From assembly GCF_011305535.1 (NCBI RefSeq), contig NZ_CP049905.1, positions 1,250,001 through 1,314,000 on the forward strand: 64,000 bases of DNA, given 5' to 3'. Made by a program: the position numbers and the translations under genes. This DNA is from Diaphorobacter sp. HDW4B (GTDB lineage Bacteria > Pseudomonadota > Gammaproteobacteria > Burkholderiales > Burkholderiaceae_C). The notes under the pieces are model-generated. The model did no database searches and was not told the origin of the DNA. It worked only from the letters and a program-made list of their open reading frames with translations. Of this stretch, positions 1 to 64,000 are shown in pieces; the stretch's first letter is position 1, and each line of letters begins with the position of its first letter.

Positions 1-720
1 GCCGCCGAACATGGTGCCCATGCCGATGGCCACGTAGCAGCTGATGATGCTCCACAGGGGTGGCGAAGCATCGGCCGTCGAGGCGTAACCCGTGGCAATC
101 AGCATCATCCAGATGATGCCGATGGTCTTCTGCGCGTCGTTGCCGCCGTGGCCCAGGCTGTAGGCACCGGCGGATACCAGTTGCAGGCGGCGGAACCACT
201 TGTCGACCTTGCTGGGGCGGGCGCGGCGGAAGGTCCAGGCGACGATCACCATCATGATCGAGCCGAGCAAGAAGCCCAGCAACGGCGAGATGAAGATGAA
301 GGCCACGGTCTTGAGAATGCCGCCGGCCACCAGCGCGCCCGCGCCGGACTTGGCGATCACCGAGCCGACGATGCCGCCGATCAGCGCGTGCGACGAACTG
401 CTGGGGATGCCGTAGTACCAGGTGATCACGTTCCAGGTGATCGCACCGACCAGCGCGCCGAACACCACGTGGGTATCCACGATGCCCGGCTGGACGATGC
501 CCTTGCCGACGGTGGCCGCCACGCTCAGGTGGAAGATGAAGATCGCGACGAAGTTGAAGAACGCTGCAAACACGACGGCCTGCGTCGGCTTGAGCACGCC
601 CGTGGAGACCACGGTCGCAATGGAGTTGGCCGCGTCATGAAACCCGTTCATGAAGTCGAACAACAGGGCCAGCGCGACCAAGACGATCACGACCCATAGG
701 GCTGCTTGTACTGTTTCCAT
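1..720 (-). CDS. pit: PiT-family inorganic phosphate transporter (3' end outside window)
   Basis: Low-affinity inorganic phosphate transporter of the inner membrane. The reading frame begins with ATG at 718-720 and runs off the window start, giving about 240 codons of a protein usually a little over 330 residues. The translation shows the PiT signature GFHDAANSIATVVST about 25 residues in, a second stretch with SSSSHALIGGIVGS near residue 110, and several hydrophobic helices. It lies 50 bp downstream of a DUF47 gene on the same strand, the usual Pit accessory pairing. The family call is firm; the gene is incomplete only because of the window edge. Confidence 0.93.
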   Translation of the reverse strand, partial: METVQAALWVVIVLVALALLFDFMNGFHDAANSIATVVSTGVLKPTQAVVFAAFFNFVAIFIFHLSVAATVGKGIVQPGIVDTHVVFGALVGAITWNVITWYYGIPSSSSHALIGGIVGSVIAKSGAGALVAGGILKTVAFIFISPLLGFLLGSIMMVIVAWTFRRARPSKVDKWFRRLQLVSAGAYSLGHGGNDAQKTIGIIWMMLIATGYASTADASPPLWSIISCYVAIGMGTMFGG

Positions 721-770
721 GCTGATTAGCTAGTGATGCCGGAATTCGGGCAGAAGGTGCCGAAGCGGCT

Positions 771-1418
771 TCAGGAGTTCTCGAGGATCACACCCTCGAT
801 GAGATTGGCGACGTCTTCGCACTTGTCGGTGATGGTTTCCAGCAGCTCGTAGATGGCCTTGAGCTTGATGACTTCGCGCACATCGGGCTCTTCGCGGAAC
901 AGCTTGCTCATGGCGCTGCGCATCACGCGGTCAGCATCGCCTTCGAGGCGGTCGATTTCCTCGCAGGTCTTGAGCGCGGCTTCGGCGACCGCTGGATCGG
1001 CAATGCGCGACAGCAGCTTGATCGCGTCCTGAACGCGCTCGCAGCAGCGCAGGCTGATGTCGGTCAGACGCGTGATTTCGTCCGTCATGTGATGAACGTC
1101 GTACAGCGCCATGGTCTCTGCCGAGTCCTGGATCAGGTCGGCCACATCGTCCATGGTGTTGATGAGCGAGTGGATCTGCTCACGGTCGATGGGGGTGATG
1201 AAGGTCTTGTGCAGGGTGCGGTTGACTTCGTGGGTCACGCGGTCGGCGGCGCGCTCGGCGTTGTCGACGTCCTGGTTGTACTTGTCACGCAGATGCGGGT
1301 CGCTGTAATTGGCGACCAGCTGGGAAAATGCACGTGCTGCCTCGACAATGCGCTCCGCATGCTGGTTGAACATCTCGAAAAAATTGCCCTCCTGGGGCAA
1401 CAGCTTTCCAAACAACAT
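771..1418 (-). CDS. DUF47 (PhoU-like) Pit accessory protein
   Basis: A 215-residue all-helical protein of the DUF47/TIGR00153 family, related to PhoU and commonly encoded next to PiT transporters, where it is thought to regulate phosphate uptake. It starts MLFGKLLPQEGNFFEMFNQH and contains the typical acidic DxxER/ExxxD helices, for example EEIDRLEGDADRVMRSAMSK. The start ATG (1416-1418) has an AGGAG about 6 bp upstream. It is transcribed towards the pit gene 50 bp away, so the two probably form an operon. Confidence 0.9.
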   Translation of the reverse strand: MLFGKLLPQEGNFFEMFNQHAERIVEAARAFSQLVANYSDPHLRDKYNQDVDNAERAADRVTHEVNRTLHKTFITPIDREQIHSLINTMDDVADLIQDSAETMALYDVHHMTDEITRLTDISLRCCERVQDAIKLLSRIADPAVAEAALKTCEEIDRLEGDADRVMRSAMSKLFREEPDVREVIKLKAIYELLETITDKCEDVANLIEGVILENS

Positions 1419-1605
1419 GCAAACTCCTGAGGCAGTCTTTCGTCACTCACTGTAACAATTTGACAGTACGGTGACATCTTCGTGAAAGATCGGAGTTTAA
1501 CCGGGCAGGCACCTCGCCCTCGTCCCGAAAGACCAATATCCCTGCGTATCTATCTTGACATTTGGCAGTCAGCCGAAGATTTTGATAGAAGCACTCGATA
1601 TTTGC

Positions 1606-1992
1606 TTATGCACTGCGGAAGATGAAGAACACCGCGCCGACCATGCACAGCCCGGCCCAGAGATAGTCCCATTTGAGCGGCTGGCCCATGTAGAACACCG
1701 CAAACGGCACGAACACTGTGAGCGTGATGACTTCCTGCAGGATCTTGAGCTGGCCGAGCGACATCGTCGTCGCGCCGATGCGGTTTGCCGGCACTTGCAG
1801 CAGGTATTCGAACAGCGCAATTCCCCAACTGATCAACGCCGCGATGTACCAGGGCGAGGTGCTCAGATTCTTCAGGTGCCCGTACCAGGCGAAGGTCATG
1901 AACACGTTGCTGGCAAACAGCAACAGAATGGTTTGCAGCGGGATGGGAAGAGACTGGAGAAATTGCATGATGGCAGCGGCAATGCTTCGCAC
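1606..1992 (-). CDS. DUF486 family small membrane protein
   Basis: A protein of up to 128 residues with four hydrophobic segments, including FASNVFMTFAWYGHLKNL, which is typical of the DUF486 family (related in fold to small multidrug-resistance/DMT transporters). The substrate is unknown. Residue 9 is an alternative Met that would give a 120-residue protein closer to the family start. It stands alone on the minus strand between the phosphate genes and the liv operon. Confidence 0.8.
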   Translation of the reverse strand: MRSIAAAIMQFLQSLPIPLQTILLLFASNVFMTFAWYGHLKNLSTSPWYIAALISWGIALFEYLLQVPANRIGATTMSLGQLKILQEVITLTVFVPFAVFYMGQPLKWDYLWAGLCMVGAVFFIFRSA

Positions 1993-2101
1993 GGTTCACA
2001 GGGAAGAGGCCGCAATGTAACGCAAGCCACCGGCTCACCGTGTCATCCAAACGCTCCCCCACGCGCTGGTGAGGGAGAAGTCCAGTCAATGGTAGCTGGG
2101 T

Positions 2102-2818
2102 TTATTCGCCCAGATACGCTGCACGCACGCGTGGATCGTGCAGCAGGGTCTCGCCATCGCCCGTCATGGTGATGATGCCGGATTCCATCACATAGCCGCG
2201 ATTGGCCATCTGCAGCGCGCGGCTGGCGTTCTGCTCGACCAGCAAGATCGTGACGCCGAGCTTGTACACATCGCCCACCACTTCGAAGATCTTGTCCACC
2301 ATGATGGGCGACAAGCCCATCGATGGCTCGTCCAGCAGCAGCACCTTGGGACGGCTCATGAGCGCGCGTCCCATGGCCAGCATCTGCTGCTCGCCGCCCG
2401 ACATCGTGCCGGCAAGCTGGTCCTTGCGTTCGCGCAGACGCGGGAAGATGTTGAACATGCGCTCGATGTCGTCCTTGATGCCCGCCGTGTCGTCGCGCGT
2501 GTAGGCACCCATCTGCAGGTTCTCAGTGATGGTCATGCGCGCGAACACGCCGCGGCCTTCCGGCACCATGACCAGCCCTTCGCGCACCAGATCCCACGCG
2601 CCCTTGCCCTTGATGCTCTTGCCGAGGTATTCGATGTCGCCCTCGTTCATCGGCAGCAGGCCGGTAATGGCCTTCATCGTCGTCGTCTTGCCCGCGCCGT
2701 TGGAGCCGATGAGCGAAACCAGCTCGCCCTCGCGCACCTCCATATCGACGCCCTTCACGGCCTGGATGCCACCGTAGGCTACGCGCAGGCCGCTCACTTT
2801 CAACAGAATTTCGGCCAT
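2102..2818 (-). CDS. livF: branched-chain amino acid ABC transporter ATP-binding protein LivF
   Basis: One of the two ATPase subunits of the high-affinity Leu/Ile/Val (LIV/HAAT) importer, on the cytoplasmic side of the inner membrane. The 238 residues show Walker A (IGSNGAGKTTTMKAI), the LivF-type stretch PEGRGVFARMTITENLQMGA, the signature MSGGEQQMLAMGRAL and Walker B (VLLLDEPSMGLSP). The ATG at 2816-2818 is preferred over the upstream TTG. The gap to the livG stop is only 2 bp, which implies translational coupling. It is the last gene of the livHMGF operon. Confidence 0.95.
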   Translation of the reverse strand: MAEILLKVSGLRVAYGGIQAVKGVDMEVREGELVSLIGSNGAGKTTTMKAITGLLPMNEGDIEYLGKSIKGKGAWDLVREGLVMVPEGRGVFARMTITENLQMGAYTRDDTAGIKDDIERMFNIFPRLRERKDQLAGTMSGGEQQMLAMGRALMSRPKVLLLDEPSMGLSPIMVDKIFEVVGDVYKLGVTILLVEQNASRALQMANRGYVMESGIITMTGDGETLLHDPRVRAAYLGE

Positions 2819-2820
2819 GC

Positions 2821-3603
2821 TCAATGTCCTCCGGTGCCCAGATAGGCCTCAATCACTTTTTCATTCTTCTGCACTTCGGCAGGCGTGCCTTCGGCAATCT
2901 GCTTGCCGTAGTCGAGCACGGTCACACGGTCGCACAGGCCCATCACCAGCTTCACGTCATGCTCGATCAGCAGGATGGTGCGGTTGTCGTTGCGGATGCG
3001 GTCGATCAGCTCACGCAGTTGCACCTTCTCGGTCGCGTTCATGCCGGCGGCGGGTTCGTCGAGGGCGATGAGCTGCGGATCGGTCGCCAACGCGCGTGCA
3101 ATCTCCAGACGACGCTGGTCGCCATAGGACAGCGTGCGCGCCTTGAATTCCGCGTACTTGCCAATGCCCACGTAGTCGAGCAGCTCCTGCGCACGGGCGC
3201 GGATTTCCGCTTCCTCGCGCTTGAAGCCGGGCGTGCGGAACACCGCGCCGAACAGCCCCGAATGCGTGCGGATGTGCCGACCGACCATCACGTTTTCGAG
3301 CGCCGTCATTTCGGCGAACAAACGGATGTTCTGGAATGTGCGCGCAATGCCGGTCTTGGCGACCAGATGCACCGCCGTGGGTTCGTAGGCCTGACCGCCC
3401 AGCGAGAAGCTGCCAGCGTCAGGTGTATAGAGGCCGGTGATGACGTTGAAGAACGTCGTCTTGCCTGCGCCGTTGGGGCCGATCAGACCGTAGATCTGTC
3501 CGCGCTTGATGGTGATGCCGACTTCCGAAAGTGCCTGCAGTCCGCCAAATCGCTTGGACACACCGGCCACCTTGAGCACCACATCCGATGATGTTTCTGC
3601 CAT
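2821..3603 (-). CDS. livG: branched-chain amino acid ABC transporter ATP-binding protein LivG
   Basis: Second ATPase subunit of the LIV importer, 260 residues. Walker A is IGPNGAGKTTFFNVITG, followed by the LivG-specific GIARTFQNIRLFAEMTALEN, the signature LSYGDQRRLEIARAL and Walker B (LIALDEPAAGMN). A long insert between Q-loop and signature (about residues 110-150) is normal for LivG. It lies between livM and livF on the same strand with short gaps. Confidence 0.95.
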   Translation of the reverse strand: MAETSSDVVLKVAGVSKRFGGLQALSEVGITIKRGQIYGLIGPNGAGKTTFFNVITGLYTPDAGSFSLGGQAYEPTAVHLVAKTGIARTFQNIRLFAEMTALENVMVGRHIRTHSGLFGAVFRTPGFKREEAEIRARAQELLDYVGIGKYAEFKARTLSYGDQRRLEIARALATDPQLIALDEPAAGMNATEKVQLRELIDRIRNDNRTILLIEHDVKLVMGLCDRVTVLDYGKQIAEGTPAEVQKNEKVIEAYLGTGGH

Positions 3604-3651
3604 ATCGTTGCTCTGTTGATTCTTTGAAGTTTGGTCGCTTGTCTGGAGTGC

Positions 3652-4734
3652 TCAAGCCTTCGACTGAAGACTCTTGCCATGCTCCGGAGAAGGCCACAGA
3701 CCGCGCGGACGCAGCAGCATGATGATGATCATCGCCAAGGCAATCAGCAGTTGGCGCAGGATGGAGGCGTCCAGACGCCCGCCGGTCAGGTCCTGCAGCG
3801 GACCCGCCACATAGCGCAGCACCTCGGGCAGCGCCGACAGCAGCACCGCACCCAGGATCACGCCGGGGATGTGGCCGATGCCGCCCAGCACCACCATCGC
3901 GACGATCATCACCGACTCCATCAGGCTGAAGGATTCGGGCGACACAAAGCCCTGGAAGGCAGCGAACATCGCGCCCGACACGCCGCCGAACGAAGCGCCC
4001 ATGCCGAAGGCCAACAGCTTCATGTTGCGGGTATTGATGCCCATGGCCTTGGCGGCGATTTCGTCTTCGCGAATGGCCATCCAGGCGCGACCGATGCGCG
4101 AGTCCTGCAGACGGTAGCAGACGATGATGGTCACGATGACCAGCGCCAGGAACAGGTAGTAGTACAGCGTGACCGAACTGATGTCGAAGCCGAAGATTTC
4201 CTGTCGCTTGCCGAGGTTGAGGCCGAAGACCTTCACCGAGTCGATTTCACCGAGTCCCTTGGGGCCGTTGGTCACGTTGACGGGGTGGTCAAGGTTATTC
4301 AGGAAGATGCGGATGATTTCGCCGAAGCCCAGCGTCACGATGGCCAGATAGTCGCCGCGCAGCTTGAGAACCGGAATGCCGAGCAGCACGCCCGTACAGG
4401 CGGCCAATATCAACGCGAGCGGAATCACCATCCACAGCGACAGGTGCAGACCGTTCGGGAACTGCGCGGCAAACCACGCGAAGTTTTCACTCAAGTGCGG
4501 CGAGGCCAGCAGGCCGAACATGTAGGCACCCACGGCGTAGAACGCCACGTAGCCCAGATCCAGCAGACCGGCGTAGCCGACCACGATGTTCAGGCCCAGC
4601 GCCAGCATCACATACAGCAGAGCCAAGTCCGCGATGCGCACCCAGGCGTTGCCGAAGTATTGAAGAATCAGGGGCAGCACCAGCAGCGCAATGCCGCCGA
4701 GCACCCAGTTGATGGTCTTGTTGTTTTTGCTCAT
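3652..4734 (-). CDS. livM: branched-chain amino acid ABC transporter permease LivM
   Basis: Membrane permease of the LIV importer, 360 residues with about nine hydrophobic segments and the LivM motif LGLNIVVGYAGLLDLGYVAF near the N-terminus. The EAA-like cytoplasmic loop is MGINTRNMKLLAFGMGASFGG. The start is placed at MSKNNK (ATG at 4732-4734); the reading frame is open further upstream but that part overlaps the end of livH. Thirteen bp separate it from livH. Confidence 0.94.
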   Translation of the reverse strand: MSKNNKTINWVLGGIALLVLPLILQYFGNAWVRIADLALLYVMLALGLNIVVGYAGLLDLGYVAFYAVGAYMFGLLASPHLSENFAWFAAQFPNGLHLSLWMVIPLALILAACTGVLLGIPVLKLRGDYLAIVTLGFGEIIRIFLNNLDHPVNVTNGPKGLGEIDSVKVFGLNLGKRQEIFGFDISSVTLYYYLFLALVIVTIIVCYRLQDSRIGRAWMAIREDEIAAKAMGINTRNMKLLAFGMGASFGGVSGAMFAAFQGFVSPESFSLMESVMIVAMVVLGGIGHIPGVILGAVLLSALPEVLRYVAGPLQDLTGGRLDASILRQLLIALAMIIIMLLRPRGLWPSPEHGKSLQSKA

Positions 4735-4747
4735 GTTCGTGCTCCCT

Positions 4748-5677
4748 TCAGGCGCGGTCCGCCACGCGTTCACCCAGCAGTCCCGATGGACGCAGCGTGA
4801 GCACAATGATCAGCACGATGAACGCGAAGATGTCGGCGTAGTTGCTGCCCAGCAGCCCGCCCGTGATCTTGCCCAGATAGCCCGAACCGATGGCTTCGAT
4901 CAGCCCCAGCAGCAGACCACCCACCACTGCACCGGCCAGATTGCCGATGCCGCCGAACACGGCTGCGGTGAAGGCCTTCAGACCCGGCAGAAAGCCCATC
5001 GCGTGCTGCGCCGTGCCGTAGTTGGAGGCGTACATGATGCCGGCGATCGCCGCCAGAATCGCGCCGATGATGAAGGTCGCCGAGATCACCATGTCGGGCT
5101 TCACGCCCATGAGTGCAGCCACCTTCGGGTTCTCGGCCGTGGCGCGCATCGCGCGGCCAAGCTTGGTGTAGTTCACCAGATAGACCATCGCGGCCAGCGC
5201 CACGACGGTGGTCGCCAGAATCAGGATCTGCGTGGGCGTGATCACCGCACCGCCGATGTGATAGGGGTCCGACGACAGCAGCGTCGGATAAGGCTTGTAG
5301 TTGGGCTTCCAGATGATCATGGCGATCGTCTGCAGCAGGATGGACATGCCGATGGCCGTGATCAGCGGAGCCAGACGCGGACTGCTGCGCAGGCGCTTGT
5401 AGGCCACCTTTTCGATCGTGAAATTCAGCGCCGCCGCAACGATGCAGGCGATGATCGTGGCCAGCAGGAGAATGACCCAGCCGGGAGCCCCGGGCATGGC
5501 TTCCTGCATCATCCCGATGCAGCTCCAACTGGTGAGCGCTCCTATCATGAGCACTTCGCCGTGCGCGAAATTGATCAGCTGAATAATGCCGTACACCATC
5601 GTGTAGCCAAGGGCTATGAGGGCGTACATGCTGCCTAGAACCAGACCATTGATGATCTGCTGCAGCAAAATGTCCAT
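4748..5677 (-). CDS. livH: branched-chain amino acid ABC transporter permease LivH
   Basis: Membrane permease and first gene of the operon, 309 residues, with the LivH hallmark YALIALGYTMVYGIIQLINF near the N-terminus and the motif AFTAAVFGGIGNLAGAVVGG in the C-terminal half. The start MDILLQQ (ATG 5675-5677) has an AAGGA 8-9 bp upstream. No periplasmic binding-protein gene (livJ/livK) lies in this window, so the binding protein must be encoded elsewhere. Confidence 0.94.
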   Translation of the reverse strand: MDILLQQIINGLVLGSMYALIALGYTMVYGIIQLINFAHGEVLMIGALTSWSCIGMMQEAMPGAPGWVILLLATIIACIVAAALNFTIEKVAYKRLRSSPRLAPLITAIGMSILLQTIAMIIWKPNYKPYPTLLSSDPYHIGGAVITPTQILILATTVVALAAMVYLVNYTKLGRAMRATAENPKVAALMGVKPDMVISATFIIGAILAAIAGIMYASNYGTAQHAMGFLPGLKAFTAAVFGGIGNLAGAVVGGLLLGLIEAIGSGYLGKITGGLLGSNYADIFAFIVLIIVLTLRPSGLLGERVADRA

Positions 5678-5762
5678 AAAGAAAATCCTTCGCGTTTGAT
5701 GGGCGCGGACCACACCTGCCGAAGCCGACACAGTCTTTGCCAGAAGCCCATGAAGCTACTAG

Positions 5763-5796
5763 CAAAAAACCCGCCAGCCTTTGTGCCTGAGCGGGT
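5763..5796 (-). terminator. intrinsic terminator between rarA remnant and livH
   Basis: On the minus strand, ACCCGC and GCGGGT arms with inner pairing are followed by a run of T. It lies downstream of the rarA stop at 6015 and upstream of livH, so it probably ends rarA transcription. The rest of 5678-6014 holds no gene that I can support. Confidence 0.6.
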
Positions 5797-6014
5797 CACC
5801 TGAATGAATCGATACCAGCGAAATGCTACCGGCCCTGACGTTTCTGCCGGGATCTTGTCCCTGCGCCTGCGCCACTGTTAGCCAATGGATTTCATTATTA
5901 AGACAAGCCTACGTATGACTACATAGGGAACACGCGAATTGCGCAACATTCATACAACATTCCGCAGCAAATTGGAACGTCGTTGCACGGACATTCCACG
6001 TCTGCGCGGTTGCG

Positions 6015-6978
6015 CTACGTTTCGTTGCGCGCAGCCGCGTTGAGCGCCTGCAGCTCATCGAGCTTCTGCCCGATCTTGATTTCCAGCCCGCGCGGCACGG
6101 GACGATAAAAACCCGGCGGCTCCATCCCGTCAGGCAGATAGTTCTCACCCGCCGCAAAACCGCCCGCTTCATCATGCGCATAGCGGTAGTTCTTGCCGTA
6201 GTCCAGCTCCTTCATGAGCTTGGTCGGCGCATTGCGCAGGTGCATGGGCACGGGCCGGGTGCTGTCCTGCTTCACGAACGCGCGCGCTTCGTTGTAGGCC
6301 TTGTAGACGGCGTTCGATTTGGGAGCAATGGCCAGATAAACAACACATTCTGCCAGCGCAAGCTCGCCCTCGGGTGAGCCGAGGCGTTCGTACACTTCGG
6401 TCGCATCCAGCGCCAGGCGCAGCGCGCGCGGATCGGCCAGACCGATGTCCTCGCTCGCCATGCGCACCAGTCGCCGCGCCATATAGCGCGGATCCGCACC
6501 ACCATCGAGCATGCGCACCAGCCAATACAGTGCAGCATCCGGATCGGATCCCCGCACCGACTTGTGCAGCGCGCTGATGGTGTCGTAGAACTGCTCGCCG
6601 CCCTTGTCGTAGCGGCGCATGCGCTCGCCCAGCACCTTGAGCAGCCATTCATCGGTGATAGCCGCGACGCCCGCCTGCTTGGCCGTGACCGAAAGTGTCT
6701 CCAGCGTGTTGAGCAAACGGCGTGCGTCGCCGTCGGCGTACGAAATCAAACGATCCAGCGCCGCCGCTTCGATCTCGGGAATCGCGCCCAGCGCCTGCGC
6801 CTTGGCGACGATCTGCTTGAGATCGTCTTCCGACAGCGACTGCAGCACATAAACCGCCGCCCGCGACAGCAGCGCGGAGTTCACTTCAAACGAAGGGTTC
6901 TCGGTCGTCGCGCCGACGAAGGTGAACAGGCCGCTTTCCACATGCGGCAGAAACGCGTCCTGCTGGCTCTTGTTGAAG
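6015..6978 (-). pseudogene. rarA: rarA (mgsA) 3' fragment, chromosomal copy cut by the element
   Basis: C-terminal two thirds of the chromosomal RarA/MgsA AAA+ ATPase (replication-associated recombination protein A, related to WHIP/Mgs1). The native part starts at [20 protein letters not shown] and includes sensor 1 ([12 protein letters not shown]) and the tetramerisation region to the stop. The open frame continues into the element up to about 7160, but those residues (to ...RTLSV) are element sequence and do not resemble RarA. Joining 50698-50352, the 9-bp core and 6969-6015 restores a continuous 436-residue frame, so this is a clean interruption. Confidence 0.93.
6970..6978. other. attL core
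   Basis: TTGTTGAAG, the left copy of the 9-bp sequence shared by both junctions. On the rarA coding strand it encodes Phe-Asn-Lys. To its left is rarA coding sequence, to its right AT-rich element sequence. Confidence 0.85.
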
Positions 6979-7037
6979 ACAGATAAAGTACGTTGCACCC
7001 GTTGTAAATCAATGGCTTGGCGTACATGAGTTGGCAC

Positions 7038-7049
7038 TATTTGCACAAA
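7038..7049. repeat. candidate integrase arm-binding site, left end
   Basis: The 12-mer TATTTGCACAAA recurs in the same orientation near the other end at 50291-50302. Further partial TGCACAA/CGCACAA copies follow at about 7060-7085. Repeated short sites inside both ends of a tyrosine-recombinase element are typical arm sites. The role is inferred. Confidence 0.5.
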
Positions 7050-7161
7050 ACACCGATATTCATGCACAATTTTTCGCACAACAAATTTTGATGGTGCAAT
7101 TGGGAACCCCACCCGGCTTGCGCCGCCCCTCAAGGGGCTCATAGAACAGAGAGAGGTCACG

Positions 7162-8442
7162 GTGTCGGTCTACCCAATCAAGTACAAGGTTCTGAACAAA
7201 GAAACTGGTCGCAAGGTCAGTGTCACCCGCTGGCGTGTTCAGATCCGCAAGGGAGGGGAAAACCTCTCCAAGCTCTTTGACGAAGAAAGTCTTGCCCGTT
7301 CGTGGGAAGACCAAGAGGTCAAACGGATCAACATGGGTGTGGCACCCAATCTGATCTTTGACATGAAGTATCAGCTTGAGATGCCTGACATGCGCACTCT
7401 GCTGAGGGACTACTTTGACCAGTACATGAGCAAGCAAGCCGCTTCCTCATTCAAGACCAACCAGAACCGTTGCCTTCGCGCTATTCCAGCCATTCCTGTT
7501 TATCTCAAGGATCTGGGTCCAAAGATTGACAACTATCGTTATCAAAATACGATTGTTGACGCCATGATGGGGCGCACTTACAACAAAGACTATATTGAGT
7601 TCGGCCAATTCAAGATTGACACCGTGGACTTCTGGCTTTTGATTGCCTACATGGATTCAAGGCGAAAAGCTGGCATTAAGAACAACACGATCCTTCGTGA
7701 AATCTCCACCATTAGTTCAGCTTTTGAGAAGGTCTACAAGCTCTACCCAGAGAAGTTCCCAAATGGCCTCATGAACCCAGTCAAAATGCTTCCAAAAGGT
7801 GAAAAGCCTAAAGCCTACCTTGGACGCAAACGGGTTCTTTCCGAAGACGAAGCCGTTCAAATTGCTGAGTGGATGAAGCTTAAAGCCAATCAAGAGCCCT
7901 ACTACCTCTTTGTTACCTGCCTTGAGTCAGGAGCACGGAAAAGTGAAGTTCTTGGCGCTCAATGGGAAAATGTTAATCTCAATCTTTGGTCTATCCACAT
8001 TCCTAAAACCAAGAATGGCCGACCAAGGGATATCATGATCCCGCAAGATGATGATTTTAGGGAATGGCTCAAAGCAAACCGCCTTGCTAAAGGACCAATC
8101 TTTAAATTGACACCTTGGAATTTTCGTCAGTATTGGGTTGATGCATTGAAGGCACTTGGTCTTTATGACGACCCTGACACCCGCCTTCATTTTCACGACA
8201 CACGACGAACAGCCCTGACTAATCTGATCCGTCAAAAGCGACTTAATAACTTTCAAATTGCCAAAGAGATGGGTGTTTCTCCACAAACAGTTGAAACGAC
8301 AGTTCAGAACATGCCTGATCGCTTGGCTGAGATCTTTGCAAAGCTTCGTGCTGGACATGCCTTGGATGAAGCTGAGATCATGATGCTTGCCGGTCATGGG
8401 TCTATCGGCATGACCAACGTCTACTTTGGCGATAGGAATTAA
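7162..8442 (+). CDS. int: site-specific tyrosine recombinase (integrase)
   Basis: Phage-type integrase of 426 residues, expected to catalyse integration and excision at the rarA attachment core. The catalytic domain shows the first Arg in CLESGARKSEVLGAQW, the beta-hairpin Lys near KTKNGRPRDI, HDTRR (His-x-x-Arg), a late GH (LAGHGS) and the nucleophile Tyr in TNVYFG close to the C-terminus. Between HDTRR and the GH box is an unusually long stretch (about 50-60 residues). It starts with GTG at 7162 behind a GAGAGAGG ribosome site, about 180 bp from attL. Confidence 0.95.
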   Translation: MSVYPIKYKVLNKETGRKVSVTRWRVQIRKGGENLSKLFDEESLARSWEDQEVKRINMGVAPNLIFDMKYQLEMPDMRTLLRDYFDQYMSKQAASSFKTNQNRCLRAIPAIPVYLKDLGPKIDNYRYQNTIVDAMMGRTYNKDYIEFGQFKIDTVDFWLLIAYMDSRRKAGIKNNTILREISTISSAFEKVYKLYPEKFPNGLMNPVKMLPKGEKPKAYLGRKRVLSEDEAVQIAEWMKLKANQEPYYLFVTCLESGARKSEVLGAQWENVNLNLWSIHIPKTKNGRPRDIMIPQDDDFREWLKANRLAKGPIFKLTPWNFRQYWVDALKALGLYDDPDTRLHFHDTRRTALTNLIRQKRLNNFQIAKEMGVSPQTVETTVQNMPDRLAEIFAKLRAGHALDEAEIMMLAGHGSIGMTNVYFGDRN

Positions 8443-8454
8443 TTTAATAAAAAG

Positions 8455-8485
8455 AAGAACAAGGTAGTTGACGCTTCTTGTTCTT
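8455..8485 (+). terminator. hairpin downstream of integrase
   Basis: AAGAACAAG and CTTGTTCTT form a 9-bp stem just after the integrase stop. The T run is poor, so termination may be weak or factor-assisted. Confidence 0.4.
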
Positions 8486-8520
8486 GCTCATAAAGTACAA
8501 CCATCAACAAGCAAAGAACA

Positions 8521-8556
8521 CTGTAGTGGCTTGTTGGGAACTTCAAGCAACTACAG
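8521..8556 (+). repeat. inverted repeat in leader of the H-NS-like gene
   Basis: CTGTAGTGGCTTG at 8521 pairs with CAAGCAACTACAG ending at 8556 (one mismatch). It lies 30 bp upstream of the start codon at 8587, where it could be an operator or an mRNA hairpin. Confidence 0.45.
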
Positions 8557-8586
8557 TACAATCACTTTTCCTACTGGAGAATTTTT

Positions 8587-9060
8587 ATGGCAGAAGCCAA
8601 GAAGCTGACCCTCGCTGACATCCTCGCAAAGCGTCAAGAGTTTGAAGACATGGTGAAGGCGCAGATCGAAGCTGATCGTCCTGCTGCCCTTACTGCCGTT
8701 CAGGAACAGATTAAGCTCTTCAACTTCACCGCTGATGAACTGGGCTTCAAAGCTTCTGCTGCTGGCAAGACTCCTGCTGCCCCCAAGGCTGCTGGCGCCA
8801 CTCGTGTCATGAGCAAGCCTCTGAAGTCCACGAAGAGCGCCGAAACCGGCGTGTGGCTGAACTACCCGCCCAAGTTCTTGGAGGCAGAAGGTGCCTTCAC
8901 CACCTACAAAAGTGGCAAGTCGGTTGATGCATGGCTGGTGACGCCCAGCGAGAAGGCAGGCAAGATCAAGTTCCTGAAGAAGCTGGAAGGCAGCCAAGGC
9001 AAGGCTCCTACCAAGGAACAACTGGGTGATATCACCGAAGCCGAGTTCAAAGCCGCCTAA
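8587..9060 (+). CDS. H-NS-like putative nucleoid-associated protein
   Basis: 157 residues. The first 55 (KLTLADILAKRQEFEDMVKA through LFNFTADELGF) resemble the oligomerisation helix and the FxLTAEDL-like stretch of betaproteobacterial H-NS proteins. An Ala/Pro/Lys-rich linker follows, then a compact domain (about 90-140, WLNYPPKFLEAEG...SVDAWLVTPSEKAGK) that lacks the usual H-NS DNA-binding core. If it is an H-NS relative, it may silence or organise the AT-rich element. GGAG lies about 8 bp before the ATG, and a strong terminator follows directly. The family assignment is tentative. Confidence 0.5.
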   Translation: MAEAKKLTLADILAKRQEFEDMVKAQIEADRPAALTAVQEQIKLFNFTADELGFKASAAGKTPAAPKAAGATRVMSKPLKSTKSAETGVWLNYPPKFLEAEGAFTTYKSGKSVDAWLVTPSEKAGKIKFLKKLEGSQGKAPTKEQLGDITEAEFKAA

Positions 9061-9077
9061 GCTTTGTGTTTTCAAAG

Positions 9078-9101
9078 AAAGCACCTACGGGTGCTTTTTT
9101 T
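9078..9101 (+). terminator. GCACC/GGTGC-type terminator
   Basis: AAAGCACC, a short loop, then GGTGC and seven T, ending the H-NS-like gene. It belongs to the terminator family repeated throughout the element. Confidence 0.8.
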
Positions 9102-9115
9102 CCGTTGACTGAGCT

Positions 9116-11092
9116 ATGGCCATACTTATCCCCAATCTGGAAGCTGCAAAAGCTGCCAAACAGAAGCCCACCGAGGGCGAAGTATTTCTTCTGGAGTTCT
9201 TGGCAACGCACTTTGACGACCAAGTTGAGGTGTACTTCCAACCCTGCTTCAACGGGGATAGGCCAGACATTGTGCTCATGTCACCCACAATGGGTGTCAT
9301 CATTATTGAGGTTAAGGATTGGAACCTTGATCTCTACACCATTGATTCCGACAACAAGTGGGCCGTTAGCCTACCAACTGGATCACAACGGGTCAAATCA
9401 CCATTTCAGCAGGCATACAGCTACAAGAAGAATTTCTTTGAAGTTCACGTCAATGGACTTCTTGAAAAGAGCCTCAAAAATGAAAAATTCTTCCGTCTGA
9501 TCAGAACCTATGTCTACTTCCACCACGGCAGCAAGACAGCTTTAGATCGCCTCTACCAGCCTCACTTAGATCGTCTTCATGAACAGTCTCGTGAAAACGA
9601 ACAGCGACTCAAAGCCAATCCCGATTTCTTTGACTCGTATGAGAAAAAGCGTGAGTGGATTGAACGAGGCAAGCACAGGTTTGAACGCGATCTTTCTTTG
9701 TCAATTCACAAAGACCGGCTCAAAAAAATTGCCTTCCCAATCGCTGCCAAGGACATGCTGTTTGAAGAGTCGGTCTACAACGAATTTAAGCGCCTGCTCA
9801 ATCCACCGTTTCACTACGCAAGCGAAGGCAAGCCACCCACCTACTCAGACAAACAGGCCAAGCTGATCGTAAGCAGCGCAAAAGCACGAGCGAAGATTTG
9901 TGGCCTGGCAGGTTCGGGCAAAACCGTGGTGCTTGCAGGAAGAGCAGTCAACGCCCATAAGAGGCATGGCGGCAGAGTCTTGGTGCTGACCTTCAACATC
10001 ACCTTGGGAAGCTACATCCACGACAAGATCAGTGCCGTGAGAGAAGATTTCTCTTGGAAAGCATTTGACATCACCAACTACCACAGGTTCATCAGCACTG
10101 CCCTGAACAACTCTGGTATTGCCGTTGAAATTCCAGATCACCTCTTCTATGACGGCGATGATCCGAAAGTAGGACGCCGCATTGCCAAAGAGCGCGATCA
10201 GTATCTGGAGTCTTCCTACTACAGCAATAGCTCCATCTTTGACAACGAAGAAATCAAGACTCGCTACGACACGATCTTGATTGATGAAATTCAAGACTAC
10301 AAGCCTGAGTGGATCAAAATCATACGAGCACACTTCCTTGAGGAAGATGGGGAAATGCTGCTATTCGGTGATGAAAAACAAAATATCTACCAACGTGCAT
10401 TAGACGGCGAACGGCGCTCCAAAGTCGTTGAAGGTTTTGGATCCTGGACGAAGCTGACCAAGAGCTATCGTTATACACACCAGTCGCCTATCATTCCACT
10501 GGTTGAATCATTTCAAAAGAGCTTCCTGCTTCAAGACTATGAACTTGATTCAGACGAGTCTTTTCAAATGAGCTTAACTAGCATTGGCATTCAAGCGTTC
10601 TCATCGTTTGACAGAGGCAACTTGGAGCAACTGGCGTCTCATATCATTGAGATAGCAAAAGAAAACAGCATTCATCCAAACGACATTTCCATCATTTCGT
10701 CGCAAGAAAATATCTTGCGTGAGCTTGACCATGTTTTGAGAACGTCAGAGGCACACAAAGAACGAACTCTGTGTGCCTTCCCCTCGTTTGAAGTCAGCCA
10801 GCATTCCAAGTTCTCCCGAAAATATCAAGAAATTAGCGCCTCAAAGAAGAAGGGGTTCAACCTCAATAGCGGCGTCATGAAGCTCAGTTCTACTCATAGC
10901 TTCAAAGGCTTTGAGTCACCCCTCATCTTCTTGCTCGTCAACAATGGCGACAGCGCAGAGATGGTCTTCACGGGTCTAACTCGTGCCAAGGAAAACGTGG
11001 TGGTCTTCGTTGAAGATGAAAGCCGGTATACGGAGTTTTTTACCAAGCACCTCGCCAAGCTCGATCTTCGTGGTACTCGTTCGGCACAGTAA
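9116..11092 (+). CDS. NERD-domain nuclease fused to UvrD-like SF1 helicase
   Basis: 658 residues. The N-terminal NERD (nuclease-related) domain spans about 15-140, with acidic GDRPDIVLMSP and IIIEVKDW as the likely active-site elements. From about 255 an SF1 helicase core follows: Walker A ICGLAGSGKTVVLAGRA, Walker B ILIDEIQDYKPEW, motif III LLFGDEKQNIYQRAL, motif IV TKSYRYTH, and late motifs SSTHSFKGFESP and VFTGLTRAKENVV. The start MAILIP is usual for this architecture, although the ribosome site is weak and a TTGACT sits directly before it. It is followed after 11 bp by a small gene. Repair or phage/plasmid defence are the likely roles; neither can be settled from sequence. Confidence 0.85.
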   Translation: MAILIPNLEAAKAAKQKPTEGEVFLLEFLATHFDDQVEVYFQPCFNGDRPDIVLMSPTMGVIIIEVKDWNLDLYTIDSDNKWAVSLPTGSQRVKSPFQQAYSYKKNFFEVHVNGLLEKSLKNEKFFRLIRTYVYFHHGSKTALDRLYQPHLDRLHEQSRENEQRLKANPDFFDSYEKKREWIERGKHRFERDLSLSIHKDRLKKIAFPIAAKDMLFEESVYNEFKRLLNPPFHYASEGKPPTYSDKQAKLIVSSAKARAKICGLAGSGKTVVLAGRAVNAHKRHGGRVLVLTFNITLGSYIHDKISAVREDFSWKAFDITNYHRFISTALNNSGIAVEIPDHLFYDGDDPKVGRRIAKERDQYLESSYYSNSSIFDNEEIKTRYDTILIDEIQDYKPEWIKIIRAHFLEEDGEMLLFGDEKQNIYQRALDGERRSKVVEGFGSWTKLTKSYRYTHQSPIIPLVESFQKSFLLQDYELDSDESFQMSLTSIGIQAFSSFDRGNLEQLASHIIEIAKENSIHPNDISIISSQENILRELDHVLRTSEAHKERTLCAFPSFEVSQHSKFSRKYQEISASKKKGFNLNSGVMKLSSTHSFKGFESPLIFLLVNNGDSAEMVFTGLTRAKENVVVFVEDESRYTEFFTKHLAKLDLRGTRSAQ

Positions 11093-11103
11093 AGGGACAT
11101 AGG

Positions 11104-11559
11104 ATGGAAGAAAAACAGATTGCAGAGCTTCGCAAATTCATTAGCACTATTTCGGATAAGAAGGTTGCCCCCTTCATTGACCTAAAGAAGCTTTGCGACT
11201 CAGGGATCTACAACCTTGCCGTCCAAATGGCAACGGATCATGCGGTCAAGCATGGCGACTTCAGTTTCCTGAACTTGCTCTTCACCCTCCTTGACGGCAC
11301 GACACAAGGCAGTTCGTTCATATCCCTCCTTCGGCCAAAGCTCAACTTCGTTCTCACCGACACCAAGCCGCGCAAGCTGAAGAAGGCCACGGCAGACCAG
11401 GTGGCACAAGCAGCAAAGAAGGCGCTGACCAAGCCCATAGCCGTCAAGGCCGTCCCAGCAAAGCCAACCCAAAAGAAGGACAAGCGCAAGGTCAGCCACG
11501 ATCTCATGGACTCACGCCTCATGCTGCCTGGCAGCTATGGCACCAGCAAACGCAGATAG
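11104..11559 (+). CDS. uncharacterised partner of the NERD-helicase
   Basis: 151 residues, not recognised. The N-terminal 90 residues look helical and globular; the C-terminal 60 are rich in Lys, Ala and Pro (KKALTKPIAVKAVPAKPTQK), suggesting a flexible nucleic-acid-binding tail. It starts 11 bp after the helicase stop with AGG just upstream and is closed by a terminator, so the two genes form a two-gene unit. Confidence 0.6.
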   Translation: MEEKQIAELRKFISTISDKKVAPFIDLKKLCDSGIYNLAVQMATDHAVKHGDFSFLNLLFTLLDGTTQGSSFISLLRPKLNFVLTDTKPRKLKKATADQVAQAAKKALTKPIAVKAVPAKPTQKKDKRKVSHDLMDSRLMLPGSYGTSKRR

Positions 11560-11593
11560 AAACCTATAAGTAACGGCCAGACCCGAAAATGAC

Positions 11594-11620
11594 AAAGCAC
11601 CCAGCCGGGTGCTTTTTTTC
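11594..11620 (+). terminator. GCACC/GGTGC-type terminator
   Basis: AAAGCACCC and GGGTGCTTTTTTT arms end the NERD-helicase unit. The hairpin can also work for the converging pilin gene. Confidence 0.8.
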
Positions 11621-11632
11621 TGTCTGTCTGGC

Positions 11633-12199
11633 TTAAAGGCTAGTGAAGGTGATAGCCACACCACTTCCGCTGTCTGTAGAACAAGCCTGAGCGACTGCCT
11701 GAATATTCATTTGACCTGTGCCAAATGTCTTAACTACTTGATTGGTGGTGCCCGCTGCTATTTGATCCCAGGTAGCAGCAGCGCCAGTTATCAACTTAGA
11801 GCACACAGCACCAGGCACGTTTTCATATCTAACAGAGAAGGCATTGTCACTTGCGCCACCTAAAGATGCTGGTGTCACGGTAACTACACCACCGAAGCTA
11901 TTGTTGATTGCACCGTCAGCAGTTTTGTATGGGATAGCACGCATTGAGTCTGGTGTCACACGAGCATCATTAATTACTGTGTTGTTCAAGTCAGTGTAGT
12001 TTCTTGTTCCGCCGAACAAGTTCTTCACACCAGCCTTGATAGTGTCCATGTTCTTGCCTTCGGTCAAAGCCGCGTTTGACATTTGTACCTTGGTATATAC
12101 GGTGTAGATACCTATACCAGCTAAAGCAATAAAGCCGACAACAAGCAAGATCTCAACCAAAGTAAAGCCTGCTTTTCTTCCATTTTTTGGAATTCTCAT
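11633..12199 (-). CDS. type IVb-like prepilin (PilS-like)
   Basis: 188 residues with a short basic leader and class III prepilin signature KAGFTLVEILLVVGFIALAG; cleavage is expected after Gly before Phe by a prepilin peptidase. The pilin body has two Cys (GAVCSKL and AQACSTD) that can form the C-terminal disulphide, as in PilS/TcpA-type thin pilus subunits of conjugative plasmids. No pilus assembly genes are nearby, so it is an orphan subunit. The upstream region has TTGACT-16 bp-TATTCC and an ATAACTATAAA leader shared with other minus-strand genes. Confidence 0.8.
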   Translation of the reverse strand: MRIPKNGRKAGFTLVEILLVVGFIALAGIGIYTVYTKVQMSNAALTEGKNMDTIKAGVKNLFGGTRNYTDLNNTVINDARVTPDSMRAIPYKTADGAINNSFGGVVTVTPASLGGASDNAFSVRYENVPGAVCSKLITGAAATWDQIAAGTTNQVVKTFGTGQMNIQAVAQACSTDSGSGVAITFTSL

Positions 12200-12302
12200 A
12201 ATTTACCCCTTGTTTTTATAGTTATGAATAAGGAATAAATCATTTTTCAAGAAAGTCAACACAAAGTAGTTGACAAACAAAAAATAATCATTATTGTTGT
12301 AT

Positions 12303-12377
12303 TAATCTTTGATGAGAATTCTCTCTCACCTCTGGTTATTGTTATCAGGAACCAGCGAAAGCTGGTTTCTGTATTTC
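12303..12377 (+). ncRNA. candidate small RNA 1
   Basis: Promoter TTGACA (12270-12275), 16-bp spacer, TATTGT (12292-12297), no open frame, then a GAAA-tetraloop hairpin (AACCAGC/GCTGGTT, 12350-12367) followed by a T-rich stretch. It shares a core (AATTCTC, about 10-14 nt, GTTATTGTTA) and the promoter layout with candidate RNA 2 at 14968. Ends are estimates. Confidence 0.4.
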
Positions 12378-12403
12378 AGGCCCCCACACCTTCCTGAAAT
12401 AAG

Positions 12404-12430
12404 AAAAGCACCCTAGCGGTGCTTTTTCTT
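12404..12430. terminator. GCACC/GGTGC-type bidirectional terminator
   Basis: AAAAGCACC, loop, GGTGCTTTTTC. It lies downstream of the minus-strand gene at 12491-12778 and can also end the plus-strand small-RNA candidate. Confidence 0.7.
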
Positions 12431-12446
12431 TGTCTGTTCTTATCCA

Positions 12447-12500
12447 GTCTTCTTGAAGCTATCGGAAGACGGTCGTGGCCGTCTTTAGCCTCACGGCACT
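12447..12500. repeat. structured repeat type A, copy 1
   Basis: GTCTTC pairs with GAAGAC (12465-12470), and GACGG pairs with CCGTC (12479-12483), but both use the same GAAGACGG segment, so the stems exclude each other. A diverged second copy lies at 37752. It overlaps the 3' end of the gene at 12491. Confidence 0.55.
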
Positions 12501-12778
12501 TCTGCCCTAGCCAAACTCCTTAACTGCGCAGTTTGCATAGACGCTTGCTCACTACTGGCAGTGCTTGTCCCTTTGGACTCACTTGCAGCTTTGCAGTCCT
12601 TACCAGCCAACTGCTCTTCAATACGCTGCTGACGCTCATATTGATTCTGTCTCTCGTCTTGAAATTGCAAAACAAGAAAGCAGCAAATCATCACCAAGCA
12701 CATTGCCATAACAATCATGCCATTGGCTAAAGCTTCAAGTTCTTCACTTACACCCTCAAATTCTTTATTCACCTTCAT
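12491..12778 (-). CDS. small single-pass membrane protein, unknown
   Basis: 95 residues. One transmembrane segment (about 20-42, NGMIVMAMCLVMICCFLVLQ) follows a short acidic N-terminus. A charged coiled-coil-like stretch (DERQNQYERQQRIEEQL) and a Ser/Thr/Ala-rich tail come after it. AAAGGAG lies upstream of the start. It looks like a small inner-membrane accessory of a pilus or transfer function, but no family is recognised. Confidence 0.6.
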   Translation of the reverse strand: MKVNKEFEGVSEELEALANGMIVMAMCLVMICCFLVLQFQDERQNQYERQQRIEEQLAGKDCKAASESKGTSTASSEQASMQTAQLRSLARAEVP

Positions 12779-12915
12779 CTCCTTTGTTACTATCTATAGA
12801 GATAAATTACAAAAAACAGGAACCCACGTCAAGCCATTTGACAATCAATAAATTATTTCGTAAAACTTAAAGCAGAAATGAAAAATGCCCAAGCGGTTAA
12901 CTTGAGCATTTAGGG

Positions 12916-13013
12916 TTCAAAAACACGCAGCTTTTCGGAGGCACCTGATTCTGATAAACATATTAAAACGTATTTAATACAAATTGTCAAGACTCAAAAA
13001 GCGTGTTTTTGAA
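12916..13013. repeat. 13-bp inverted repeat upstream of rep
   Basis: TTCAAAAACACGC (12916-12928) and its exact complement GCGTGTTTTTGAA (13001-13013), 72 bp apart, immediately before the replication initiator start at 13038. It could be a rep operator, an antisense-RNA region or part of the origin. Confidence 0.6.
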
Positions 13014-13037
13014 TCCTTTAGAAAATAAAGGAAAAAC

Positions 13038-14060
13038 ATGTTCAGTAATTTCATAGACTCACTACCAACAAAAGTAAGAAGCACCAACGATTTCGAGTAT
13101 GGCACTCGTTTTAGAACCAAGGCCAATGCCATTGCACATCGTTATATAGAGGTCAATCAGTTCTACAAGAAATACATCGTCATAGACATAGACGACATTG
13201 ACGGCGGCACAAATCCGAGAGAACTAGGCTCTGCCTTCCTATGGGAAGAACGAAGACTTCCCCCTCCAACCTATGTAGTCATCAATCCAGCCAATGCACG
13301 TTGCCACTACTACTATGAGCTAAACACTCCCGTGTACTACACAGCCAATGCAAGAAGAGCACCGCAAAACTATTACGAAAACACCGACCTTGCTTTAACT
13401 AGTGTTTTAGGGGCCGATTCTGCATATGCTGGCAAGTTTGCGAAGAACCCTATGCATGAGTCCTGGAGAACGATTTATCACAATGCCAGATATGATTTAG
13501 AGGACTTTGCTGAATGGGGTCTAGATTTATCTAACCACAAGAAGAAGAGGAAGGTAGAAAGAGAGCTAGGTGGACGAAACACTACCCTTTTTAACAAGCT
13601 TCGTGAATGGGCATATGTCCAAGTCAAGAAAACACCGTCCTATGACCTTTTCCAGCAATATGTTGACTCCAAGGCACTCTCTATCAACAAAACCTTCGTA
13701 GATTGCCAATACGGGGTTCTAAGTGCCAAAGAAACGCTTTCTACTGGCAAGTCTGTAGGGAACTGGACATGGAGACACCAAGCAACCATAGGCAATGGCG
13801 ATCCCAATAGAGGAATCATGCAGCTACCAGCAGACATGTCATTGAAGGCCAAACTAGCTGCTGGCGCTGCATATGCTCACGAGAACAATACTGCGAAGCA
13901 GACGACCCGCGATGCAGTCATTGCAGCAGCGATTGCTGTGAAGGCTTCTGGCTTGATGGTCACTCAGCAGTCTGTTGCCATTCGCGCTGGAATTCCTATT
14001 CCAACAATTAGACGTTATTGGAATGATGTTGACAATGCACTTGGACTCTACAAAAGGTGA
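13038..14060 (+). CDS. rep: ColE2-type replication initiator (Replicase family)
   Basis: 340 residues resembling Rep proteins of ColE2-like plasmids (Replicase family with PriCT-type region), which prime replication at a nearby origin. Recognisable stretches are PPPTYVVINPANARCHYYYE and LNTPV (about 77-100) and GGRNTTLFNKLREWAYVQVK (about 185). The C-terminal region has a helix-turn-helix-like end (VTQQSVAIRAGIPIPTIRRY). The ATG has GGAAAAAC upstream and is preceded by a 13-bp inverted repeat. Its presence suggests the excised circle can replicate. The element origin is expected just downstream. Confidence 0.85.
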   Translation: MFSNFIDSLPTKVRSTNDFEYGTRFRTKANAIAHRYIEVNQFYKKYIVIDIDDIDGGTNPRELGSAFLWEERRLPPPTYVVINPANARCHYYYELNTPVYYTANARRAPQNYYENTDLALTSVLGADSAYAGKFAKNPMHESWRTIYHNARYDLEDFAEWGLDLSNHKKKRKVERELGGRNTTLFNKLREWAYVQVKKTPSYDLFQQYVDSKALSINKTFVDCQYGVLSAKETLSTGKSVGNWTWRHQATIGNGDPNRGIMQLPADMSLKAKLAAGAAYAHENNTAKQTTRDAVIAAAIAVKASGLMVTQQSVAIRAGIPIPTIRRYWNDVDNALGLYKR

Positions 14061-14144
14061 GCCAAAATTTTTCCGCAGGGAATTTATTTGCTTTCGCAAA
14101 TATCTCTTTCGCTAATGTACTATTAATTAAATATCTGATGATGT

Positions 14145-14171
14145 ACTTAGTTGAAAATTCAACTATATGAT
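14145..14171 (+). repeat. 27-bp direct repeat, copy 1
   Basis: Begins ACTTAGTTGAAAA and ends CAACTATATGAT; each copy contains an internal GTTG/CAAC inverted repeat. It matches 14373-14399 at 25 of 27 positions. Confidence 0.75.
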
Positions 14172-14215
14172 CATTTTGCCCCCTATCAGATATATACCCA
14201 TTAATGGGTGGTTTC

Positions 14216-14356
14216 ATGCAAAGGAAATTCCGAAGGATTTATAACAAAAACAATGATCCCGAATGGGCTTTCAAAGCAAAAAGAAGTGTCCGAAGGACTA
14301 AAGAGAAAGAAGTAAAGAAAAATTGGCGGTCCACTTTTTTTCACCACTTTCCTTGA
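14216..14356 (+). CDS. possible small basic protein (46 aa)
   Basis: Begins MQRKFRRIYNKNNDPEWAFK, then KAKRSVRRTKEKEVKK; very rich in Lys and Arg. GGGTGG precedes the ATG by about 5 bp. No family is recognised. The composition could be a nucleic-acid-binding peptide or a chance frame inside the putative origin. Confidence 0.25.
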   Translation: MQRKFRRIYNKNNDPEWAFKAKRSVRRTKEKEVKKNWRSTFFHHFP

Positions 14357-14372
14357 ACAATCAGCTAACAGC

Positions 14373-14399
14373 ACTTAGTTGAAAACCCAACTATATGAT
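14373..14399 (+). repeat. 27-bp direct repeat, copy 2
   Basis: Second copy of the repeat at 14145, differing only in the two central bases of the small hairpin loop. Confidence 0.75.
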
Positions 14400-14430
14400 G
14401 TCTAGGTGTCTATCAAGTAAGCAGATAAAC

Positions 14431-14454
14431 AAAAAGCACCCGCAGGTGCCTTTT
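14431..14454. terminator. GCACC/GGTGC-type terminator
   Basis: AAAAAGCACC, loop CGCA, GGTGCCTTTT. It lies directly after the stop of the minus-strand gene at 14458 and reads well on that strand. Confidence 0.7.
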
Positions 14455-14457
14455 ATC

Positions 14458-14739
14458 TTATTCATCTTTATGTGATCTAGCATACAGTCTCTTGAGCTTT
14501 GTCATCAAGCCTGCCAACTGCCTTTCATACATTTCTACATCCATGATGCTCTCCATGTAAGCTTCCCCGTCTTCAGAGGACAACTCAATCTCATCAGCAT
14601 CAAACAGTTCGTGAAGAGACTCTTCCCCTTTTAGTCTTGCACCATACAAGAACAAATACTCCTGCAAGATTAGAAATCTCTGTGAATGTATCTCCTTCTC
14701 CAACTTGCTCTTTGCTGACCTCATTCTTGGTGTATCCAT
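14458..14739 (-). CDS. small acidic protein, unknown
   Basis: 93 residues, predominantly helical and acidic in the middle (ELFDADEIELSSEDGEAYME), with a basic C-terminus. Not recognised. A strong AAGGGGG ribosome site lies 5 bp upstream, at the edge of a perfect 30-bp palindrome that overlaps its promoter (TTGACA-17 bp-TAGTTA on the minus strand). That suggests tight repression. Confidence 0.6.
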   Translation of the reverse strand: MDTPRMRSAKSKLEKEIHSQRFLILQEYLFLYGARLKGEESLHELFDADEIELSSEDGEAYMESIMDVEMYERQLAGLMTKLKRLYARSHKDE

Positions 14740-14747
14740 ATTTCCCC

Positions 14748-14777
14748 CTTGTAGTTAATATATATATTAACTACAAG
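14748..14777. promoter_or_regulatory. perfect 30-bp palindrome in promoter
   Basis: Half-site CTTGTAGTTAATATA followed by its exact complement. It covers the -10 region and ribosome site of the gene at 14458-14739. Weaker relatives (TAGTTA...TAACTA) occur in the leaders at about 16349-16366 and 22158-22183. Confidence 0.65.
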
Positions 14778-14933
14778 AAAAAATACTTATTGTCAAGATA
14801 GTTCAACGGGTTATTTTTTGGCCTAGGTTGTCGTCTTTTGAAAGCCATACCCGGCTGGGAGCCCCTACTTCATTTGTCTTCTTCAAATAAAGCAGGTCGA
14901 TTTAAATTGCACGATATTTAACTCAACAACCCC

Positions 14934-14961
14934 TTGACAATCCACTTGTTTTAATTATTAT
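14934..14961 (+). promoter_or_regulatory. promoter of candidate small RNA 2
   Basis: TTGACA (14934-14939), 16-bp spacer, TATTAT (14956-14961); no coding frame follows. Confidence 0.55.
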
Positions 14962-14967
14962 TGATTT

Positions 14968-15067
14968 GTTGCCATGAAGTTCTAGTTTCTTGTAATTTCT
15001 AATTCTCAGTGGTGACTGTTATTGTTAAATCTAAAAAATGGGAAGCTTCGGCTTCCTATTTTTTTTC
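14968..15067 (+). ncRNA. candidate small RNA 2
   Basis: About 100 nt between a good promoter and a textbook terminator: GGAAGC, UUCG loop, GCTTCC (15041-15056), then eight T. It contains no open frame with a ribosome site. It shares the AATTCTC...GTTATTGTTA core with candidate RNA 1 at 12303. It lies just before the pilA-like gene, whose own promoter (TTGACT-16 bp-TATAAG) is downstream of this terminator. Confidence 0.5.
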
Positions 15068-15146
15068 TTATCAACACTGCCTTGTTGACTTTGATTTTTC
15101 CATTGCTATAAGAGGGAGATAACTACAAAAACAATGGGAGAAAATA

Positions 15147-15581
15147 ATGAACAACAAAGCGAAAGGTTTTACCTTAATTGAATTAATGATCACTGTAGCT
15201 ATCGTCGGTATCTTGGCAGCAGTGGCATTGCCTGCTTACCAGAACTACACGATTCGCGCACAGGTGTCTGAGGGCTTCACTCTCTCTGGAGGTGTCCAGA
15301 CTGCTGTAGCCGAGTTCTACGCACAGAAGGGGGAGTTTCCTGCCGATCTTGCGGCTATCGGCGTGACTGCCGCCCCTACAGGCAAATACACAGCCTCTGT
15401 TGGCATGACTGACGGTGTGATCCTTGTGACCTATGGCAAAGGGGCCAACAGCAAGATCAAAGACACGGGCACAGTGACCTTGACCCCAGAGGATGACAAG
15501 CAAGGCAACATCCATTGGAAATGCGCTCCTGGTGGCACTGTGACAGCCGCCTATGTACCTTCCTCATGCACCAACGACTAA
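15147..15581 (+). CDS. type IVa pilin (PilA-like)
   Basis: 144 residues with a short leader and class III signature [20 protein letters not shown]; processing is expected between Gly and Phe. The C-terminus has a Cys pair (WKCAPGG and SSCTND) forming the D-region. It is a canonical type IVa major pilin, different in type from the pilin at 11633. It is monocistronic, with its own promoter and terminator. As cargo it could alter host surface pili, phage sensitivity or mating contact. Confidence 0.88.
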
Positions 15582-15590
15582 CTCAAGAAC

Positions 15591-15613
15591 AAGGCACCTA
15601 CGGGTGCTTTTTT
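15591..15613 (+). terminator. GCACC/GGTGC-type terminator
   Basis: AAGGCACC, loop, GGTGC and six T directly after the pilin gene. Confidence 0.8.
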
Positions 15614-15633
15614 GTTGTCTATCAAAAGTGGAT

Positions 15634-15690
15634 CACGTCAGTGAAGAATGGACCGCTGCGTCGGGTCCTTCCGAAAGCTCTTGCAGGCGA
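15634..15690. repeat. structured repeat type C, diverged copy
   Basis: Starts CACGTCAGTGA like the copies at 27187 and 37844, then has its own stem GGACC/GGGTCC. The remainder of 15691-15873 shows nothing I can assign. Confidence 0.35.
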
Positions 15691-15873
15691 TCAAACCGAC
15701 CTGGCACAACCAGAAGAAGGCTATGGATTCATGGACGATATGCGCTGCATACCGACACGCTTGCCGTGGATAACTCAACGAGTTTCCCACCGCACATGTC
15801 TTCGCCCACAAGCTCACAGCCACCAACTACGTTTTTTGTATTTTTTCCTTAAAACCAATACCCTGCTTATCAG

Positions 15874-16338
15874 TTAGAAGTTCTTTCGGTTCATCTTCTT
15901 AATGAAGTTCTTTTCCACAGGCTCAAACACCCCTACTGCTCTGTAGGCTTCTCTTATTTCCATTGCTTTTCTAAACATGTAGGGAGCAATGACCGTCAAT
16001 GGTGGAATCAAGCTTATGAAAGCAAGAACCTTCCTGGCCTTGGCTGCACTTTTGAGAATCAACGCATCAGTGACTACTTGCTCATCCTTCTGTTGAACAC
16101 CCACCAAGAAATGGTGCTTGTAGACTGTATTGAACTCTTTGGAGTCTGCAAACTGGAAAGCGACTCCCTGCCCGATAGCAACACCCATTTTTGGGATCAT
16201 TGCCACACTCTCTATTCTCACTACGTTCTTGTCTGCTTCCTCAATGGTCAAATGCTCATAGACAAGATATCTTCCTGAGTAGGTCACAATGCCTCGACCT
16301 ATTACCTTACCTTTTACCAACCTCAATATATTGCTCAC
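15874..16338 (-). CDS. uncharacterised protein with C-terminal hydrophobic segment
   Basis: 154 residues starting with GTG behind AAGGAG. The first 95 residues look like a beta-rich soluble domain. A hydrophobic segment (about 103-124, KVLAFISLIPPLTVIAPYMF) and a basic amphipathic tail follow. No family is recognised. Membrane association from the cytoplasmic side is a reasonable guess. A TAGTTATCTAACTA palindrome lies in its leader. Confidence 0.55.
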   Translation of the reverse strand: MSNILRLVKGKVIGRGIVTYSGRYLVYEHLTIEEADKNVVRIESVAMIPKMGVAIGQGVAFQFADSKEFNTVYKHHFLVGVQQKDEQVVTDALILKSAAKARKVLAFISLIPPLTVIAPYMFRKAMEIREAYRAVGVFEPVEKNFIKKMNRKNF

Positions 16339-16521
16339 ACCTTCTCCTTTATAGTTATCTAACTATATTCACAGAAAATGAAGCAATGTCAATTCGACAA
16401 ACTAGCGTACATCTATTATTCTGTCAAACAAACTATTTGCAGCTTTTTTACGATGTGGAGCACAACAACTTGATTTTGTCAATAGGTCTGTTATAGTGAA
16501 CCGATAGATAAGGATAACGAT

Positions 16522-17127
16522 ATGAGCGCACGTCAAACCGCAGTGATTAATGGCCTCTTGGCTGAGAATGTTGGGAAGAATGATTTGGTTCGTTCTGCTC
16601 AAGCTAAAGCCATTGATGCTGATCGTCGTGCCTCTGATGCAGAACACCGTGCTCGTATGAACGAAGGTTCTGCACAACATATTGAAGTTCTTAGAAACAA
16701 TATCGCCAAGCTTCAGTATGAATTGAGCGAAGCCAATTCTGCTCGCTTTAAGCTGATTGATGAAAATGCTGCCTTGACTATGGAGCTTGCGAAATACAAG
16801 CAGCAAGCAAATGAATTCAGGTCTTTGTTGTCTCGCCCAATGAAGGAGATCGCTGATATGAGTGGCGACTTCAAAAAGGCTTATGAGGTTCAGCAGCAGA
16901 TGTTGGCTGAATGGATCATGGGACAGAAGGCTTATAAAGAAACGGCAATGCAGCTTGGCATGGAAGTGGGCAAGTCCTCTGAAGAAATTCAGCAACTTGC
17001 AACCCAAAACGCCAACGCCGTGCTTGAGAACCGTACCGAGCATGGGAACGACTCAACCACCAGCCCTACTCTTGCAGACCATGCTTCAGCAATCCTTGCC
17101 ATTCGTAGGAAGAACGGCAAAGCATAA
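16522..17127 (+). CDS. coiled-coil protein, unknown
   Basis: 201 residues. Residues 25-110 are a long charged coiled coil (for example RNNIAKLQYELSEANSARFK), followed by a helical region and a polar C-terminus. AAGGATAACGAT precedes the ATG and a TTGATT/TATAGT promoter lies upstream. It converges with the HNH gene, and the two share a terminator. Function unknown. Confidence 0.6.
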   Translation: MSARQTAVINGLLAENVGKNDLVRSAQAKAIDADRRASDAEHRARMNEGSAQHIEVLRNNIAKLQYELSEANSARFKLIDENAALTMELAKYKQQANEFRSLLSRPMKEIADMSGDFKKAYEVQQQMLAEWIMGQKAYKETAMQLGMEVGKSSEEIQQLATQNANAVLENRTEHGNDSTTSPTLADHASAILAIRRKNGKA

Positions 17128-17136
17128 AGCACCAAC

Positions 17137-17166
17137 AAAAAAGCACCTTATAGGTGCTTTTCTTTT
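17137..17166. terminator. GCACC/GGTGC-type bidirectional terminator
   Basis: AAAAAAGCACC, loop, GGTGCTTTTC, between the converging genes ending at 17127 and 17165. Confidence 0.8.
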
Positions 17167-17941
17167 ACCAGCCTCGAAATGAAGCCAGATGAACTTCTGG
17201 ATAGTTGTACTTCAGGAACTGCAAGAATCCGTTGAAGCTTGTAGCGAGCTTGTTCAGTCGTACTTCCACCTCCCGATTGACTTCTTGCCGCTGCTCATAG
17301 CTCAGATCTCTTGACACATATAAATTCCTGAAATCTCCAGAATTGTTCGTGTCATAAACGGATCTTTCGTTATAAATTGCTGTTCTGATGTAGTTATTCA
17401 ATTCACAAAGATCAGACCAGAAGCCATAGAAGTGACCTTCCAAGTGAGGATCAAAGAAAGGACGACAGTGAGGAAAGTCTTTTCCAAAGTTCTCCAAGAC
17501 ATCTTCTACAGTGAATAGATCCATGTTGAATCTTGCAGGCAAGCCATTGACCAAAGCAGGCATCTGCGTAAGTGGCAAGAATTCCATTAACCCAACAAGC
17601 GCCCCGGTATCCATCGACCTTGCTTGTGTTTGATGCTTGAATACCTGATCAACATAGTATTCATGCTCGGCCTTCAAGCGATGCAACTTCTCTGGCGGAA
17701 AGTTGAATTCATCATTGTCAACTTCTGTGTGGTGGTTAGGGCACAAGAGAATTAAATTCTCATATCCATCCCTACTTCCTTTCAATGGCAAGTTGCCACG
17801 AGCACCACCAGTATTCTTGGCGATGACATGGGCCATTTCCCCAATCTTCACTCGCCGCTCAACAACAGGTTTCTTGCAAATACTGCATCGCCCCGCTGCC
17901 AAACCAAATAGTTTTGAAATCGTATGCCCAGTTATCGCCAC
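17165..17941 (-). CDS. HNH endonuclease-domain protein
   Basis: 258 residues. The N-terminal 95 form a zinc-binding HNH module: CSICKKPVV, then MAHVIAKNTGGARGN, then NLILLCPNHHTEVD. The remaining 160 residues are helical and not recognised, and probably sense or bind a partner. Start GTG at 17941 with GGGAG about 8 bp upstream. Standalone HNH proteins of this size in mobile elements are often restriction or defence nucleases; that role is inferred. Confidence 0.75.
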   Translation of the reverse strand: MAITGHTISKLFGLAAGRCSICKKPVVERRVKIGEMAHVIAKNTGGARGNLPLKGSRDGYENLILLCPNHHTEVDNDEFNFPPEKLHRLKAEHEYYVDQVFKHQTQARSMDTGALVGLMEFLPLTQMPALVNGLPARFNMDLFTVEDVLENFGKDFPHCRPFFDPHLEGHFYGFWSDLCELNNYIRTAIYNERSVYDTNNSGDFRNLYVSRDLSYEQRQEVNREVEVRLNKLATSFNGFLQFLKYNYPEVHLASFRGW

Positions 17942-18042
17942 AACACAACTCCCTACGCTTCATAGATGTCATCACATACTAGCACTGCCCTGTGGCTCTA
18001 CCAACGAGTTCTGGGCTAATTTTTCGTCCATCCCCTTGCTCA

Positions 18043-18070
18043 TTGACTTCTTTAAAATTATTTGTATGTT
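18043..18070 (+). promoter_or_regulatory. promoter TTGACT-16-TATGTT
   Basis: TTGACT (18043-18048), 16 bp, TATGTT (18065-18070), then AGGAG and the start at 18094. The same hexamers and spacing recur at 18628 and 38126. Confidence 0.65.
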
Positions 18071-18093
18071 GTTCTATAAAAGGAGAACGACAT

Positions 18094-18501
18094 ATGATAT
18101 GTTTACCACTATTTAATCACTACATGAAAGAGATCATGGGCATGACAGTGAAGAACGGTTTTAATGAGAGAATTTCCGCACTTGGATCATTACTTCAAGC
18201 TGAAGGGCGAGTTCAACTTGAAATGGAAGAGATCAGCTACCTTCATGATCGCTTCTCTTCATGGATGACTCTTTTTGAAGTTGCAGGATTGCTATGGGAG
18301 TTTAGATTCAATAAATTCTTACGCGAACTTTTAGTCTTATGCACTGACGGAAACATTGATGAACTTAGGGCTATGGCTAGAGATTTTTATCTACAAGGGA
18401 AAAATGCTCATGATGCCTCAAGAGAATATAAGTCAATTACCGCGAAACGAAGAAAAGACATCAATGCCATTGTTGAAACCACCCCAGAGAACTCTCTCTG
18501 A
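18094..18501 (+). CDS. uncharacterised helical protein
   Basis: 135 residues beginning MICLPLFNHYMKE; the start is fixed by AGGAG 8 bp upstream and the TATGTT promoter. It is predicted mostly helical with acidic stretches (AEGRVQLEMEEISYLHDR) and a basic C-terminus. No family is recognised. The 3' end overlaps a second small frame (18413-18604) that ends right at the terminator. Confidence 0.6.
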   Translation: MICLPLFNHYMKEIMGMTVKNGFNERISALGSLLQAEGRVQLEMEEISYLHDRFSSWMTLFEVAGLLWEFRFNKFLRELLVLCTDGNIDELRAMARDFYLQGKNAHDASREYKSITAKRRKDINAIVETTPENSL

Positions 18502-18604
18502 TCAAGAAATCTGGGAAGAACTCCTGCACACCGAAGCCAGTCAACGATATCTGGCAGCACAAGTGAAAATTGCGGAAGCGCTTTTGGACAGAACAAATCT
18601 ATAG
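18413..18604 (+). CDS. small overlapping protein, unknown
   Basis: 63 residues from ATG 18413 (another ATG at 18410), overlapping the upstream gene by about 90 bp in another frame and ending immediately before the terminator. Its last residues, KIAEALLDRTN, recur in a short frame at 19020-19073 (AEALLDKN), with conserved DNA around it. That supports translation of this frame. Confidence 0.4.
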   Translation: MPQENISQLPRNEEKTSMPLLKPPQRTLSDQEIWEELLHTEASQRYLAAQVKIAEALLDRTNL

Positions 18605-18626
18605 AAGCACCTTCGGGTGCTTTTTT
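18604..18626 (+). terminator. GCACC/GGTGC-type terminator
   Basis: GAAGCACCTTCGGGTGC followed by six T; ends the 18094-18604 unit. Confidence 0.8.
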
Positions 18627-18627
18627 G

Positions 18628-18655
18628 TTGACTTGCGCCAGAATTTTCATATGTT
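18628..18655 (+). promoter_or_regulatory. promoter TTGACT-16-TATGTT
   Basis: TTGACT (18628-18633), 16 bp, TATGTT (18650-18655), directly after the preceding terminator and before AAAGGAG of the gene at 18678. The -10 overlaps a CATATG like the element palindromes. Confidence 0.65.
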
Positions 18656-18677
18656 GATCTCAAAAGGAGATTAATAT

Positions 18678-19013
18678 ATGAAGAACTATTGGTTAAAGTT
18701 CATTTACTGGCTAAGGAAGCTTATGACTGCCCCTCTCATCCTGGAAAACTGCTCGCATTCAATCAAACCCCAAGACATAGTTTCAGCCGTTCTGATCCGC
18801 AAGAAGAACGGACTTACTGAGCTGTCAATCACCACAACGACGTCACGCCTTCCTCTCCGCGTTCCTGCGACGCCACACAATATTAACGTCATTTCTTTGT
18901 ACTGTTCTATTTATGAATTCTCAGAAGAGAACGACGAAGAGTACGTAGAGATTTCAGAAAGTATCCAGAACGCCACGATGCGCATCAATAACAAGAAGGC
19001 ACTTAAAATCTAA
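18678..19013 (+). CDS. small protein, unknown
   Basis: 111 residues. An aromatic/basic N-terminus (MKNYWLKFIYWLRKL) could be an amphipathic membrane-associated helix. A beta-rich middle with a CSIYEF stretch and a polar acidic C-terminus follow. AAAGGAG lies 12 bp before the ATG, with its own promoter. No family is recognised. Confidence 0.55.
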   Translation: MKNYWLKFIYWLRKLMTAPLILENCSHSIKPQDIVSAVLIRKKNGLTELSITTTTSRLPLRVPATPHNINVISLYCSIYEFSEENDEEYVEISESIQNATMRINNKKALKI

Positions 19014-19019
19014 ACTATC

Positions 19020-19073
19020 ATGTGCCTCTGCGCGGAAGCGCTTCTTGACAAGAACTTCCCACAGAAATCTTGA
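19020..19073 (+). pseudogene. remnant related to the 3' end of 18413-18604
   Basis: A 17-codon frame containing AEALLDKN, matching AEALLDRTN of the gene at 18413 in both protein and DNA (GCGGAAGCGCTT...). It looks like the leftover of a duplicated gene end. Confidence 0.35.
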
Positions 19074-19095
19074 TGGTGATCAACACTTGGATCGT

Positions 19096-19140
19096 CACGT
19101 CAGTGGGAAGGCCCGACCTTCCTTCCGATAGATTGCCAGC
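19096..19140. repeat. structured repeat type C, short copy
   Basis: CACGTCAGTG followed by a GGAAGG/CCTTCC stem. The stem differs in sequence but not in pairing from the copies at 27187 and 32754. Confidence 0.45.
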
Positions 19141-19163
19141 AACAAGCTTCACCCTCACTAAAT

Positions 19164-19190
19164 AAAAAAGCACCCGAAGGTGCTTTTCTT
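19164..19190. terminator. GCACC/GGTGC-type terminator
   Basis: AAAAAAGCACCCGAAGGTGCTTTTC just past the stop of dotA/traY; reads on the minus strand. Confidence 0.75.
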
Positions 19191-19193
19191 GTT

Positions 19194-22136
19194 TTAGACA
19201 TCATTTCTGTCGCCGTCAGGAAACTGTGGTGGCTCATCCTCTTTCTTTGTCTGAGCAGGATTGTTCGCCTCAAAGTCAAAGCTACCTTGATTTGGATCTC
19301 CCTCTACTTGGTTGGTAGCAGGGTTGAACACAAAGGACTCTGGCACTACTGGCCCTGCCTCAGCTTGTGGTGCAGCAGCGCGAGCAGTCCCCTCTTCACT
19401 GCTTCCAGCCTGCTGGTAGGCACGTGCAATGTGTGCTGTCATGGCAGAGCCGCTATCAGGGTGCTGGCTCACAGCCTGGTCAAACACGGACTGGAACTGA
19501 CCACCAAGCGCGGCCTTGGCCTTGCCTAGATCGTTCATGGCTCGTTGTGCTTTCCCGTTGTCTATGCCACCACTACCGTTGCCTGCCACTGTGTGAAGGT
19601 AGTCACTCGCACCCCCACCAAAATCTTCCCCTGCTTTTGCAAGCAAGGAGTTCGTCACGATCCCCTGTGAGATCTCCCCAGCAGCTTCCTTCGCACCACC
19701 GTAGGCAGCAAAGCCGTCTGCTGACTGCTCCTGCATGGACTCAATGAATGCAGCCCCTGCTTCACCACCGTGAGGCTTGACAGCAGCAATCGCACCACCC
19801 AAGGCGTGCATCTTCTCTTGGCTCTCAAAGCTGTCAATGTTGTCGGCATTGATCCCCATAAAGGACGCAATTTCCTCACCAGTTCCAGGTCCAAAGTTTT
19901 CATCCAACTTGCCTTTGAAGTCATCAAACTCTTTGTTGTTCTTCAAGCCCTGGAACTGCTTGTTCTTAGCTTCGGTAGCCTTGTTCTCTTTTGCAGCTTT
20001 ATGCTGCTTACCAATATCAGCCAACTGCCTTCCGCTGTTCTGCATGCCTTGAGAAAGCCCACGGCCAGCAGTGAACGCGGCAACAGCACCCACAGCACCT
20101 TGTGATCCTTCACCCATCTTGCCTGCATAGTGACCAAGCTGATCACCACCACCACCAATCCACTTCATAAGCTCGTCAGGAATCACATGCATCAAGCCAA
20201 AGGTCTTCTTGATGAATGAAAACATGATGCCGACATAGATAGCAGTTCCAGCAATCATGCCTATGAAAAACCCAAGCCCTTTGCCGTCACCTTGACTGAA
20301 AGAGAAAACTTGGAAAAACACCTTGTTGATGAATTCACCCATCACTGAGGAAATAACAACAGCAGCAATGAAGCCAAAGATGGCCAAGCATGGTCTTAAA
20401 AGAAGACCTAATACCATCATGTACCCATTGCCACCACGACCAGTCAAATCGTCACCACTAGGGTGAAGGTGCATGATTGCCCAAAGAGGTGCAGCGATTA
20501 CACTGATCACCACTGCTATTAACCAGCCTCCCAAAATTCCAAGCCACATCATGAATGGCAACATTGGAATCAAGTAGCTTGCTGTAAATGCAGTAGCTGC
20601 CAACGCCGTGATCGGCAAGCCTAAAAATCCTACAAGGATGAGCAACACGTTAGACACTGTTGTTGCTATCGCAGACGCTGAAGGAAATAAAGCAGCAATA
20701 CCAGCCGCGCCAGTGACACCAATCAATGTGATGATCATGCCAGTCCAAAACGCTTGAAGTCTGGAACCCATTTCGTTGATCACGATGACTGGATGTCTTG
20801 TGTCGTTTTTCAACTCGTACAAATCAATTGAGGTCAAGCCACGAGTCAAAGCATTCATGATGCGGCCACTGAAACCAAGCTCTTGAGTAGCCTTAGAAGC
20901 TTCGGTATCCTTTTTTGCATTGATAGCATTTGCTGCTGATCCATAGTCAGGATTACCAGCAGCAACCACCTTAAGGCCTGTCGCTTGTAATGCTTCTGCC
21001 TGGTCGTTAAATGCTGATTTAGAAAACTTGCTGTCTGGCACTGCGGCCAAGGCATTGGTGATTTTGTTGTTGGTCACAACGGTGTTCATGAAGTAGGCAC
21101 CGGCCATGAACCAGCCATACTTATGCGCAGAATTGGTTGTGTCGCTAGGGGTCATGGCAACTGCAAGTGCAGCAGACTTCACTGCTGCTAAATACTGCAT
21201 CGTGCCAGCCTTCACTGCCTTGGTATAGAACTTTCCAGCAGCCTCTACATCCATGTTGTCGCCCTCTTTCACAAGCTCTTGCGCGGCCTTTTCTGCAACC
21301 AAAATCATTGCAGCAGTAGCAACCTCGTGAGCCTTGTTGATCAACTGAATGTCGGTTGGCTGAAACAAGCCGTCAAGAGGACCCAAGTAACCTCTATTAG
21401 TGGAAGTTGGCCCATCAGCTACGGTGGAGTTCTCAATCTTCTCGCCAAAAGTCACTTCACCACAGTCATTTTTAGACCATCCTGATATAAGACCTTTCTG
21501 ATCTCCAAAGTTATAGGTTCTACTCTTTTCGTCGTAGGCTCTTGCGTAGTTGTAGCGGCTCTTGATTGTTAAAACACTATCAGTTTCCTCAACAGCTTGC
21601 TTGTTCGCTTCTACACAGACCTGTGCCATAAAGACGTTCTCTGCTAGAAGCCTTACCTTGTCTTCAGTGTTCTTGTTGATACTCAAATTGGCTGAAACAC
21701 CGGGAGTTTGCATATATGCGTCCCAAACAATGTCTGCCAACCCAACACCTTGCAGTATCAACCACATGACCATCTGCTGCATGATGCAGTAGCCGCCTGA
21801 TAGCACTGGCACCACAAGTGCTGTTCCTAATGAATAGCGGATGGGAATCCAGACGGAAGAAAACTTCTTGCCAAGCATTTCGCCGTCATGAGCAGTTCCT
21901 AGCGTACCGGCCAAGATTGTGTAGGTCGCAAGAATGCCACCTACGATTAATACCGCCCCATTAAAAGTGCTTATCGCACTACCGAATGCATCATTGCCAC
22001 CGATAGTGACCAATGATCCAAATATTTGACCTAATACCTTGACACTGATGTCGTCAGCCACTGGTGTAAATGGCCCATCAGCTAATGCCAAACTTGGCAA
22101 CAACATTGCCAAGAACATGATCCATGCTTTTTTCAT
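19194..22136 (-). CDS. DotA/TraY-family conjugation/type IVB secretion protein
   Basis: 980 residues. A signal peptide (MKKAWIMFLAMLLPSLALA) is followed by the DotA/TraY core: ISVKVLGQIFG, YTILAGTLGTAHDGEMLGKK, SSVWIPIRYSLGTALVVPVL and WLILQGVGLADIVWDAYM. After a periplasmic region (about 170-440) come several transmembrane helices (about 445-690). A cytoplasmic, Gly/Ala/Gln-rich tail ends with an acidic Pro-rich stretch. DotA/TraY is an inner-membrane component of IncI-type conjugation systems. No other Dot/Icm or Tra channel gene occurs in the element, so this is an orphan, perhaps acting with a helper system. Confidence 0.88.
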   Translation of the reverse strand: MKKAWIMFLAMLLPSLALADGPFTPVADDISVKVLGQIFGSLVTIGGNDAFGSAISTFNGAVLIVGGILATYTILAGTLGTAHDGEMLGKKFSSVWIPIRYSLGTALVVPVLSGGYCIMQQMVMWLILQGVGLADIVWDAYMQTPGVSANLSINKNTEDKVRLLAENVFMAQVCVEANKQAVEETDSVLTIKSRYNYARAYDEKSRTYNFGDQKGLISGWSKNDCGEVTFGEKIENSTVADGPTSTNRGYLGPLDGLFQPTDIQLINKAHEVATAAMILVAEKAAQELVKEGDNMDVEAAGKFYTKAVKAGTMQYLAAVKSAALAVAMTPSDTTNSAHKYGWFMAGAYFMNTVVTNNKITNALAAVPDSKFSKSAFNDQAEALQATGLKVVAAGNPDYGSAANAINAKKDTEASKATQELGFSGRIMNALTRGLTSIDLYELKNDTRHPVIVINEMGSRLQAFWTGMIITLIGVTGAAGIAALFPSASAIATTVSNVLLILVGFLGLPITALAATAFTASYLIPMLPFMMWLGILGGWLIAVVISVIAAPLWAIMHLHPSGDDLTGRGGNGYMMVLGLLLRPCLAIFGFIAAVVISSVMGEFINKVFFQVFSFSQGDGKGLGFFIGMIAGTAIYVGIMFSFIKKTFGLMHVIPDELMKWIGGGGDQLGHYAGKMGEGSQGAVGAVAAFTAGRGLSQGMQNSGRQLADIGKQHKAAKENKATEAKNKQFQGLKNNKEFDDFKGKLDENFGPGTGEEIASFMGINADNIDSFESQEKMHALGGAIAAVKPHGGEAGAAFIESMQEQSADGFAAYGGAKEAAGEISQGIVTNSLLAKAGEDFGGGASDYLHTVAGNGSGGIDNGKAQRAMNDLGKAKAALGGQFQSVFDQAVSQHPDSGSAMTAHIARAYQQAGSSEEGTARAAAPQAEAGPVVPESFVFNPATNQVEGDPNQGSFDFEANNPAQTKKEDEPPQFPDGDRNDV

Positions 22137-22347
22137 TTCAACTCCCCTTTTTTTATTTGTAGTTATCTTATTAATTTACAAGACAAAAAACAAAAGGCAA
22201 GTCAACAACGTTTTTAGACGAAAAAAGGCAGATGAAAAATCATCTGCCTAATAAGCAAGATAAAACTTGGGGAGTCTAGCTGCTCACATATTAATTTAGT
22301 GAAAATTAATCGTTTGTCAAGACTAACAAGAAGACAAGTGAACCAGT

Positions 22348-22908
22348 TTAAATCCTAGGCCCCCTGACAGTTCCAGTTCCTGTGCTATCAAATAAGTACT
22401 TGCGCCTCATTTGCATAATCTTGCTCTGCACATTTTCAACAGGCTTCTTCTGGTGTGTCATCTGAGCAATTCTCTTTCTAGCCATGATGGTGTCTTCAGA
22501 ACACTGAACACCGTGCAAGTACCACTCCGTGGTTCCGTCCGATCCAAGTAGCGCCGGTCCGTCCTCACGGTGAAGCATGCCTTCTAGATACCAAGCCTTC
22601 GCACCGTCTGCGGCTTCCACCGCTGGGCCACCAACTCTGTGCCTCTCGCCATTGAGGTACCAAGCCCCACTGCCACCTGGATAGACGATTGCTGGGCCTT
22701 CTACACGGTGCCTGGCACCTCTAACCCACCACTCACGGCTTCCGTCCGCCCACTCCACAGCAGGGCCACCTATACGGTGGATCTCCCCATGCTGATACCA
22801 GGTGCTAGATCCGTCACTCTCCACACACGCCGGCCCACCCTCACGGTGCAGCTTGTCATTGAAGTACCAAAGCTCGCAGCCGTCCTCCATGTATCTGCCA
22901 TTCTTCAT
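22348..22908 (-). CDS. HREDGPA-type tandem repeat protein 1
   Basis: 186 residues from the ATG at 22906-22908 (the frame is open 28 codons further). It has five repeats of about 22 residues, consensus W-Y-x-x-G-x-x-H-R-x-x-G-P-A, as in GEIHRIGGPAVEWADGSREW. The tail contains KIMQMRRK, similar to the tails of the paralogues at 24390 and 24897. Such repeats resemble MORN-like beta-hairpin arrays known from phage and bacterial hypothetical proteins. The function is unknown. It is the only minus-strand member of six in the element. Confidence 0.75.
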   Translation of the reverse strand: MKNGRYMEDGCELWYFNDKLHREGGPACVESDGSSTWYQHGEIHRIGGPAVEWADGSREWWVRGARHRVEGPAIVYPGGSGAWYLNGERHRVGGPAVEAADGAKAWYLEGMLHREDGPALLGSDGTTEWYLHGVQCSEDTIMARKRIAQMTHQKKPVENVQSKIMQMRRKYLFDSTGTGTVRGPRI

Positions 22909-22976
22909 TCTTACCCCGCATATTTTTTCTACCCTAGCAGAAGAAATATTGAAATCAATATTCAGGCAACCCAACG

Positions 22977-23148
22977 TGCCACGTAGGATCACAACTTACC
23001 AGTTCCTGTACCTTTTCATAGAGGAAGATCACAATACAACCCATACAGCGACGAACTTGAATCGGCAAGCAATTGCCACCTAGTGATCACCCATCAACTG
23101 CCATTCAGATAGATAGGCTATCTGTAGGAGGGTTTACATATGACTTAA
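22977..23148 (+). promoter_or_regulatory. conserved leader of the methyltransferase gene, with minigene
   Basis: It shares TGCCACGTAG, ACCAGTT, ACAATACAACCCATACAGCG, GATCACCCA and AGGAGGGTTTA, in that order, with the leader at 30683-30813. A hairpin CAGATAG/CTATCTG sits just before AGGAGGG. Seven bp later comes a two-codon reading frame ATG ACT TAA (23140-23148), then the true ribosome site and the gene at 23166. The layout suggests translational or attenuation control. Confidence 0.55.
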
Positions 23149-23165
23149 AACACAAAGGATAAATT

Positions 23166-23921
23166 ATGAATATTCAAGAACAAAACTATCTGCACAACAT
23201 TGATAGCCAAACTGGTTTGGCTGGTGTTCCTTCCAACTTCGTTGATTTGGTTCTTACCGATCCACCCTACGGCATTGCAGACAAAGCCAAGCTCACCAAA
23301 GCAGGCAATCAAATTGTCTCTACAGAACAAGCTTGGGGTCAGGACTTCAATGATCAGTGGCCTGATATCAACGCCTACTATGCTTGGCTCAAGCCCTTCA
23401 TTGCTCAGTTTGTTCGCATTCTTAAAGACAATGGTTCATTGATTCTTTTCCTTGATAGGAAGTACACCGGACTCATTGCTCACTACTTGGAACACGACTT
23501 TCAGTTGAATTTCAAGAACAAGATTTACTTCAAGAAGAAAAATCCTGTCCCTCACATTCGTAAGAACAACTATCGCTCCACCATTGAAGAGGCTGTCTGG
23601 TTCACCAAGGGCAAGCAGTACACCTTCAACTTTGGCCCACAGGCCGACATGGTGCAGTTCTACGAGGGAGCTATTGGCCGCAAGACCACCCGCCACCCAA
23701 CCGAGAAATACGGCTGGATGATTGAGCCATTGATTCGGAACCACACCAAGCCTGGTCAAGTCGTTCTTGACGCCTTTGCAGGTTCCGCCACCACTTTGGT
23801 GATTGCCAAACAGCACGGTTGCAATGCCATTGGCTTTGAGAAGGACACACGCTTCTACGAGATGGCCAAGGCTCGCATTGAGCAAGAGCAGCTTGCTTTT
23901 GACTTCGGCAACGCAGAGTAA
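23166..23921 (+). CDS. orphan DNA methyltransferase (N6-adenine/N4-cytosine, beta type)
   Basis: 251 residues of the N6_N4_Mtase family. Motif IV is LVLTDPPYGIAD near the N-terminus, and the SAM-binding motif I is VLDAFAGSATTLVIAKQ near the C-terminus; that order defines the beta class. There is no adjacent restriction gene, so it is probably an orphan that protects the element or regulates it. Start at ATG 23166 behind AAAGGAT, after a long conserved leader. The gene at 23934 follows after 12 bp. Confidence 0.88.
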   Translation: MNIQEQNYLHNIDSQTGLAGVPSNFVDLVLTDPPYGIADKAKLTKAGNQIVSTEQAWGQDFNDQWPDINAYYAWLKPFIAQFVRILKDNGSLILFLDRKYTGLIAHYLEHDFQLNFKNKIYFKKKNPVPHIRKNNYRSTIEEAVWFTKGKQYTFNFGPQADMVQFYEGAIGRKTTRHPTEKYGWMIEPLIRNHTKPGQVVLDAFAGSATTLVIAKQHGCNAIGFEKDTRFYEMAKARIEQEQLAFDFGNAE

Positions 23922-23933
23922 AGGGGCAAGAAT

Positions 23934-24290
23934 ATGAAGAACACTACCTGCCTCCAATACTGCATCAACGGAATGAACGACAAGATTTTCACCTTTGCCA
24001 ACACCAAAGACGGCAAGGCATTGGTTCAAATCTTTAAGAAATGGGGTAAGACCCGTGACGAGCAAATTCAAGAATTGCTCATTGGGTTCAACAGCTACTA
24101 CATGGTTCAAGCAGGCATGATGATGCGAGGCATGCCAAAGAACCCTCGTTCAGTCATTGAGTTCATGTCATCAGAAGACTTCACAAAGCTCCATGATGAA
24201 CTGACCAAGACAGTTCAAGAGAACTATCCTCTTTTGATGTCATTTCTTAAGAGCAAACAGAAGCGAAAGCTTGAAGCATTGTTTACGTAA
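23934..24290 (+). CDS. uncharacterised protein in methyltransferase operon
   Basis: 118 residues, helical, with many Met and Lys (for example MVQAGMMMRGMPKNPRSVIE) and a basic C-terminus (KSKQKRKLEALF). AAGGGGCAAG precedes the ATG. It is co-transcribed with the methyltransferase 12 bp upstream and closed by a terminator. No family is recognised. Confidence 0.55.
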   Translation: MKNTTCLQYCINGMNDKIFTFANTKDGKALVQIFKKWGKTRDEQIQELLIGFNSYYMVQAGMMMRGMPKNPRSVIEFMSSEDFTKLHDELTKTVQENYPLLMSFLKSKQKRKLEALFT

Positions 24291-24293
24291 ACC

Positions 24294-24317
24294 AAAGGCA
24301 CCTTCGGGTGCTTTTTT
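24294..24317 (+). terminator. GCACC/GGTGC-type terminator
   Basis: AAAGGCACCTTCGGGTGC then six T; ends the methyltransferase operon. Confidence 0.85.
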
Positions 24318-24389
24318 CATTCCCAATCAACCTACTCTTGTTTTATTGATTTTATTTCATATCATCAAATAAAAACCAGGAGAATGAAA

Positions 24390-24812
24390 ATGAGCATTGA
24401 AATGAATCAAGCTACAAAAATAGAATCTGACGGAGTTACTGAATGGTTTCTCAATGGCAAAGTACATAGAGAGGATGGGCCAGCAGTAGAGTGGAAGCAC
24501 GGAATTAAGGAATGGTATGTCAATGGTCTACGACACAGAGAAGACGGTCCTGCTATGGAATGGGAAACCGGAGCCAAGAGGTGGTATGTCGATGGCAAGC
24601 TTCATAGAGAAGATGGCCCTGCCGTTGAAACCAAATCTGGAGAAAAAGAATGGTACGTCCAAGGTCAACAATTGACAGAAAAACAGTTTACCGAGAGACA
24701 AAAAGCTCAAGAAGAAGCAACGCCCAATAAAACTTCCAATGTTGTCTTAAGAATGATTCAACTAAGAAACAAGTCAACATCCCTTAACAACATAGCAAAA
24801 CCTTCAATCTAA
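24390..24812 (+). CDS. HREDGPA-type tandem repeat protein 2
   Basis: 140 residues from the second ATG (24390), which has CCAGGAG at a normal distance; the ATG at 24384 is too close. Three clear repeats (KVHREDGPAVEW, LRHREDGPAMEW, KLHREDGPAVET), a degenerate closing repeat (QQLTEKQFTERQ) and the tail RMIQLRNKSTS shared with the next gene. It is the first of three adjacent paralogues, each with its own terminator. Confidence 0.75.
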   Translation: MSIEMNQATKIESDGVTEWFLNGKVHREDGPAVEWKHGIKEWYVNGLRHREDGPAMEWETGAKRWYVDGKLHREDGPAVETKSGEKEWYVQGQQLTEKQFTERQKAQEEATPNKTSNVVLRMIQLRNKSTSLNNIAKPSI

Positions 24813-24814
24813 AC

Positions 24815-24838
24815 AAAGCACCTTCGGGTGCTTTTTTA
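24815..24838 (+). terminator. GCACC/GGTGC-type terminator
   Basis: AAAGCACCTTCGGGTGC then six T. Confidence 0.85.
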
Positions 24839-24896
24839 TTACCATTGACTTTGCTTGTCGTTTTACTACCATCATTATTATTACAGGAGAACAATA

Positions 24897-25922
24897 ATGT
24901 TAAACGGAATTCAGGAAGGAAAAGAAACAACTGCTTGGTATCGTGAAGGCGCTCTACATAGAGAAGATGGTCCAGCAGTAGTTTGGCGTAACGGAGCAAG
25001 AAACGAATGGTATTTGAATAATGAACGACACCGCGAGGATGGGCCTGCTCTTGAAGACCCAAACGGCTACAAAGAGTGGTGGGTTAATGGACAGCGTCAT
25101 CGTGTTGACGGGCCTGCTATTGAAGCAGTGGATGGGTCTAAAAAATGGTATCTCAACGGCCAGCGCCATAGAGAAGACGGACCCGCTGTGGAGCTAGCAG
25201 ACGGTCACAAAGAATGGTGGGAGAACGGACAGATACATAGAGAAGATGGCCCTGCTGCTGAATGGCCTGATGGAGAGAAGCAGTGGTGGATTAAGGGAAA
25301 GAAGCACCGCGAAGATGGGCCTGCCGTTGAGAGATCCGACGGAGGGAAGCAGTGGTATTTAAACGGGAAATTGCACAGAAAAGACGGACCTGCCGTGGAA
25401 GAAGGGGGCGATGAAAAAAGATGGTTTCTACATGGAGTGGAATACACAGATGGCAGCTTTACCTTAAAGAAGAAATCAAAATCTGAAACTCCACCTTTAA
25501 AAAATGGCAGATACGATATGTACGATAAAGAAAGCAAATGCCATTACGAAGTCTGGTATTGTGAAGGTGCTCTGCATAGAGAAGATGGACCTGCCATTGA
25601 ATGGCGCGACGGAACCAAAGCATGGTACGTAAATAATGAACGTCATCGCGTCGATGGACCGGCCTTTGTAAGATGGGATGGATACAAAGCCTGGTTCTTG
25701 AACGACAAAATTCATAGAACAGATGGTCCTGCTGCTGAGTGGCCTGACGGCAGAAAAGAATGGTGGGTTAATGGAGAAAAGAAAACTGAAGAAGAATTCA
25801 ACGACTTGTATCCAAAACGTACAGTCGCTGCTCTTAGAAGTGTTTCTCGCATCGTTGCCAACATGCTTCACCTAAGAAACAAAGACTCAACTCCTGCTGA
25901 CACCAAGAAACCTTCAGCCTAA
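24897..25922 (+). CDS. HREDGPA-type tandem repeat protein 3
   Basis: 341 residues from ATG 24897 behind CAGGAG. Ten repeats fall in two blocks (seven, then three after a Lys-rich spacer near residue 195). Each carries W-Y/W-x-x-G-x-x-H-R-x-D-G-P-A, and some are adjacent near-copies, so internal duplication is recent. It ends with KTEEEFNDLYPKR and the tail NMLHLRNKDST. Its upstream region is almost identical to that of the gene at 26007 (TTGACT-16-TACCAT, then AGAACAATAATG). Confidence 0.78.
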   Translation: MLNGIQEGKETTAWYREGALHREDGPAVVWRNGARNEWYLNNERHREDGPALEDPNGYKEWWVNGQRHRVDGPAIEAVDGSKKWYLNGQRHREDGPAVELADGHKEWWENGQIHREDGPAAEWPDGEKQWWIKGKKHREDGPAVERSDGGKQWYLNGKLHRKDGPAVEEGGDEKRWFLHGVEYTDGSFTLKKKSKSETPPLKNGRYDMYDKESKCHYEVWYCEGALHREDGPAIEWRDGTKAWYVNNERHRVDGPAFVRWDGYKAWFLNDKIHRTDGPAAEWPDGRKEWWVNGEKKTEEEFNDLYPKRTVAALRSVSRIVANMLHLRNKDSTPADTKKPSA

Positions 25923-25923
25923 G

Positions 25924-25947
25924 AAAAGCACCTTCGGGTGCCTTTTT
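25924..25947 (+). terminator. GCACC/GGTGC-type terminator
   Basis: AAAAGCACCTTCGGGTGCC then a T-rich run. Confidence 0.8.
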
Positions 25948-26006
25948 CTTGCCGTTGACTTTGCCTCTCGTTTTACTACCATCATTATTATCACCGGAGA
26001 ACAATA

Positions 26007-27140
26007 ATGAAAAATGGTATGTACAAAGAAGACGGCAACACAAGTTGGTATCACGCAGACACCTTGCATAGATTAGATGGCCCTGCTATTGAATGGCAAG
26101 CAGGTACCACAGAATGGTACGCGATGGGCAACCGCCACCGTGAAGACGGCCCAGCATTTGAAATGCCTAACGGACACAAAGAATGGTATGTAAGAGGAAG
26201 AAGACACCGTGACAATGCTCCTGCTGTTGAGAAGCCAAATGGCTCAACAGAATGGTGGAGCAATGACAGACTTCACCGTCAAGGCGGTCCTGCCATAGAA
26301 GATGCTGACGGCCATAAAGAGTGGTGGGTAAATGGAAAACAACACAGAGAAGATGGGCCAGCAATCATTGATGCTCAAGGCAATGAGCACTACTTCTTAA
26401 ATGGCACCAACATTTCCAAAGACGAATTTACACGTATTATTTCCGCCAAGAACTTCACCATTTCAAATGAAGAGAAGGTTGATAGACTAGCTTTCGCCAT
26501 TGCGAGCTTAGGCGACGATGAAATGTCACAGGTCATGAGAGTTGCTAGTCGCATGAAGGCTATGCGTGCAGAAGCACCACCTTCACTTGAATCAATCGCT
26601 CAAGCACCTCAAGTTGCTTCTATCCCAGTTGTAGAAGCTCCTGCGCAGGAAGCTAGCCCAACCTTCATGCAGGGATTACGCAAGGAATTGAGAGAGAGCA
26701 GCGACGGTAGCTTAAGTATGACTGCTGCCTATGGAATCAAGGACATGATCACTCACGGTGTTGGTTTGAAAAAGAACAAGTTCTTGAAGCTTGGCACTGC
26801 TGCTGGTGCAGTAGCCCTTATTGCAGCGACTCCTGCTGCGCCTGGTGTGGCTACTGGGGCTGTCGTTCTTGGAACTATCATGACCATTGCAGCAGCAATT
26901 CACACCACGGTTGTTGCTGCCAACTACACAGGTGGATTGTTAGCCAACAAAATCAAAGAAGCCTTTAGCAAGCCTGACCCTGAAGTCTCTGCAAAGAATG
27001 AAGACTCACTCAATGTCGTTCCTGTGAAGAGTCAAAACCAAGTTATGGCTTCAATCGGGCGTTTAAGAGCCGATCTTATGAACGCCGAGAAAGACTTCCA
27101 CAAAGGATTTGGTTTCGCAGCAAGCAACCCAAAGAGATAA
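26007..27140 (+). CDS. HREDGPA repeat protein 4 fused to a hydrophobic hairpin domain
   Basis: 377 residues. Five repeats occupy about 1-130 and a closing SKDEF unit follows. Then come a helical linker and a glycine/alanine-rich hydrophobic region at about 260-310 (LGTAAGAVALIAATPAAPGV and ATGAVVLGTIMTIAAAIHTT) that looks like two membrane-spanning helices. The tail is Lys-rich. The only member with a membrane segment, it suggests that the repeat array can be anchored in or delivered to membranes. A pore-forming role is possible but not shown. Confidence 0.7.
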   Translation: MKNGMYKEDGNTSWYHADTLHRLDGPAIEWQAGTTEWYAMGNRHREDGPAFEMPNGHKEWYVRGRRHRDNAPAVEKPNGSTEWWSNDRLHRQGGPAIEDADGHKEWWVNGKQHREDGPAIIDAQGNEHYFLNGTNISKDEFTRIISAKNFTISNEEKVDRLAFAIASLGDDEMSQVMRVASRMKAMRAEAPPSLESIAQAPQVASIPVVEAPAQEASPTFMQGLRKELRESSDGSLSMTAAYGIKDMITHGVGLKKNKFLKLGTAAGAVALIAATPAAPGVATGAVVLGTIMTIAAAIHTTVVAANYTGGLLANKIKEAFSKPDPEVSAKNEDSLNVVPVKSQNQVMASIGRLRADLMNAEKDFHKGFGFAASNPKR

Positions 27141-27156
27141 AATCTCAAGAATGCAC

Positions 27157-27180
27157 AAAGGCCACAATCGTGGCCTTTTT
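27157..27180 (+). terminator. intrinsic terminator
   Basis: AAAGGCCAC, AATC loop, GTGGCC and five T, just after the gene ending at 27140. Confidence 0.8.
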
Positions 27181-27186
27181 CTTTGT

Positions 27187-27264
27187 CACGTCAGTGAGAA
27201 CGCTCCGACGTTCTTTAACCACGTGAAGTCCCCTATGGGGACTGGCGACAGCCGAGGGGATAGA
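27187..27264. repeat. structured repeat type C, copy 1 (candidate RNA)
   Basis: Three nested/adjacent stems: outer CACGT/ACGTG, inner GAACG/CGTTC, then GTCCCC/GGGGAC, followed by GGCGACAGCC. The copies at 32754 and 37844 keep the pairing with compensating changes. No open frame is conserved. Confidence 0.65.
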
Positions 27265-27415
27265 AGACAAACCATGAGCAGCAAATAAAAAAGCACCTAC
27301 AAAGGTGCTTTTCAAACTCCACAATCCCACCGCTGAACTTGGCACTGACCGTTAACAACAACTTGTAAATCACGAGAAATACAAAACTAACAATTGTCAA
27401 AGCATCTATTACCAT
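27233..27415 (-). CDS. possible small membrane protein
   Basis: 60 residues from ATG 27413-27415, preceded by GTGGAGGG at a good distance. One clear transmembrane stretch (VIDALTIVSFVFLVIYKLLL). The frame then runs through the terminator and into the structured repeat, which casts doubt on its 3' half. The upstream half may be genuine. Confidence 0.3.
   Translation of the reverse strand: MVIDALTIVSFVFLVIYKLLLTVSAKFSGGIVEFEKHLCRCFFICCSWFVFYPLGCRQSP
27287..27312. terminator. GCACC/GGTGC-type terminator
   Basis: AAAAAAGCACCTACAAAGGTGCTTTTC, between the type C repeat and the minus-strand genes. Confidence 0.6.
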
Positions 27416-27482
27416 AGGCAATCCCTCCACTAACTTACTCAAAATGAATACCTTAACCCCGCATCAGTCCGTAGACGAGCAT

Positions 27483-28181
27483 TCATACGTTAGGTTTCGG
27501 AGCACCAAGGGCAGCAGGACCGGGGGTCTCACTTATATCACACGCCTGCATTTTTCGCAAGAAGTGGATGATGTAGCTCAATGTATAGAATTCTTTGACA
27601 ATCAAAGTTGGTAAGCCGTTAAGACATTTCAACAAAAAACTTTGCCCGAATACCTCTACAAGCACCTTCAGCGAAACAGTATCAATCTGCTTTCTTTTTC
27701 GGTGCAACACGCTTGACCTTCTAATAAAATCATTCAACCGAAGTGCTTCCACCATATCAATCAATTTGGGATCAAATTCGCCAATACCGGGATATGCAGA
27801 AAGTATCTCCGTGTCTTCAAAGCACGAGACTGGCAGGAATTCTTCAATCTTGCTTGAGGAAACAATTTTACATCCTTCAAACCTAACACCCTTAAACTTA
27901 CAACGATCAAAAACTGAAGCAGAAACAATGCAATCTTTGAATACACAACTTTGAAGATTGGCCCCTCTGAAAAGTGCGCCTCTGATATAGCAATTCAAAA
28001 ACTTTGACTCATAGAACGAGCAAAACTTGAACTTTGCACCAATGAACGCAGTGTTCTCAAAAGTGGCACCAGAGAAATTAGTGTTATAGCTTGCAGTCTT
28101 ATTAAAGTTCTTATGAATAAATTTGCTCTCGCGCGAATCATGCCCCGTGTAGCTGTAGCGTTTTGTTGATTTATTTCTCAT
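27483..28181 (-). CDS. pentapeptide repeat protein with C-terminal helical region
   Basis: 232 residues. About 30-115 is a pentapeptide array (A(D/N)LXX-like, for example TNFSGATFENTAFIGAKFKF, CYIRGALFRGANLQSCVF) predicted to fold as a right-handed quadrilateral beta helix. The C-terminal 100 residues are helical with a hydrophobic stretch (LLKCLNGLPTLIVKEFYTLS). Pentapeptide proteins can shield gyrase, but the target here is unknown. It is divergent from the XRE regulator; the 97-bp gap holds a CATATG palindrome. Confidence 0.8.
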   Translation of the reverse strand: MRNKSTKRYSYTGHDSRESKFIHKNFNKTASYNTNFSGATFENTAFIGAKFKFCSFYESKFLNCYIRGALFRGANLQSCVFKDCIVSASVFDRCKFKGVRFEGCKIVSSSKIEEFLPVSCFEDTEILSAYPGIGEFDPKLIDMVEALRLNDFIRRSSVLHRKRKQIDTVSLKVLVEVFGQSFLLKCLNGLPTLIVKEFYTLSYIIHFLRKMQACDISETPGPAALGAPKPNV

Positions 28182-28240
28182 ATCAAGACCTCTTCAAGCA
28201 CTCCTTGCAATCAATAGTACTTGATCGTGGCACATCTATC

Positions 28241-28266
28241 AGTCAAAATCATATGAATTTAACTAG
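28241..28266. promoter_or_regulatory. CATATG-centred palindrome, copy 1
   Basis: AGTCAAAAT, CATATG, AATTTAACTAG. It lies 12 bp before the XRE gene and between divergent genes. Related copies are at 36948, 38032 and 41038. Likely operator, possibly for the adjacent XRE protein. Confidence 0.6.
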
Positions 28267-28277
28267 ATAGAGCAACT

Positions 28278-28643
28278 GTGAGCCGTCAAGTTCAGCTAAA
28301 CAAGATCGTAGGTCGTTGCATTGCCAAGAAGCGCGAGGCGGCTGGAATGACTCAGGAGGTGGTAGCAGACCTCGTTAACTTGAGCACCGAAGGCTATGCA
28401 AGGTACGAACGCGGGGAGACACCCGCCTCTCTTATGAGGCTTTCCAAACTAGCAACCCTGTTTGGCTGTGGCTTGGACGAGCTTGTGGTGGAAACGAGCA
28501 CAGGGCTGACTGCTCAGGCCCAGCACATAGCCAACCTGCTAGATGGCGTGTCCAGCAGTGACAGGGACGAGATCGTGAAGATCGTTGAGAGCATTTGCGC
28601 TCTTTCCCACAAGAAGCACAAGAAGAGCTTGAAGCCGTACTAG
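28278..28643 (+). CDS. XRE-family HTH transcriptional regulator
   Basis: 121 residues. The N-terminal helix-turn-helix (about 10-70) shows GRCIAKKREAAGMTQEVVAD, then YARYERGETPASLMRLSKLA, typical of Cro/CI-like domains. The C-terminal part is short and helical with a Lys-rich end; there is no peptidase domain. GTG start with a poor ribosome site. The palindrome at 28241-28266 directly upstream suggests autoregulation, and its further copies suggest a regulon. Confidence 0.85.
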   Translation: MSRQVQLNKIVGRCIAKKREAAGMTQEVVADLVNLSTEGYARYERGETPASLMRLSKLATLFGCGLDELVVETSTGLTAQAQHIANLLDGVSSSDRDEIVKIVESICALSHKKHKKSLKPY

Positions 28644-28707
28644 GGCCTGCCGCCGGCCCCTACCCCATTTCAAGATCGAAATGAGGCAGGCTATCTTTCA
28701 CGAAAGC

Positions 28708-30558
28708 TTATTTGGCAACGTCGAATTGCAAGACTTCTTCAAATACGCGATTTCTTGCCTTCGCATCTTTGATCAGTGCAGATGCTGGCATGACATACAG
28801 GTGAAGTGGTATGTCCATTTTTGTGCCAATCGTGTAATCGTTATAGACAACCCGATCATTGAGTGAGAACACGTCCTTGAAACCAGTTTGCTTCATGTCC
28901 CGATAGAAAGCATCATCAATCTCCACAACGGAGAAAGCGAAGACTTCACGGACCGTGGGAATCCTGTCGGCAAGCTCACTGGCATAAAGCCTGCATTGCA
29001 TCAGAGCTTTATTGTTCTCAAAAATATCGGCACCGGGCTTCTTGAACTCAATAATGACGAGCTTGTTGGGATGGTCTTCACTGTCCTTTGAGAAGAATGC
29101 AGCCACATCAGGGCGACGGTGCTGCTTAGACTCCACCGACTGGCCGACTTCCTCAATGATCTTCGCCAGTGTCTCGTCGCTATAGATGTTGGAGTACGAC
29201 AGGAACTTGTCATCCACAAGCCACACGTTGTTCTCTCTGATCTCGCTGCCGTCAGTGCGCTTGGGAAGGATGGCATTGTGCAAAGCATCTTCCGCAGTCG
29301 TGGGCGGCATGCAGGCCAAGGAGTCAATCACCAACGCCCTATGGACGATGAACCGTGCCAAATCTTCGCTGGCCAGGTGAGAGACATCGTCAAGTGAAAC
29401 GGGACGACCGCTCTCCAAGGCATCGATCAGTTGGTCTTCCCTACGGGCCTGCTGTGCCCGGTAAGTCTTGACCACTTCATCAGCGTCCAACAAGGCAGCA
29501 TTGCCACCGAGTGAGTCAATTTTGATGAAGGGGTAGTACTTCTTGAGCTTTTCAACGTTGCCAGTTTTGAACTGCTCAATGTCCCCTTCAGCAGCCTCGT
29601 CAATCATCTTCATGCATTCTTCATGAATGCGAGGTGTCAGCTTTTCGCGGCTGATGGGCGAAACCATATCGGTTTCTTCCTCAGTCTTTGGAAGTTCCAA
29701 GCGCTGACGCTCAATGTTAGAACGCTTATTGAAGTAATCAGAGGTGACGAAGATGAGGTGACGGCAGACATCAAATCGCTTGCTGATCACGTATTCTTCA
29801 ATGCACAACTCGTCCGCACACAGCATGGCAACAATGCCCTTGCGAGGTGCCTCATCTCTGAACAGGTAGCAGTTAAATCTCTCGCCTTGAAACTCAAAGT
29901 CCTTAGTTAGTTCAGCCTCAATTGCACCACCTGAAAAGGTATAGACCTCATCAAATGGCTGTCTTGAGTTATGGGTGAACTTTAAAGTAATAGTGTGCCC
30001 AGTCTGGTGCTTCAAGAATAACAACAATCGCAAGTCATCACAAATAGCATTGACTAACTTAGTCACTTGCGTGTTGATTTTCTCCTTCAAGTCCATGAGC
30101 ATGATGCTCGTGCTTGCGGCTCCACTTTTCGATGACTTCTTCACATCATCTAATTTGAATTCAGGCGTGTAGCTGAACTCAACAAGCTCGTGGGCAAGTT
30201 GGCTCTTAATCTCCACAGTCTTCGCGTATTTAAGAAACGCAAGACGCCCTACACCTTTACCACCAATACTGTCTTTGTGGCCGGTGCAGATTTCATCAAA
30301 GAAGTTCAGGTTTTCAGTAGTAAAACCTTCGCCATCATCAATGATGGTTATTGTCTCTAACGCACGTCTTTCTTCAGTGCCTGGTGAAAGTTCTTGCTGA
30401 CGTTCGGAGAAGTGCAGATCAACAGAAATGTTTTTTCCGCCTGCATGAATAGCATTGGTTAAAGCCTCACGAATCACATCGCGTGCACTGACGCCACCAC
30501 GATAGTGTTCAGCAATGAATTTTCTTAGATTGATTCTTGCCACATGCGCCCCGATCAA
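28708..30558 (-). CDS. GHKL-type ATPase with C-terminal nuclease-like domain
   Basis: 616 residues. The N-terminal ATP-binding domain of the HSP90/MutL/histidine-kinase/MORC fold has the N box DVIREALTNAIHAG, TIIDDGEGFTTEN and GGKGVGRLAFLKYA. The C-terminal 180 residues contain RPDVAAFF...KLVIIEFKKPGAD, the pattern of a PD-(D/E)XK nuclease. The domain pair suggests an ATP-gated DNA-cleaving or DNA-sensing defence protein. The start is a TTG at 30556-30558, or a GTG five codons later (MARINLRKF). It is a single gene with a poly-C tract upstream. Confidence 0.75.
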   Translation of the reverse strand: MIGAHVARINLRKFIAEHYRGGVSARDVIREALTNAIHAGGKNISVDLHFSERQQELSPGTEERRALETITIIDDGEGFTTENLNFFDEICTGHKDSIGGKGVGRLAFLKYAKTVEIKSQLAHELVEFSYTPEFKLDDVKKSSKSGAASTSIMLMDLKEKINTQVTKLVNAICDDLRLLLFLKHQTGHTITLKFTHNSRQPFDEVYTFSGGAIEAELTKDFEFQGERFNCYLFRDEAPRKGIVAMLCADELCIEEYVISKRFDVCRHLIFVTSDYFNKRSNIERQRLELPKTEEETDMVSPISREKLTPRIHEECMKMIDEAAEGDIEQFKTGNVEKLKKYYPFIKIDSLGGNAALLDADEVVKTYRAQQARREDQLIDALESGRPVSLDDVSHLASEDLARFIVHRALVIDSLACMPPTTAEDALHNAILPKRTDGSEIRENNVWLVDDKFLSYSNIYSDETLAKIIEEVGQSVESKQHRRPDVAAFFSKDSEDHPNKLVIIEFKKPGADIFENNKALMQCRLYASELADRIPTVREVFAFSVVEIDDAFYRDMKQTGFKDVFSLNDRVVYNDYTIGTKMDIPLHLYVMPASALIKDAKARNRVFEEVLQFDVAK

Positions 30559-30682
30559 TAGCTGATGTCACCTTGATTTTGCTCGGTTGAAGCCCCCCCC
30601 AGCATGACGGATTCTACCTTGCGCGCGGGTGTTCAGACAACCTTGCTGGCTAATACTTTCTTGCCATCAAGATCACCCTACT

Positions 30683-30813
30683 TGCCACGTAGTGTCACCA
30701 AGCACCAGTTACTGGTCCTCTTGCGTGATAAATCCGACAATACAACCCATACAGCGATCACCCACTTAATTTACCTACTAAGCAGAATTAGCTGCCTAGA
30801 AAGGAGGGTTTAA
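30683..30813 (+). promoter_or_regulatory. conserved leader, second copy
   Basis: Contains the same ordered blocks as 22977-23148: TGCCACGTAG, ACCAGTT, ACAATACAACCCATACAGCG, GATCACCCA, a small hairpin (GCAG/CTGC) and AGGAGGGTTTA, but about 50 bp shorter and without the ATG minigene. The downstream gene starts at 30840. Confidence 0.5.
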
Positions 30814-30839
30814 ACAAGACACATACACAGGAAAAAATC

Positions 30840-31205
30840 ATGACTCAAAAACAGCACATCACTTTCACAGGCATTCCCAACGGCATCTTGAGCTTTCAAA
30901 AGTTCATTGAACAGTCTGTGACTAAGAGCCTCATCACGCACGCCGTTGATGCCACTGACAACCCAGTTGGACAAATCTCAGCGATTCTTATCTTCTGGCA
31001 AATTGCCGAACTCAAAGCAAAATTTTGCACAGAAGGATTTGACGTCAACGATGGCACTCTTGACGAAGGCTACATCAAGCTTGCCTATAGCTTTGTCACC
31101 GACAATCTTGCGAAAATTTTGATTGCAATCGGACGCGAACAACTTTCAACATTGGTTGATTTGCTTGCACAAGCCAATGCAGACCGTGTCATGTCTCAAG
31201 AATAA
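30840..31205 (+). CDS. uncharacterised protein
   Basis: 121 residues, helical, not recognised (begins MTQKQHITFTGIPNGILSFQ). It shares its long leader with the methyltransferase gene at 23166, so the two are probably co-regulated. CACAGGAAAA precedes the ATG and a terminator follows the stop. Confidence 0.55.
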   Translation: MTQKQHITFTGIPNGILSFQKFIEQSVTKSLITHAVDATDNPVGQISAILIFWQIAELKAKFCTEGFDVNDGTLDEGYIKLAYSFVTDNLAKILIAIGREQLSTLVDLLAQANADRVMSQE

Positions 31206-31213
31206 TAGGCAAC

Positions 31214-31246
31214 AAAAAAGCACCCACGAAGGGTGCTTTGTTTTTT
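31214..31246. terminator. GCACC/GGTGC-type bidirectional terminator
   Basis: AAAAAAGCACCC, loop, GGGTGCTTTG and six T, between the converging genes ending at 31205 and 31254. Confidence 0.8.
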
Positions 31247-31253
31247 AGGCGCA

Positions 31254-31742
31254 TTAGTAAGTCAAGAAAACATGCATGTTTGCTGAATAATTTCCTGGCT
31301 TAACGAATTGGTTCAATGGAAGTTCGGCCACCACAGTAGTTACCTCAACTTTGCCAGTGCCTGTCAAGTCTTTCTGTCTATCACCAATTTGACTTAACCC
31401 TACTTGAAAGTCTAAAGAGGTTTCTTTTTCACTTAAGTCACCTGACGCTATCGCGTCTGGATGAAACATCTTTCCATCATACGCCTCGCCGTCAAAGGTA
31501 ATTTCCAATGTATATGCAGTAGTTTTAGTGCAGGTTGAACTGATAGCACCTGTAGCATTCACCTTCCCTGAAGGTGCCGGTGTAACTGCACCAAATGATA
31601 TGTTGGTAGCTTCAATCACACAGGCAGGACTTACTGTGGCACTCACCTGAAAGTTCGCTGTTGTACTGTTTGCACTCGCCGCCATAGCAGCACTAGATCC
31701 TAAAGCGATCATTAAAGCGACTAAAATTTTTCCCTTTTTCAT
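31254..31742 (-). CDS. spore coat U (SCPU)-like secreted protein, pilin-like
   Basis: 162 residues. Signal peptide MKKGKILVALMIALGSSAAM ending in AMA-A; the mature part begins with TTANFQVSATVSPACVIEAT and a later Cys (ISSTC), the SCPU-domain pattern found in Csu-type chaperone-usher pilins. The C-terminus (PGNYSANMHVFLTY) matches the final strand of that fold. No chaperone or usher is encoded nearby. AAGGAG precedes the ATG, with promoter TTGACT-16-TAGGAT. Confidence 0.75.
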   Translation of the reverse strand: MKKGKILVALMIALGSSAAMAASANSTTANFQVSATVSPACVIEATNISFGAVTPAPSGKVNATGAISSTCTKTTAYTLEITFDGEAYDGKMFHPDAIASGDLSEKETSLDFQVGLSQIGDRQKDLTGTGKVEVTTVVAELPLNQFVKPGNYSANMHVFLTY

Positions 31743-31852
31743 TTATACTTCTCCTTTTTTATAGTTATCAACTAATCCTAGCAATAGAAATGAACAAGTC
31801 AACAGCACTTCAATATATTATTTAGACTCAAAGCAGTAGCCCAATTCTGAAA

Positions 31853-31880
31853 GAAAAAAAGCACCCGACCAGGTGCTTTA
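31853..31880 (-). terminator. GCACC/GGTGC-type terminator
   Basis: On the minus strand TAAAGCACC, loop, GGTGC and seven T, downstream of the SCPU gene at 31929. Confidence 0.8.
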
Positions 31881-31928
31881 AATATCCATAACTTCTCGCC
31901 TTTAAAAACGAATCAGCTTCGGCCAGAT

Positions 31929-32615
31929 TTAGTATCTTATATTGACGGTTACAGCATCTTTATAAAAGTCTGGCGCAGGAAATTTATTGCTTGTTTGCGA
32001 CGGCACGATCTTTAATTGGAAGCTAAGGTGTTCTTGCTCACCTGTTCCTCTTCCAGAGTAAGAATTCTTTCCAGCATTCCAAACTTTCGAATTGTCTCCA
32101 GGAATATAGATTGAGTAAGCTACAGCATCACCCTTAGCCGCACCACTCATCATCCCATAGTCATAAGATGGTCTAGCTGTTTGACATCTGTTGTTGCCAT
32201 CAAACATGCAACCTAATGATGAAGCGATTTCGGCCTGCGTAGCACGTACCCCAAACCACGGACTAGATTTTATAAACGCTCCACCTTCGCTGTAGAGGTA
32301 GTACAAGGTTCCATTGTCCCTCTTAGCCAAAGTCCAGTATGAGCCATCACTTGTCTGCCCTTGCCCATAAACCCCACCATATGCCATTTCAATGGTGTAA
32401 GGCGTATCTCTCGTACACAAAAGATCAATTGATCCACTAGAAGACTGCGCAGATAAAGGCAGCATAAACGCACCAAAATTGACACTAAATGCAGTAATAG
32501 TACAGCTCGGCGCAAGGACTGATGTCGCTGTCATGTTGGCAGTTGTATTGCCAGCTATCGCCATGCTTGAAACAAGAATACCTAGCAAAGCCAACCATAT
32601 CTTCTTATTATTCAT
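31929..32615 (-). CDS. second SCPU-like secreted protein, larger
   Basis: 228 residues. Signal peptide (MNNKKIWLALLGILVSSMAIA), then TTANMTATSVLAPSCTITAF and VNFGAF, the SCPU N-terminal strand pair with its Cys; Cys also in DLLCTRD. A long insert (about 85-190, including CMFDGNNRC) makes it larger than the paralogue at 31254. It ends with DAVTVNIRY, a donor-like last strand. Promoter TTGACT-16-TACGAT, then GGGAG. Confidence 0.7.
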   Translation of the reverse strand: MNNKKIWLALLGILVSSMAIAGNTTANMTATSVLAPSCTITAFSVNFGAFMLPLSAQSSSGSIDLLCTRDTPYTIEMAYGGVYGQGQTSDGSYWTLAKRDNGTLYYLYSEGGAFIKSSPWFGVRATQAEIASSLGCMFDGNNRCQTARPSYDYGMMSGAAKGDAVAYSIYIPGDNSKVWNAGKNSYSGRGTGEQEHLSFQLKIVPSQTSNKFPAPDFYKDAVTVNIRY

Positions 32616-32753
32616 TTTATCTCCCTATGTTGTTGTTACTTTCATCGTAACAACTCCAATTCATAAGTCAAATATTCATTCAAATTGATCTTGACAATAA
32701 TGAATTGAAGAACTCAAAGCACTGTTCCAGAACTTCATTGCCTGCAACTTCAC

Positions 32754-32828
32754 CACGCCAGTGAGAACGCTCCGACGTTCTTTAACCGCGTGAAGTCCCC
32801 TCTGGGGACTGGCACCAGCCGAGGGGCA
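32754..32828. repeat. structured repeat type C, copy 2 (candidate RNA)
   Basis: Same architecture as 27187-27264. The outer stem is CACGC/GCGTG here instead of CACGT/ACGTG, a compensated change; the GTCCCC/GGGGAC hairpin is kept with another loop base. The rest of 32616-32921 holds the promoter of the SCPU gene and a terminator. Confidence 0.65.
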
Positions 32829-32857
32829 ACAAGGACAGCTACAGCCCACCTCTTGAC

Positions 32858-32893
32858 AAAAAAAGGCCACCGTACTTCTACAAGGTGGCAATT
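32858..32893 (-). terminator. intrinsic terminator
   Basis: GCCACC and GGTGGC arms with seven T on the minus strand, after the operon 33917-32922. Confidence 0.7.
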
Positions 32894-32921
32894 CTTTCTC
32901 CCAAGTTCTCAGGGCAGGCAT

Positions 32922-33293
32922 TCATAGGTTTGGATGGTTTGCATTACAGCCCCACACAGCCTTCGTCACGTAATACTGACCTTTGCGTGGGTTGTATGTG
33001 CATTGCAAGTGCAAGTCGTCCATACAGCCCCTTGACTGCGCAGCACCTGTCTTGCCGTCACCATAAACATGAATCCAACCATCTGGCCCTGGCAAGCACA
33101 CTTGCTGTAGTGCCGTCATATCTACAAGCACCTGCGAGTGAACACTTCTCATTGTTTCTAGGATCTTCATGTACGAAGGCGCTTGCACAGCCATTGAACT
33201 GGAATCCTGATTCATCGGCCTTTCAGATCCTTGGTGCTGGGCATAACCAACACTAGCAATACAGAACAAGCACGAAGCAAATATCTTCCTCAT
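32922..33293 (-). CDS. small secreted Cys-containing protein
   Basis: 123 residues. Signal peptide MRKIFASCLFCIASVGYAQ; mature part with four Cys (VCLPG, RGCMDD, LQCTYN, WGCNAN) that suggest disulphides. Not recognised. Its ATG overlaps the stop of the preceding RHH gene by 4 bp (ATGA), so it is the last gene of a three-gene operon; a periplasmic accessory for transfer or pili is possible. Confidence 0.6.
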   Translation of the reverse strand: MRKIFASCLFCIASVGYAQHQGSERPMNQDSSSMAVQAPSYMKILETMRSVHSQVLVDMTALQQVCLPGPDGWIHVYGDGKTGAAQSRGCMDDLHLQCTYNPRKGQYYVTKAVWGCNANHPNL

Positions 33294-33571
33294 GACTTAA
33301 CTCCTTCTTCAGAAAGCATCCATCGCATCCAGAAATCTTCCCAGATCATTCCCTCTGGAAGATCCATGCTTTCCCCAAGATTCTTCATGCCGTCTTTAAA
33401 CCACGGCTTATTAATTTCTTTCTTCAAGTCCCTTCTTAAAAGAAATTCAATACGGCTTTCCAAGGTAACACCTTTTACGCCATAAACAGCTTTTGCCAAT
33501 GCATAGGTGCTTCTAGAAATCCTTGGGCCAATTCTTACCACTTTACTTGGGGTTTTAGGTGTTCTCATCAT
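33290..33571 (-). CDS. RHH-like DNA-binding protein 2
   Basis: 93 residues from ATG 33569-33571 (or 33566-33568). The central region VVRIGPRISRSTYALAKAVY...LESRIEFLLRRDL is a clear paralogue of the upstream gene (KVRIGARIDEDLHMICKMAY). The region fits a ribbon-helix-helix domain. It overlaps the upstream gene by about 17 bp and the next by 4 bp, so translation is coupled. Confidence 0.6.
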   Translation of the reverse strand: MMRTPKTPSKVVRIGPRISRSTYALAKAVYGVKGVTLESRIEFLLRRDLKKEINKPWFKDGMKNLGESMDLPEGMIWEDFWMRWMLSEEGVKS

Positions 33572-33917
33572 CACCCCCAATGTCGTACTTGCCACTAAAT
33601 TGATCGTCTTCTTCCTCTGAAGAAATCTCTTGAGACACATTGCCACTGTTAGCCTGCTGAACATATTTTGCGAACAAGTCGCTTTGCATCATCTCCTTGA
33701 ACCACTGGTTCTTTGACATCACATCTGCATCACGCCTTAGCAGTTCCTCAATTCGTGACTCCATTGATATGCCTTGACGGTTATATGCCATTTTGCAAAT
33801 CATGTGCAAGTCTTCATCGATTCTTGCACCAATACGCACTTTCTTCTTCTTCAATCCTTCTCGTTCAAACTTTGAACTTAATCCAATTGCTGCTTTTGTT
33901 ATTCGCTTCTTCGCCAT
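33555..33917 (-). CDS. RHH-like DNA-binding protein 1
   Basis: 120 residues. Basic N-terminus, then a ribbon-helix-helix-like core (KVRIGARIDEDLHMICKMAY, SMESRIEELLRRD) and an acidic C-terminal tail. It is likely a transcriptional regulator or a relaxosome accessory, given the mobilisation genes starting 550 bp away on the other strand. Two ATGTGTAAT direct repeats lie 85-115 bp upstream of its start. Confidence 0.65.
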   Translation of the reverse strand: MAKKRITKAAIGLSSKFEREGLKKKKVRIGARIDEDLHMICKMAYNRQGISMESRIEELLRRDADVMSKNQWFKEMMQSDLFAKYVQQANSGNVSQEISSEEEDDQFSGKYDIGGDDENT

Positions 33918-34090
33918 TTCTTCTTCTCCTTATGTGGCCTTGCAAATAAATCTAGCGTGGAAAAATTAAATGTCAACCATACACAGTATCACCGTACATC
34001 TATGTGTAATGAGCACGCATGTGTAATAGGCGTACAGAAACAAACACACAACTCAAATAATTCAACAGTGCCAATCTCACTAACACAGAA

Positions 34091-34215
34091 AAATCTAAAA
34101 AACGATTTGCTATGACACAACAAATTCTAAAAAACTAATTGCTATGACACAACAAAATCAAAAACACGAATTGCTATGACACTCCAAAATCTAAAACACG
34201 AATTGCTATGTTGCT
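34091..34215 (+). repeat. four tandem about 32-bp repeats (iteron-like)
   Basis: Units start near 34091, 34122, 34154 and 34186. Each reads AAATCTAAAA, a C(G/T)AATTGCTATG-like block and mostly ACACAACA; the last ends in a doubled TTGCTATG. There are no spacers between units, so it is not a CRISPR array. The position before the mob operon suggests a relaxosome, oriT or replication iteron role. Confidence 0.7.
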
Positions 34216-34249
34216 ATGGCGTCAATTTGAGTGAAGGTCGCCTTCTATT

Positions 34250-34464
34250 AGATCATTGACATTCATTTAATAAACGCTACCCTATTAATAGACCCCGTTA
34301 CTTTAACCCCCTGCAAATCAAGAAAACAGAGAAAAGTGAGTTAAAGCAAGGTCAATCAATCCTACGTCTACCCCTAACGGGCTATTCTTGGTTTGAATAT
34401 CGTGGGTTTCACCCACACCCGCTGCTGCGCGAGACTCGATAAAAACAACAACAAGGGAGGCCAC
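34250..34464 (+). other. candidate oriT region
   Basis: AT-rich to mixed sequence between the tandem repeats and mobC, with a perfect hairpin GTGGGT-TTC-ACCCAC (34402-34416). Transfer origins of MOB-P plasmids usually lie directly upstream of mobC/relaxase genes. I could not identify a specific nick site. Confidence 0.4.
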
Positions 34465-34881
34465 ATGGCACATCAAATAAAAGAAAAAGATCCCACTCTC
34501 AAACAGAGAGCCGGTCAAACTGGCGTAGAAGCCAACAAGTCAAAACGAACTAAGCGTTTTGAAATCAGGTTCACCCAGCAAGAATGGACTGCACTTCAAG
34601 ATAGAGCTTACGAATCAGGCTCTTCTTCCGCAGCTATCTATGCTCGCTCTGTTCTTCTTCCGAGCCAACACATAGCCGATCTTGAAACTAAAGCTGAACA
34701 GAAAGTTCGCCTTCAGCTACTTGCCTCATTTGGAAAAATCGGCAGCAACATCAACCAGATTGCCAGAGCCTTAAACAGAATGAAGGTGTGGAACACGACC
34801 ACAGAAGGCATGCTCCTGGAGCTAACCAAAATACAAGAAGCAGTCTCAACGATAACAACAATATTTAAGGAAAGGAAATGA
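34465..34881 (+). CDS. mobC: MobC-like mobilisation accessory protein
   Basis: 138 residues from ATG 34465 behind GGGAGG. The N-terminal half carries an RHH-like region (KRFEIRFTQQEWTALQDRAY), and the second half has the MobC hallmark LLASFGKIGSNINQIARALN. MobC proteins open oriT for the relaxase. Its stop overlaps the next start as ATGA; it is the first gene of the four-gene mobilisation operon. Confidence 0.85.
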   Translation: MAHQIKEKDPTLKQRAGQTGVEANKSKRTKRFEIRFTQQEWTALQDRAYESGSSSAAIYARSVLLPSQHIADLETKAEQKVRLQLLASFGKIGSNINQIARALNRMKVWNTTTEGMLLELTKIQEAVSTITTIFKERK

Positions 34882-35207
34882 AGAGCAAAGTACGAACAAG
34901 TATGGAAAACAAGAAAGTCCAGATCACAGAGGACTTCACAGGAGTGGTGAGAAGTGATCGTGTGTACGCCAGCCTGGCCAACAACGAAAAGCTTTCCTTG
35001 ACGATCACAAAACACTATGTCAATGGCAAGCTTCACAAAGAAGATGGCCCAGCCGTCCTATGGTCAAGTGGACAGGAGGAATATTGGCTTAATGACCAAG
35101 AACACACCAAACAAGAATTTGAACAGTGGCAGGACAAGAAGCATCTGAACGATAAGCTTCAGACCACACTAGAACCCAAACCTACAGAGAAGAGGTCAAA
35201 ATTATGA
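34878..35207 (+). CDS. HREDGPA-type repeat protein 5 in mob operon
   Basis: 109 residues with one clear repeat (YVNGKLHKEDGPAVLWSSGQ) and the closing module (WLNDQEHTKQEFEQW), then a Lys-rich tail (KKHLNDKLQ). It overlaps mobC and the next gene by 4 bp each, so it is translated together with the mobilisation proteins. Confidence 0.7.
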   Translation: MKSKVRTSMENKKVQITEDFTGVVRSDRVYASLANNEKLSLTITKHYVNGKLHKEDGPAVLWSSGQEEYWLNDQEHTKQEFEQWQDKKHLNDKLQTTLEPKPTEKRSKL

Positions 35208-35593
35208 GCAACACAACAGGAATACCAGATAACTTTACTGGTTCACTTAGAAGAACCTACACAACAACAGACTACCAGACTGGCTTAGAAACCAACTACA
35301 TCAGACTAGAGCACTACTTAAACGGAATGCTTCACAAGGAAGGTGGCCCAGCCCGTGACGCCGCCGACACAAAAGAATGGTTCATTGAAGGCCAAAGACA
35401 CCGTGAAGATGGGCCTGCAATTGTCGTTTTAGGTGATCCAGACTCAGGTGGCATACCCACGAAGCGCTGGTTTCTAAGAGATAGAGAGTTGACTGAAGAG
35501 CAGTTCAACCGCTTTCTTGAAATGAAAGCCCTCAATGAAAATCTTCAAATCAATCTTCCTAACAGAAATATAACCAAGAAGGGGAAGATATGA
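35204..35593 (+). CDS. HREDGPA-type repeat protein 6 in mob operon
   Basis: 129 residues with two repeats (YLNGMLHKEGGPARDAADTK, GQRHREDGPAIVVLG) and the closing module RELTEEQFNRFLEMKALNEN, whose end resembles that of the previous gene (KHLNDKLQ). The two are tandem duplicates. It overlaps the relaxase start by 4 bp. Confidence 0.7.
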   Translation: MSNTTGIPDNFTGSLRRTYTTTDYQTGLETNYIRLEHYLNGMLHKEGGPARDAADTKEWFIEGQRHREDGPAIVVLGDPDSGGIPTKRWFLRDRELTEEQFNRFLEMKALNENLQINLPNRNITKKGKI

Positions 35594-36918
35594 ACGTAAC
35601 GATCTTCCCAACAGGGAAAGGAGGTGTAGCTTCAGCCGTTAACTATCTACTTTCAGACAAGGATCATGAAGGCAAGAAGCGTTCAATCCCACCTGAAATT
35701 CTCTCTGGCGATCCAAACACCTTTGAAGCAATCGCCAACGCCACAAAGCGCCTTCACAAGTACACATCTGGTGTCGTCGCCTTCCGTGATCATGAGTCCG
35801 TCACCCCAGAACAGATCAACACCGTCATTGACACCTTCCGTTCCACATTCCTACCGGGTCTGGAGCTTGATAAGAACTTCGCTGATTTCTGGGTCATGCA
35901 CCGTGAAAAGGGAAACGTCGAACTGCACTTCCTGGTTGCCAATACTGAGTTGGTCAGCACGCAACAACTAAATATTCACCCTCCGGGTGCGAAGAACATT
36001 GCGTTCTTCAATGCGTTCTCTGCCGTCATGAACGACAGCTTCGGGTTCGCTCAAGTGGTACCCGATCCCCTCAAGATTTCACTCAAGCCCTTTGAGGCCA
36101 AGTCTCCCAACGGCAAGAAGGACAAGAAGGCCAAAGGTGACTTCGCCACCGTCCTTCATTCAGAGATCGTCGGTGGTTTCATCACCAACCGAAACCAGTT
36201 GATTGGCTACCTCACCCGCAATGGCATTGACGTTGCCAAAGTCGGCAGCGACTTCCTCACCGTGCGCCTACCTGGTCAGCAGAAGAACACCCGCCTCAAG
36301 GGCCCCCTCTTCTGCAAGGACAGCGACTACGCCGAGCTTGTCGCCCAACACCACCAGTCCAAGATCCCGAAGTACCTCACCCAACAGGAGGCACAGGAAC
36401 AGAAGGACAAGCTCGTTGCTGGCATAGAGGCACGCCTGGCCTTCAATGTGCGCCGCTACCTCACCCCCAAGCCTCGTGCCGTGCGTGCGCAGCAGCTAGT
36501 GTCTATGCCGTTCATGGCGCCCGATCGCACCAGACCGAAGGCAGTGGAACCACCACCCAAACGCATGGCGGACCACCTCAACGATCACCTACGCAGTCTC
36601 AAGGAGCATGCAGCCCCCAAGCCACCCGTTAGCACCGCAGATCTTCCGCACCAGGTAGCTCGCAGGCAAACCGACCAGGAACAAGCCGCACTATTGCCCT
36701 CTATCGGCAATGCCGCACAGGGTGGCTTAGAAGCCCAGATCGGGAGCCTTTCCTTGCAGTACCACAGCTTACTCCTTCTTCTGGCCGGTGCAAAAGGCAA
36801 AAGAGCTACTTTGCTCAAGTCTCAAATCATGGCTCTGGAACAAAAGCTTTCTGCACTTAACCTAGAGCTTGAGAAGAAAAAAGCACAGACGCCAGAAGTA
36901 AAATTGCCGGATATTTAA
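35590..36918 (+). CDS. mobA: relaxase, MOB-P (HEN-like) mobilisation nuclease
   Basis: 442 residues. The N-terminal relaxase domain (to about 260) begins MNVTIFPTGKGGVASAVNYL. It contains the motif HREKGNVELHFLVANTELVS followed by LNIHPPGAKN, resembling the HEN-type MobA/MobL pattern in which His and Glu replace the usual three-His motif. The C-terminal 180 residues are Pro/Lys-rich and then coiled coil. It is expected to nick oriT and lead the strand. No coupling protein gene was found, so transfer needs a helper. Confidence 0.82.
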   Translation: MNVTIFPTGKGGVASAVNYLLSDKDHEGKKRSIPPEILSGDPNTFEAIANATKRLHKYTSGVVAFRDHESVTPEQINTVIDTFRSTFLPGLELDKNFADFWVMHREKGNVELHFLVANTELVSTQQLNIHPPGAKNIAFFNAFSAVMNDSFGFAQVVPDPLKISLKPFEAKSPNGKKDKKAKGDFATVLHSEIVGGFITNRNQLIGYLTRNGIDVAKVGSDFLTVRLPGQQKNTRLKGPLFCKDSDYAELVAQHHQSKIPKYLTQQEAQEQKDKLVAGIEARLAFNVRRYLTPKPRAVRAQQLVSMPFMAPDRTRPKAVEPPPKRMADHLNDHLRSLKEHAAPKPPVSTADLPHQVARRQTDQEQAALLPSIGNAAQGGLEAQIGSLSLQYHSLLLLLAGAKGKRATLLKSQIMALEQKLSALNLELEKKKAQTPEVKLPDI

Positions 36919-36940
36919 AGCACCTTCGGGTGCTTTTTTC
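36917..36940 (+). terminator. GCACC/GGTGC-type terminator
   Basis: AAAGCACCTTCGGGTGC then six T; ends the mob operon. Confidence 0.85.
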
Positions 36941-36947
36941 ATTGCCC

Positions 36948-36974
36948 TAGTTAAATTCATATGATTTTAACTTG
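36948..36974. promoter_or_regulatory. CATATG-centred palindrome, copy 2
   Basis: TAGTTAAATT, CATATG, ATTTTAACTTG; its right half runs into TTGACA (36972-36977), which with TAGATG 16 bp later forms the promoter of the gene at 37018. Confidence 0.6.
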
Positions 36975-37017
36975 ACAACGAAACTTCTTCTGCTAGATGT
37001 ACAACAGGAGAATTTCA

Positions 37018-37716
37018 ATGATAAAGAAAAAGAACAATGCTTATAAGCTGATCAAGACTCATGCACCGAAGTTGGCACTGATACATCATGCCACAGACTA
37101 TTCACCCCAGCGTCTTGCGTCGCTTTTCTTAAATAACACATCCCAAGACGAGTTAGCTATTCAGAAAAAGTCAAAGAGTGGGTTCTGGGATTGGAAGTTG
37201 GCAGACGACACAGCGTACAAATATCTCAAAAAGCAGATCACGGCCTACCTAAAAAAGAACCGTGACACTCCAACCTTCCAGATCATGCTGGAGCACTTTA
37301 GAGCCAACTATCTCACCAAGACTTACTTCGGACAAGACTACGCTTCTTTGGTCAATATCTACCAGTTCCAAGAAGAGCCTTTGAAAAACTTCGTGCGAGA
37401 AGCCTTCATTGCAATCAATCCGATCACTGGCGACATGTCACCTCAAGAAAGAGCCGTGCGAAATCAGAGACTAGGAAAAATCTCAGTGAAACACTGGATT
37501 GGTGACATTACGAACTATGACTACTTCGGCCAAGCACCCGGATTCATGATGACTAACGTCAATCAAGCACTTCAGTACATTGACTTGTACATGCTAAACC
37601 TTCTAAACGAGAAGCAGCTTGATAGCGAATTGAGCAATCTTTCAGTCAACCAGAAGCTCGATGAAAAGCTGGTTCCAAAGGCAAACACCGTCAGAGCCAA
37701 ACCAATAAAAATCTAA
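37018..37716 (+). CDS. uncharacterised protein
   Basis: 232 residues from ATG 37018 behind CAGGAG. Basic N-terminus, helical throughout, with aromatic-rich stretches (KSGFWDWKLADDTAYKYLKK; ISVKHWIGDITNYDYFGQAP). No family is recognised. Its promoter carries the CATATG palindrome, so it is a candidate member of the XRE regulon. Confidence 0.6.
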   Translation: MIKKKNNAYKLIKTHAPKLALIHHATDYSPQRLASLFLNNTSQDELAIQKKSKSGFWDWKLADDTAYKYLKKQITAYLKKNRDTPTFQIMLEHFRANYLTKTYFGQDYASLVNIYQFQEEPLKNFVREAFIAINPITGDMSPQERAVRNQRLGKISVKHWIGDITNYDYFGQAPGFMMTNVNQALQYIDLYMLNLLNEKQLDSELSNLSVNQKLDEKLVPKANTVRAKPIKI

Positions 37717-37751
37717 GTATTGGCTTCATTATTCTTAAAAAGTGGATCTAA

Positions 37752-37810
37752 ACCGTCTTCTTGAGTCTTTCGGAAGACGGTCGTAGCCGTCCTGCCTAAC
37801 GGCACCTCAT
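37752..37810. repeat. structured repeat type A, copy 2
   Basis: ACCGTCTTC (37752-37760) pairs perfectly with GAAGACGGT (37773-37781), which can instead pair GACGG with CCGTC (37787-37791). The same competing stems occur at 12447. Confidence 0.6.
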
Positions 37811-37843
37811 GCACACGCCGATTGAACCTCTTCTGCACGCTGA

Positions 37844-37913
37844 CACGTTAGTGAGAAGGCTCCGACCTTCTTTAACCACGTGAGGTCCGGGGACCGGCGA
37901 TAGCCAAGGCGAT
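37844..37913. repeat. structured repeat type C, copy 3 (candidate RNA)
   Basis: CACGT/ACGTG outer stem, GAAGG/CCTTC inner stem (GAACG/CGTTC in copies 1 and 2, a compensated change), then GTCC/GGAC. It follows the type A copy within 35 bp. The rest of 37717-38172 holds the palindrome and promoter of the next gene. Confidence 0.65.
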
Positions 37914-38031
37914 CAACAGGAACCTTTGCGCATACTTGAAACGACGTACTAGACCAATCTGAAGAACCTGATCGAACAGATACAAACCCAAAAGCACCTA
38001 CTGGAGAGGGGCTATTTCTCACACCCATTAA

Positions 38032-38058
38032 TAGTTAAACTCATATGAATTTAACTAG
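38032..38058. promoter_or_regulatory. CATATG-centred palindrome, copy 3
   Basis: TAGTTAAACT, CATATG, AATTTAACTAG; near-perfect two-fold symmetry. It is 68 bp upstream of the promoter at 38126. Confidence 0.6.
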
Positions 38059-38125
38059 AAGCAGGTTTTCGAAATAGAACTTGCAGGAAGCTTGATGAAA
38101 TATAAAAAATTGAAGCGGCAAAAAT

Positions 38126-38153
38126 TTGACTTTTCTTTTCAATTGACTATGTT
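38126..38153 (+). promoter_or_regulatory. promoter TTGACT-16-TATGTT
   Basis: TTGACT (38126-38131), 16 bp, TATGTT (38148-38153); AAAGGAG and the start at 38173 follow. Confidence 0.6.
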
Positions 38154-38172
38154 TCTTTAAAAAGGAGAGATC

Positions 38173-38685
38173 ATGTCTAGACACACAAGAGAAATTATTA
38201 CCGCAACCATACTTTTCTGCCTTCTATCTGCCTCTCAGGCAGACGAAGGCTTTTATGTGCCGATTCACAATCTAGCTCCTATCAGCTACAACCCACTGAC
38301 GACCAATTACAACCCAGATTATGACTATTACCCTGGATTGATGGCAAAGCAAAGCCAAGAATCCAATCAAGGTGGATCTAGCTCAACAGCTTCAGTAGCC
38401 AATGCAAAGTCATCTCAGATAGCAGAAATTCAATCACAAATCGCAGAACTAAAAAAGCAAAGAAATCTACCAGAAAATGATTGGTCTAAGGTTCCAATGA
38501 AAGACATGTTTACAGCAGCCTCAAGGTCAAGACAGATCAACACGGACATTCAAAACCTTGAAGACAGGTTGACCACTTTAACGACAGGCCAAGCACCTGT
38601 AAGAGTAGTCAATCAGACAGCACCAAGACGATCAATAAATTGCTACACATATGGTCTTGGCAATGCATTCACGACCTGCAATTGA
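38173..38685 (+). CDS. secreted coiled-coil protein, unknown
   Basis: 170 residues. Signal peptide (REIITATILFCLLSASQA), then a Tyr/Asn/Pro-rich segment (SYNPLTTNYNPDYDYYPG) and a Ser-rich linker. A coiled coil (SSQIAEIQSQIAELKKQ) and a C-terminal Cys pair (CYTYGLGNAFTTC) follow. It is probably periplasmic or surface exposed. AAAGGAG precedes the ATG. No family is recognised. Confidence 0.6.
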   Translation: MSRHTREIITATILFCLLSASQADEGFYVPIHNLAPISYNPLTTNYNPDYDYYPGLMAKQSQESNQGGSSSTASVANAKSSQIAEIQSQIAELKKQRNLPENDWSKVPMKDMFTAASRSRQINTDIQNLEDRLTTLTTGQAPVRVVNQTAPRRSINCYTYGLGNAFTTCN

Positions 38686-38703
38686 CTTTGAGTTCAATCA
38701 TTA

Positions 38704-38728
38704 GGCTCCTTCTTGGAGCCATTTTTAA
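38704..38728 (+). terminator. intrinsic terminator
   Basis: GGCTCC, TTCTT loop, GGAGCC then a T run, 18 bp after the gene ending at 38685. Confidence 0.8.
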
Positions 38729-38772
38729 TTAACTCAGAAAACTCCTACCGACTGAACAACATTGCTCCAAAG

Positions 38773-38800
38773 AAAAAAAGCACCTATAAGGGTGCTTTTC
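38773..38800 (-). terminator. GCACC/GGTGC-type terminator
   Basis: On the minus strand GAAAAGCACC, loop, GGTGC and seven T, downstream of the AAA ATPase gene. Confidence 0.75.
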
Positions 38801-38818
38801 TTGGTAACACTGTCCGAT

Positions 38819-40975
38819 TCAAGCCAACGCCTTCACATCCCCATAAAGGGCTCTTAAATGTGCAGATCCCATATCTAGAATCGGCTCGTACATGAAAGAA
38901 TTAAGGTGAATGTTCTCTGGAGTCATTAGATTGACCTGCTCAAGTTTTTGTACTTCTGCAACACTACCAAGATTCTGTCGCTTGTACTCTTTGAGCAGTT
39001 CAATTGTTTGATTCTGAGTTATTGAGTCAACGAATGCTTGATTGTTTATCCGAGCGATCATATGCTTTTCAGCAATGAGCCGGATAGCGATTGACATCAC
39101 AATTTTGCTTTCTAGCTCTATGTGATCATCGACACCCGCAGCAATTGCTTCAGCTTGCTCAAACAACACAGCCATCACCGTCTTGCCAGCAGGTGGCAAA
39201 GTGAGGTTAGGTTTGTCTGCCAATACTTTCTTATAGATCACACACAAGTCGTCCAACGTAATCGTATCTGTGTCGGCCTTCATGTGAAGCAACGAGGTCA
39301 ACGTTGCGTAGTCTGCACTATGTCCGCAATACTCAGCCAAGTTGCGCACAAAGGGGATTGCCGAGATGCAGTACGGGGGTTCAGCAAGCTTGCTCTTCCA
39401 GAAGATAAACGGATTGTTCTGGTATTTTTCAGGCGACAGCGAAAGCTTGCGCCCACTTTTCGACGCCATTAGTTTGTATGGTCGCCCCAGATTCAACCTG
39501 CCGCTGATGCTGCGATAAAAGTCAAAATTGTGTGACAGAAATAGACAGAAGAATTTTCCAGAATGGGAAATGTCTTTTAGATATTCAATGATGGCGTATT
39601 TGTTTTTGTAGTCAAACGAGTCTGCGATGTCGTCGACTAACAAAATTGTTGTGCCACCCTGCTTTTGTCTAGACTGAATTTCAAAAAGTATGTTGAGGAT
39701 GTACAAGGCACGCTTTTCGCCCTGACTCAGCACTTTTAGCAAGGCGTCTCTTGGTACTTCACCTTCGCGCTCACCATCAGAAAACATAAATGCGATGGTA
39801 GGCTTTGTGCCTTTCAAAATGACATCTTCTTGATTGGACACAGACATCTTGAATGGGACAAAGAAGCGTTGATTGAAGGTTTCGACCACTTCTTCCCATG
39901 CAGTACGCTCTTCCTTTGCCTGTTTAACTGCACCTTCAATCGTCACCTTGCCAGCTTTAAACTGAACAAGAAATTGGTCGTAGAGTTCTTTTTGATCGAC
40001 CAGATAGGAAATCCAAACGTCCTTTTGTAGCTGCTTAAAGTTCTTTAGTTCGGGCAAGATTTCCTGATTTTCAAACAGGTAATCTCGAAATTTTCGCAGG
40101 TCAGCCGTTGAGATCTTCTTGTCTATGGCGTCAAACTTACCTGCAAGCTCTTTATCGGAGAATATTTTTTCTCGCTCATCTTCAATGCGCTTGGTAAGTT
40201 CGGCAGCAGAACTAACTTCTTGTTTGCCACCTTTGGTATTTAGATTGATAGTGTGCTTTGCAGCAAAGAAGCCATTGTCTGCAAGCTGCTTATTCACTGT
40301 GCCTGCACTGTAGTGATTGAATTGCTTGCTGAGCACATCTGACTTAGACACCAAGTCGTTGTACGTCTTAATGTATTCCTCTAGCTGGTCTTTAATTTTC
40401 CCAGATTCCAGCAGAGCAATCGTCTTTTCATTGAAGATCTCGCAATAGACAAGCTTGGATAAGTTGCTAGGTGCAGCCTGCGCAACATTTCCCTCCAATG
40501 ACTCAAGCAGTTCTGCTACGTTGCTTGCGCCAAATGCTTTCATGAACTCCATCTCTGGGGTCAGCGTTCGCCCAGTCAAACCAGAGAGTTGCTTCAGTTT
40601 TCCGAACAAACCTGCAAGGCTCTCAGAGATTTGCTTAAGTGCATCGTCATACTGCTGCTTGATTGCACTGTTCACCAGTAACAGTGAAGTTCGGTCTGAT
40701 GAAAATTCTTGGTTGTAGGGTTCAATAACAAATATGGAGTCTGGAGACACAACGGCTCCAGCACTATCTTTGATAGACCGGGACGACTCTCTATCAGGGA
40801 AAATCAAGTCAACTGTCTCACGCCCTTTTGCATGATCATCAAACGTCTTCGATAGTGAAGTCTTCATGAAGCCATTCGGTGCATATATCGCATACCCGTT
40901 GCTGGCAGTAAAGTCAAAACAATGGCTCAACTCACTAATACCGTAGCAATTTCTCAGGTCAATGTTCAGCTTCAT
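38819..40975 (-). CDS. AAA (ABC/SMC-like) ATPase, putative defence
   Basis: 718 residues from ATG 40973-40975 (GAGGGG upstream). The nucleotide-binding halves are split: Walker A-like YAPNGFMKTSLSKTF at the N-terminus, a long coiled-coil insert (about 110-400), then the signature LSQGEKRALYILNILFEIQ, Walker B TILLVDDIADSFDYKNKY and SHNFDFYR. This layout is that of AAA_13/RloC-like overcoming-lysogenisation-type ATPases, common in phage defence. The C-terminal 180 residues are helical and unassigned. It lies 80 bp downstream of the nuclease-like gene at 41056, with a CATATG palindrome between them. Confidence 0.8.
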   Translation of the reverse strand: MKLNIDLRNCYGISELSHCFDFTASNGYAIYAPNGFMKTSLSKTFDDHAKGRETVDLIFPDRESSRSIKDSAGAVVSPDSIFVIEPYNQEFSSDRTSLLLVNSAIKQQYDDALKQISESLAGLFGKLKQLSGLTGRTLTPEMEFMKAFGASNVAELLESLEGNVAQAAPSNLSKLVYCEIFNEKTIALLESGKIKDQLEEYIKTYNDLVSKSDVLSKQFNHYSAGTVNKQLADNGFFAAKHTINLNTKGGKQEVSSAAELTKRIEDEREKIFSDKELAGKFDAIDKKISTADLRKFRDYLFENQEILPELKNFKQLQKDVWISYLVDQKELYDQFLVQFKAGKVTIEGAVKQAKEERTAWEEVVETFNQRFFVPFKMSVSNQEDVILKGTKPTIAFMFSDGEREGEVPRDALLKVLSQGEKRALYILNILFEIQSRQKQGGTTILLVDDIADSFDYKNKYAIIEYLKDISHSGKFFCLFLSHNFDFYRSISGRLNLGRPYKLMASKSGRKLSLSPEKYQNNPFIFWKSKLAEPPYCISAIPFVRNLAEYCGHSADYATLTSLLHMKADTDTITLDDLCVIYKKVLADKPNLTLPPAGKTVMAVLFEQAEAIAAGVDDHIELESKIVMSIAIRLIAEKHMIARINNQAFVDSITQNQTIELLKEYKRQNLGSVAEVQKLEQVNLMTPENIHLNSFMYEPILDMGSAHLRALYGDVKALA

Positions 40976-41037
40976 ACTTCCCCTCAAAGAACGTTGTTGA
41001 TATTTTCAAAGCACCTTTGACAGCCTTGCAATCCTTA

Positions 41038-41063
41038 AGTCAAATTCATATGAATTTAACTAT
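41038..41063. promoter_or_regulatory. CATATG-centred palindrome, copy 4
   Basis: AGTCAAATT, CATATG, AATTTAACTAT. On the minus strand its end merges with TTGACT, upstream of the AAA ATPase gene; it also covers the stop codon of the gene at 41056. Confidence 0.6.
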
Positions 41064-42393
41064 CCTCTGCATCTTCATCTTCAGGTATCTCATCTTCTTT
41101 CTTGTAGCCAAGACCTGAAAAGATCTCCCAGACAGCCAAGAATGGAGTCAACATTTTGTAGCCATATTTTGGTAAATCATCATGGTAGTAAATCTCATCG
41201 ATCCCATTTTTATATACATGGGTCATGTACTCCAGATAAATTTCCCTCAGCAACCCCGTGGAATAGACATCGAGGTTGTGTGTAAAAACGGCATCTATAT
41301 TGCTGGTTTTCAAGCCATACCAATCAGGACAACTTAAAGAGCCTCTTACCTTTTCTCCCGCATGGCTCTGTAGGCAGTGCTCAAACTGCTCCCTAACGCT
41401 TCTCATCAAGCTATTGTGGAAATTGTTCTCCATCGTATCAACCCAGTAGAACTCTTTACCGTCACCTGTCAGTTGATCGTAAATTGATTGAACCTGGCTA
41501 ATGCGGCCTTCATCAGAGCTACCATAAACCTGTCCTTCATGAACATTCGTTCTGTAGGAAGAAAAAGGATTCATGGCCGCCACAACGATGACATTGGGGT
41601 TAGGGAATAGTCCTGCGATCTCGCCCCATTTTTGCGTTGCATAGATCAGAGCATGGTAGCCTTCAGAAGCCAGTCGCTGCGCTATGGAGTTTGATATCTT
41701 GTTTAGGGCATTCTTTGTGTAATCTGGAAGGCTTTTATCTTCGCCCTTCAAATCAGAGTCTATCCAACCAGGAATCAATGGAAACTCATAAGCGACGCAA
41801 ACCATTGATGCATCATTTAATATGTTATTCTCAAAGTAGGCATAGTAAGATGCACCTGGATAAAAGACTTCCAAGGTAAAGTTACTGCCATCTTGACTTG
41901 GTATCAATCCTAGAATATTTTTCGCATTTGAAACCAACTCTTGAACATAGGCATCTTTTACCGTGCGAGTTTCCATTGGTGCAACAAGGATTGAGGTAAT
42001 GGAACTCTCCTTAAGCCCTGGAAAAATTGAACAGAAATGATTGCTATAGGCCAAGAGTTCCGTGAAGGCTTGACGCTCCGTTTGACCTGACTTCTTCAGT
42101 TCGATGACTGCAATTCCTGTTGATGCAGAGTTCCCAAAGAGATCTATCCGTGTGGGGTGTGGTGCATTACGCTCAAGCCTCATTTCCTTGGCTGTAAGGA
42201 CCAATTCTTCCAAATTATCAAGTATTTCATTGATCTTCTTTTCCGCACGCCGCTGCAACAAAAAGCTGATGCTTGGAAAGCCGTCTCCAGTCCATTCAAC
42301 TGGATCTCTTCTACCCTTGATTAACGTGGAAAGGCTTTCTTTATGATGTTCAAAGAGGTGATCGCGGAACTGGTTTTCAGTGATGGAAATCAT
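41056..42393 (-). CDS. PD-(D/E)XK-like protein paired with AAA ATPase
   Basis: 445 residues. Residues 80-125 carry RIDLFGNSASTGIAVIELKK followed by QAFTELLAYS, a D...ExK pattern typical of restriction-like nucleases (as in type I R-subunit or DUF4263-like proteins). The middle and C-terminal parts (for example FHNSLMRSVREQFEHCLQSH) are unassigned, with a strongly acidic end (EDEIPEDEDAEDS). GGAG precedes the ATG. Same strand as the AAA ATPase 80 bp downstream: probably an effector plus an ATPase sensor. Confidence 0.65.
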   Translation of the reverse strand: MISITENQFRDHLFEHHKESLSTLIKGRRDPVEWTGDGFPSISFLLQRRAEKKINEILDNLEELVLTAKEMRLERNAPHPTRIDLFGNSASTGIAVIELKKSGQTERQAFTELLAYSNHFCSIFPGLKESSITSILVAPMETRTVKDAYVQELVSNAKNILGLIPSQDGSNFTLEVFYPGASYYAYFENNILNDASMVCVAYEFPLIPGWIDSDLKGEDKSLPDYTKNALNKISNSIAQRLASEGYHALIYATQKWGEIAGLFPNPNVIVVAAMNPFSSYRTNVHEGQVYGSSDEGRISQVQSIYDQLTGDGKEFYWVDTMENNFHNSLMRSVREQFEHCLQSHAGEKVRGSLSCPDWYGLKTSNIDAVFTHNLDVYSTGLLREIYLEYMTHVYKNGIDEIYYHDDLPKYGYKMLTPFLAVWEIFSGLGYKKEDEIPEDEDAEDS

Positions 42394-42428
42394 CGGTACT
42401 CCGTTCTTATATTTTTAGCCTGGCGTTT

Positions 42429-43094
42429 CTAACGCGCATAGCGAGCTATGCAGCCGCCACACATCCACTCACCATCATCGTAGATACCACCTGTCATGTC
42501 CGTTTTTTGGTGACACCAGCCACATTCCGAATAGATCGCCGTGTCCTCGTATCTATATCGCTCAGGCTCTCTATAGCCCTTCTGGTTGGACGGCAAGAGC
42601 TTCGGATCTGGAGGCGCGGCAAACCTGCCGCAGTTGCTGCACCAGTGCCCACCATGATGAGGAATGGTGCTGGCCTTCCTGCAATGAGGACACACCACCT
42701 GATCAGGCACAACGACAGGCACCACATTGCTAGGCACGAGTTCAGCAATGCTCTCCACACGCTTGCAAGTCATGCCATTGGTGTTGAGGTGGTTGAGCAA
42801 GGGATCGAAGCCCTTGTCACCACTCAAGACAAAGCATTGGGTGTCTGGAGCCGTTTCAAACGTCCTGCCAAGCTCAAAGGCAATGTGGAAGTCCAAGGCA
42901 TTCTTGCCTGAGCCTGAGATCTTCAAGAAATCCACACGGCTGAACCTGTGCGCTGTTGCTGGCTTCTTGGAAGCCTTGGGAGGGTTCTGGTTGGCACCGA
43001 CGAAGATGATGGCCCTGAAACTCTCATCCAAGGGAGACAGATCTACCTTGTGCTTGTTCTCCAAGTCAACTAGCAGCAGCTTCTTGCTCTTCAT
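42429..43094 (-). CDS. PIN-like nuclease domain with zinc ribbons
   Basis: 221 residues from ATG 43092-43094. The N-terminal 140 residues look like a PIN/NYN-type ribonuclease: LLLVDLENKH, SGSGKNALDFHIAFELGRTF, QCFVLSGDKGFDPLLNHL, with conserved Asp residues. Two Cys-rich ribbons follow (CPHC...CSNC near 150-170 and CGWC...CGGC at the C-terminus). It is likely an RNase that acts in defence or stress. It lies 36 bp upstream of the nuclease/ATPase pair and may belong to the same unit. Confidence 0.72.
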   Translation of the reverse strand: MKSKKLLLVDLENKHKVDLSPLDESFRAIIFVGANQNPPKASKKPATAHRFSRVDFLKISGSGKNALDFHIAFELGRTFETAPDTQCFVLSGDKGFDPLLNHLNTNGMTCKRVESIAELVPSNVVPVVVPDQVVCPHCRKASTIPHHGGHWCSNCGRFAAPPDPKLLPSNQKGYREPERYRYEDTAIYSECGWCHQKTDMTGGIYDDGEWMCGGCIARYAR

Positions 43095-43128
43095 ATTGTT
43101 TGCGTCTCCCCATTTCACTGACCGAAGT

Positions 43129-43154
43129 AAAAAAGCACCCATCAGGGTGCTTCT
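43129..43154 (-). terminator. GCACC/GGTGC-type terminator
   Basis: GCACC/GGTGC arms with six T on the minus strand, after the res gene stop at 43164. Confidence 0.75.
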
Positions 43155-43163
43155 TGGCTACCA

Positions 43164-43901
43164 CTACAAGCTCTCGATCAGCTTCAGCACTTCACCTATG
43201 GTGTTCGCACCGTCAATTTTGCTGTTGTCAAACGCCATCATGTAGTGATAACGGTAGCCTGTTTCATGGGCAATTTGGTTCGCCTGCGACTCCCAAATTT
43301 TTCCAAGCCTTAGCTTGTCCTTGGAGTCCGAGTTGTCACGGTCGTCGCCTTTAGTCTCAATGACAACAATGTTCTTGCTCTCCGTCAGAACCACAAAATC
43401 TGGGTAGTGGTTGAGGAAGCCATTGATGGCAAACCCCTTTCCTCGCTCAAGATTGCGGGTCCACCAAACAACGTTCTCCAGTTCCGCCACACCACGAATC
43501 GTGCGTGCTTCCAAAGAATTCACGCCTGCTTCAGTGACATACAAGCTCTTGCTAATGGCCGGTGCATTCTCACTAGGTGTGATCGTTGCAGGGAACGAGA
43601 ACGTTGGCTTGAGCTTGACCTTTTGAATGGTCAGCCAGTTGCTAAATTCTTTCGCAGCGTAGTCGCTGGCCAAGCTCTGGATCTTCTCCTTGATCACCTT
43701 GACATAGGCGTAGTCGCGCTCAAGACAATCTGCACGCTGCTCGTGGCTCATGGCCTGAACAATGCGGGTCAAGTAGTGCTTTACGTCGTTGTCTTCAATC
43801 GGATAGAAAGCATTCTTTCCGATGAGACTAAAGAGCCTACCAACAATAGAGGTGATTTGACCTGAAGGCGGCTGGCTTCGGATGATGCCGTTAAGTCGTT
43901 C
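43164..43901 (-). pseudogene. res: type III restriction enzyme res gene, 3' fragment
   Basis: C-terminal endonuclease part of the type III Res subunit, separated from the rest by the IS insertion. It contains the PD-(D/E)XK nuclease motif HYPDFVVLTESKNIVVIETK followed by KLRLGKIWESQAN. Removing the IS and one TTC target copy joins ...AEKE to RLNGIIRSQPPSG in frame, for a total of about 910 residues. Alone it would lack the helicase domain. Confidence 0.9.
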
Positions 43902-43926
43902 TGAATCGCCCCGGGTTTTCTAGACA
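43902..43926. repeat. IS left terminal inverted repeat
   Basis: Begins TGAATCGCCCCGGG and ends TAGACA; matches the complement of 45109-45133 with two mismatches. Confidence 0.9.
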
Positions 43927-43964
43927 CCTCTGAGCCTCAAATCTAAGGCCCAATAGGAGGTGCT

Positions 43965-44243
43965 ATGAGTAACCAAAGATATCCCCAAGAATTCAAGACC
44001 GAAGCAGTCAAGCAGATCACTGAGCGCGGCCATAAGGTGGCCGATGTTTCAGCCCGACTAGGCGTAAGTCAGCACAGCCTTTATCAATGGATCAAGGCTC
44101 AAGGAACGCCTGCCCATGATCGGCCGGCACAGGTGTCACAAACCGAGGAGTTGCGACGACTGAAGGCTGAACTCAAGCGAGTCACAGAGGAGCGCGACAT
44201 CCTAAAAAAGGCCGCAGCGTACTTTGCCAAGCAGTCCGGGTGA
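43965..44243 (+). CDS. IS3-family transposase OrfA
   Basis: 92 residues: HTH_Tnp_1-type DNA-binding domain (YPQEFKTEAVKQITERGH, VSARLGVSQHSLYQWIKA) followed by a leucine-zipper-like helix (LRRLKAELKRVTEERDILKK). Its stop overlaps the start of orfB, where -1 frameshifting or coupled translation makes the full transposase. Confidence 0.92.
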   Translation: MSNQRYPQEFKTEAVKQITERGHKVADVSARLGVSQHSLYQWIKAQGTPAHDRPAQVSQTEELRRLKAELKRVTEERDILKKAAAYFAKQSG

Positions 44244-45115
44244 AGTACGCATTCATCAAGCGCCATGAAGGTGAGTACAGCATTCGCCGACTGTGCAAGG
44301 TCATGGCTGTACACCCTAGCGGCTACTACGCCTGGAAGGCGCAACCGATGAGCCTGCGTGCAAAGGACGATCAACGTCTGTTGGGTCTTCTCAAGCATGC
44401 GTGGCTCGAGAGTGGTGGCGTCTATGGCTATCGCAAGCTGACCATGGACATGCGTGATTTGGGCGAGAGCTGCGGCAAGCATCGCGTGGCACGACTGCTC
44501 AAAATCGAGGGGCTGCGCTCACAGACGGGCTACAAACGCCGTGCAGGCATGCGTGGCGGCAAACCTGCCATCGTCGCGCCCAATCACTTGCAGCGCCGCT
44601 TCGCAGCGGCCGAGCCCAACCAAGCTTGGGTGACTGACATCACATACATCCGCACCCATGAAGGTTGGCTGTATCTGGCGGTGGTGGTTGACCTGTTCTC
44701 ACGTCAGGTTGTTGGCTGGTCTATGGGCAGCCGCATCGATACTGGCTTGGTGCTCGATGCACTGTTGATGGCCTTGTGGCGTCGCAGGCCTAAGCTGCCT
44801 GTCATGGTGCATTCGGATCAGGGTAGTCAGTTTACAGGCCATGACTGGCAGGGCTTTCTGCGAGATCACAATCTGGTCTCCAGCATGAGTCGTCGCGGCA
44901 ACTGTCACGACAACGCCGTGGCCGAGAGCTTCTTCCAGTTGCTCAAGCGCGAGCGTATTCGCCGCCAGATTTACCCGACGCGCGATGAGGCCAGGGCTGA
45001 TGTCTTCAACTACATCGAGATGTTTTACAACCCGAAAAGGCGTCATGGCACCGCCGGAGATATCTCTCCGGTAGAGTTCGAAAGACGGCATTCCCAACGG
45101 CTCAACAGTGTCTAG
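44240..45115 (+). CDS. IS3-family transposase OrfB (integrase core)
   Basis: 291 residues with an HTH_21 region (YGYRKLTMDMRD) and an rve DDE core: first Asp in WVTDITYI, second in MVHSDQGSQFTG, Glu in NAVAESFFQLLKRE, then YNPKRRHGTAG. All catalytic residues are present, and the frame is intact. Confidence 0.94.
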   Translation: MKYAFIKRHEGEYSIRRLCKVMAVHPSGYYAWKAQPMSLRAKDDQRLLGLLKHAWLESGGVYGYRKLTMDMRDLGESCGKHRVARLLKIEGLRSQTGYKRRAGMRGGKPAIVAPNHLQRRFAAAEPNQAWVTDITYIRTHEGWLYLAVVVDLFSRQVVGWSMGSRIDTGLVLDALLMALWRRRPKLPVMVHSDQGSQFTGHDWQGFLRDHNLVSSMSRRGNCHDNAVAESFFQLLKRERIRRQIYPTRDEARADVFNYIEMFYNPKRRHGTAGDISPVEFERRHSQRLNSV

Positions 45116-45133
45116 GAAATCCGGGGCGATTCA
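45109..45133. repeat. IS right terminal inverted repeat
   Basis: Ends in CCGGGGCGATTCA, the complement of the left end. It also supplies the premature stop of the res frame. Confidence 0.9.
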
Positions 45134-47131
45134 TTCCTTCTCAGCCTTCTTCACAGCCTTGAATGCAGGCGCACTTTCCCCATTGCCAATCTCTTGCGCA
45201 TCTACTGCATAGACGTCTGCCTCAATAGCAGTGAAGTTGACCGTGGCATCAAGATTTGCCAACACAAAATTGGACAACAAGTTTTCTTTTGCCAGCTTGT
45301 GCCACTCGTCACCAGCGTCAAAGAAGCCACCGTCCGAGGGAACCTTGATGAAGAACTGAGGCAGTTTGACGGCCTGCACAGACTGCTCGAACATAGGTTT
45401 TATCTTGTGTTCGTTCATGTGCGCTTTCAACTCTTCAGGCGAGCTATCGCCTGTGGCATCTTTAGCCTGTTGTTCAAATTGTTTGGCTTGCTCCACGGCT
45501 TGGGCCTTGATAGTTTCCACCCCAGCAATCACAGCATTGCCAGTTGTAGCCTCTGTTCCAGCAATCCCAGCACTCTGCTCACCTTCTGCGGCATGAGTAG
45601 CTTGCTGGACTGCTTGCGCTTCCCAGTTCGGATTGAGCTTGCTCGTTTCCACTTCAAGAGCGTCGCCAGAATCACCAGACGGTTGCGCTGGTGTCGGGTC
45701 GGTTGGCACCGGCAAAGGAAGGCTCTGCTGATCGGCCTGCGGGGCTGGATCGACCGGAATAGACGACAGATCGACTTCCCGATAGTCACGCTTGGAAAAG
45801 CCTGCCTTGTTCAGCCCAGCGACGACCTGGTTCAGCGTGCTCTGGAACTGGCTAGAAGACGTGAAGACATAGCTCAGGTTGAGCAATTCCACACTGTGCT
45901 TGCGCGTGTAGGGCATGCGCAAAACACGGCCCAAAATCTGGGTGACATCAACAACCGAAGACTTGTTTGCCAGCGTTGCCAACACATAGGCAAACGGGCA
46001 GTCCCAACCTTCCTTCAACGCATTGACGGTGATGATGTATCGCACCTCACATGTGCGACTGAGCAGATCAACGCCCTTCAGTTCGTTCACATTGGCCGTT
46101 TTGATAGCTATGTGTTCGGGAGAAATGTTGAGATCAACAAGAATCTCACGCACCTTCTCAAAGGTGGTCGTATCGTCTTTGGTCTTCGGTTCAGCCTGGA
46201 ACAGCACGATAGGCCGAATGTAGCCACCGCCATTAGCTTCTGCTTTCTTGGCGAACTCTTCCAGTTGGCGGCGCATGTTCAGCGCGGCCATGATCACGTC
46301 TTCCTGACTGCGCTGATTGGCAACAATCACCGGCAGCTTCACCATGTTCTGCTTCTTGAGCCGAAGGGCATCAACGTAGCTGATGATGTTGCTGTTGTCG
46401 CGCGGCGTAGCAGTCAGATCAAAAATGAAGCTAGGGTTGAGGTTGCGAAGCATGTCAACCGACAACGTGCTTTCGGCATTGTGGCTCTCGTCTACAACCA
46501 CGATAGGCTTCAAACTGCGCATGACGTTGATGAGTGCTGAAGGATCAGTACCTTCCAGTGGCTCAACAACTTCACTATCGTCAGCAATGAAGGACGCAAG
46601 ATAGCCGTTCTCTTGGAACGCCTTTCGGTTCTCTTTGTTGGTCGCTTTCAACGAGTCAAACGACATCACAACTACTGAAAGCTGCTCCTTTACGGTGTCT
46701 GCATTGAAGCCAGCACCTTGCAGAACATCAGCCTTCTCATACACCTGCACACGCCCATTGAACAGATCGTTCAAACGCTGACGATAAGGGTGATCGATGT
46801 TGGACAGGTTCTTGACGGTCTGCTCAAGGATGGTCAGCGAAGGCACCAACCAAACTACAAACTTTGGCCGAGTCGGGTTGTACTCAGCGAAGGCCGCAAA
46901 AATTCGATCAAGTGCATTGACTGCAATGAAGGTCTTTCCACCAGCAGTGGGAACCTTCACGCAGACATGAGGCACTTCCTTGATGTTGTTCTTGTAGACC
47001 TGATTGAGAACACCACGCTCTTGCCAATACTTTGCAAACGAGTTTGGCAGATGCCCCTTGCATTCAAGGAGGGTGTCCAGATACGCACTCAGATCGGTGA
47101 GTACATCAGCCTGATAGTCTTTCAGTTCCAT
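45134..47131 (-). pseudogene. res: type III restriction enzyme res gene, 5' fragment
   Basis: First 666 codons of the Res subunit: the DEAD-type translocase with Walker A VKVPTAGGKTFIAVNALD, Walker B IVVVDESHNA, motif III DLTATPRDN and motif VI VTQILGRVLRMPY. The frame ends at the IS border (stop at 45131-45133 inside the IS repeat). The nuclease domain is on the other side, so restriction is expected to be lost while the methyltransferase stays intact. Confidence 0.92.
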
Positions 47132-47145
47132 TTTTATCTTTCTTC

Positions 47146-48816
47146 TTAGAAACGAGTGATATCACGCGGAATGCGCTTGAACGTGATCGAGTGCTTGTAC
47201 AAAAAGTCTTTGTCCAAGGCGCACTTGTCGGCATAGATAGTGAACTGCTCTGGTCGTGCTGAAAGAGACTTCAGGTTCAAGCTACCCAAGAAGTCAAGAT
47301 CGAGGGTTGTGACCTGATCGCGCTCATAGCGGAAGATCCACAAAGCCGTTTCAGTTGCACCTAGCGCATATGGGCTTACGGGGTTATCTTGAGCAAATCG
47401 CTTCTCAACAGGAATGTTCTCAGTGTAGGCAACGTAGTCCCTGATGGCACTTACACCGACTTCTTCATTGAGGTTCTTGTCGTCTTTAAAGAGCGAAAAA
47501 CCTAAATCGTAGAAGTCAAAACCGCCACCTGTTCCGGGGACAAACTTTGCTCCATCTCCGTAGCCGTCTATTACGCGCCGAACACGCTCTGCCGTAACGG
47601 CTTCTGCGTAGTCCATCATTTCGCAGAGGATGAATCTACGGGTTCCGCCATCGGAAGCATTTAGCTTCAGAACTGCTTGTGCTGTGGTTCCACTGCCACC
47701 GAAAGAATCAAGAACAATTGCTTCATCGTTATCGCAGAGTTCTAAGCAATCAACAATCAAGTCTACTGGCTTGGGAAACTCAAACTCAGAGGCCAAACCA
47801 AGTCGCCCCAACTCGGTAGTACCTTGCTCACTGATGTATTTAGTCTCCGTCCAAATGGACTTAGCTTTGACGGTTTCCTTACGATACTTCTCAAAAACGC
47901 GCCATGCACCCTCACGTGTCTGCCGTGCATAAAGAAACTCGGTAGTTTGTGCCTTTGTTTTAAGGGTAAATTTATCCTTACCCCACCGCCAACAGCTCTC
48001 GACACCCTCACTGTTAAACGGCTCAATCTTGAAAGAATCAGGATGCTCTTCAAGAGAAACAAGAAAATTGCCACTTTCATCTACTACGCCTGGACGAGCA
48101 TAGATTGGATAGAAAAGATTCGGACGATTAAAACGCCCAAACTTTGGATTGCGGTTGCGCAACTCCCTGGAAGAGAAAGATCCAAAGGTATCCTTTTCAG
48201 GCAAGTTAGTACCCTCTGTGGATAGCTCACCCAACTCCGAAAGGCTGCTCTTTCCAAAACAGAGAAGATATTCGTGCGTCTTCGCAATTTGCTTGTAAGT
48301 CTGACCACGCTTGTTAGATTGAACGATGATTTGAGCAAGAAAATTAGACTCGCCAAAAACCTCATTCATCAACAAACGGAAATGAAATATTTCATTGTCA
48401 TCCAAACTAACAAAGATAACGCCATCATGTGCCAAAAGCCGATGAAGAAGCTTAAGGCGAGGATAAATCATGCAAAGCCATTTATCGTGACGACTTAAAT
48501 CCTCACCTTCTTTCTTAACAACGTCACCCAACCACTTCTTAATTCTAGGGTCGTTTACAGCATCGTTATATGCCCAACCTTCATTGCCCGTGTTGTAAGG
48601 TGGATCAATATATATACAATTAACCTTCCCCTCATATTCGGGAAGCAAGCCCTTCAAAACCTCAAGATTGTCACCCCGGATGATCTTATTGTCTTTTGAA
48701 TTATCCAAAGACTGATCCGAGCCCGAGAACGAGTACTTCTTATCCAACAAGCGAAATGGCACATCGTGATGATGGTTAACAACCGCGCTTCTTCCCACCC
48801 ATTGAAGTGTTGGCAT
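47146..48816 (-). CDS. mod: type III restriction-modification methyltransferase (Mod)
   Basis: 556 residues, beta-class N6-adenine methyltransferase: motif IV CIYIDPPYNTGNEGWAYNDA near residue 70 and SAM motif VLDSFGGSGTTAQAVLKLN near 390, with a target-recognition region between. It is 14 bp upstream of res on the same strand, the usual mod-res order. Mod can methylate without Res, so the cell should stay modified even though res is interrupted. The recognition site cannot be read from sequence. Confidence 0.93.
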   Translation of the reverse strand: MPTLQWVGRSAVVNHHHDVPFRLLDKKYSFSGSDQSLDNSKDNKIIRGDNLEVLKGLLPEYEGKVNCIYIDPPYNTGNEGWAYNDAVNDPRIKKWLGDVVKKEGEDLSRHDKWLCMIYPRLKLLHRLLAHDGVIFVSLDDNEIFHFRLLMNEVFGESNFLAQIIVQSNKRGQTYKQIAKTHEYLLCFGKSSLSELGELSTEGTNLPEKDTFGSFSSRELRNRNPKFGRFNRPNLFYPIYARPGVVDESGNFLVSLEEHPDSFKIEPFNSEGVESCWRWGKDKFTLKTKAQTTEFLYARQTREGAWRVFEKYRKETVKAKSIWTETKYISEQGTTELGRLGLASEFEFPKPVDLIVDCLELCDNDEAIVLDSFGGSGTTAQAVLKLNASDGGTRRFILCEMMDYAEAVTAERVRRVIDGYGDGAKFVPGTGGGFDFYDLGFSLFKDDKNLNEEVGVSAIRDYVAYTENIPVEKRFAQDNPVSPYALGATETALWIFRYERDQVTTLDLDFLGSLNLKSLSARPEQFTIYADKCALDKDFLYKHSITFKRIPRDITRF

Positions 48817-48923
48817 GAACTAATCTTTTTCTATGAATGCCGGCAAAACCCAGCACAAAATCTTATCAAAACATCAATGAATCAATCATTGACACATATT
48901 CAAATTATACTTGTGAGGCTACA

Positions 48924-48961
48924 TTTATTGCTATAGCAATAAACTCAACAACTAGTTGTTG
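48924..48961. repeat. two adjacent perfect palindromes
   Basis: TTTATTGCTATAGCAATAAA (48924-48943) and CAACAACTAGTTGTTG (48946-48961). They lie between the mod promoter and the stop of the element rarA, which the second one contains. They could form a bidirectional terminator or an operator for mod. Confidence 0.5.
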
Positions 48962-50256
48962 CCAGCTTCTTCATCCCACTTCTTCAGCAGGGCAAGCTTT
49001 TCGCCAATCTTGACCTCTAACCCTCTTGGCACCGGCTGGTACCAATTAGGTTCATCTATGCCTTCTGGAAGATAAGTCTCACCAGCAGCATAGGCGTTCG
49101 GTTCGTCATGAGCATATCGGTATTCATGACCGTAACCGAGTTCCTTCATGAGCTTTGTTGGGGCATTTCTCAAGTGAACAGGCACCTCACGGCTCTTGTC
49201 CTGCTTCACAAACGCCTTGGCTTGGTTGTAGGCGTTGTACCCAGCATTGCTTTTGGCAGCTACCGCCAGATAGATTACAGCCTGCCCCAAGGCCAACTCC
49301 CCTTCAGGGCTTCCCAGACGCTCATAGGTCAAGGCAGCGTCGTTGGCTATCTGCATGGCCCTTGGATCGGCCAAGCCAATGTCTTCCCACGCCATGCGAA
49401 CAATGCGCCGTGCCAGATACCTCGCGTCTGCACCACCGTCCAACATGCGTGTGAGCCAGTAGAGGGCTGCGTCAGGATGCGATCCACGCACCGACTTGTG
49501 CAAGGCAGAAATCTGGTCGTAGAAGTTGTCCCCACCCTTGTCAAAACGACGACTGTTCAAGGTCAAAGCGTTCTGCAAGAAGTCAGCCGTGATCTGCGTG
49601 ATACCTGAAGCTTTCGCTGCCGTGCTGGTCTGTTCCAGCAGGTTCAAGAACCTTCTCGCGTCGCCGTCTGCATACCCAATGATGGTGTCCGTCGCCAAGT
49701 CGTCAAACACCAGATGGCCAAGGGCAATGTCTTGAGCACGCTTCAAGAGCAGCCGCAGTTCTTCGTCTGTGAGCGACTTCAGAACATAGACCTGTGCCCG
49801 TGACAACAGCGCCGAGTTGACCTCAAACGAAGGGTTCTCTGTGGTCGCTCCAATGAACGTCACCAAGCCACTTTCAGCATAGGGAAGAAGAGCGTCTTGT
49901 TGCGACTTATTGAACCTGTGAATTTCGTCTACGAACAAGATCGTGTGCTTGCCCATAGCTAGGTTCTGCTGCGCCTGTTCCATAGCAGCCCTGATGTCTT
50001 TCACACCAGAGAACACAGCAGACAAGGCGATGAACTCGCACTTGAAGGCCGTAGCTGTCAGGCGTGCCAAAGTCGTTTTACCGACACCCGGTGGCCCCCA
50101 GAAGATCATGGAGTGCGGCTTGCCCGACTGAAAAGCCAACCTCAAAGGCTTGCCGTCACCCAACAGATGCGACTGCCCAACCACCTCGTCCAAGGTCTTC
50201 GGACGAAGCGCTTCAGCCAGTGGCGCTTGCGGCTCTTGTGCAAACAAATCAAGCAT
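48952..50256 (-). CDS. rarA: complete element-borne RarA (MgsA) AAA+ ATPase
   Basis: 434 residues, full length. Walker A IFWGPPGVGKTTLARL, Walker [21 protein letters not shown], sensor 1 [12 protein letters not shown], and the C-terminal region ending VPRGLEVKIGEKLALL. It aligns throughout with the split chromosomal copy (436 residues when rejoined). Start MLDLFAQE (ATG 50254-50256): the start codon overlaps the stop of the truncated host frame (ATGCTTGA), so host transcripts can feed it. RarA acts at stalled replication forks. The codons around the attachment core are synonymous variants, which should prevent re-integration here. Confidence 0.95.
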   Translation of the reverse strand: MLDLFAQEPQAPLAEALRPKTLDEVVGQSHLLGDGKPLRLAFQSGKPHSMIFWGPPGVGKTTLARLTATAFKCEFIALSAVFSGVKDIRAAMEQAQQNLAMGKHTILFVDEIHRFNKSQQDALLPYAESGLVTFIGATTENPSFEVNSALLSRAQVYVLKSLTDEELRLLLKRAQDIALGHLVFDDLATDTIIGYADGDARRFLNLLEQTSTAAKASGITQITADFLQNALTLNSRRFDKGGDNFYDQISALHKSVRGSHPDAALYWLTRMLDGGADARYLARRIVRMAWEDIGLADPRAMQIANDAALTYERLGSPEGELALGQAVIYLAVAAKSNAGYNAYNQAKAFVKQDKSREVPVHLRNAPTKLMKELGYGHEYRYAHDEPNAYAAGETYLPEGIDEPNWYQPVPRGLEVKIGEKLALLKKWDEEAGNN

Positions 50257-50290
50257 GCTTGCCCCCCGCAAAACAATGGGGAAGCCCAAA

Positions 50291-50302
50291 TATTTGCACA
50301 AA
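50291..50302. repeat. candidate integrase arm-binding site, right end
   Basis: TATTTGCACAAA, same orientation as at 7038-7049; 40 bp from attR. Confidence 0.5.
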
Positions 50303-50342
50303 CGACTCTCTAAGTCGTTGTTTTATATAGTAGTTGACAGCT

Positions 50343-50351
50343 TTGTTGAAG
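50343..50351. other. attR core
   Basis: Second copy of TTGTTGAAG; to its right the rarA coding sequence continues towards its start at 50698. Confidence 0.85.
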
Positions 50352-50750
50352 CGGTGCACTTCATCGACGAACACGATGGTGCGCTGCTGCATCAGCCCGT
50401 CGCGCGCGGACTGCGCCTGCTCGACAGCTTCGCGGATGTCCTTGACGCCGCCCAGTACCGCGCTGATCGAGATGAACTGCGCATCGAAGGCCTGCGCCAT
50501 CAGCCGCGCAATGGTGGTCTTGCCGACACCCGGCGACCCCCAGAGGATGCAACTGTGCGGCTGGCCCGACTCGAACGCAAGCCTGAGCGGCATGCCCGGA
50601 CCGAGCACATGCTGCTGACCGATCACCTCACCCAGAGTGTGCGGGCGAAGGCGTTCGGCGAGTGGCTGGTGGGCAGAGGGATTCGGGTTCACGGGCAAAC
50701 AGAGCGACGAAGGGAAAACCTGATCGTAACTCGCTTGGCCCGCGCGCAGC

Positions 50751-51392
50751 TTATTGCTTCACCACATCCGCACCGGCAGGCGGCTTGAACTGGAACGTGG
50801 CGGGCGCGACCTGCGTGTTCACCTGCATGTTGGTGAAGGTCAGCACCGAGCGCTGGCCAAAGCTGTCGGTGATGTCGAGCGTGGCCAGCGTGTCGCCAGC
50901 GAAGCCGACGCGCACGCTTTTGATCTGGCCATCCTTGACCTTGGGTTCGGCCAGCACCCATTGCAGACCGCCCTGCTCGGGCGCGGAAGACAGCTTGAAA
51001 TCAGCCTTGAGCGCCGAAAGGTCAGGTGCGCTTGCCAGCAGCGCGGCGGGCGTACTGCCCAGCACTTGCGACTGCGAGCGCTGCGTGACCTGATTCAGGT
51101 CCACGTCGTAGAGCCACAGGGTCTTGCCATCGGCAACAATGGTCTGCTCGAACGGGCGCTTGTAGTCAAAACGGAAATTGCCGGGGCGTTGGAACTCGAA
51201 GCTGCCGCTGGAGGTTTTCACCTTGGGCGCCTGTCCATCCTTGCCCGGCGAGGTGACGGTCTGCGAGAAATCGGCGCGACCTGTCTTCGCGCCCTTCATG
51301 AAGCCTTCCAGGCTCTGCAGGCCGTCGGCGCTGGCCACCTGTGCGCAGGCCGCCAGCAAAAAAGTAGTGAGCAAACGCTTCGTCATCATCAT
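50751..51392 (-). CDS. lolA: outer-membrane lipoprotein carrier protein LolA
   Basis: 213 residues. Signal peptide (MMMTKRLLTTFLLAACAQVASA) and a LolA fold with the typical stretches GSFEFQRPGNFRFDYKRPFE, TLWLYDVDLNQVT and a hydrophobic C-terminal part. It carries lipoproteins across the periplasm from LolCDE to LolB. AGGAG lies 9 bp before the first ATG. It sits between ftsK and rarA, the conserved order ftsK-lolA-rarA, with rarA starting 52 bp downstream. Confidence 0.93.
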   Translation of the reverse strand: MMMTKRLLTTFLLAACAQVASADGLQSLEGFMKGAKTGRADFSQTVTSPGKDGQAPKVKTSSGSFEFQRPGNFRFDYKRPFEQTIVADGKTLWLYDVDLNQVTQRSQSQVLGSTPAALLASAPDLSALKADFKLSSAPEQGGLQWVLAEPKVKDGQIKSVRVGFAGDTLATLDITDSFGQRSVLTFTNMQVNTQVAPATFQFKPPAGADVVKQ

Positions 51393-51481
51393 CGATTGAA
51401 ACTCCTAGGGCACGCTGGGCGTGATGTGCGGTTGGAGTCTTCGGCCCTCGAAGAGGTTCAATCCATCCGTCCGCGCATCAT

Positions 51482-53821
51482 TCACTCGCCGCCGCGTGCG
51501 GGCACCAGCACTTCGCGCTGGCCGCTCGATGTGAGCGCGCTGACCAGACCGGCCTTTTCCATGTCTTCGAGCAAGCGCGCCGAGCGGTTGTAACCGATGC
51601 GAAGCTTACGCTGAACATAAGAAATACTCGCTTTGCGGTCTTTCAGGACGATCTCGACCGCCTGGTCGTACATGGGGTCCTTCTCGCCGTTGCCATCACC
51701 ACCTTCGCCGCCGAAGCCGCTGTCCTCGCCATCGGCGGTGCCGCCTTCGAGCACGCCCTCGATGTAGTCCGGATCGCCCTGCTCCTTGAGGTAGCTGACG
51801 ACGCGGTGCACTTCCTCGTCCGAGACGAATGCACCGTGCACGCGGATCGGCAGGCCCGTGCCGCTGGCCATGTACAGCATGTCGCCCATGCCGAGCAACG
51901 CTTCCGCGCCCATCTGGTCGAGGATGGTGCGGCTGTCGATCTTGCTGCTGACCTGGAAGGCGATACGCGTGGGGATATTGGCCTTGATCAGACCCGTGAT
52001 CACGTCCACGCTCGGGCGCTGGGTGGCCAGAATCAGATGGATGCCAGCGGCACGCGCCTTCTGCGCCAGACGGGCGATCAACTCTTCGATCTTCTTGCCG
52101 ACCACCATCATCAGGTCGGCCAATTCGTCGATCACCACCACGATGTGCGGCAGACGCTGCAGCGGTTCAGGCTCTTCCGGCGTCAGGCTGAACGGATTCG
52201 GAATCGATTCCTCGCGCGCCTTGGCATCGTCGATCTTGGCGTTGTAGCCTGCCAGATTGCGCACGCCCATCTTGCTCATGAGCTTGTAACGGCGCTCCAT
52301 CTCCGCCACGCACCAGTTCAGGCCGTGCGCCGCCTGGCGCATGTCGGTCACCACCGGGCACAGCAGGTGCGGAATGCCTTCGTAGACCGACATTTCCAGC
52401 ATCTTCGGGTCGATCATCATCAGGCGCACATCGCGCGCCTCGGCCTTGTACAGCAGCGACAGAATCATCGCGTTGATACCCACCGACTTGCCGGAACCCG
52501 TCGTACCAGCCACCAGCACGTGCGGCATCTTGGCCAGATCGGCCACCACCGGGTTGCCGACGATGTCCTTGCCGAGGCCCATGGTCAGCATGCTCTTGGC
52601 ATCGTGATAGACCTGCGAGCCCAGGATTTCAGAGAGCTTGATCGACTGGCGCTTGGCGTTGGGCAATTCCAGCGCCATGAAGTTCTTGCCGGGAATCGTC
52701 TCGATCACGCGGATCGACACCAGCGACAGCGAACGCGCCAAGTCCTTGGCCAGATTCACCACCTGCGAGCCCTTCACGCCCGTGGCGGGTTCGATCTCGT
52801 AGCGCGTGATCACCGGGCCTGGCGCAGCAGCCACCACAGCCACATCCACGCCAAAGTCCTTGAGCTTCTTCTCGATCAGGCGGCTGGTCATCTCCAGCGT
52901 TTCGGGCGAGACCGTTTCCTGACGCGCCTGTGCCGCATCCAGCAGATCGACCTGCGGCAGCTTGCTGTCGGGCAGCTCGGAGAACAGCGGCTTCTGGCGT
53001 TCCTTGACCACGCGCGTGCTCTGCTGCGGCTCGGTGAGCACCGGCTCGATGATCTGCACAGGTTGCGGGTGCAACTCGTCGCTCTCGATGCGCTCTTCCA
53101 TCACCACCTCGGCGCGCTCGCGTGCAGCACGCTTGCCCGCCGCTTCGTCCTGGGCCTTTTCGCGCTTGGCGCGGCTGCCTTGGACCAGTCCATCAATGCG
53201 ACCGCCGATGCGTTCAGCCAACTGCCCCCAGGAGAATCCGAACACCATGGCAGCGCCCAGCACCACCAGAATCACGCAGATCAGGCCCGAACCCGCATCG
53301 CCCAACCAGCTCAAAGCGGCCTTGCCCATCGAGTAGCCCAGCATGCCGCCGGCCTGACCCGGCAGGAAAGTGTCGTAGCGATACAAGCGAGTCCACTCCA
53401 GCGCCGTGCTGGAGAGCAGCAGAATCAGCAGCCCCATCCAGAACATCGAACGGCGCGCCCAAGGCCCGACCGGCGATTTCACCTGTTCACCACCACGCAT
53501 CCAGTAGGCCAGCGACGAAATCCAAGCCTTCACCGCAGCGGCAATGCACCACCAGACCGAAAAGCCCAGCGCGTAATAGCTGCCATCGGCCAGCCATGCG
53601 CCCAGACGGCCCAGCCAGTTGCGCACCTGCAGGCCATCGCCCGCGCCGGACGTGGACCACGCCGTGTCCTGCGCGTTGTAGCTCACGAGTGCCAGAATCC
53701 AGAACACAAGGGCCAGCAGCCCCACGAGCAGGCCGATTTCATGGCTGAAGCGCGCAGCCCACGAGCGCGGCGCGGACTTGCCGCCAGCAGATGCATTCAA
53801 GGTATTGAGGGAATAGGTCAT
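51482..53821 (-). CDS. ftsK: DNA translocase FtsK
   Basis: 779 residues from ATG 53819-53821 (the frame extends two codons to a TTG). Four N-terminal transmembrane helices, a short linker (about 220-320), then the RecA-like motor with Walker [18 protein letters not shown] and Walker [16 protein letters not shown], and a C-terminal winged-helix gamma domain ([20 protein letters not shown]) that reads KOPS sites. It anchors to the septum and pumps chromosomal termini during division. Confidence 0.95.
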
Positions 53822-54106
53822 AAACAAACTGAGGGACTAGCTTACCGCATGGTCAGCACCAGTGCTCGCCCCGATTGGGCGATAGCGACAGCTCAAAGCG
53901 CCTGACTTCATTGTTGCGTCACGACACAGGATGGTACTGTTTTTTCATCCAGTTGATCCGACAGAATCAACCGATAGCCCGACAACTTCACATTGTCGCA
54001 ATTTACCAGCCATATCAAGCAGTTGCGAGCCCTTCTTAAATGTGACCGGATGTGCCAAAAGCTGCTCGCCCGACGGGCCTGAAACTTATTGAAAGCACGT
54101 CCAAAA

Positions 54107-54132
54107 TTGATCGTGTCTATTTCCACGATCAA
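54107..54132. promoter_or_regulatory. 9-bp inverted repeat between ftsK and trxB
   Basis: TTGATCGTG and CACGATCAA, 8 bp apart, in the 530-bp divergent region. A possible operator for trxB or ftsK. Elsewhere in 53822-54354 I see no supportable gene. Confidence 0.4.
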
Positions 54133-54345
54133 AAACCTTGGCTGACTCTGTCTCTGCGGCGTCCATACAATGGGAACCACGGAGGCTCCCTGCACTCTCA
54201 ATGACTCGGTCAACGAAAGCAAACCGGCAGCCCTCCATGCCGTCCGACGGGGTGTGAGCCAAAAAACGCAAGCACCCCGCTTCACTTTTCAACGTGCCGC
54301 AATCGACCCGGAAAAAGCCCGCGTCGACCGCGGCATGCAACCTGA

Positions 54346-55311
<966 letters not shown>

Positions 55312-55330
55312 TTTTCCCTTTGCTTCTGGT

Positions 55331-55821
55331 TTGAGGGCGGGTGCCGGGAGTTCGCCCCGGCGGGCGAGTAACTTTTCGCTGGCGCGCGAAAAGTCACCAA
55401 AAGCGCGCTTTCAATACCCACGATAGAACTCACTGCGAGCCCCGGAGGGCTCTCCGTTCGGACAACTATCGTGAGTCAGAATTTTCATAAGAGGTGCGTC
55501 ACGGCACTTCGCGTTGCTCGTGCCCGTCAATCTCGCGACTTCGCGAGATGCCGGTGCACCAGCCGCGTGACGAATTGAACTCTCGTGCTCAAACGTCGGC
55601 TTTTTCGTCGCGATACTCGCGCCTCCGCTGCTGCATCGCAGAATCCAGCAGCGCCCTCCCCAGCTTTTGGTCTGACTCACGATAGTTGCCCGAACGGAGC
55701 GCCTACGGCGCAAAGTGAGTTCTATCGTGTGACCCCGAATTCAAAGCGCTTTTTGGTGACTTTTTGGCGCAAGCAAAAAGTTACTCGCCCGCCGGGACGA
55801 ACTCCCGGCACCCGCCCTCAA
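55331..55821. repeat. large imperfect inverted repeat, about 490 bp
   Basis: The left end TTGAGGGCGGGTGCCGGGAG returns as the complement at the right end (CTCCCGGCACCCGCCCTCAA). Inner matching blocks include GGGCGAGTAACTTTT/AAAAGTTACTCGCCC, CGATAGAACTCACT/AGTGAGTTCTATCG and CTATCGTGAGTCAGA/TCTGACTCACGATAG. It has no convincing coding frame. It fills the gap between trxB and rpmB and looks like a degenerate repeat or a miniature non-autonomous element. Confidence 0.75.
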
Positions 55822-56035
55822 CCACCTAGCAACAACAAAAACGACCAACCAAAGCAAAGAAATCAACAAAAAACGATTTCAAGCTATAATCCTTGGCTTT
55901 GCTGAATATTGGCTCGCTGCACGCAGCGTCCATAAAAAGGCAAGACGGGCTACCGCCACCCATTTCCAAACTGGCGAGGTGAGGTTGTCAGCACATCAGG
56001 TGCAGACGGCCGATGAAACTTAGATAGGTGTCCTC

Positions 56036-56269
56036 ATGGCACGCGTATGTGAAGTAACGGGCAAGAAGCCCATGGTCGGAAACAACGTTTCCCACGCCAA
56101 CAACAAGACCAAGCGTCGTTTCCTCCCTAACCTGCAATACCGCCGTTTCTGGGTCGAGACCGAGAACCGTTGGGTGCGCCTGCGCGTTTCCAGCGCTGCT
56201 CTGCGCCTGATCGACAAGAACGGTATTGACTCCGTGCTCGCAGACATGCGCGCTCGTGGCCAAGCTTAA
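56036..56269 (+). CDS. rpmB: 50S ribosomal protein L28
   Basis: 77 residues, full length: [20 protein letters not shown], then [21 protein letters not shown] structural protein of the large subunit. It is followed after 26 bp by rpmG, the usual bacterial pair. Confidence 0.97.
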
Positions 56270-56295
56270 TTCCCTAACCTACAGGAGAAAAAATC

Positions 56296-56466
56296 ATGGC
56301 TTCTAAAGGCGGACGCGAAAAGATCAAGCTGGAATCCACAGCGGGTACCGGTCACTTCTACACCACTACCAAGAACAAGAAGACAATGCCTGAAAAGATG
56401 TTGATCTCCAAGTTCGACCCCAAGGCTCGCAAGCACGTCGAGTACAAGGAAATCAAGCTGAAGTAA
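56296..56466 (+). CDS. rpmG: 50S ribosomal protein L33
   Basis: 56 residues: [20 protein letters not shown], then [20 protein letters not shown], ending [10 protein letters not shown]. It lacks the zinc-binding Cys pairs (C-minus form). ACAGGAG lies 9 bp upstream. An intrinsic terminator follows within 40 bp. Confidence 0.96.
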
Positions 56467-56503
56467 TTCAGTCTGATGGATGGGTAGATCGTAGATCCAC
56501 AAG

Positions 56504-56538
56504 AAACCGCCTGCAGCGAAAGCTCTGGCGGTTTTTTG
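56504..56538 (+). terminator. intrinsic terminator of rpmB-rpmG
   Basis: AACCGCC and GGCGGTT arms followed by five further T. Confidence 0.85.
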
Positions 56539-56657
56539 TTGCCTCAAGATTGCGAATGAAGATTCCAAAGCTGATGTCACCTGTTTGCCAACGATGACAT
56601 AGGACTGCCCCTAGAATGCTTGCAGGTGCCGCGCATTTGATTGATGCCAGCACCCAC

Positions 56658-56826
56658 GTTCTCAGGGCGGGGCGAAATTCCCCACCGGCGGTATCTGGCA
56701 GGTCTTGAAAAGACAAGGCGATGTCAGCAGCCCGCGAGCGCTGCCATCTTTGTCATGAAGAAGGCAGGTCAGCAGATCTGGTGAGATGCCAGAGCCGACG
56801 GTCACAGTCCGGATGAAAGAGAAACG
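56658..56826 (+). promoter_or_regulatory. FMN riboswitch (RFN element)
   Basis: Conserved RFN blocks in order: TCAGGGCGGGGCGAAATTCC, CCACCGGCGGTA, AGCCCGCGAGCGC, GGTCAGCAGATCTGGTGA, GAGCCGACGGTCACAGTCC and GGATGAAAGAGA. It senses flavin mononucleotide and precedes ribH on the same strand by 130 bp, so it should repress ribH when FMN is abundant. Confidence 0.95.
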
Positions 56827-56959
56827 TGAAGTGATGAACCCCAAAATGCTGCCTTGTCTGTCGTGCGCGCGTGCGTTTCCGTTCGCTCGTTCGCCTGCTT
56901 GGCAGCGATTCGCTTCGCGCGCCCTGATTCATTGAAACGCTTTAATTTTCGAGAAGCAA

Positions 56960-57490
56960 ATGAATCAGACTGACATGCAACATCTGTCCACCAACGCAGC
57001 CGCTCCGGCTGTGCCTTCCAGCACCCGCATCGCCATCATCAGCGCCAATTGGCACGATGACATCGTGCACCAGGCGCGCGACTCGGCGATTCGCCGCTTG
57101 GTCGAACTGGGCGCCAACGCCGCCAACATCCAGACCGTGGAATTGCCCGGCGCGTTCGAGATTCCGCTGATGGCCAAGAAACTTGCCGAATCGGGCCAGT
57201 TCGACGCCGTGATCGCTTGCGCGCTGATTGTCAACGGCGGCATCTATCGCCACGAATTCGTGACCACCGCTGTGATCGACGGCCTGATGCGCGTGCAGCT
57301 CGATACCGGCGTGCCGGTGTTCTCGGTGGCGCTCACGCCGCTGAACTTCCACGACCATGAAGAGCATCACAGCTACTTCTTCAACCACTTCCTGAAGAAG
57401 GGCGAAGAAGCCGCCAACGCCTGCGCGCACACGCTCGCGCAGCACGCACAAGTCGCCAAGCTGCTGACGAGCGCCACGCAAGCCGCCTGA
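56960..57490 (+). CDS. ribH: 6,7-dimethyl-8-ribityllumazine synthase, RibH2 type
   Basis: 176 residues. It condenses a ribityl-aminouracil with dihydroxybutanone phosphate in riboflavin synthesis. Recognisable stretches are IAIISANWHDDIVHQARDSA, ELPGAFEIPLMAKKLAESG and NGGIYRHEFVTTAVIDGLMR, with VFSVALTPLNFHDHEEHH characteristic of the RibH2 subgroup. Controlled by the FMN riboswitch upstream; no other rib gene is adjacent. Confidence 0.93.
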   Translation: MNQTDMQHLSTNAAAPAVPSSTRIAIISANWHDDIVHQARDSAIRRLVELGANAANIQTVELPGAFEIPLMAKKLAESGQFDAVIACALIVNGGIYRHEFVTTAVIDGLMRVQLDTGVPVFSVALTPLNFHDHEEHHSYFFNHFLKKGEEAANACAHTLAQHAQVAKLLTSATQAA

Positions 57491-57510
57491 GCGTTCTTCG
57501 CCTCAAAAAC

Positions 57511-57546
57511 AAAAAACCTGCGCGCCTTTCGGTTCGCAGGTTTTTT
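57511..57546. terminator. bidirectional intrinsic terminator
   Basis: AAAAAACCTGCG and CGCAGGTTTTTT, perfect 12-bp arms, between the converging ribH and desaturase genes. Confidence 0.9.
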
Positions 57547-57567
57547 GTTTTGTGAGCAACCCGTTTT

Positions 57568-58782
57568 TCAGGCGTGCGCGGCGCGCAGTCGCTTGGAAAA
57601 ATCCTGCAGCGTCTTGATGCCGCTGGCCTCGGCACGCTGGCACCAGGCCTGCAGATCGGCCGTCAGTTGCTCGCGCGACTGCGAGGTGTTGAGCCACAAC
57701 TGGCGCAGTTCTTCGCGCATGGTGATCATCTTGTCGAGCACCGGATGCGCCGCGCGCGCCTCGACCAGCTTGGGTTGCCAGCGGGCCGGCACCTTCTCGC
57801 TGTCGCGATGCAACCAGCGCTTGGCGGCGCGCATGGCGGACACGTCGGCCTTCTTGGCCTTGAGCGTTTCCAGTTCTTCGCGGCAGGCCTTGCGCACGCC
57901 GCGGGCGTAGCGCGCCATCACCTCGTAGCGGTTGGCGATCACGGCTTCGAGTGTTTTTTCGTCGGCCACGGGTTTGACTTCGCCAAGCAGCATCTTCGGC
58001 GGCAGCTTCTTGACCTTGGCCCAACCGATCTTCTGCATCGCGCTGATGTAGACCCAGCCGATGTCGAACTCGTACTTCTTGACCGAGAACTTGGCCGAGG
58101 TGGGATAGGTGTGGTGGTTGTTGTGCAGCTCTTCGCCGCCGATCACGATGCCCCAGGGCACGAGATTGGTCGAAGCATCCACCGCCTCGAAATTCCGGTA
58201 GCCCCAGTAGTGGCCCACGCCGTTGACCACGCCCGCAGCCCAGAACGGAATCCACAGCATCTGCACGGCCCAGACAGTCAGGCCGATGCCTCCGAACAGG
58301 ATCACGTTCAGAATCAACATCAGGCCCACGCCCTGCCATGCAAAGCGCGAATAGACATTGCGCTCCACCCAGTCATCGGGCGTGCCGTGGCCGAATTTCT
58401 TGAGCGTCTCTTCGTTCTTGGCTTCCGAGCGATACAGCTCCGCGCCGCGCCACATCACGGTGTTCAGGCCGCGTGTCTGCGGGCTGTGTGGATCGTCTTC
58501 GGTCTCGCACTTGGCGTGGTGCTTGCGGTGAATCGCCACCCATTCCTTGGTCTGCATGCCAGTGCCGACCCACAACCAGAAGCGGAAGAAATGCGAGGGA
58601 ATCGCGCCCAGATCCAGCGAGCGGTGCGCCTGCGAGCGGTGCAGAAAAATCGTCACCCCTGCAATCGTGATGTGCGTGGTGAACAGCGTGTACAGCACGA
58701 TCTGCCACCAGGCCAGATCCCACACGCCATGGGCCAGCCATTCGACGACGGCGTTCAGCGGGGCCCAATCAGGTAACAACAT
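57568..58782 (-). CDS. acyl-CoA/fatty-acid desaturase (delta-9 type)
   Basis: 404 residues from ATG 58780-58782. Membrane di-iron desaturase with the three His boxes HRSQAHRS, HRKHHAKCETEDDPHSP and ELHNNHHTYPTSAKFS, and two hydrophobic pairs of helices. It introduces a cis double bond into membrane fatty acids. The C-terminal 130 residues (basic, helical) extend beyond the catalytic core, as in many proteobacterial DesA-like proteins. Confidence 0.9.
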   Translation of the reverse strand: MLLPDWAPLNAVVEWLAHGVWDLAWWQIVLYTLFTTHITIAGVTIFLHRSQAHRSLDLGAIPSHFFRFWLWVGTGMQTKEWVAIHRKHHAKCETEDDPHSPQTRGLNTVMWRGAELYRSEAKNEETLKKFGHGTPDDWVERNVYSRFAWQGVGLMLILNVILFGGIGLTVWAVQMLWIPFWAAGVVNGVGHYWGYRNFEAVDASTNLVPWGIVIGGEELHNNHHTYPTSAKFSVKKYEFDIGWVYISAMQKIGWAKVKKLPPKMLLGEVKPVADEKTLEAVIANRYEVMARYARGVRKACREELETLKAKKADVSAMRAAKRWLHRDSEKVPARWQPKLVEARAAHPVLDKMITMREELRQLWLNTSQSREQLTADLQAWCQRAEASGIKTLQDFSKRLRAAHA

Positions 58783-58901
58783 AGACAAGCAACCTTCGCA
58801 ACACAGAGGAGAGGCGCCGAAATTCGGCGTGGCAGGAGAATATTAGGAACCTGCCACGAGGCATAGACGCGCATACCCGCACAAGGTTCCGAGGAATGCA
58901 G

Positions 58902-58943
58902 GAAAAGGCCGCAACGTTACATGTGTTCCGTTGCGGCCTTTTC
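58902..58943. terminator. bidirectional intrinsic terminator
   Basis: GAAAAGGCCGCAACG and its exact complement CGTTGCGGCCTTTTC, downstream of rsmB on the minus strand. Confidence 0.8.
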
Positions 58944-58973
58944 GGTGGAGAAAATCAGAAAAAACGTGGATGC

Positions 58974-60248
58974 TTACTTGCGCGTCCAGACTGCGGCGAA
59001 GAAGCCATCGGTCTGGTGCTGATGCGGCCACATGCGCAGGTAGCGCGAGCCACTGTCACCACCGCTGCACAAGTCAGTCGCCGACGCGACTTTGAGTTGT
59101 GTGAGCAACTCGCCCGCGTCTTCCACGGCAAAACTGTCATGCGCAGCGGAGAACGCTTCGGCAATCGCCTCGTTTTCCTGCGGCAGCACGCTGCAGGTGG
59201 CGTAGATCAGGCGACCGCCCGGCTTCACCAGACGCGCGGCGCTGGCCAGAATGGCCGTCTGCTTTTGCGCCAGTTCGGCCAGAGATTCGGGCGACTGACG
59301 CCATTTCAGATCGGGATTGCGGCGCAGCGTGCCGAGGCCCGAACAAGGTGCATCGACCAGCACACGGTCGATCTTGCCCGCCAGGCGCTTGATGCGTTCA
59401 TCGCGCTCATGCGCAATCGCTGCGGGATGCACATTGGACAGCCCCGAGCGCGCCAGACGCGGCTTGAGCGCTTCCAGGCGGTGCGCCGACACGTCGAATG
59501 CGTACAGGCGACCCGTGCTGCGCATCGAAGCGCCAATCGCCAGCGTCTTGCCGCCAGCGCCAGCGCAAAAATCAACCACCATCTCGCCGCGCTTGGCGTC
59601 GAGCAGCAGGGCCAGCAGTTGCGAGCCTTCGTCCTGCACCTCGATCGCACCGCGTGTGAACGCATCAAGCTTGGTGAGCGGCGGCTTGCCGTCGATGCGC
59701 AGACCGAGCGGCGAGTACGGCGTGGCCACAGCCTTGATGCCGACCTTGGCCAGTTCCTTCTGAACCACGTCGCGCTTGTCCTTGAGTGCGTTCACACGCA
59801 AGTCGAGCGGCGCGGGCTGGGCCATGCTGTCGGCCAGCGCCCAGAAACCCGCATCGTCGAGCTGTGCCTTGAGCGGCTCGACCAGCCAGTCGGGCAGATT
59901 GTGGCGATGGTGGGCCATCAGCTCTTCGAGCTGGACGCTGTCGCAGGCATCCAGCCACTTGATTTCGTGATCGGACAGCGCCGCCTTCACGAAGTCGCGC
60001 GGACCGTAGAAGCCCAGAATCGCCAGTCGGCGCTCGCGCGGACCGCTGCCCGAACGGGCGAGCTGCTCGAACAGCAGTTTCTTGCGCAGGACGGCGTAGG
60101 TGGTTTCGGCCAGAGTGGCGCGCTCGCGCGGGCCGAGATTGCGGTGATCGCGGAAAAAACGGGAGACCACGGCGTCTGCCGGGTGCTCGAATGTAAGAAC
60201 CTGCCTGACCAACTCAGAGCAGGCATCCAGAAGGGCTTTGGGGTGCAT
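58974..60248 (-). CDS. rsmB: 16S rRNA (cytosine-C5) methyltransferase, RsmB family
   Basis: 424 residues from ATG 60246-60248. N-terminal NusB-like helical domain, then a SAM domain with VVDFCAGAGGKTLAIGASM, the DAPCSGLGTLRRNPDLKWR loop (first catalytic Cys) and YATCSVLPQENE (second Cys). It methylates C5 of a cytosine in 16S rRNA. The RsmB assignment rests on the family; a closely related RsmB/NOP target is possible. Confidence 0.9.
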   Translation of the reverse strand: MHPKALLDACSELVRQVLTFEHPADAVVSRFFRDHRNLGPRERATLAETTYAVLRKKLLFEQLARSGSGPRERRLAILGFYGPRDFVKAALSDHEIKWLDACDSVQLEELMAHHRHNLPDWLVEPLKAQLDDAGFWALADSMAQPAPLDLRVNALKDKRDVVQKELAKVGIKAVATPYSPLGLRIDGKPPLTKLDAFTRGAIEVQDEGSQLLALLLDAKRGEMVVDFCAGAGGKTLAIGASMRSTGRLYAFDVSAHRLEALKPRLARSGLSNVHPAAIAHERDERIKRLAGKIDRVLVDAPCSGLGTLRRNPDLKWRQSPESLAELAQKQTAILASAARLVKPGGRLIYATCSVLPQENEAIAEAFSAAHDSFAVEDAGELLTQLKVASATDLCSGGDSGSRYLRMWPHQHQTDGFFAAVWTRK

Positions 60249-60362
60249 CCCCCGATTGTCCCATCTTGCGCAAATCCCTTGGGAACGCTCATCCGGCAAC
60301 CCTGTTTTCGCCCCTCTTTTCAGAGCGGTTTGCAGAGCGATTGGTCGAACGGTGTACCGAGA

Positions 60363-62228
60363 TCACTCCCGCACGAAGATCGGCTGCCCGGCCACGCGCG
60401 CCAAATGCTCCTTGCTCGCCGCCTCGTCGGACGGCATCACCCACAGCATGCCGGGCAATTCGATGCGCTGCTCCAGCTCCGCACAGAGTTGGCGCTTGGC
60501 GGCCTCGTCCGCGCGCGCAATCCCCACGAGCAGCACATAGGCGCGGCGGTCGGGCATCGCGTGGATCTTCTTGCGCACCAGCCACGCCTGACGCAACGGC
60601 AGAATGCGCGCGAGCTCTGCCAGCACCTCGATCCGCTCGAACGGCGTCAGGTCATGTGGCTGAACGGACTCCAGCACCGGGCTGCGCGCGATTTCCTGCA
60701 TCAATTCGGCCTCGGAGTTCTCCGCTTCGCGGCGACGGTCGCGCCAGAGCTTGAGGTCCTGCTCGGGAAACTCGCGCTCCTCGCGCGGCGATTCCAGTTC
60801 CTGCACGGCCATCCGGGCCGCCCACAGCCGATAGGCAGGATGGTGATTCCACAGACGCTCCAGATACTGCAGACCCCGCTCCGGGTCGGCCTCGGCCATG
60901 TGCAGCGCCTTGCCGATCAGCGCCTGCGGATGCACCGGATCACGATCCAGCGCCTTGCGGTACAGCTCGGTGGACATGTTGGAGGCGGGATTCAGCCGCT
61001 TGATCAACTGCGCTGTCTCCACCATCTCGGCGACGCTGGCGTTGGCGGCGTTGGATTGCAGCTCCAGCACCCGCGCGCGGGCACGCTGCAGTCGCGCGTG
61101 GTGGCGCTTCCAGGCATCCGCGTTGTCCTTGCACCATTCGCGATCGAACTGGTCGATCCAACGCGCCGCGCTTGGTCCCAGCAAGCTCAGCGAGCCGCGC
61201 TCGGACCAGACTTCCGGCAGGCCCGGGCGCTTTTCGCCCAGCGCTTTCAAGCGATCCTTGAGCACCGGGTGCGTGTCGTCGAGATTCGAGAGTTTCTTGA
61301 GCGCGCGGCGCAGCGTGTCCCTGGCGAAGTCTGGCGCGGGAGGCTGCACCAGCAAGCGTTGCATGGCCTGAAACGGCCCCTTGGGCAGCGGCTCGCGCAC
61401 GGCCTGCGCCCAGTGCAGCTCCCAAAACCGCGTGTCCAGCCAGGTGCTTTTGATTTCCGTTTCCGCCAAGGAGGCAATCGCCTCTTCACGCCCCAGCATC
61501 TTGGCGGCGATGCGGTCGGCCTCGTACTCGTCCTGGCGCGCCATGGCGAAGGTGCGCGCCACAAAACGCGGCGAATACCAACGCAGAAAGGCCTGCGTGG
61601 CCACGGCGAACGGACTAGCGGAATCTTCCATGCTGTCGTAGAGGCGGCTCCAGCTCAGACGTGTGCGGTACACCCAGGCGCCAAACTTTCCATGGTCGCC
61701 GCGCAAATGTCCGTACTCGTGTGCGAGCACCATCAGCATGCGCTTCTTGTCGAGCGCCATCAAAATCGGCAGGCCGACCACCAGTTGATTGACCGATCCG
61801 CCAAACACGCCAAAGCGCGGTACCTGCCGCACGCCCGCGTTGAATTCGTCGTCGAGATAGACCTCGTGGATCGGCGGCCCCTTGATGCGCTTCTGTATGC
61901 GCGCAAGCGACTTGAACAGCTCGGGCGCATCTTCTTCGGTCACGCGCACGCCGATGGGCGGCTCGGTCGGCACACGCAGCGCCTTCAGCCCCACCCACAG
62001 CAGACCACAGGCGGCAAAGGCCAGCGAAATCCACACAAAGCCGAAACGGTCGCTGATCAGATGGTGCACACTGAAGGCCAACAAGCCCAGCGCCACGACC
62101 ACGCAGCCGATCACCCAGAGATAGCCCAGAGCGGCAAACCGGATCACGCTGCGTCGGTACGCACGGCTGTCCTGCGCACAGTCCTGCTCGCTGGTGCGCG
62201 CCAGATGAACAAAATCGGCGTAATCCAT
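60363..62228 (-). CDS. M48-family membrane zinc metallopeptidase
   Basis: 621 residues from ATG 62226-62228 with GAGGGA upstream. Two transmembrane helices near the N-terminus (LGYLWVIGCVVVALGLLAFS; WISLAFAACGLLWVGLKAL), then the zinc motif VLAHEYGHLRGDHGKFG and a Glu ligand in DEYEADRIAAKMLG. The C-terminal 300 residues are helical with TPR-like spacing (NPASNMSTELYRKALDRDPV). A membrane quality-control role like HtpX is likely. Confidence 0.88.
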   Translation of the reverse strand: MDYADFVHLARTSEQDCAQDSRAYRRSVIRFAALGYLWVIGCVVVALGLLAFSVHHLISDRFGFVWISLAFAACGLLWVGLKALRVPTEPPIGVRVTEEDAPELFKSLARIQKRIKGPPIHEVYLDDEFNAGVRQVPRFGVFGGSVNQLVVGLPILMALDKKRMLMVLAHEYGHLRGDHGKFGAWVYRTRLSWSRLYDSMEDSASPFAVATQAFLRWYSPRFVARTFAMARQDEYEADRIAAKMLGREEAIASLAETEIKSTWLDTRFWELHWAQAVREPLPKGPFQAMQRLLVQPPAPDFARDTLRRALKKLSNLDDTHPVLKDRLKALGEKRPGLPEVWSERGSLSLLGPSAARWIDQFDREWCKDNADAWKRHHARLQRARARVLELQSNAANASVAEMVETAQLIKRLNPASNMSTELYRKALDRDPVHPQALIGKALHMAEADPERGLQYLERLWNHHPAYRLWAARMAVQELESPREEREFPEQDLKLWRDRRREAENSEAELMQEIARSPVLESVQPHDLTPFERIEVLAELARILPLRQAWLVRKKIHAMPDRRAYVLLVGIARADEAAKRQLCAELEQRIELPGMLWVMPSDEAASKEHLARVAGQPIFVRE

Positions 62229-62275
62229 TCCCTCGGGCCTTCCGTTGTTAATCCTTACTTTCGTCAATAGTAACC

Positions 62276-62518
62276 ATGTCCGCAGAAAAACTCCCAGATT
62301 TGATCGTGACCGAGCCTGGCCTGTACCGCCACTACAAGGGAAATCTCTACGAAGTTCTGGACACCGTGCGCCACAGCGAAACGCTGGAGCCGATGACCTT
62401 GTATCGCGCGCTCTACGGCGAGCACGGACTGTGGGTGCGGCCTGCCGCCATGTTTGGCGAGACCGTTGTCATCGATGGAATCACGCAGCCACGCTTTGCC
62501 AAGGTGGCTGCCGACTAA
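62276..62518 (+). CDS. DUF1653 family protein
   Basis: 80 residues with the DUF1653 core GLYRHYKGNLYEVLDTVRHS, then ETLEPMTLYRALYGEHGLWV and RPAAMFGETV. Small beta-rich cytoplasmic protein of unknown function. Divergent from the M48 gene. Confidence 0.85.
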   Translation: MSAEKLPDLIVTEPGLYRHYKGNLYEVLDTVRHSETLEPMTLYRALYGEHGLWVRPAAMFGETVVIDGITQPRFAKVAAD

Positions 62519-62537
62519 AGAAAGCTGACCGAAGAGA

Positions 62538-63116
62538 TCAGCCGCGCATCAGGTTGACGATGGCGCGCGGGTAGATCACATGCTCCTGCGTGAGCACGCG
62601 CGCGGCCAGCGTGTCGGCCGTGTCTTCAGGCAGCACGGGCACCACGGCCTGCTCCAGAATCGGGCCCACGTCGAGTTCGGCCGTCACGCGGTGCACGGTG
62701 CAGCCTGCGAACTTGCAGCCTTCGTCGATCGCGCGCTGGTGCGTGTGCAGACCGGGGAAGGCGGGCAGCAGCGAGGGATGGATGTTGACCATGCGCCCCT
62801 CGAAATGCTGCACGAAGCCAGGCGTGAGAATGCGCATGAAACCCGCCAGCACCACGAGCGCCGGGTTGTACTGGTCGATGATCTTGGCCAGCTCCGCATC
62901 GAACGCCTCGCGCGTTTCGAACTGCTTGTGATCGAGCACCTCGGTGGCAATGCCGTTGTCCTTGGCGAATACCAGACCGCCGGCGCTGGCTTTGTTGCTC
63001 ACGACCACGGCCACGCGGGCACCATAGCGGCCAGCCCAGTCCTGTTGCTGGGATGCACGCACAATGGCTGCCATGTTGGAGCCACCGCCCGAGATGAGGA
63101 TCACGATGTTTTTCAT
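62538..63116 (-). CDS. purN: phosphoribosylglycinamide formyltransferase
   Basis: 192 residues from ATG 63114-63116. It transfers the formyl group from 10-formyl-tetrahydrofolate to GAR in purine synthesis. N-terminal ISGGGSNMAAIVRA, catalytic region LAGFMRILTPGFVQHFEGRM, then NIHPSLLPAFPGLHTHQRA with catalytic His, and TAELDVGPILEQAVVPV with the Asp. Confidence 0.95.
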   Translation of the reverse strand: MKNIVILISGGGSNMAAIVRASQQQDWAGRYGARVAVVVSNKASAGGLVFAKDNGIATEVLDHKQFETREAFDAELAKIIDQYNPALVVLAGFMRILTPGFVQHFEGRMVNIHPSLLPAFPGLHTHQRAIDEGCKFAGCTVHRVTAELDVGPILEQAVVPVLPEDTADTLAARVLTQEHVIYPRAIVNLMRG

Positions 63117-63210
63117 GGGCGGCGATTGTCGCACCGAAGCCATGGGGCGTCGGGGCAATCAGGTTTTATGAACTGAACCGAGTACCCACGTACCAAAGAG
63201 ACGGACACCT

Positions 63211-63945
63211 ATGCCTTTCGATCCCCACACCACCCCGCTGACCGTTGAGGAAGCCCGCGTTCTGGCCACGCTGGTCGAAAAGTCGCGCACCGTGCCCGAC
63301 AGCTACCCGCTGACGCTCAACTCGCTGGCCTCGGGCTGCAACCAGAAGACCAGTCGCGATCCGGTGATGCAGCTCTCCGACGGGCAGATCCAGGAAGCGC
63401 TGGACAATCTGCGCCGCCGCTCGCTGGTCACCGAAATCGGCGGCGCGCGCACCTCGCGCTGGGAACACAACTTTCCGCGCGGTGTGGGCGTGCCCGACCA
63501 ATCTGCCGCCCTGCTCTGCCTGCTGATGCTGCGCGGCCCGCAGACGGCTGGCGAACTGCGCATCAACTCCGAGCGCTGGCACCGCTTTGCCGACATTTCC
63601 TCGGTCGAGGCCTTCCTCGACGAACTGCAATCGCGCAGCGAGGAAAAAGGCGGCCCGCTGGTCGTGCTGCTGCCGCGCGCACCGGGCTCGCGCGAGCCAC
63701 GCTGGGCGCATCTGCTGTGCGGGCCGGTCGACGTGGCGGCGCTGTCGGTGGCTGCAGCGAGCGGTTCTTCCGCATCGGCGCAGCCCGTAGACAACGCCAT
63801 GGCCGAGCGCATCACCGCGCTGGAGGCGGAAGTGGCAAGCCTGCGCTCGGCACTGTCGCAAATCTGCGAACAATTGGGCATCGAGATCGCCCCTGTCACT
63901 CCAACCGCCCATACCGACGCCGAATCGGACAGCGCTGCAAATTGA
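63211..63945 (+). CDS. yceH: YceH (DUF480) family protein
   Basis: 244 residues. Two winged-helix-like domains: [40 protein letters not shown] and [20 protein letters not shown] are family hallmarks; the C-terminal 60 residues form a coiled coil ([20 protein letters not shown]). Function unknown. The window ends 55 bp after its stop with nothing further identified. Confidence 0.92.
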
Positions 63946-64000
63946 ATCGAAACTGTCCCGACGAGGACAACCGCGAAAAGCACACGCGTGCTACAACACG

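Follow-up and report, generated by a model that had tools for sequence, protein, structure and literature searches.

Genes for RarA have turned up on unrelated mobile elements, namely the clostridial cassettes and, as far as the consulted sections of the literature go, RSM-type inoviruses of Ralstonia. According to the available text of three reports, cassettes of 24 to 27 kb reside in a split rarA gene in C. botulinum and C. butyricum type E (PMC2764570, PMC4824171, PMC8776182). At codon 102 rarA is interrupted by the cassette, inside which lies an unbroken rarA of a different lineage; the insertions in the two species are described as separate events (PMC2764570). The spare RarA shares 69–70% of its residues with the split one, a 34-kb topB cassette is built alike, and the authors supposed that these cassettes bring a substitute for a target gene which the host needs (PMC4824171). 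Conserved protein genes are likewise occupied by integrase-driven elements such as the ICE SXT at prfC and islands at dusA which, in the sections of the two sources that describe them, supply a new promoter and an N-terminus fused to the remaining host gene (PMC8409611, PMC4482086). Islands in tRNA and tmRNA genes (Islander; available text of PMC4383910) regenerate the split gene itself, and the displaced fragment marks their far end.

In the window (the whole stretch of 64,000 nucleotides of Diaphorobacter sp. HDW4B DNA that was analysed, to which all positions refer) rarA is cut at its HRFNK codons by an island of 43.4 kb, which bears a tyrosine integrase and is flanked by 9-bp repeats. On comparison of the related loci described below we consider it probable that this integrative island, having split rarA, has its spare rarA fed by the host message and that such spare genes later take over.

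The split rarA and its spare copy

On the minus strand of the window an ftsK-like gene and lolA are followed by the start of rarA. The host gene is interrupted at the HRFNK codons, and its 5' part covers 50352..50698 (minus strand; start possibly TTG or GTG near 50698). Its 3' part (FNKSQQDAF..., 6015..6977, minus strand), whose frame is still open, adjoins the gene of the tyrosine recombinase (integrase) at the left end of the island (7162..8442, plus strand; PF00589, 2.5e-12). Both host flanks were joined in a script and read through as a single uninterrupted rarA frame of 436 codons; therefore the insertion is clean. The core direct repeat CTTCAACAA overlaps the F-N-K codons at the spare-gene end (50343..50351, minus strand) and was identified by sequence at the integrase end as well (6970..6978, minus strand). 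A tyrosine integrase beside one end, CTTCAACAA at both ends and a readable empty-site frame mark the island as an integrative element.

Where the host rarA frame passes the HRFNK codons into element DNA the G+C content drops. The frame as a whole (50698-50249, minus strand) reads ...VDEVHRFNK followed by 30 element-encoded residues and ends in a TGA at 50251-50249. This open continuation (AVNYYIKQRLRESFVQIFGLPHCFAGGKHA) forms the right end of the element (50249..50342, minus strand), which also contains an arm-like repeat and a Shine-Dalgarno sequence. Probable arm-type integrase sites are given by TTTGTGCAAATA, with a right-end copy at 50291..50302 and a left-end copy at 7038..7049 (both minus strand). 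The complete, element-borne rarA (48952..50256, minus strand) encodes 434 aa; its ATG (50256-50254) falls within the frame overlap ATGCTTGA, and the gene ends at 48952. The TGA of the host frame occupies position +5 of this ATG, with an overlap of 8 nt. A TTG at 50301, proposed by the longest-frame ORF call, was rejected as the start since conservation favours the ATG at 50256. Pfam matches to MgsA_C (PF12002, 2.6e-64), AAA_assoc_2 (PF16193, 5e-23) and AAA (PF00004, 1.3e-16) describe a full-length protein with an AAA+ core and an MgsA C-terminal domain. A preliminary description of this DNA had claimed the split at Arg-Phe-Asn-Lys with a complete rarA at the right end in host orientation, which was confirmed base by base; the 30 residues read into the element, the stop and the new start inside the overlap proved correct as well. 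The extent given there, 48952-50698, stands for the right-end part, and the whole feature reaches the other end at 6970.

Among five rarA matches in the HDW4B genome the spare gene is the only complete one; two are the host halves and two are weak and partial (2.5e-10 and 7e-6). The spare rarA genes of this family of elements are under purifying selection, with a dN/dS of 0.03–0.07 in six of eight pairs (the other two pairs were not computable, and several dS values exceed 1 and are saturated). At the place in the spare rarA that corresponds to the core, the HDW4B element and all seven relatives considered have TTCAATAAG or TTTAATAAG, with the protein unchanged. This might point to protection from self-integration, if weakly, because the host junction of Candidatus Burkholderia pumila (G306) likewise reads TTCAATAAG.

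The spare rarA is immediately followed by cargo, namely the genes of a type III methyltransferase and restriction subunit (45131..48816, minus strand). The restriction subunit (45131-47131) comprises 666 aa, compared with 903 aa for similar frames in G299 and G300, and an IS3-like element (44240-45115, with a small frame at 43965-44243, inside 43164-47131) separates it from a 202-aa frame resembling its C-terminal part; the type III restriction gene is probably broken. A 722-aa protein (38819-40987) gave a full-length match to the candidate defence family PDC-S46 (2.8e-275) and a NERD-helicase lies at 9116-11092, which together with the type III genes make this a defence-carrying island. Cargo varies among the related elements, several of which have recognisable genes for restriction, methylation or abortive infection. 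Furthermore, several proteins of repeated 'W..NG..HREDGPA' units are encoded at 22348-27140 and 34878-35593, and such frames occur also in G303, G304 and other elements of this family; a Pfam scan of one of these proteins gave no match. A relaxase-like protein of the MbeA type (35590..36918, plus strand; NF047848, 1.4e-29, 103.6 bits against a cut-off of 500, no Pfam match) hints at a mobilizable element. Within the subset of proteins scanned, a DotA/TraY-like protein and two pilin-like proteins were the sole candidates for conjugation genes. In E. coli, portions of rarA influence serS, which lies downstream of it (PMC9012371, available text); the genes downstream of the host rarA studied here resemble branched-chain amino-acid transporter permeases, and the serS link therefore does not explain the rescue. 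An FMN riboswitch was located in the host flank at 56654-56829.

Related elements at the same site

An integrase scan yielded eight loci, in Comamonas suwonensis, two Limnohabitans, Burkholderia lata, a Curvibacter MAG, Janthinobacterium, Pseudoduganella danionis and Candidatus Burkholderia pumila, and a family search added G023, whose integrase is 46% identical; the hosts of these related integrases we take to belong to the Burkholderiales. All ten close integrase relatives (46–100% identical, the HDW4B one included) occupy the same rarA codons. Eight of the ten elements have a complete rarA at their far end, and in all eight of these it stands in the orientation of the host gene at the end which joins the host frame. 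The search of other genomes for the rarA 5' part, a complete rarA and the element end, as envisaged in the preliminary description, returned the same arrangement from seven further genomes (in G300 with the two ends on different contigs), a recurrence which makes it more than chance. The two remaining elements are those of the MAG G302, whose contig breaks off within the element and which yielded no complete rarA, and of the reduced symbiont Candidatus Burkholderia pumila, which has a broken integrase and yielded only degraded 3' pieces of rarA and no complete gene. In size the elements range from about 12 kb (G304, the smallest) to the 43.4 kb of HDW4B. The seven other spare rarA genes are 87–96% identical to that of HDW4B; the host halves of these eight genomes are 58–82% identical to the HDW4B spare. 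In Burkholderia lata (G301) a further complete rarA (L025) was observed on another contig, 67% identical to the HDW4B element copy, so that the spare is not the sole copy there.

The element is rare: the integrase was found in 2 of 299 genomes of the family, 1 of 399 of the order and 1 of 369 of the class, the last two finds being HDW4B itself and the samples overlapping. Plasmids yielded none, and neither did IMG/VR when scanned with two peptide patterns only. The rarA gene itself was missed at the threshold used in 9 of 299 genomes of the order, and its loss may be tolerated at times.

A tree of the C-terminal part of rarA (46 rows; L025 and L072 were dropped as the motif could not be cut) required six changes to account for its ten element-labelled rows, with chromosomal genes interspersed; this count is inflated, as three rows labelled native, L065 (G624), L066 (G623) and L074 (G502), were later read as fossils. 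A single origin of the element rarA was not supported, as the element genes do not form one clade in this tree. Elements may have captured rarA genes from hosts and may also have replaced those of hosts.

The stop-start overlap and the proposed supply of RarA

Coupling through overlapping stop and start codons is familiar from bacterial operons, e.g. trpB-trpA, where the terminating ribosome can restart. At the rarA site the integrase would recombine at CTTCAACAA, which lies within the codons for the conserved HRFNK motif, the element being possibly mobilizable, and the insertion destroys the host rarA. Ribosomes translating the host message would then continue through the cut frame into element DNA and terminate in the 8-nt overlap at the spare start, where termination-reinitiation, aided by the element's own Shine-Dalgarno sequence, would yield RarA from the host transcript. 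A later deletion would remove the element and leave its rarA as the sole copy; the upstream fragment, no longer of use, would shrink to a short in-frame leader. Both the host transcript and the reinitiation we infer from the sequences compared; independent initiation of the spare rarA is possible. The foremost alternative is a rescue without coupling, in which the spare gene would possess a promoter and ribosome site of its own and the open frame would be a by-product of integrase-binding sequences in the right end. On balance of the evidence that follows we regard this as unlikely.

In all eight complete elements the right end leaves the host frame open, and a TGA stands at +5 of the spare ATG. 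The distance from core to ATG is 94 nt in seven of them and 118 nt in G023, a difference that preserves the frame. Analysis of 11 right ends (these eight together with those of G524, G425 and G624) unveiled a stop in frame 0 in only 1, in frame +1 in all 11 and in frame +2 in 10. When unconstrained evolution was run on the right-end tree, one stopped tip or none was obtained in 0.85% of 2000 runs. A column permutation, the stricter test of the open frame, was weak, with P values of 0.22 (11 rows), 0.04 (9 rows) and 0.07 (7 rows), and thereby leaves room for a rescue without coupling. The same holds for G425, where the host frame stops (TAG) 15 nt ahead of the spare start, so that the overlap can be dispensed with. 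All eight elements carry TTGTGC repeats at both ends, as expected of arm-type integrase sites, and these repeats place the right end under constraint at the DNA level, and a TATATAAA-like stretch follows the core; both observations fit the by-product as well. A usable Shine-Dalgarno match (duplex energy of −8 or lower) was found in 10 of 17 element-type rarA genes, which again suits an own ribosome site; with a good Shine-Dalgarno sequence in most spare genes, coupling may help rather than be required. The absence of any sigma-70-like consensus from 50200-51500 is in line with the host expression proposed in the preliminary description and speaks against a rescue without coupling, if weakly, as only 0.3 sites were expected there by chance.

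Among the sequence data, the second codon of the spare genes is the strongest single point in favour of the overlap. It has the form NNT in all 17 element-type rarA genes (three of which, G623, G502 and G643, are of less certain element origin) and encodes five different residues (Ala, Leu, Pro, Ser, Val). NNT is required at this position because NNT followed by GAY writes the TGA at +5, and the integrase site does not obviously explain it, which argues against the by-product. For comparison, T makes up 31% of the third positions in the other fourfold codons of these genes (11–47% per gene). As a control, the 28 best-matching other loci were considered, of which 10 were dropped for want of an ATG NNN GAY start and four (G624, G623, G643, G502) were already among the 17; in the 14 control genes kept, all starting with ATG NNN GAY, NNT was found in five (Fisher 1e-4, kinship uncorrected), and three of these five (L061, L062, L064) are among the most element-like.

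A hairpin masking the ribosome-binding site (CCCC/GGGG before the ATG) was also considered and set aside. It was predicted in most right ends, not in that of G023, and gave no significant z-score; its covariation was no better than that of shuffles, which reached the score in 132 of 500 cases and the pairing in 89 of 500. As a modelled structure it is a possibility that went unsupported.

Probable remnants of the element and comparison with known systems

A sequence model of the right end was trained on the 11 rows and run on 220 genomes of the family. It returned five matches, two of which, in HDW4B and G023, belong to the training set; the new ones are G132 (7e-31), G216 (2e-11) and G194 (6e-9). 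G132 and G216 keep the 5' half of rarA, an open-frame right end with a TGA at +5 (94 nt from core to ATG in G132, 97 nt in G216), a complete rarA and a decayed 3' piece. The core and right end are kept in G132, G216, G425 and G624, and a decayed rarA 3' piece is found farther on in G132, G216 and G624. In G624 the rarA 5' part has lost its AAA core by an in-frame deletion and forms a leader ending in THRFNKAVKHFIDQLLSKLMVRILEMSPVPAGRNHV and the conserved TGA. In G194 a different in-frame loss has brought the opening codons of rarA up to the final stretch of the right end, and here too the TGA overlap is kept; the core and the TATATAAA stretch are gone, the model matching from position 44. Since that part is lost, the G194 rarA is not expressed from a promoter at the start of the right end, and the persistence of the leader frame with its TGA overlap argues against a rescue without coupling. 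Both leaders resemble the rarA N-terminus better than 1000 of 1000 shuffles (best of three references); in the shuffle control the best of four control frames was reached by 11 of 1000. The 34-codon leaders of G502 and G643 resemble the rarA start too (reached by 0 and 2 of 1000 shuffles) and show the same overlap, with little of the right end left.

In G132, G194, G216, G425, G524, G624, G623, G502 and G643 no complete rarA other than the element-type one was found; a single rarA match each was obtained for G624, G623, G502 and G643. With the integrase profile (E ≤ 1e-5) no match was found in G132, G194, G425, G624, G623, G502 and G432, and distant tyrosine recombinases (7e-19 to 7e-6) were detected in G216, G524 and G643, away from rarA or on other contigs. 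The element of G524, in which the contig ends inside the element, may be intact. G132, G216, G425, G624 and G194 seem to be fossils without a close integrase, for which we infer the order of events. Although the function of the upstream protein is lost in G624 and G194, its frame is retained, which fits selection for upstream translation without being proof of it. The assertion of the preliminary description that the element repairs the gene it breaks and passes the spare copy to host expression thus gains support from the comparison, through the frames of all eight elements and the leaders of G624 and G194.

When the right-end model R1 was run on 300 genomes of the order, 11 matches at E ≤ 0.01 were obtained. 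HDW4B, G524 and G425 belong to the training set, and G502 and G315 matched at a rarA start; of the six others, G327, G350 and G366 lie away from rarA, and for G348, G573 and G581 the place relative to rarA is not listed. G315 was not counted as a fossil, its match, like that of G502, owing much to the rarA start codons in the model. Element-like rarA genes of G219, G480, G382 and G405 showed no clear right end in the right-end search. G432 has a single rarA (L145), which at its start and in the DNA upstream resembles the G502 and G643 leader; the body of this gene groups as sister to the G502 one (100/98); leader and spare were possibly fused into one gene there.

A second alternative reads the fossils as tandem duplications of the rarA 5' end which then decayed, not as remnants of an element. 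The leaders of G502 and G643, which match the rarA start with almost no right end left, would suit it, as would G432, which belongs to the same genus and has one rarA beginning at the leader's start. We hold it to be improbable, since core and right end are present in G132, G216, G425 and G624, the decayed 3' piece in G132, G216 and G624, and right-end sequence in G194 at 6e-9. The idea that rarA serves the element's own replication, repair, transfer or insertion, its position beside the attachment site being incidental, can draw on the role of RarA in recombinational repair (PMC8735627), on a rarA-like gene in 35 phage records, on RSM-type inoviruses of Ralstonia, all of which encode RarA (PMC9535894), and on the RarA-driven insertion proposed for the clostridial cassettes (PMC2764570, PMC4824171), the cited points as given in the available text of these sources, but is very improbable given the tyrosine integrase and repeats at both ends, the rarA at the host-frame-joining end in host orientation in eight of eight elements, even with a 46%-identical integrase, and the retention of the spare rarA where no close integrase remains. 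Returning to the coupled supply of RarA from the host message, a stronger form is conceivable, which we put forward tentatively from the sequences: the spare RarA would be translated well only with the element in rarA, since its start would have to be opened and re-entered by host ribosomes, so that integration gates the rescue, and rarA would have been replaced repeatedly and permanently in several genera, the old gene ending as a vestigial leader.

Compared with known systems, the likeness to operon stop-start coupling lies in a stop and a start that overlap by a few bases (TGA at +5, eight of eight); unlike in operons, a broken host gene lies upstream here and an element gene downstream, and the pair arises only after integration. 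With the prfC and dusA elements the locus shares an integrase element which, as stated in the available text, restores expression and reading frame of a conserved protein gene (PMC8409611, PMC4482086); the HDW4B element differs in bringing a whole separate second gene, while the host promoter and the cut 5' part seem still to be used. With tRNA and tmRNA islands it shares a split gene that is restored, whereas here a protein frame is cut and a complete divergent homologue does the restoring (PMC4383910, available text). In the open-access literature we found no report of a rarA-specific integrase family in these hosts, of the conserved stop-start overlap or of shrunken leaders. The latter offer natural variants for testing translational coupling; the rescue idea becomes testable, and a route is outlined by which the gene of a selfish element may replace a core repair gene.

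Both the split-plus-spare plan and the idea of a replacement are already known from clostridia, as far as the available text of those reports goes, and rarA is split there too at a fixed codon with a divergent intact rarA alongside, a likeness of plan rather than a claim of kinship. The clostridial cassettes, compared by description only, belong to another phylum, carry other cargo and have a 6-bp end motif, and their proposed agent is transposition or RarA itself, compared with a rarA-specific tyrosine integrase here; in the text available of PMC2764570, PMC4824171 and PMC8776182 no mention of a reading-frame overlap, coupling or takeover was found. That two unrelated groups hit rarA alike raises the question why rarA is chosen. 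With the Diaphorobacter element and its relatives the clostridial plan is met in unrelated bacteria, with a dedicated integrase, in many copies and with a shared end that would feed the spare gene from the host message.
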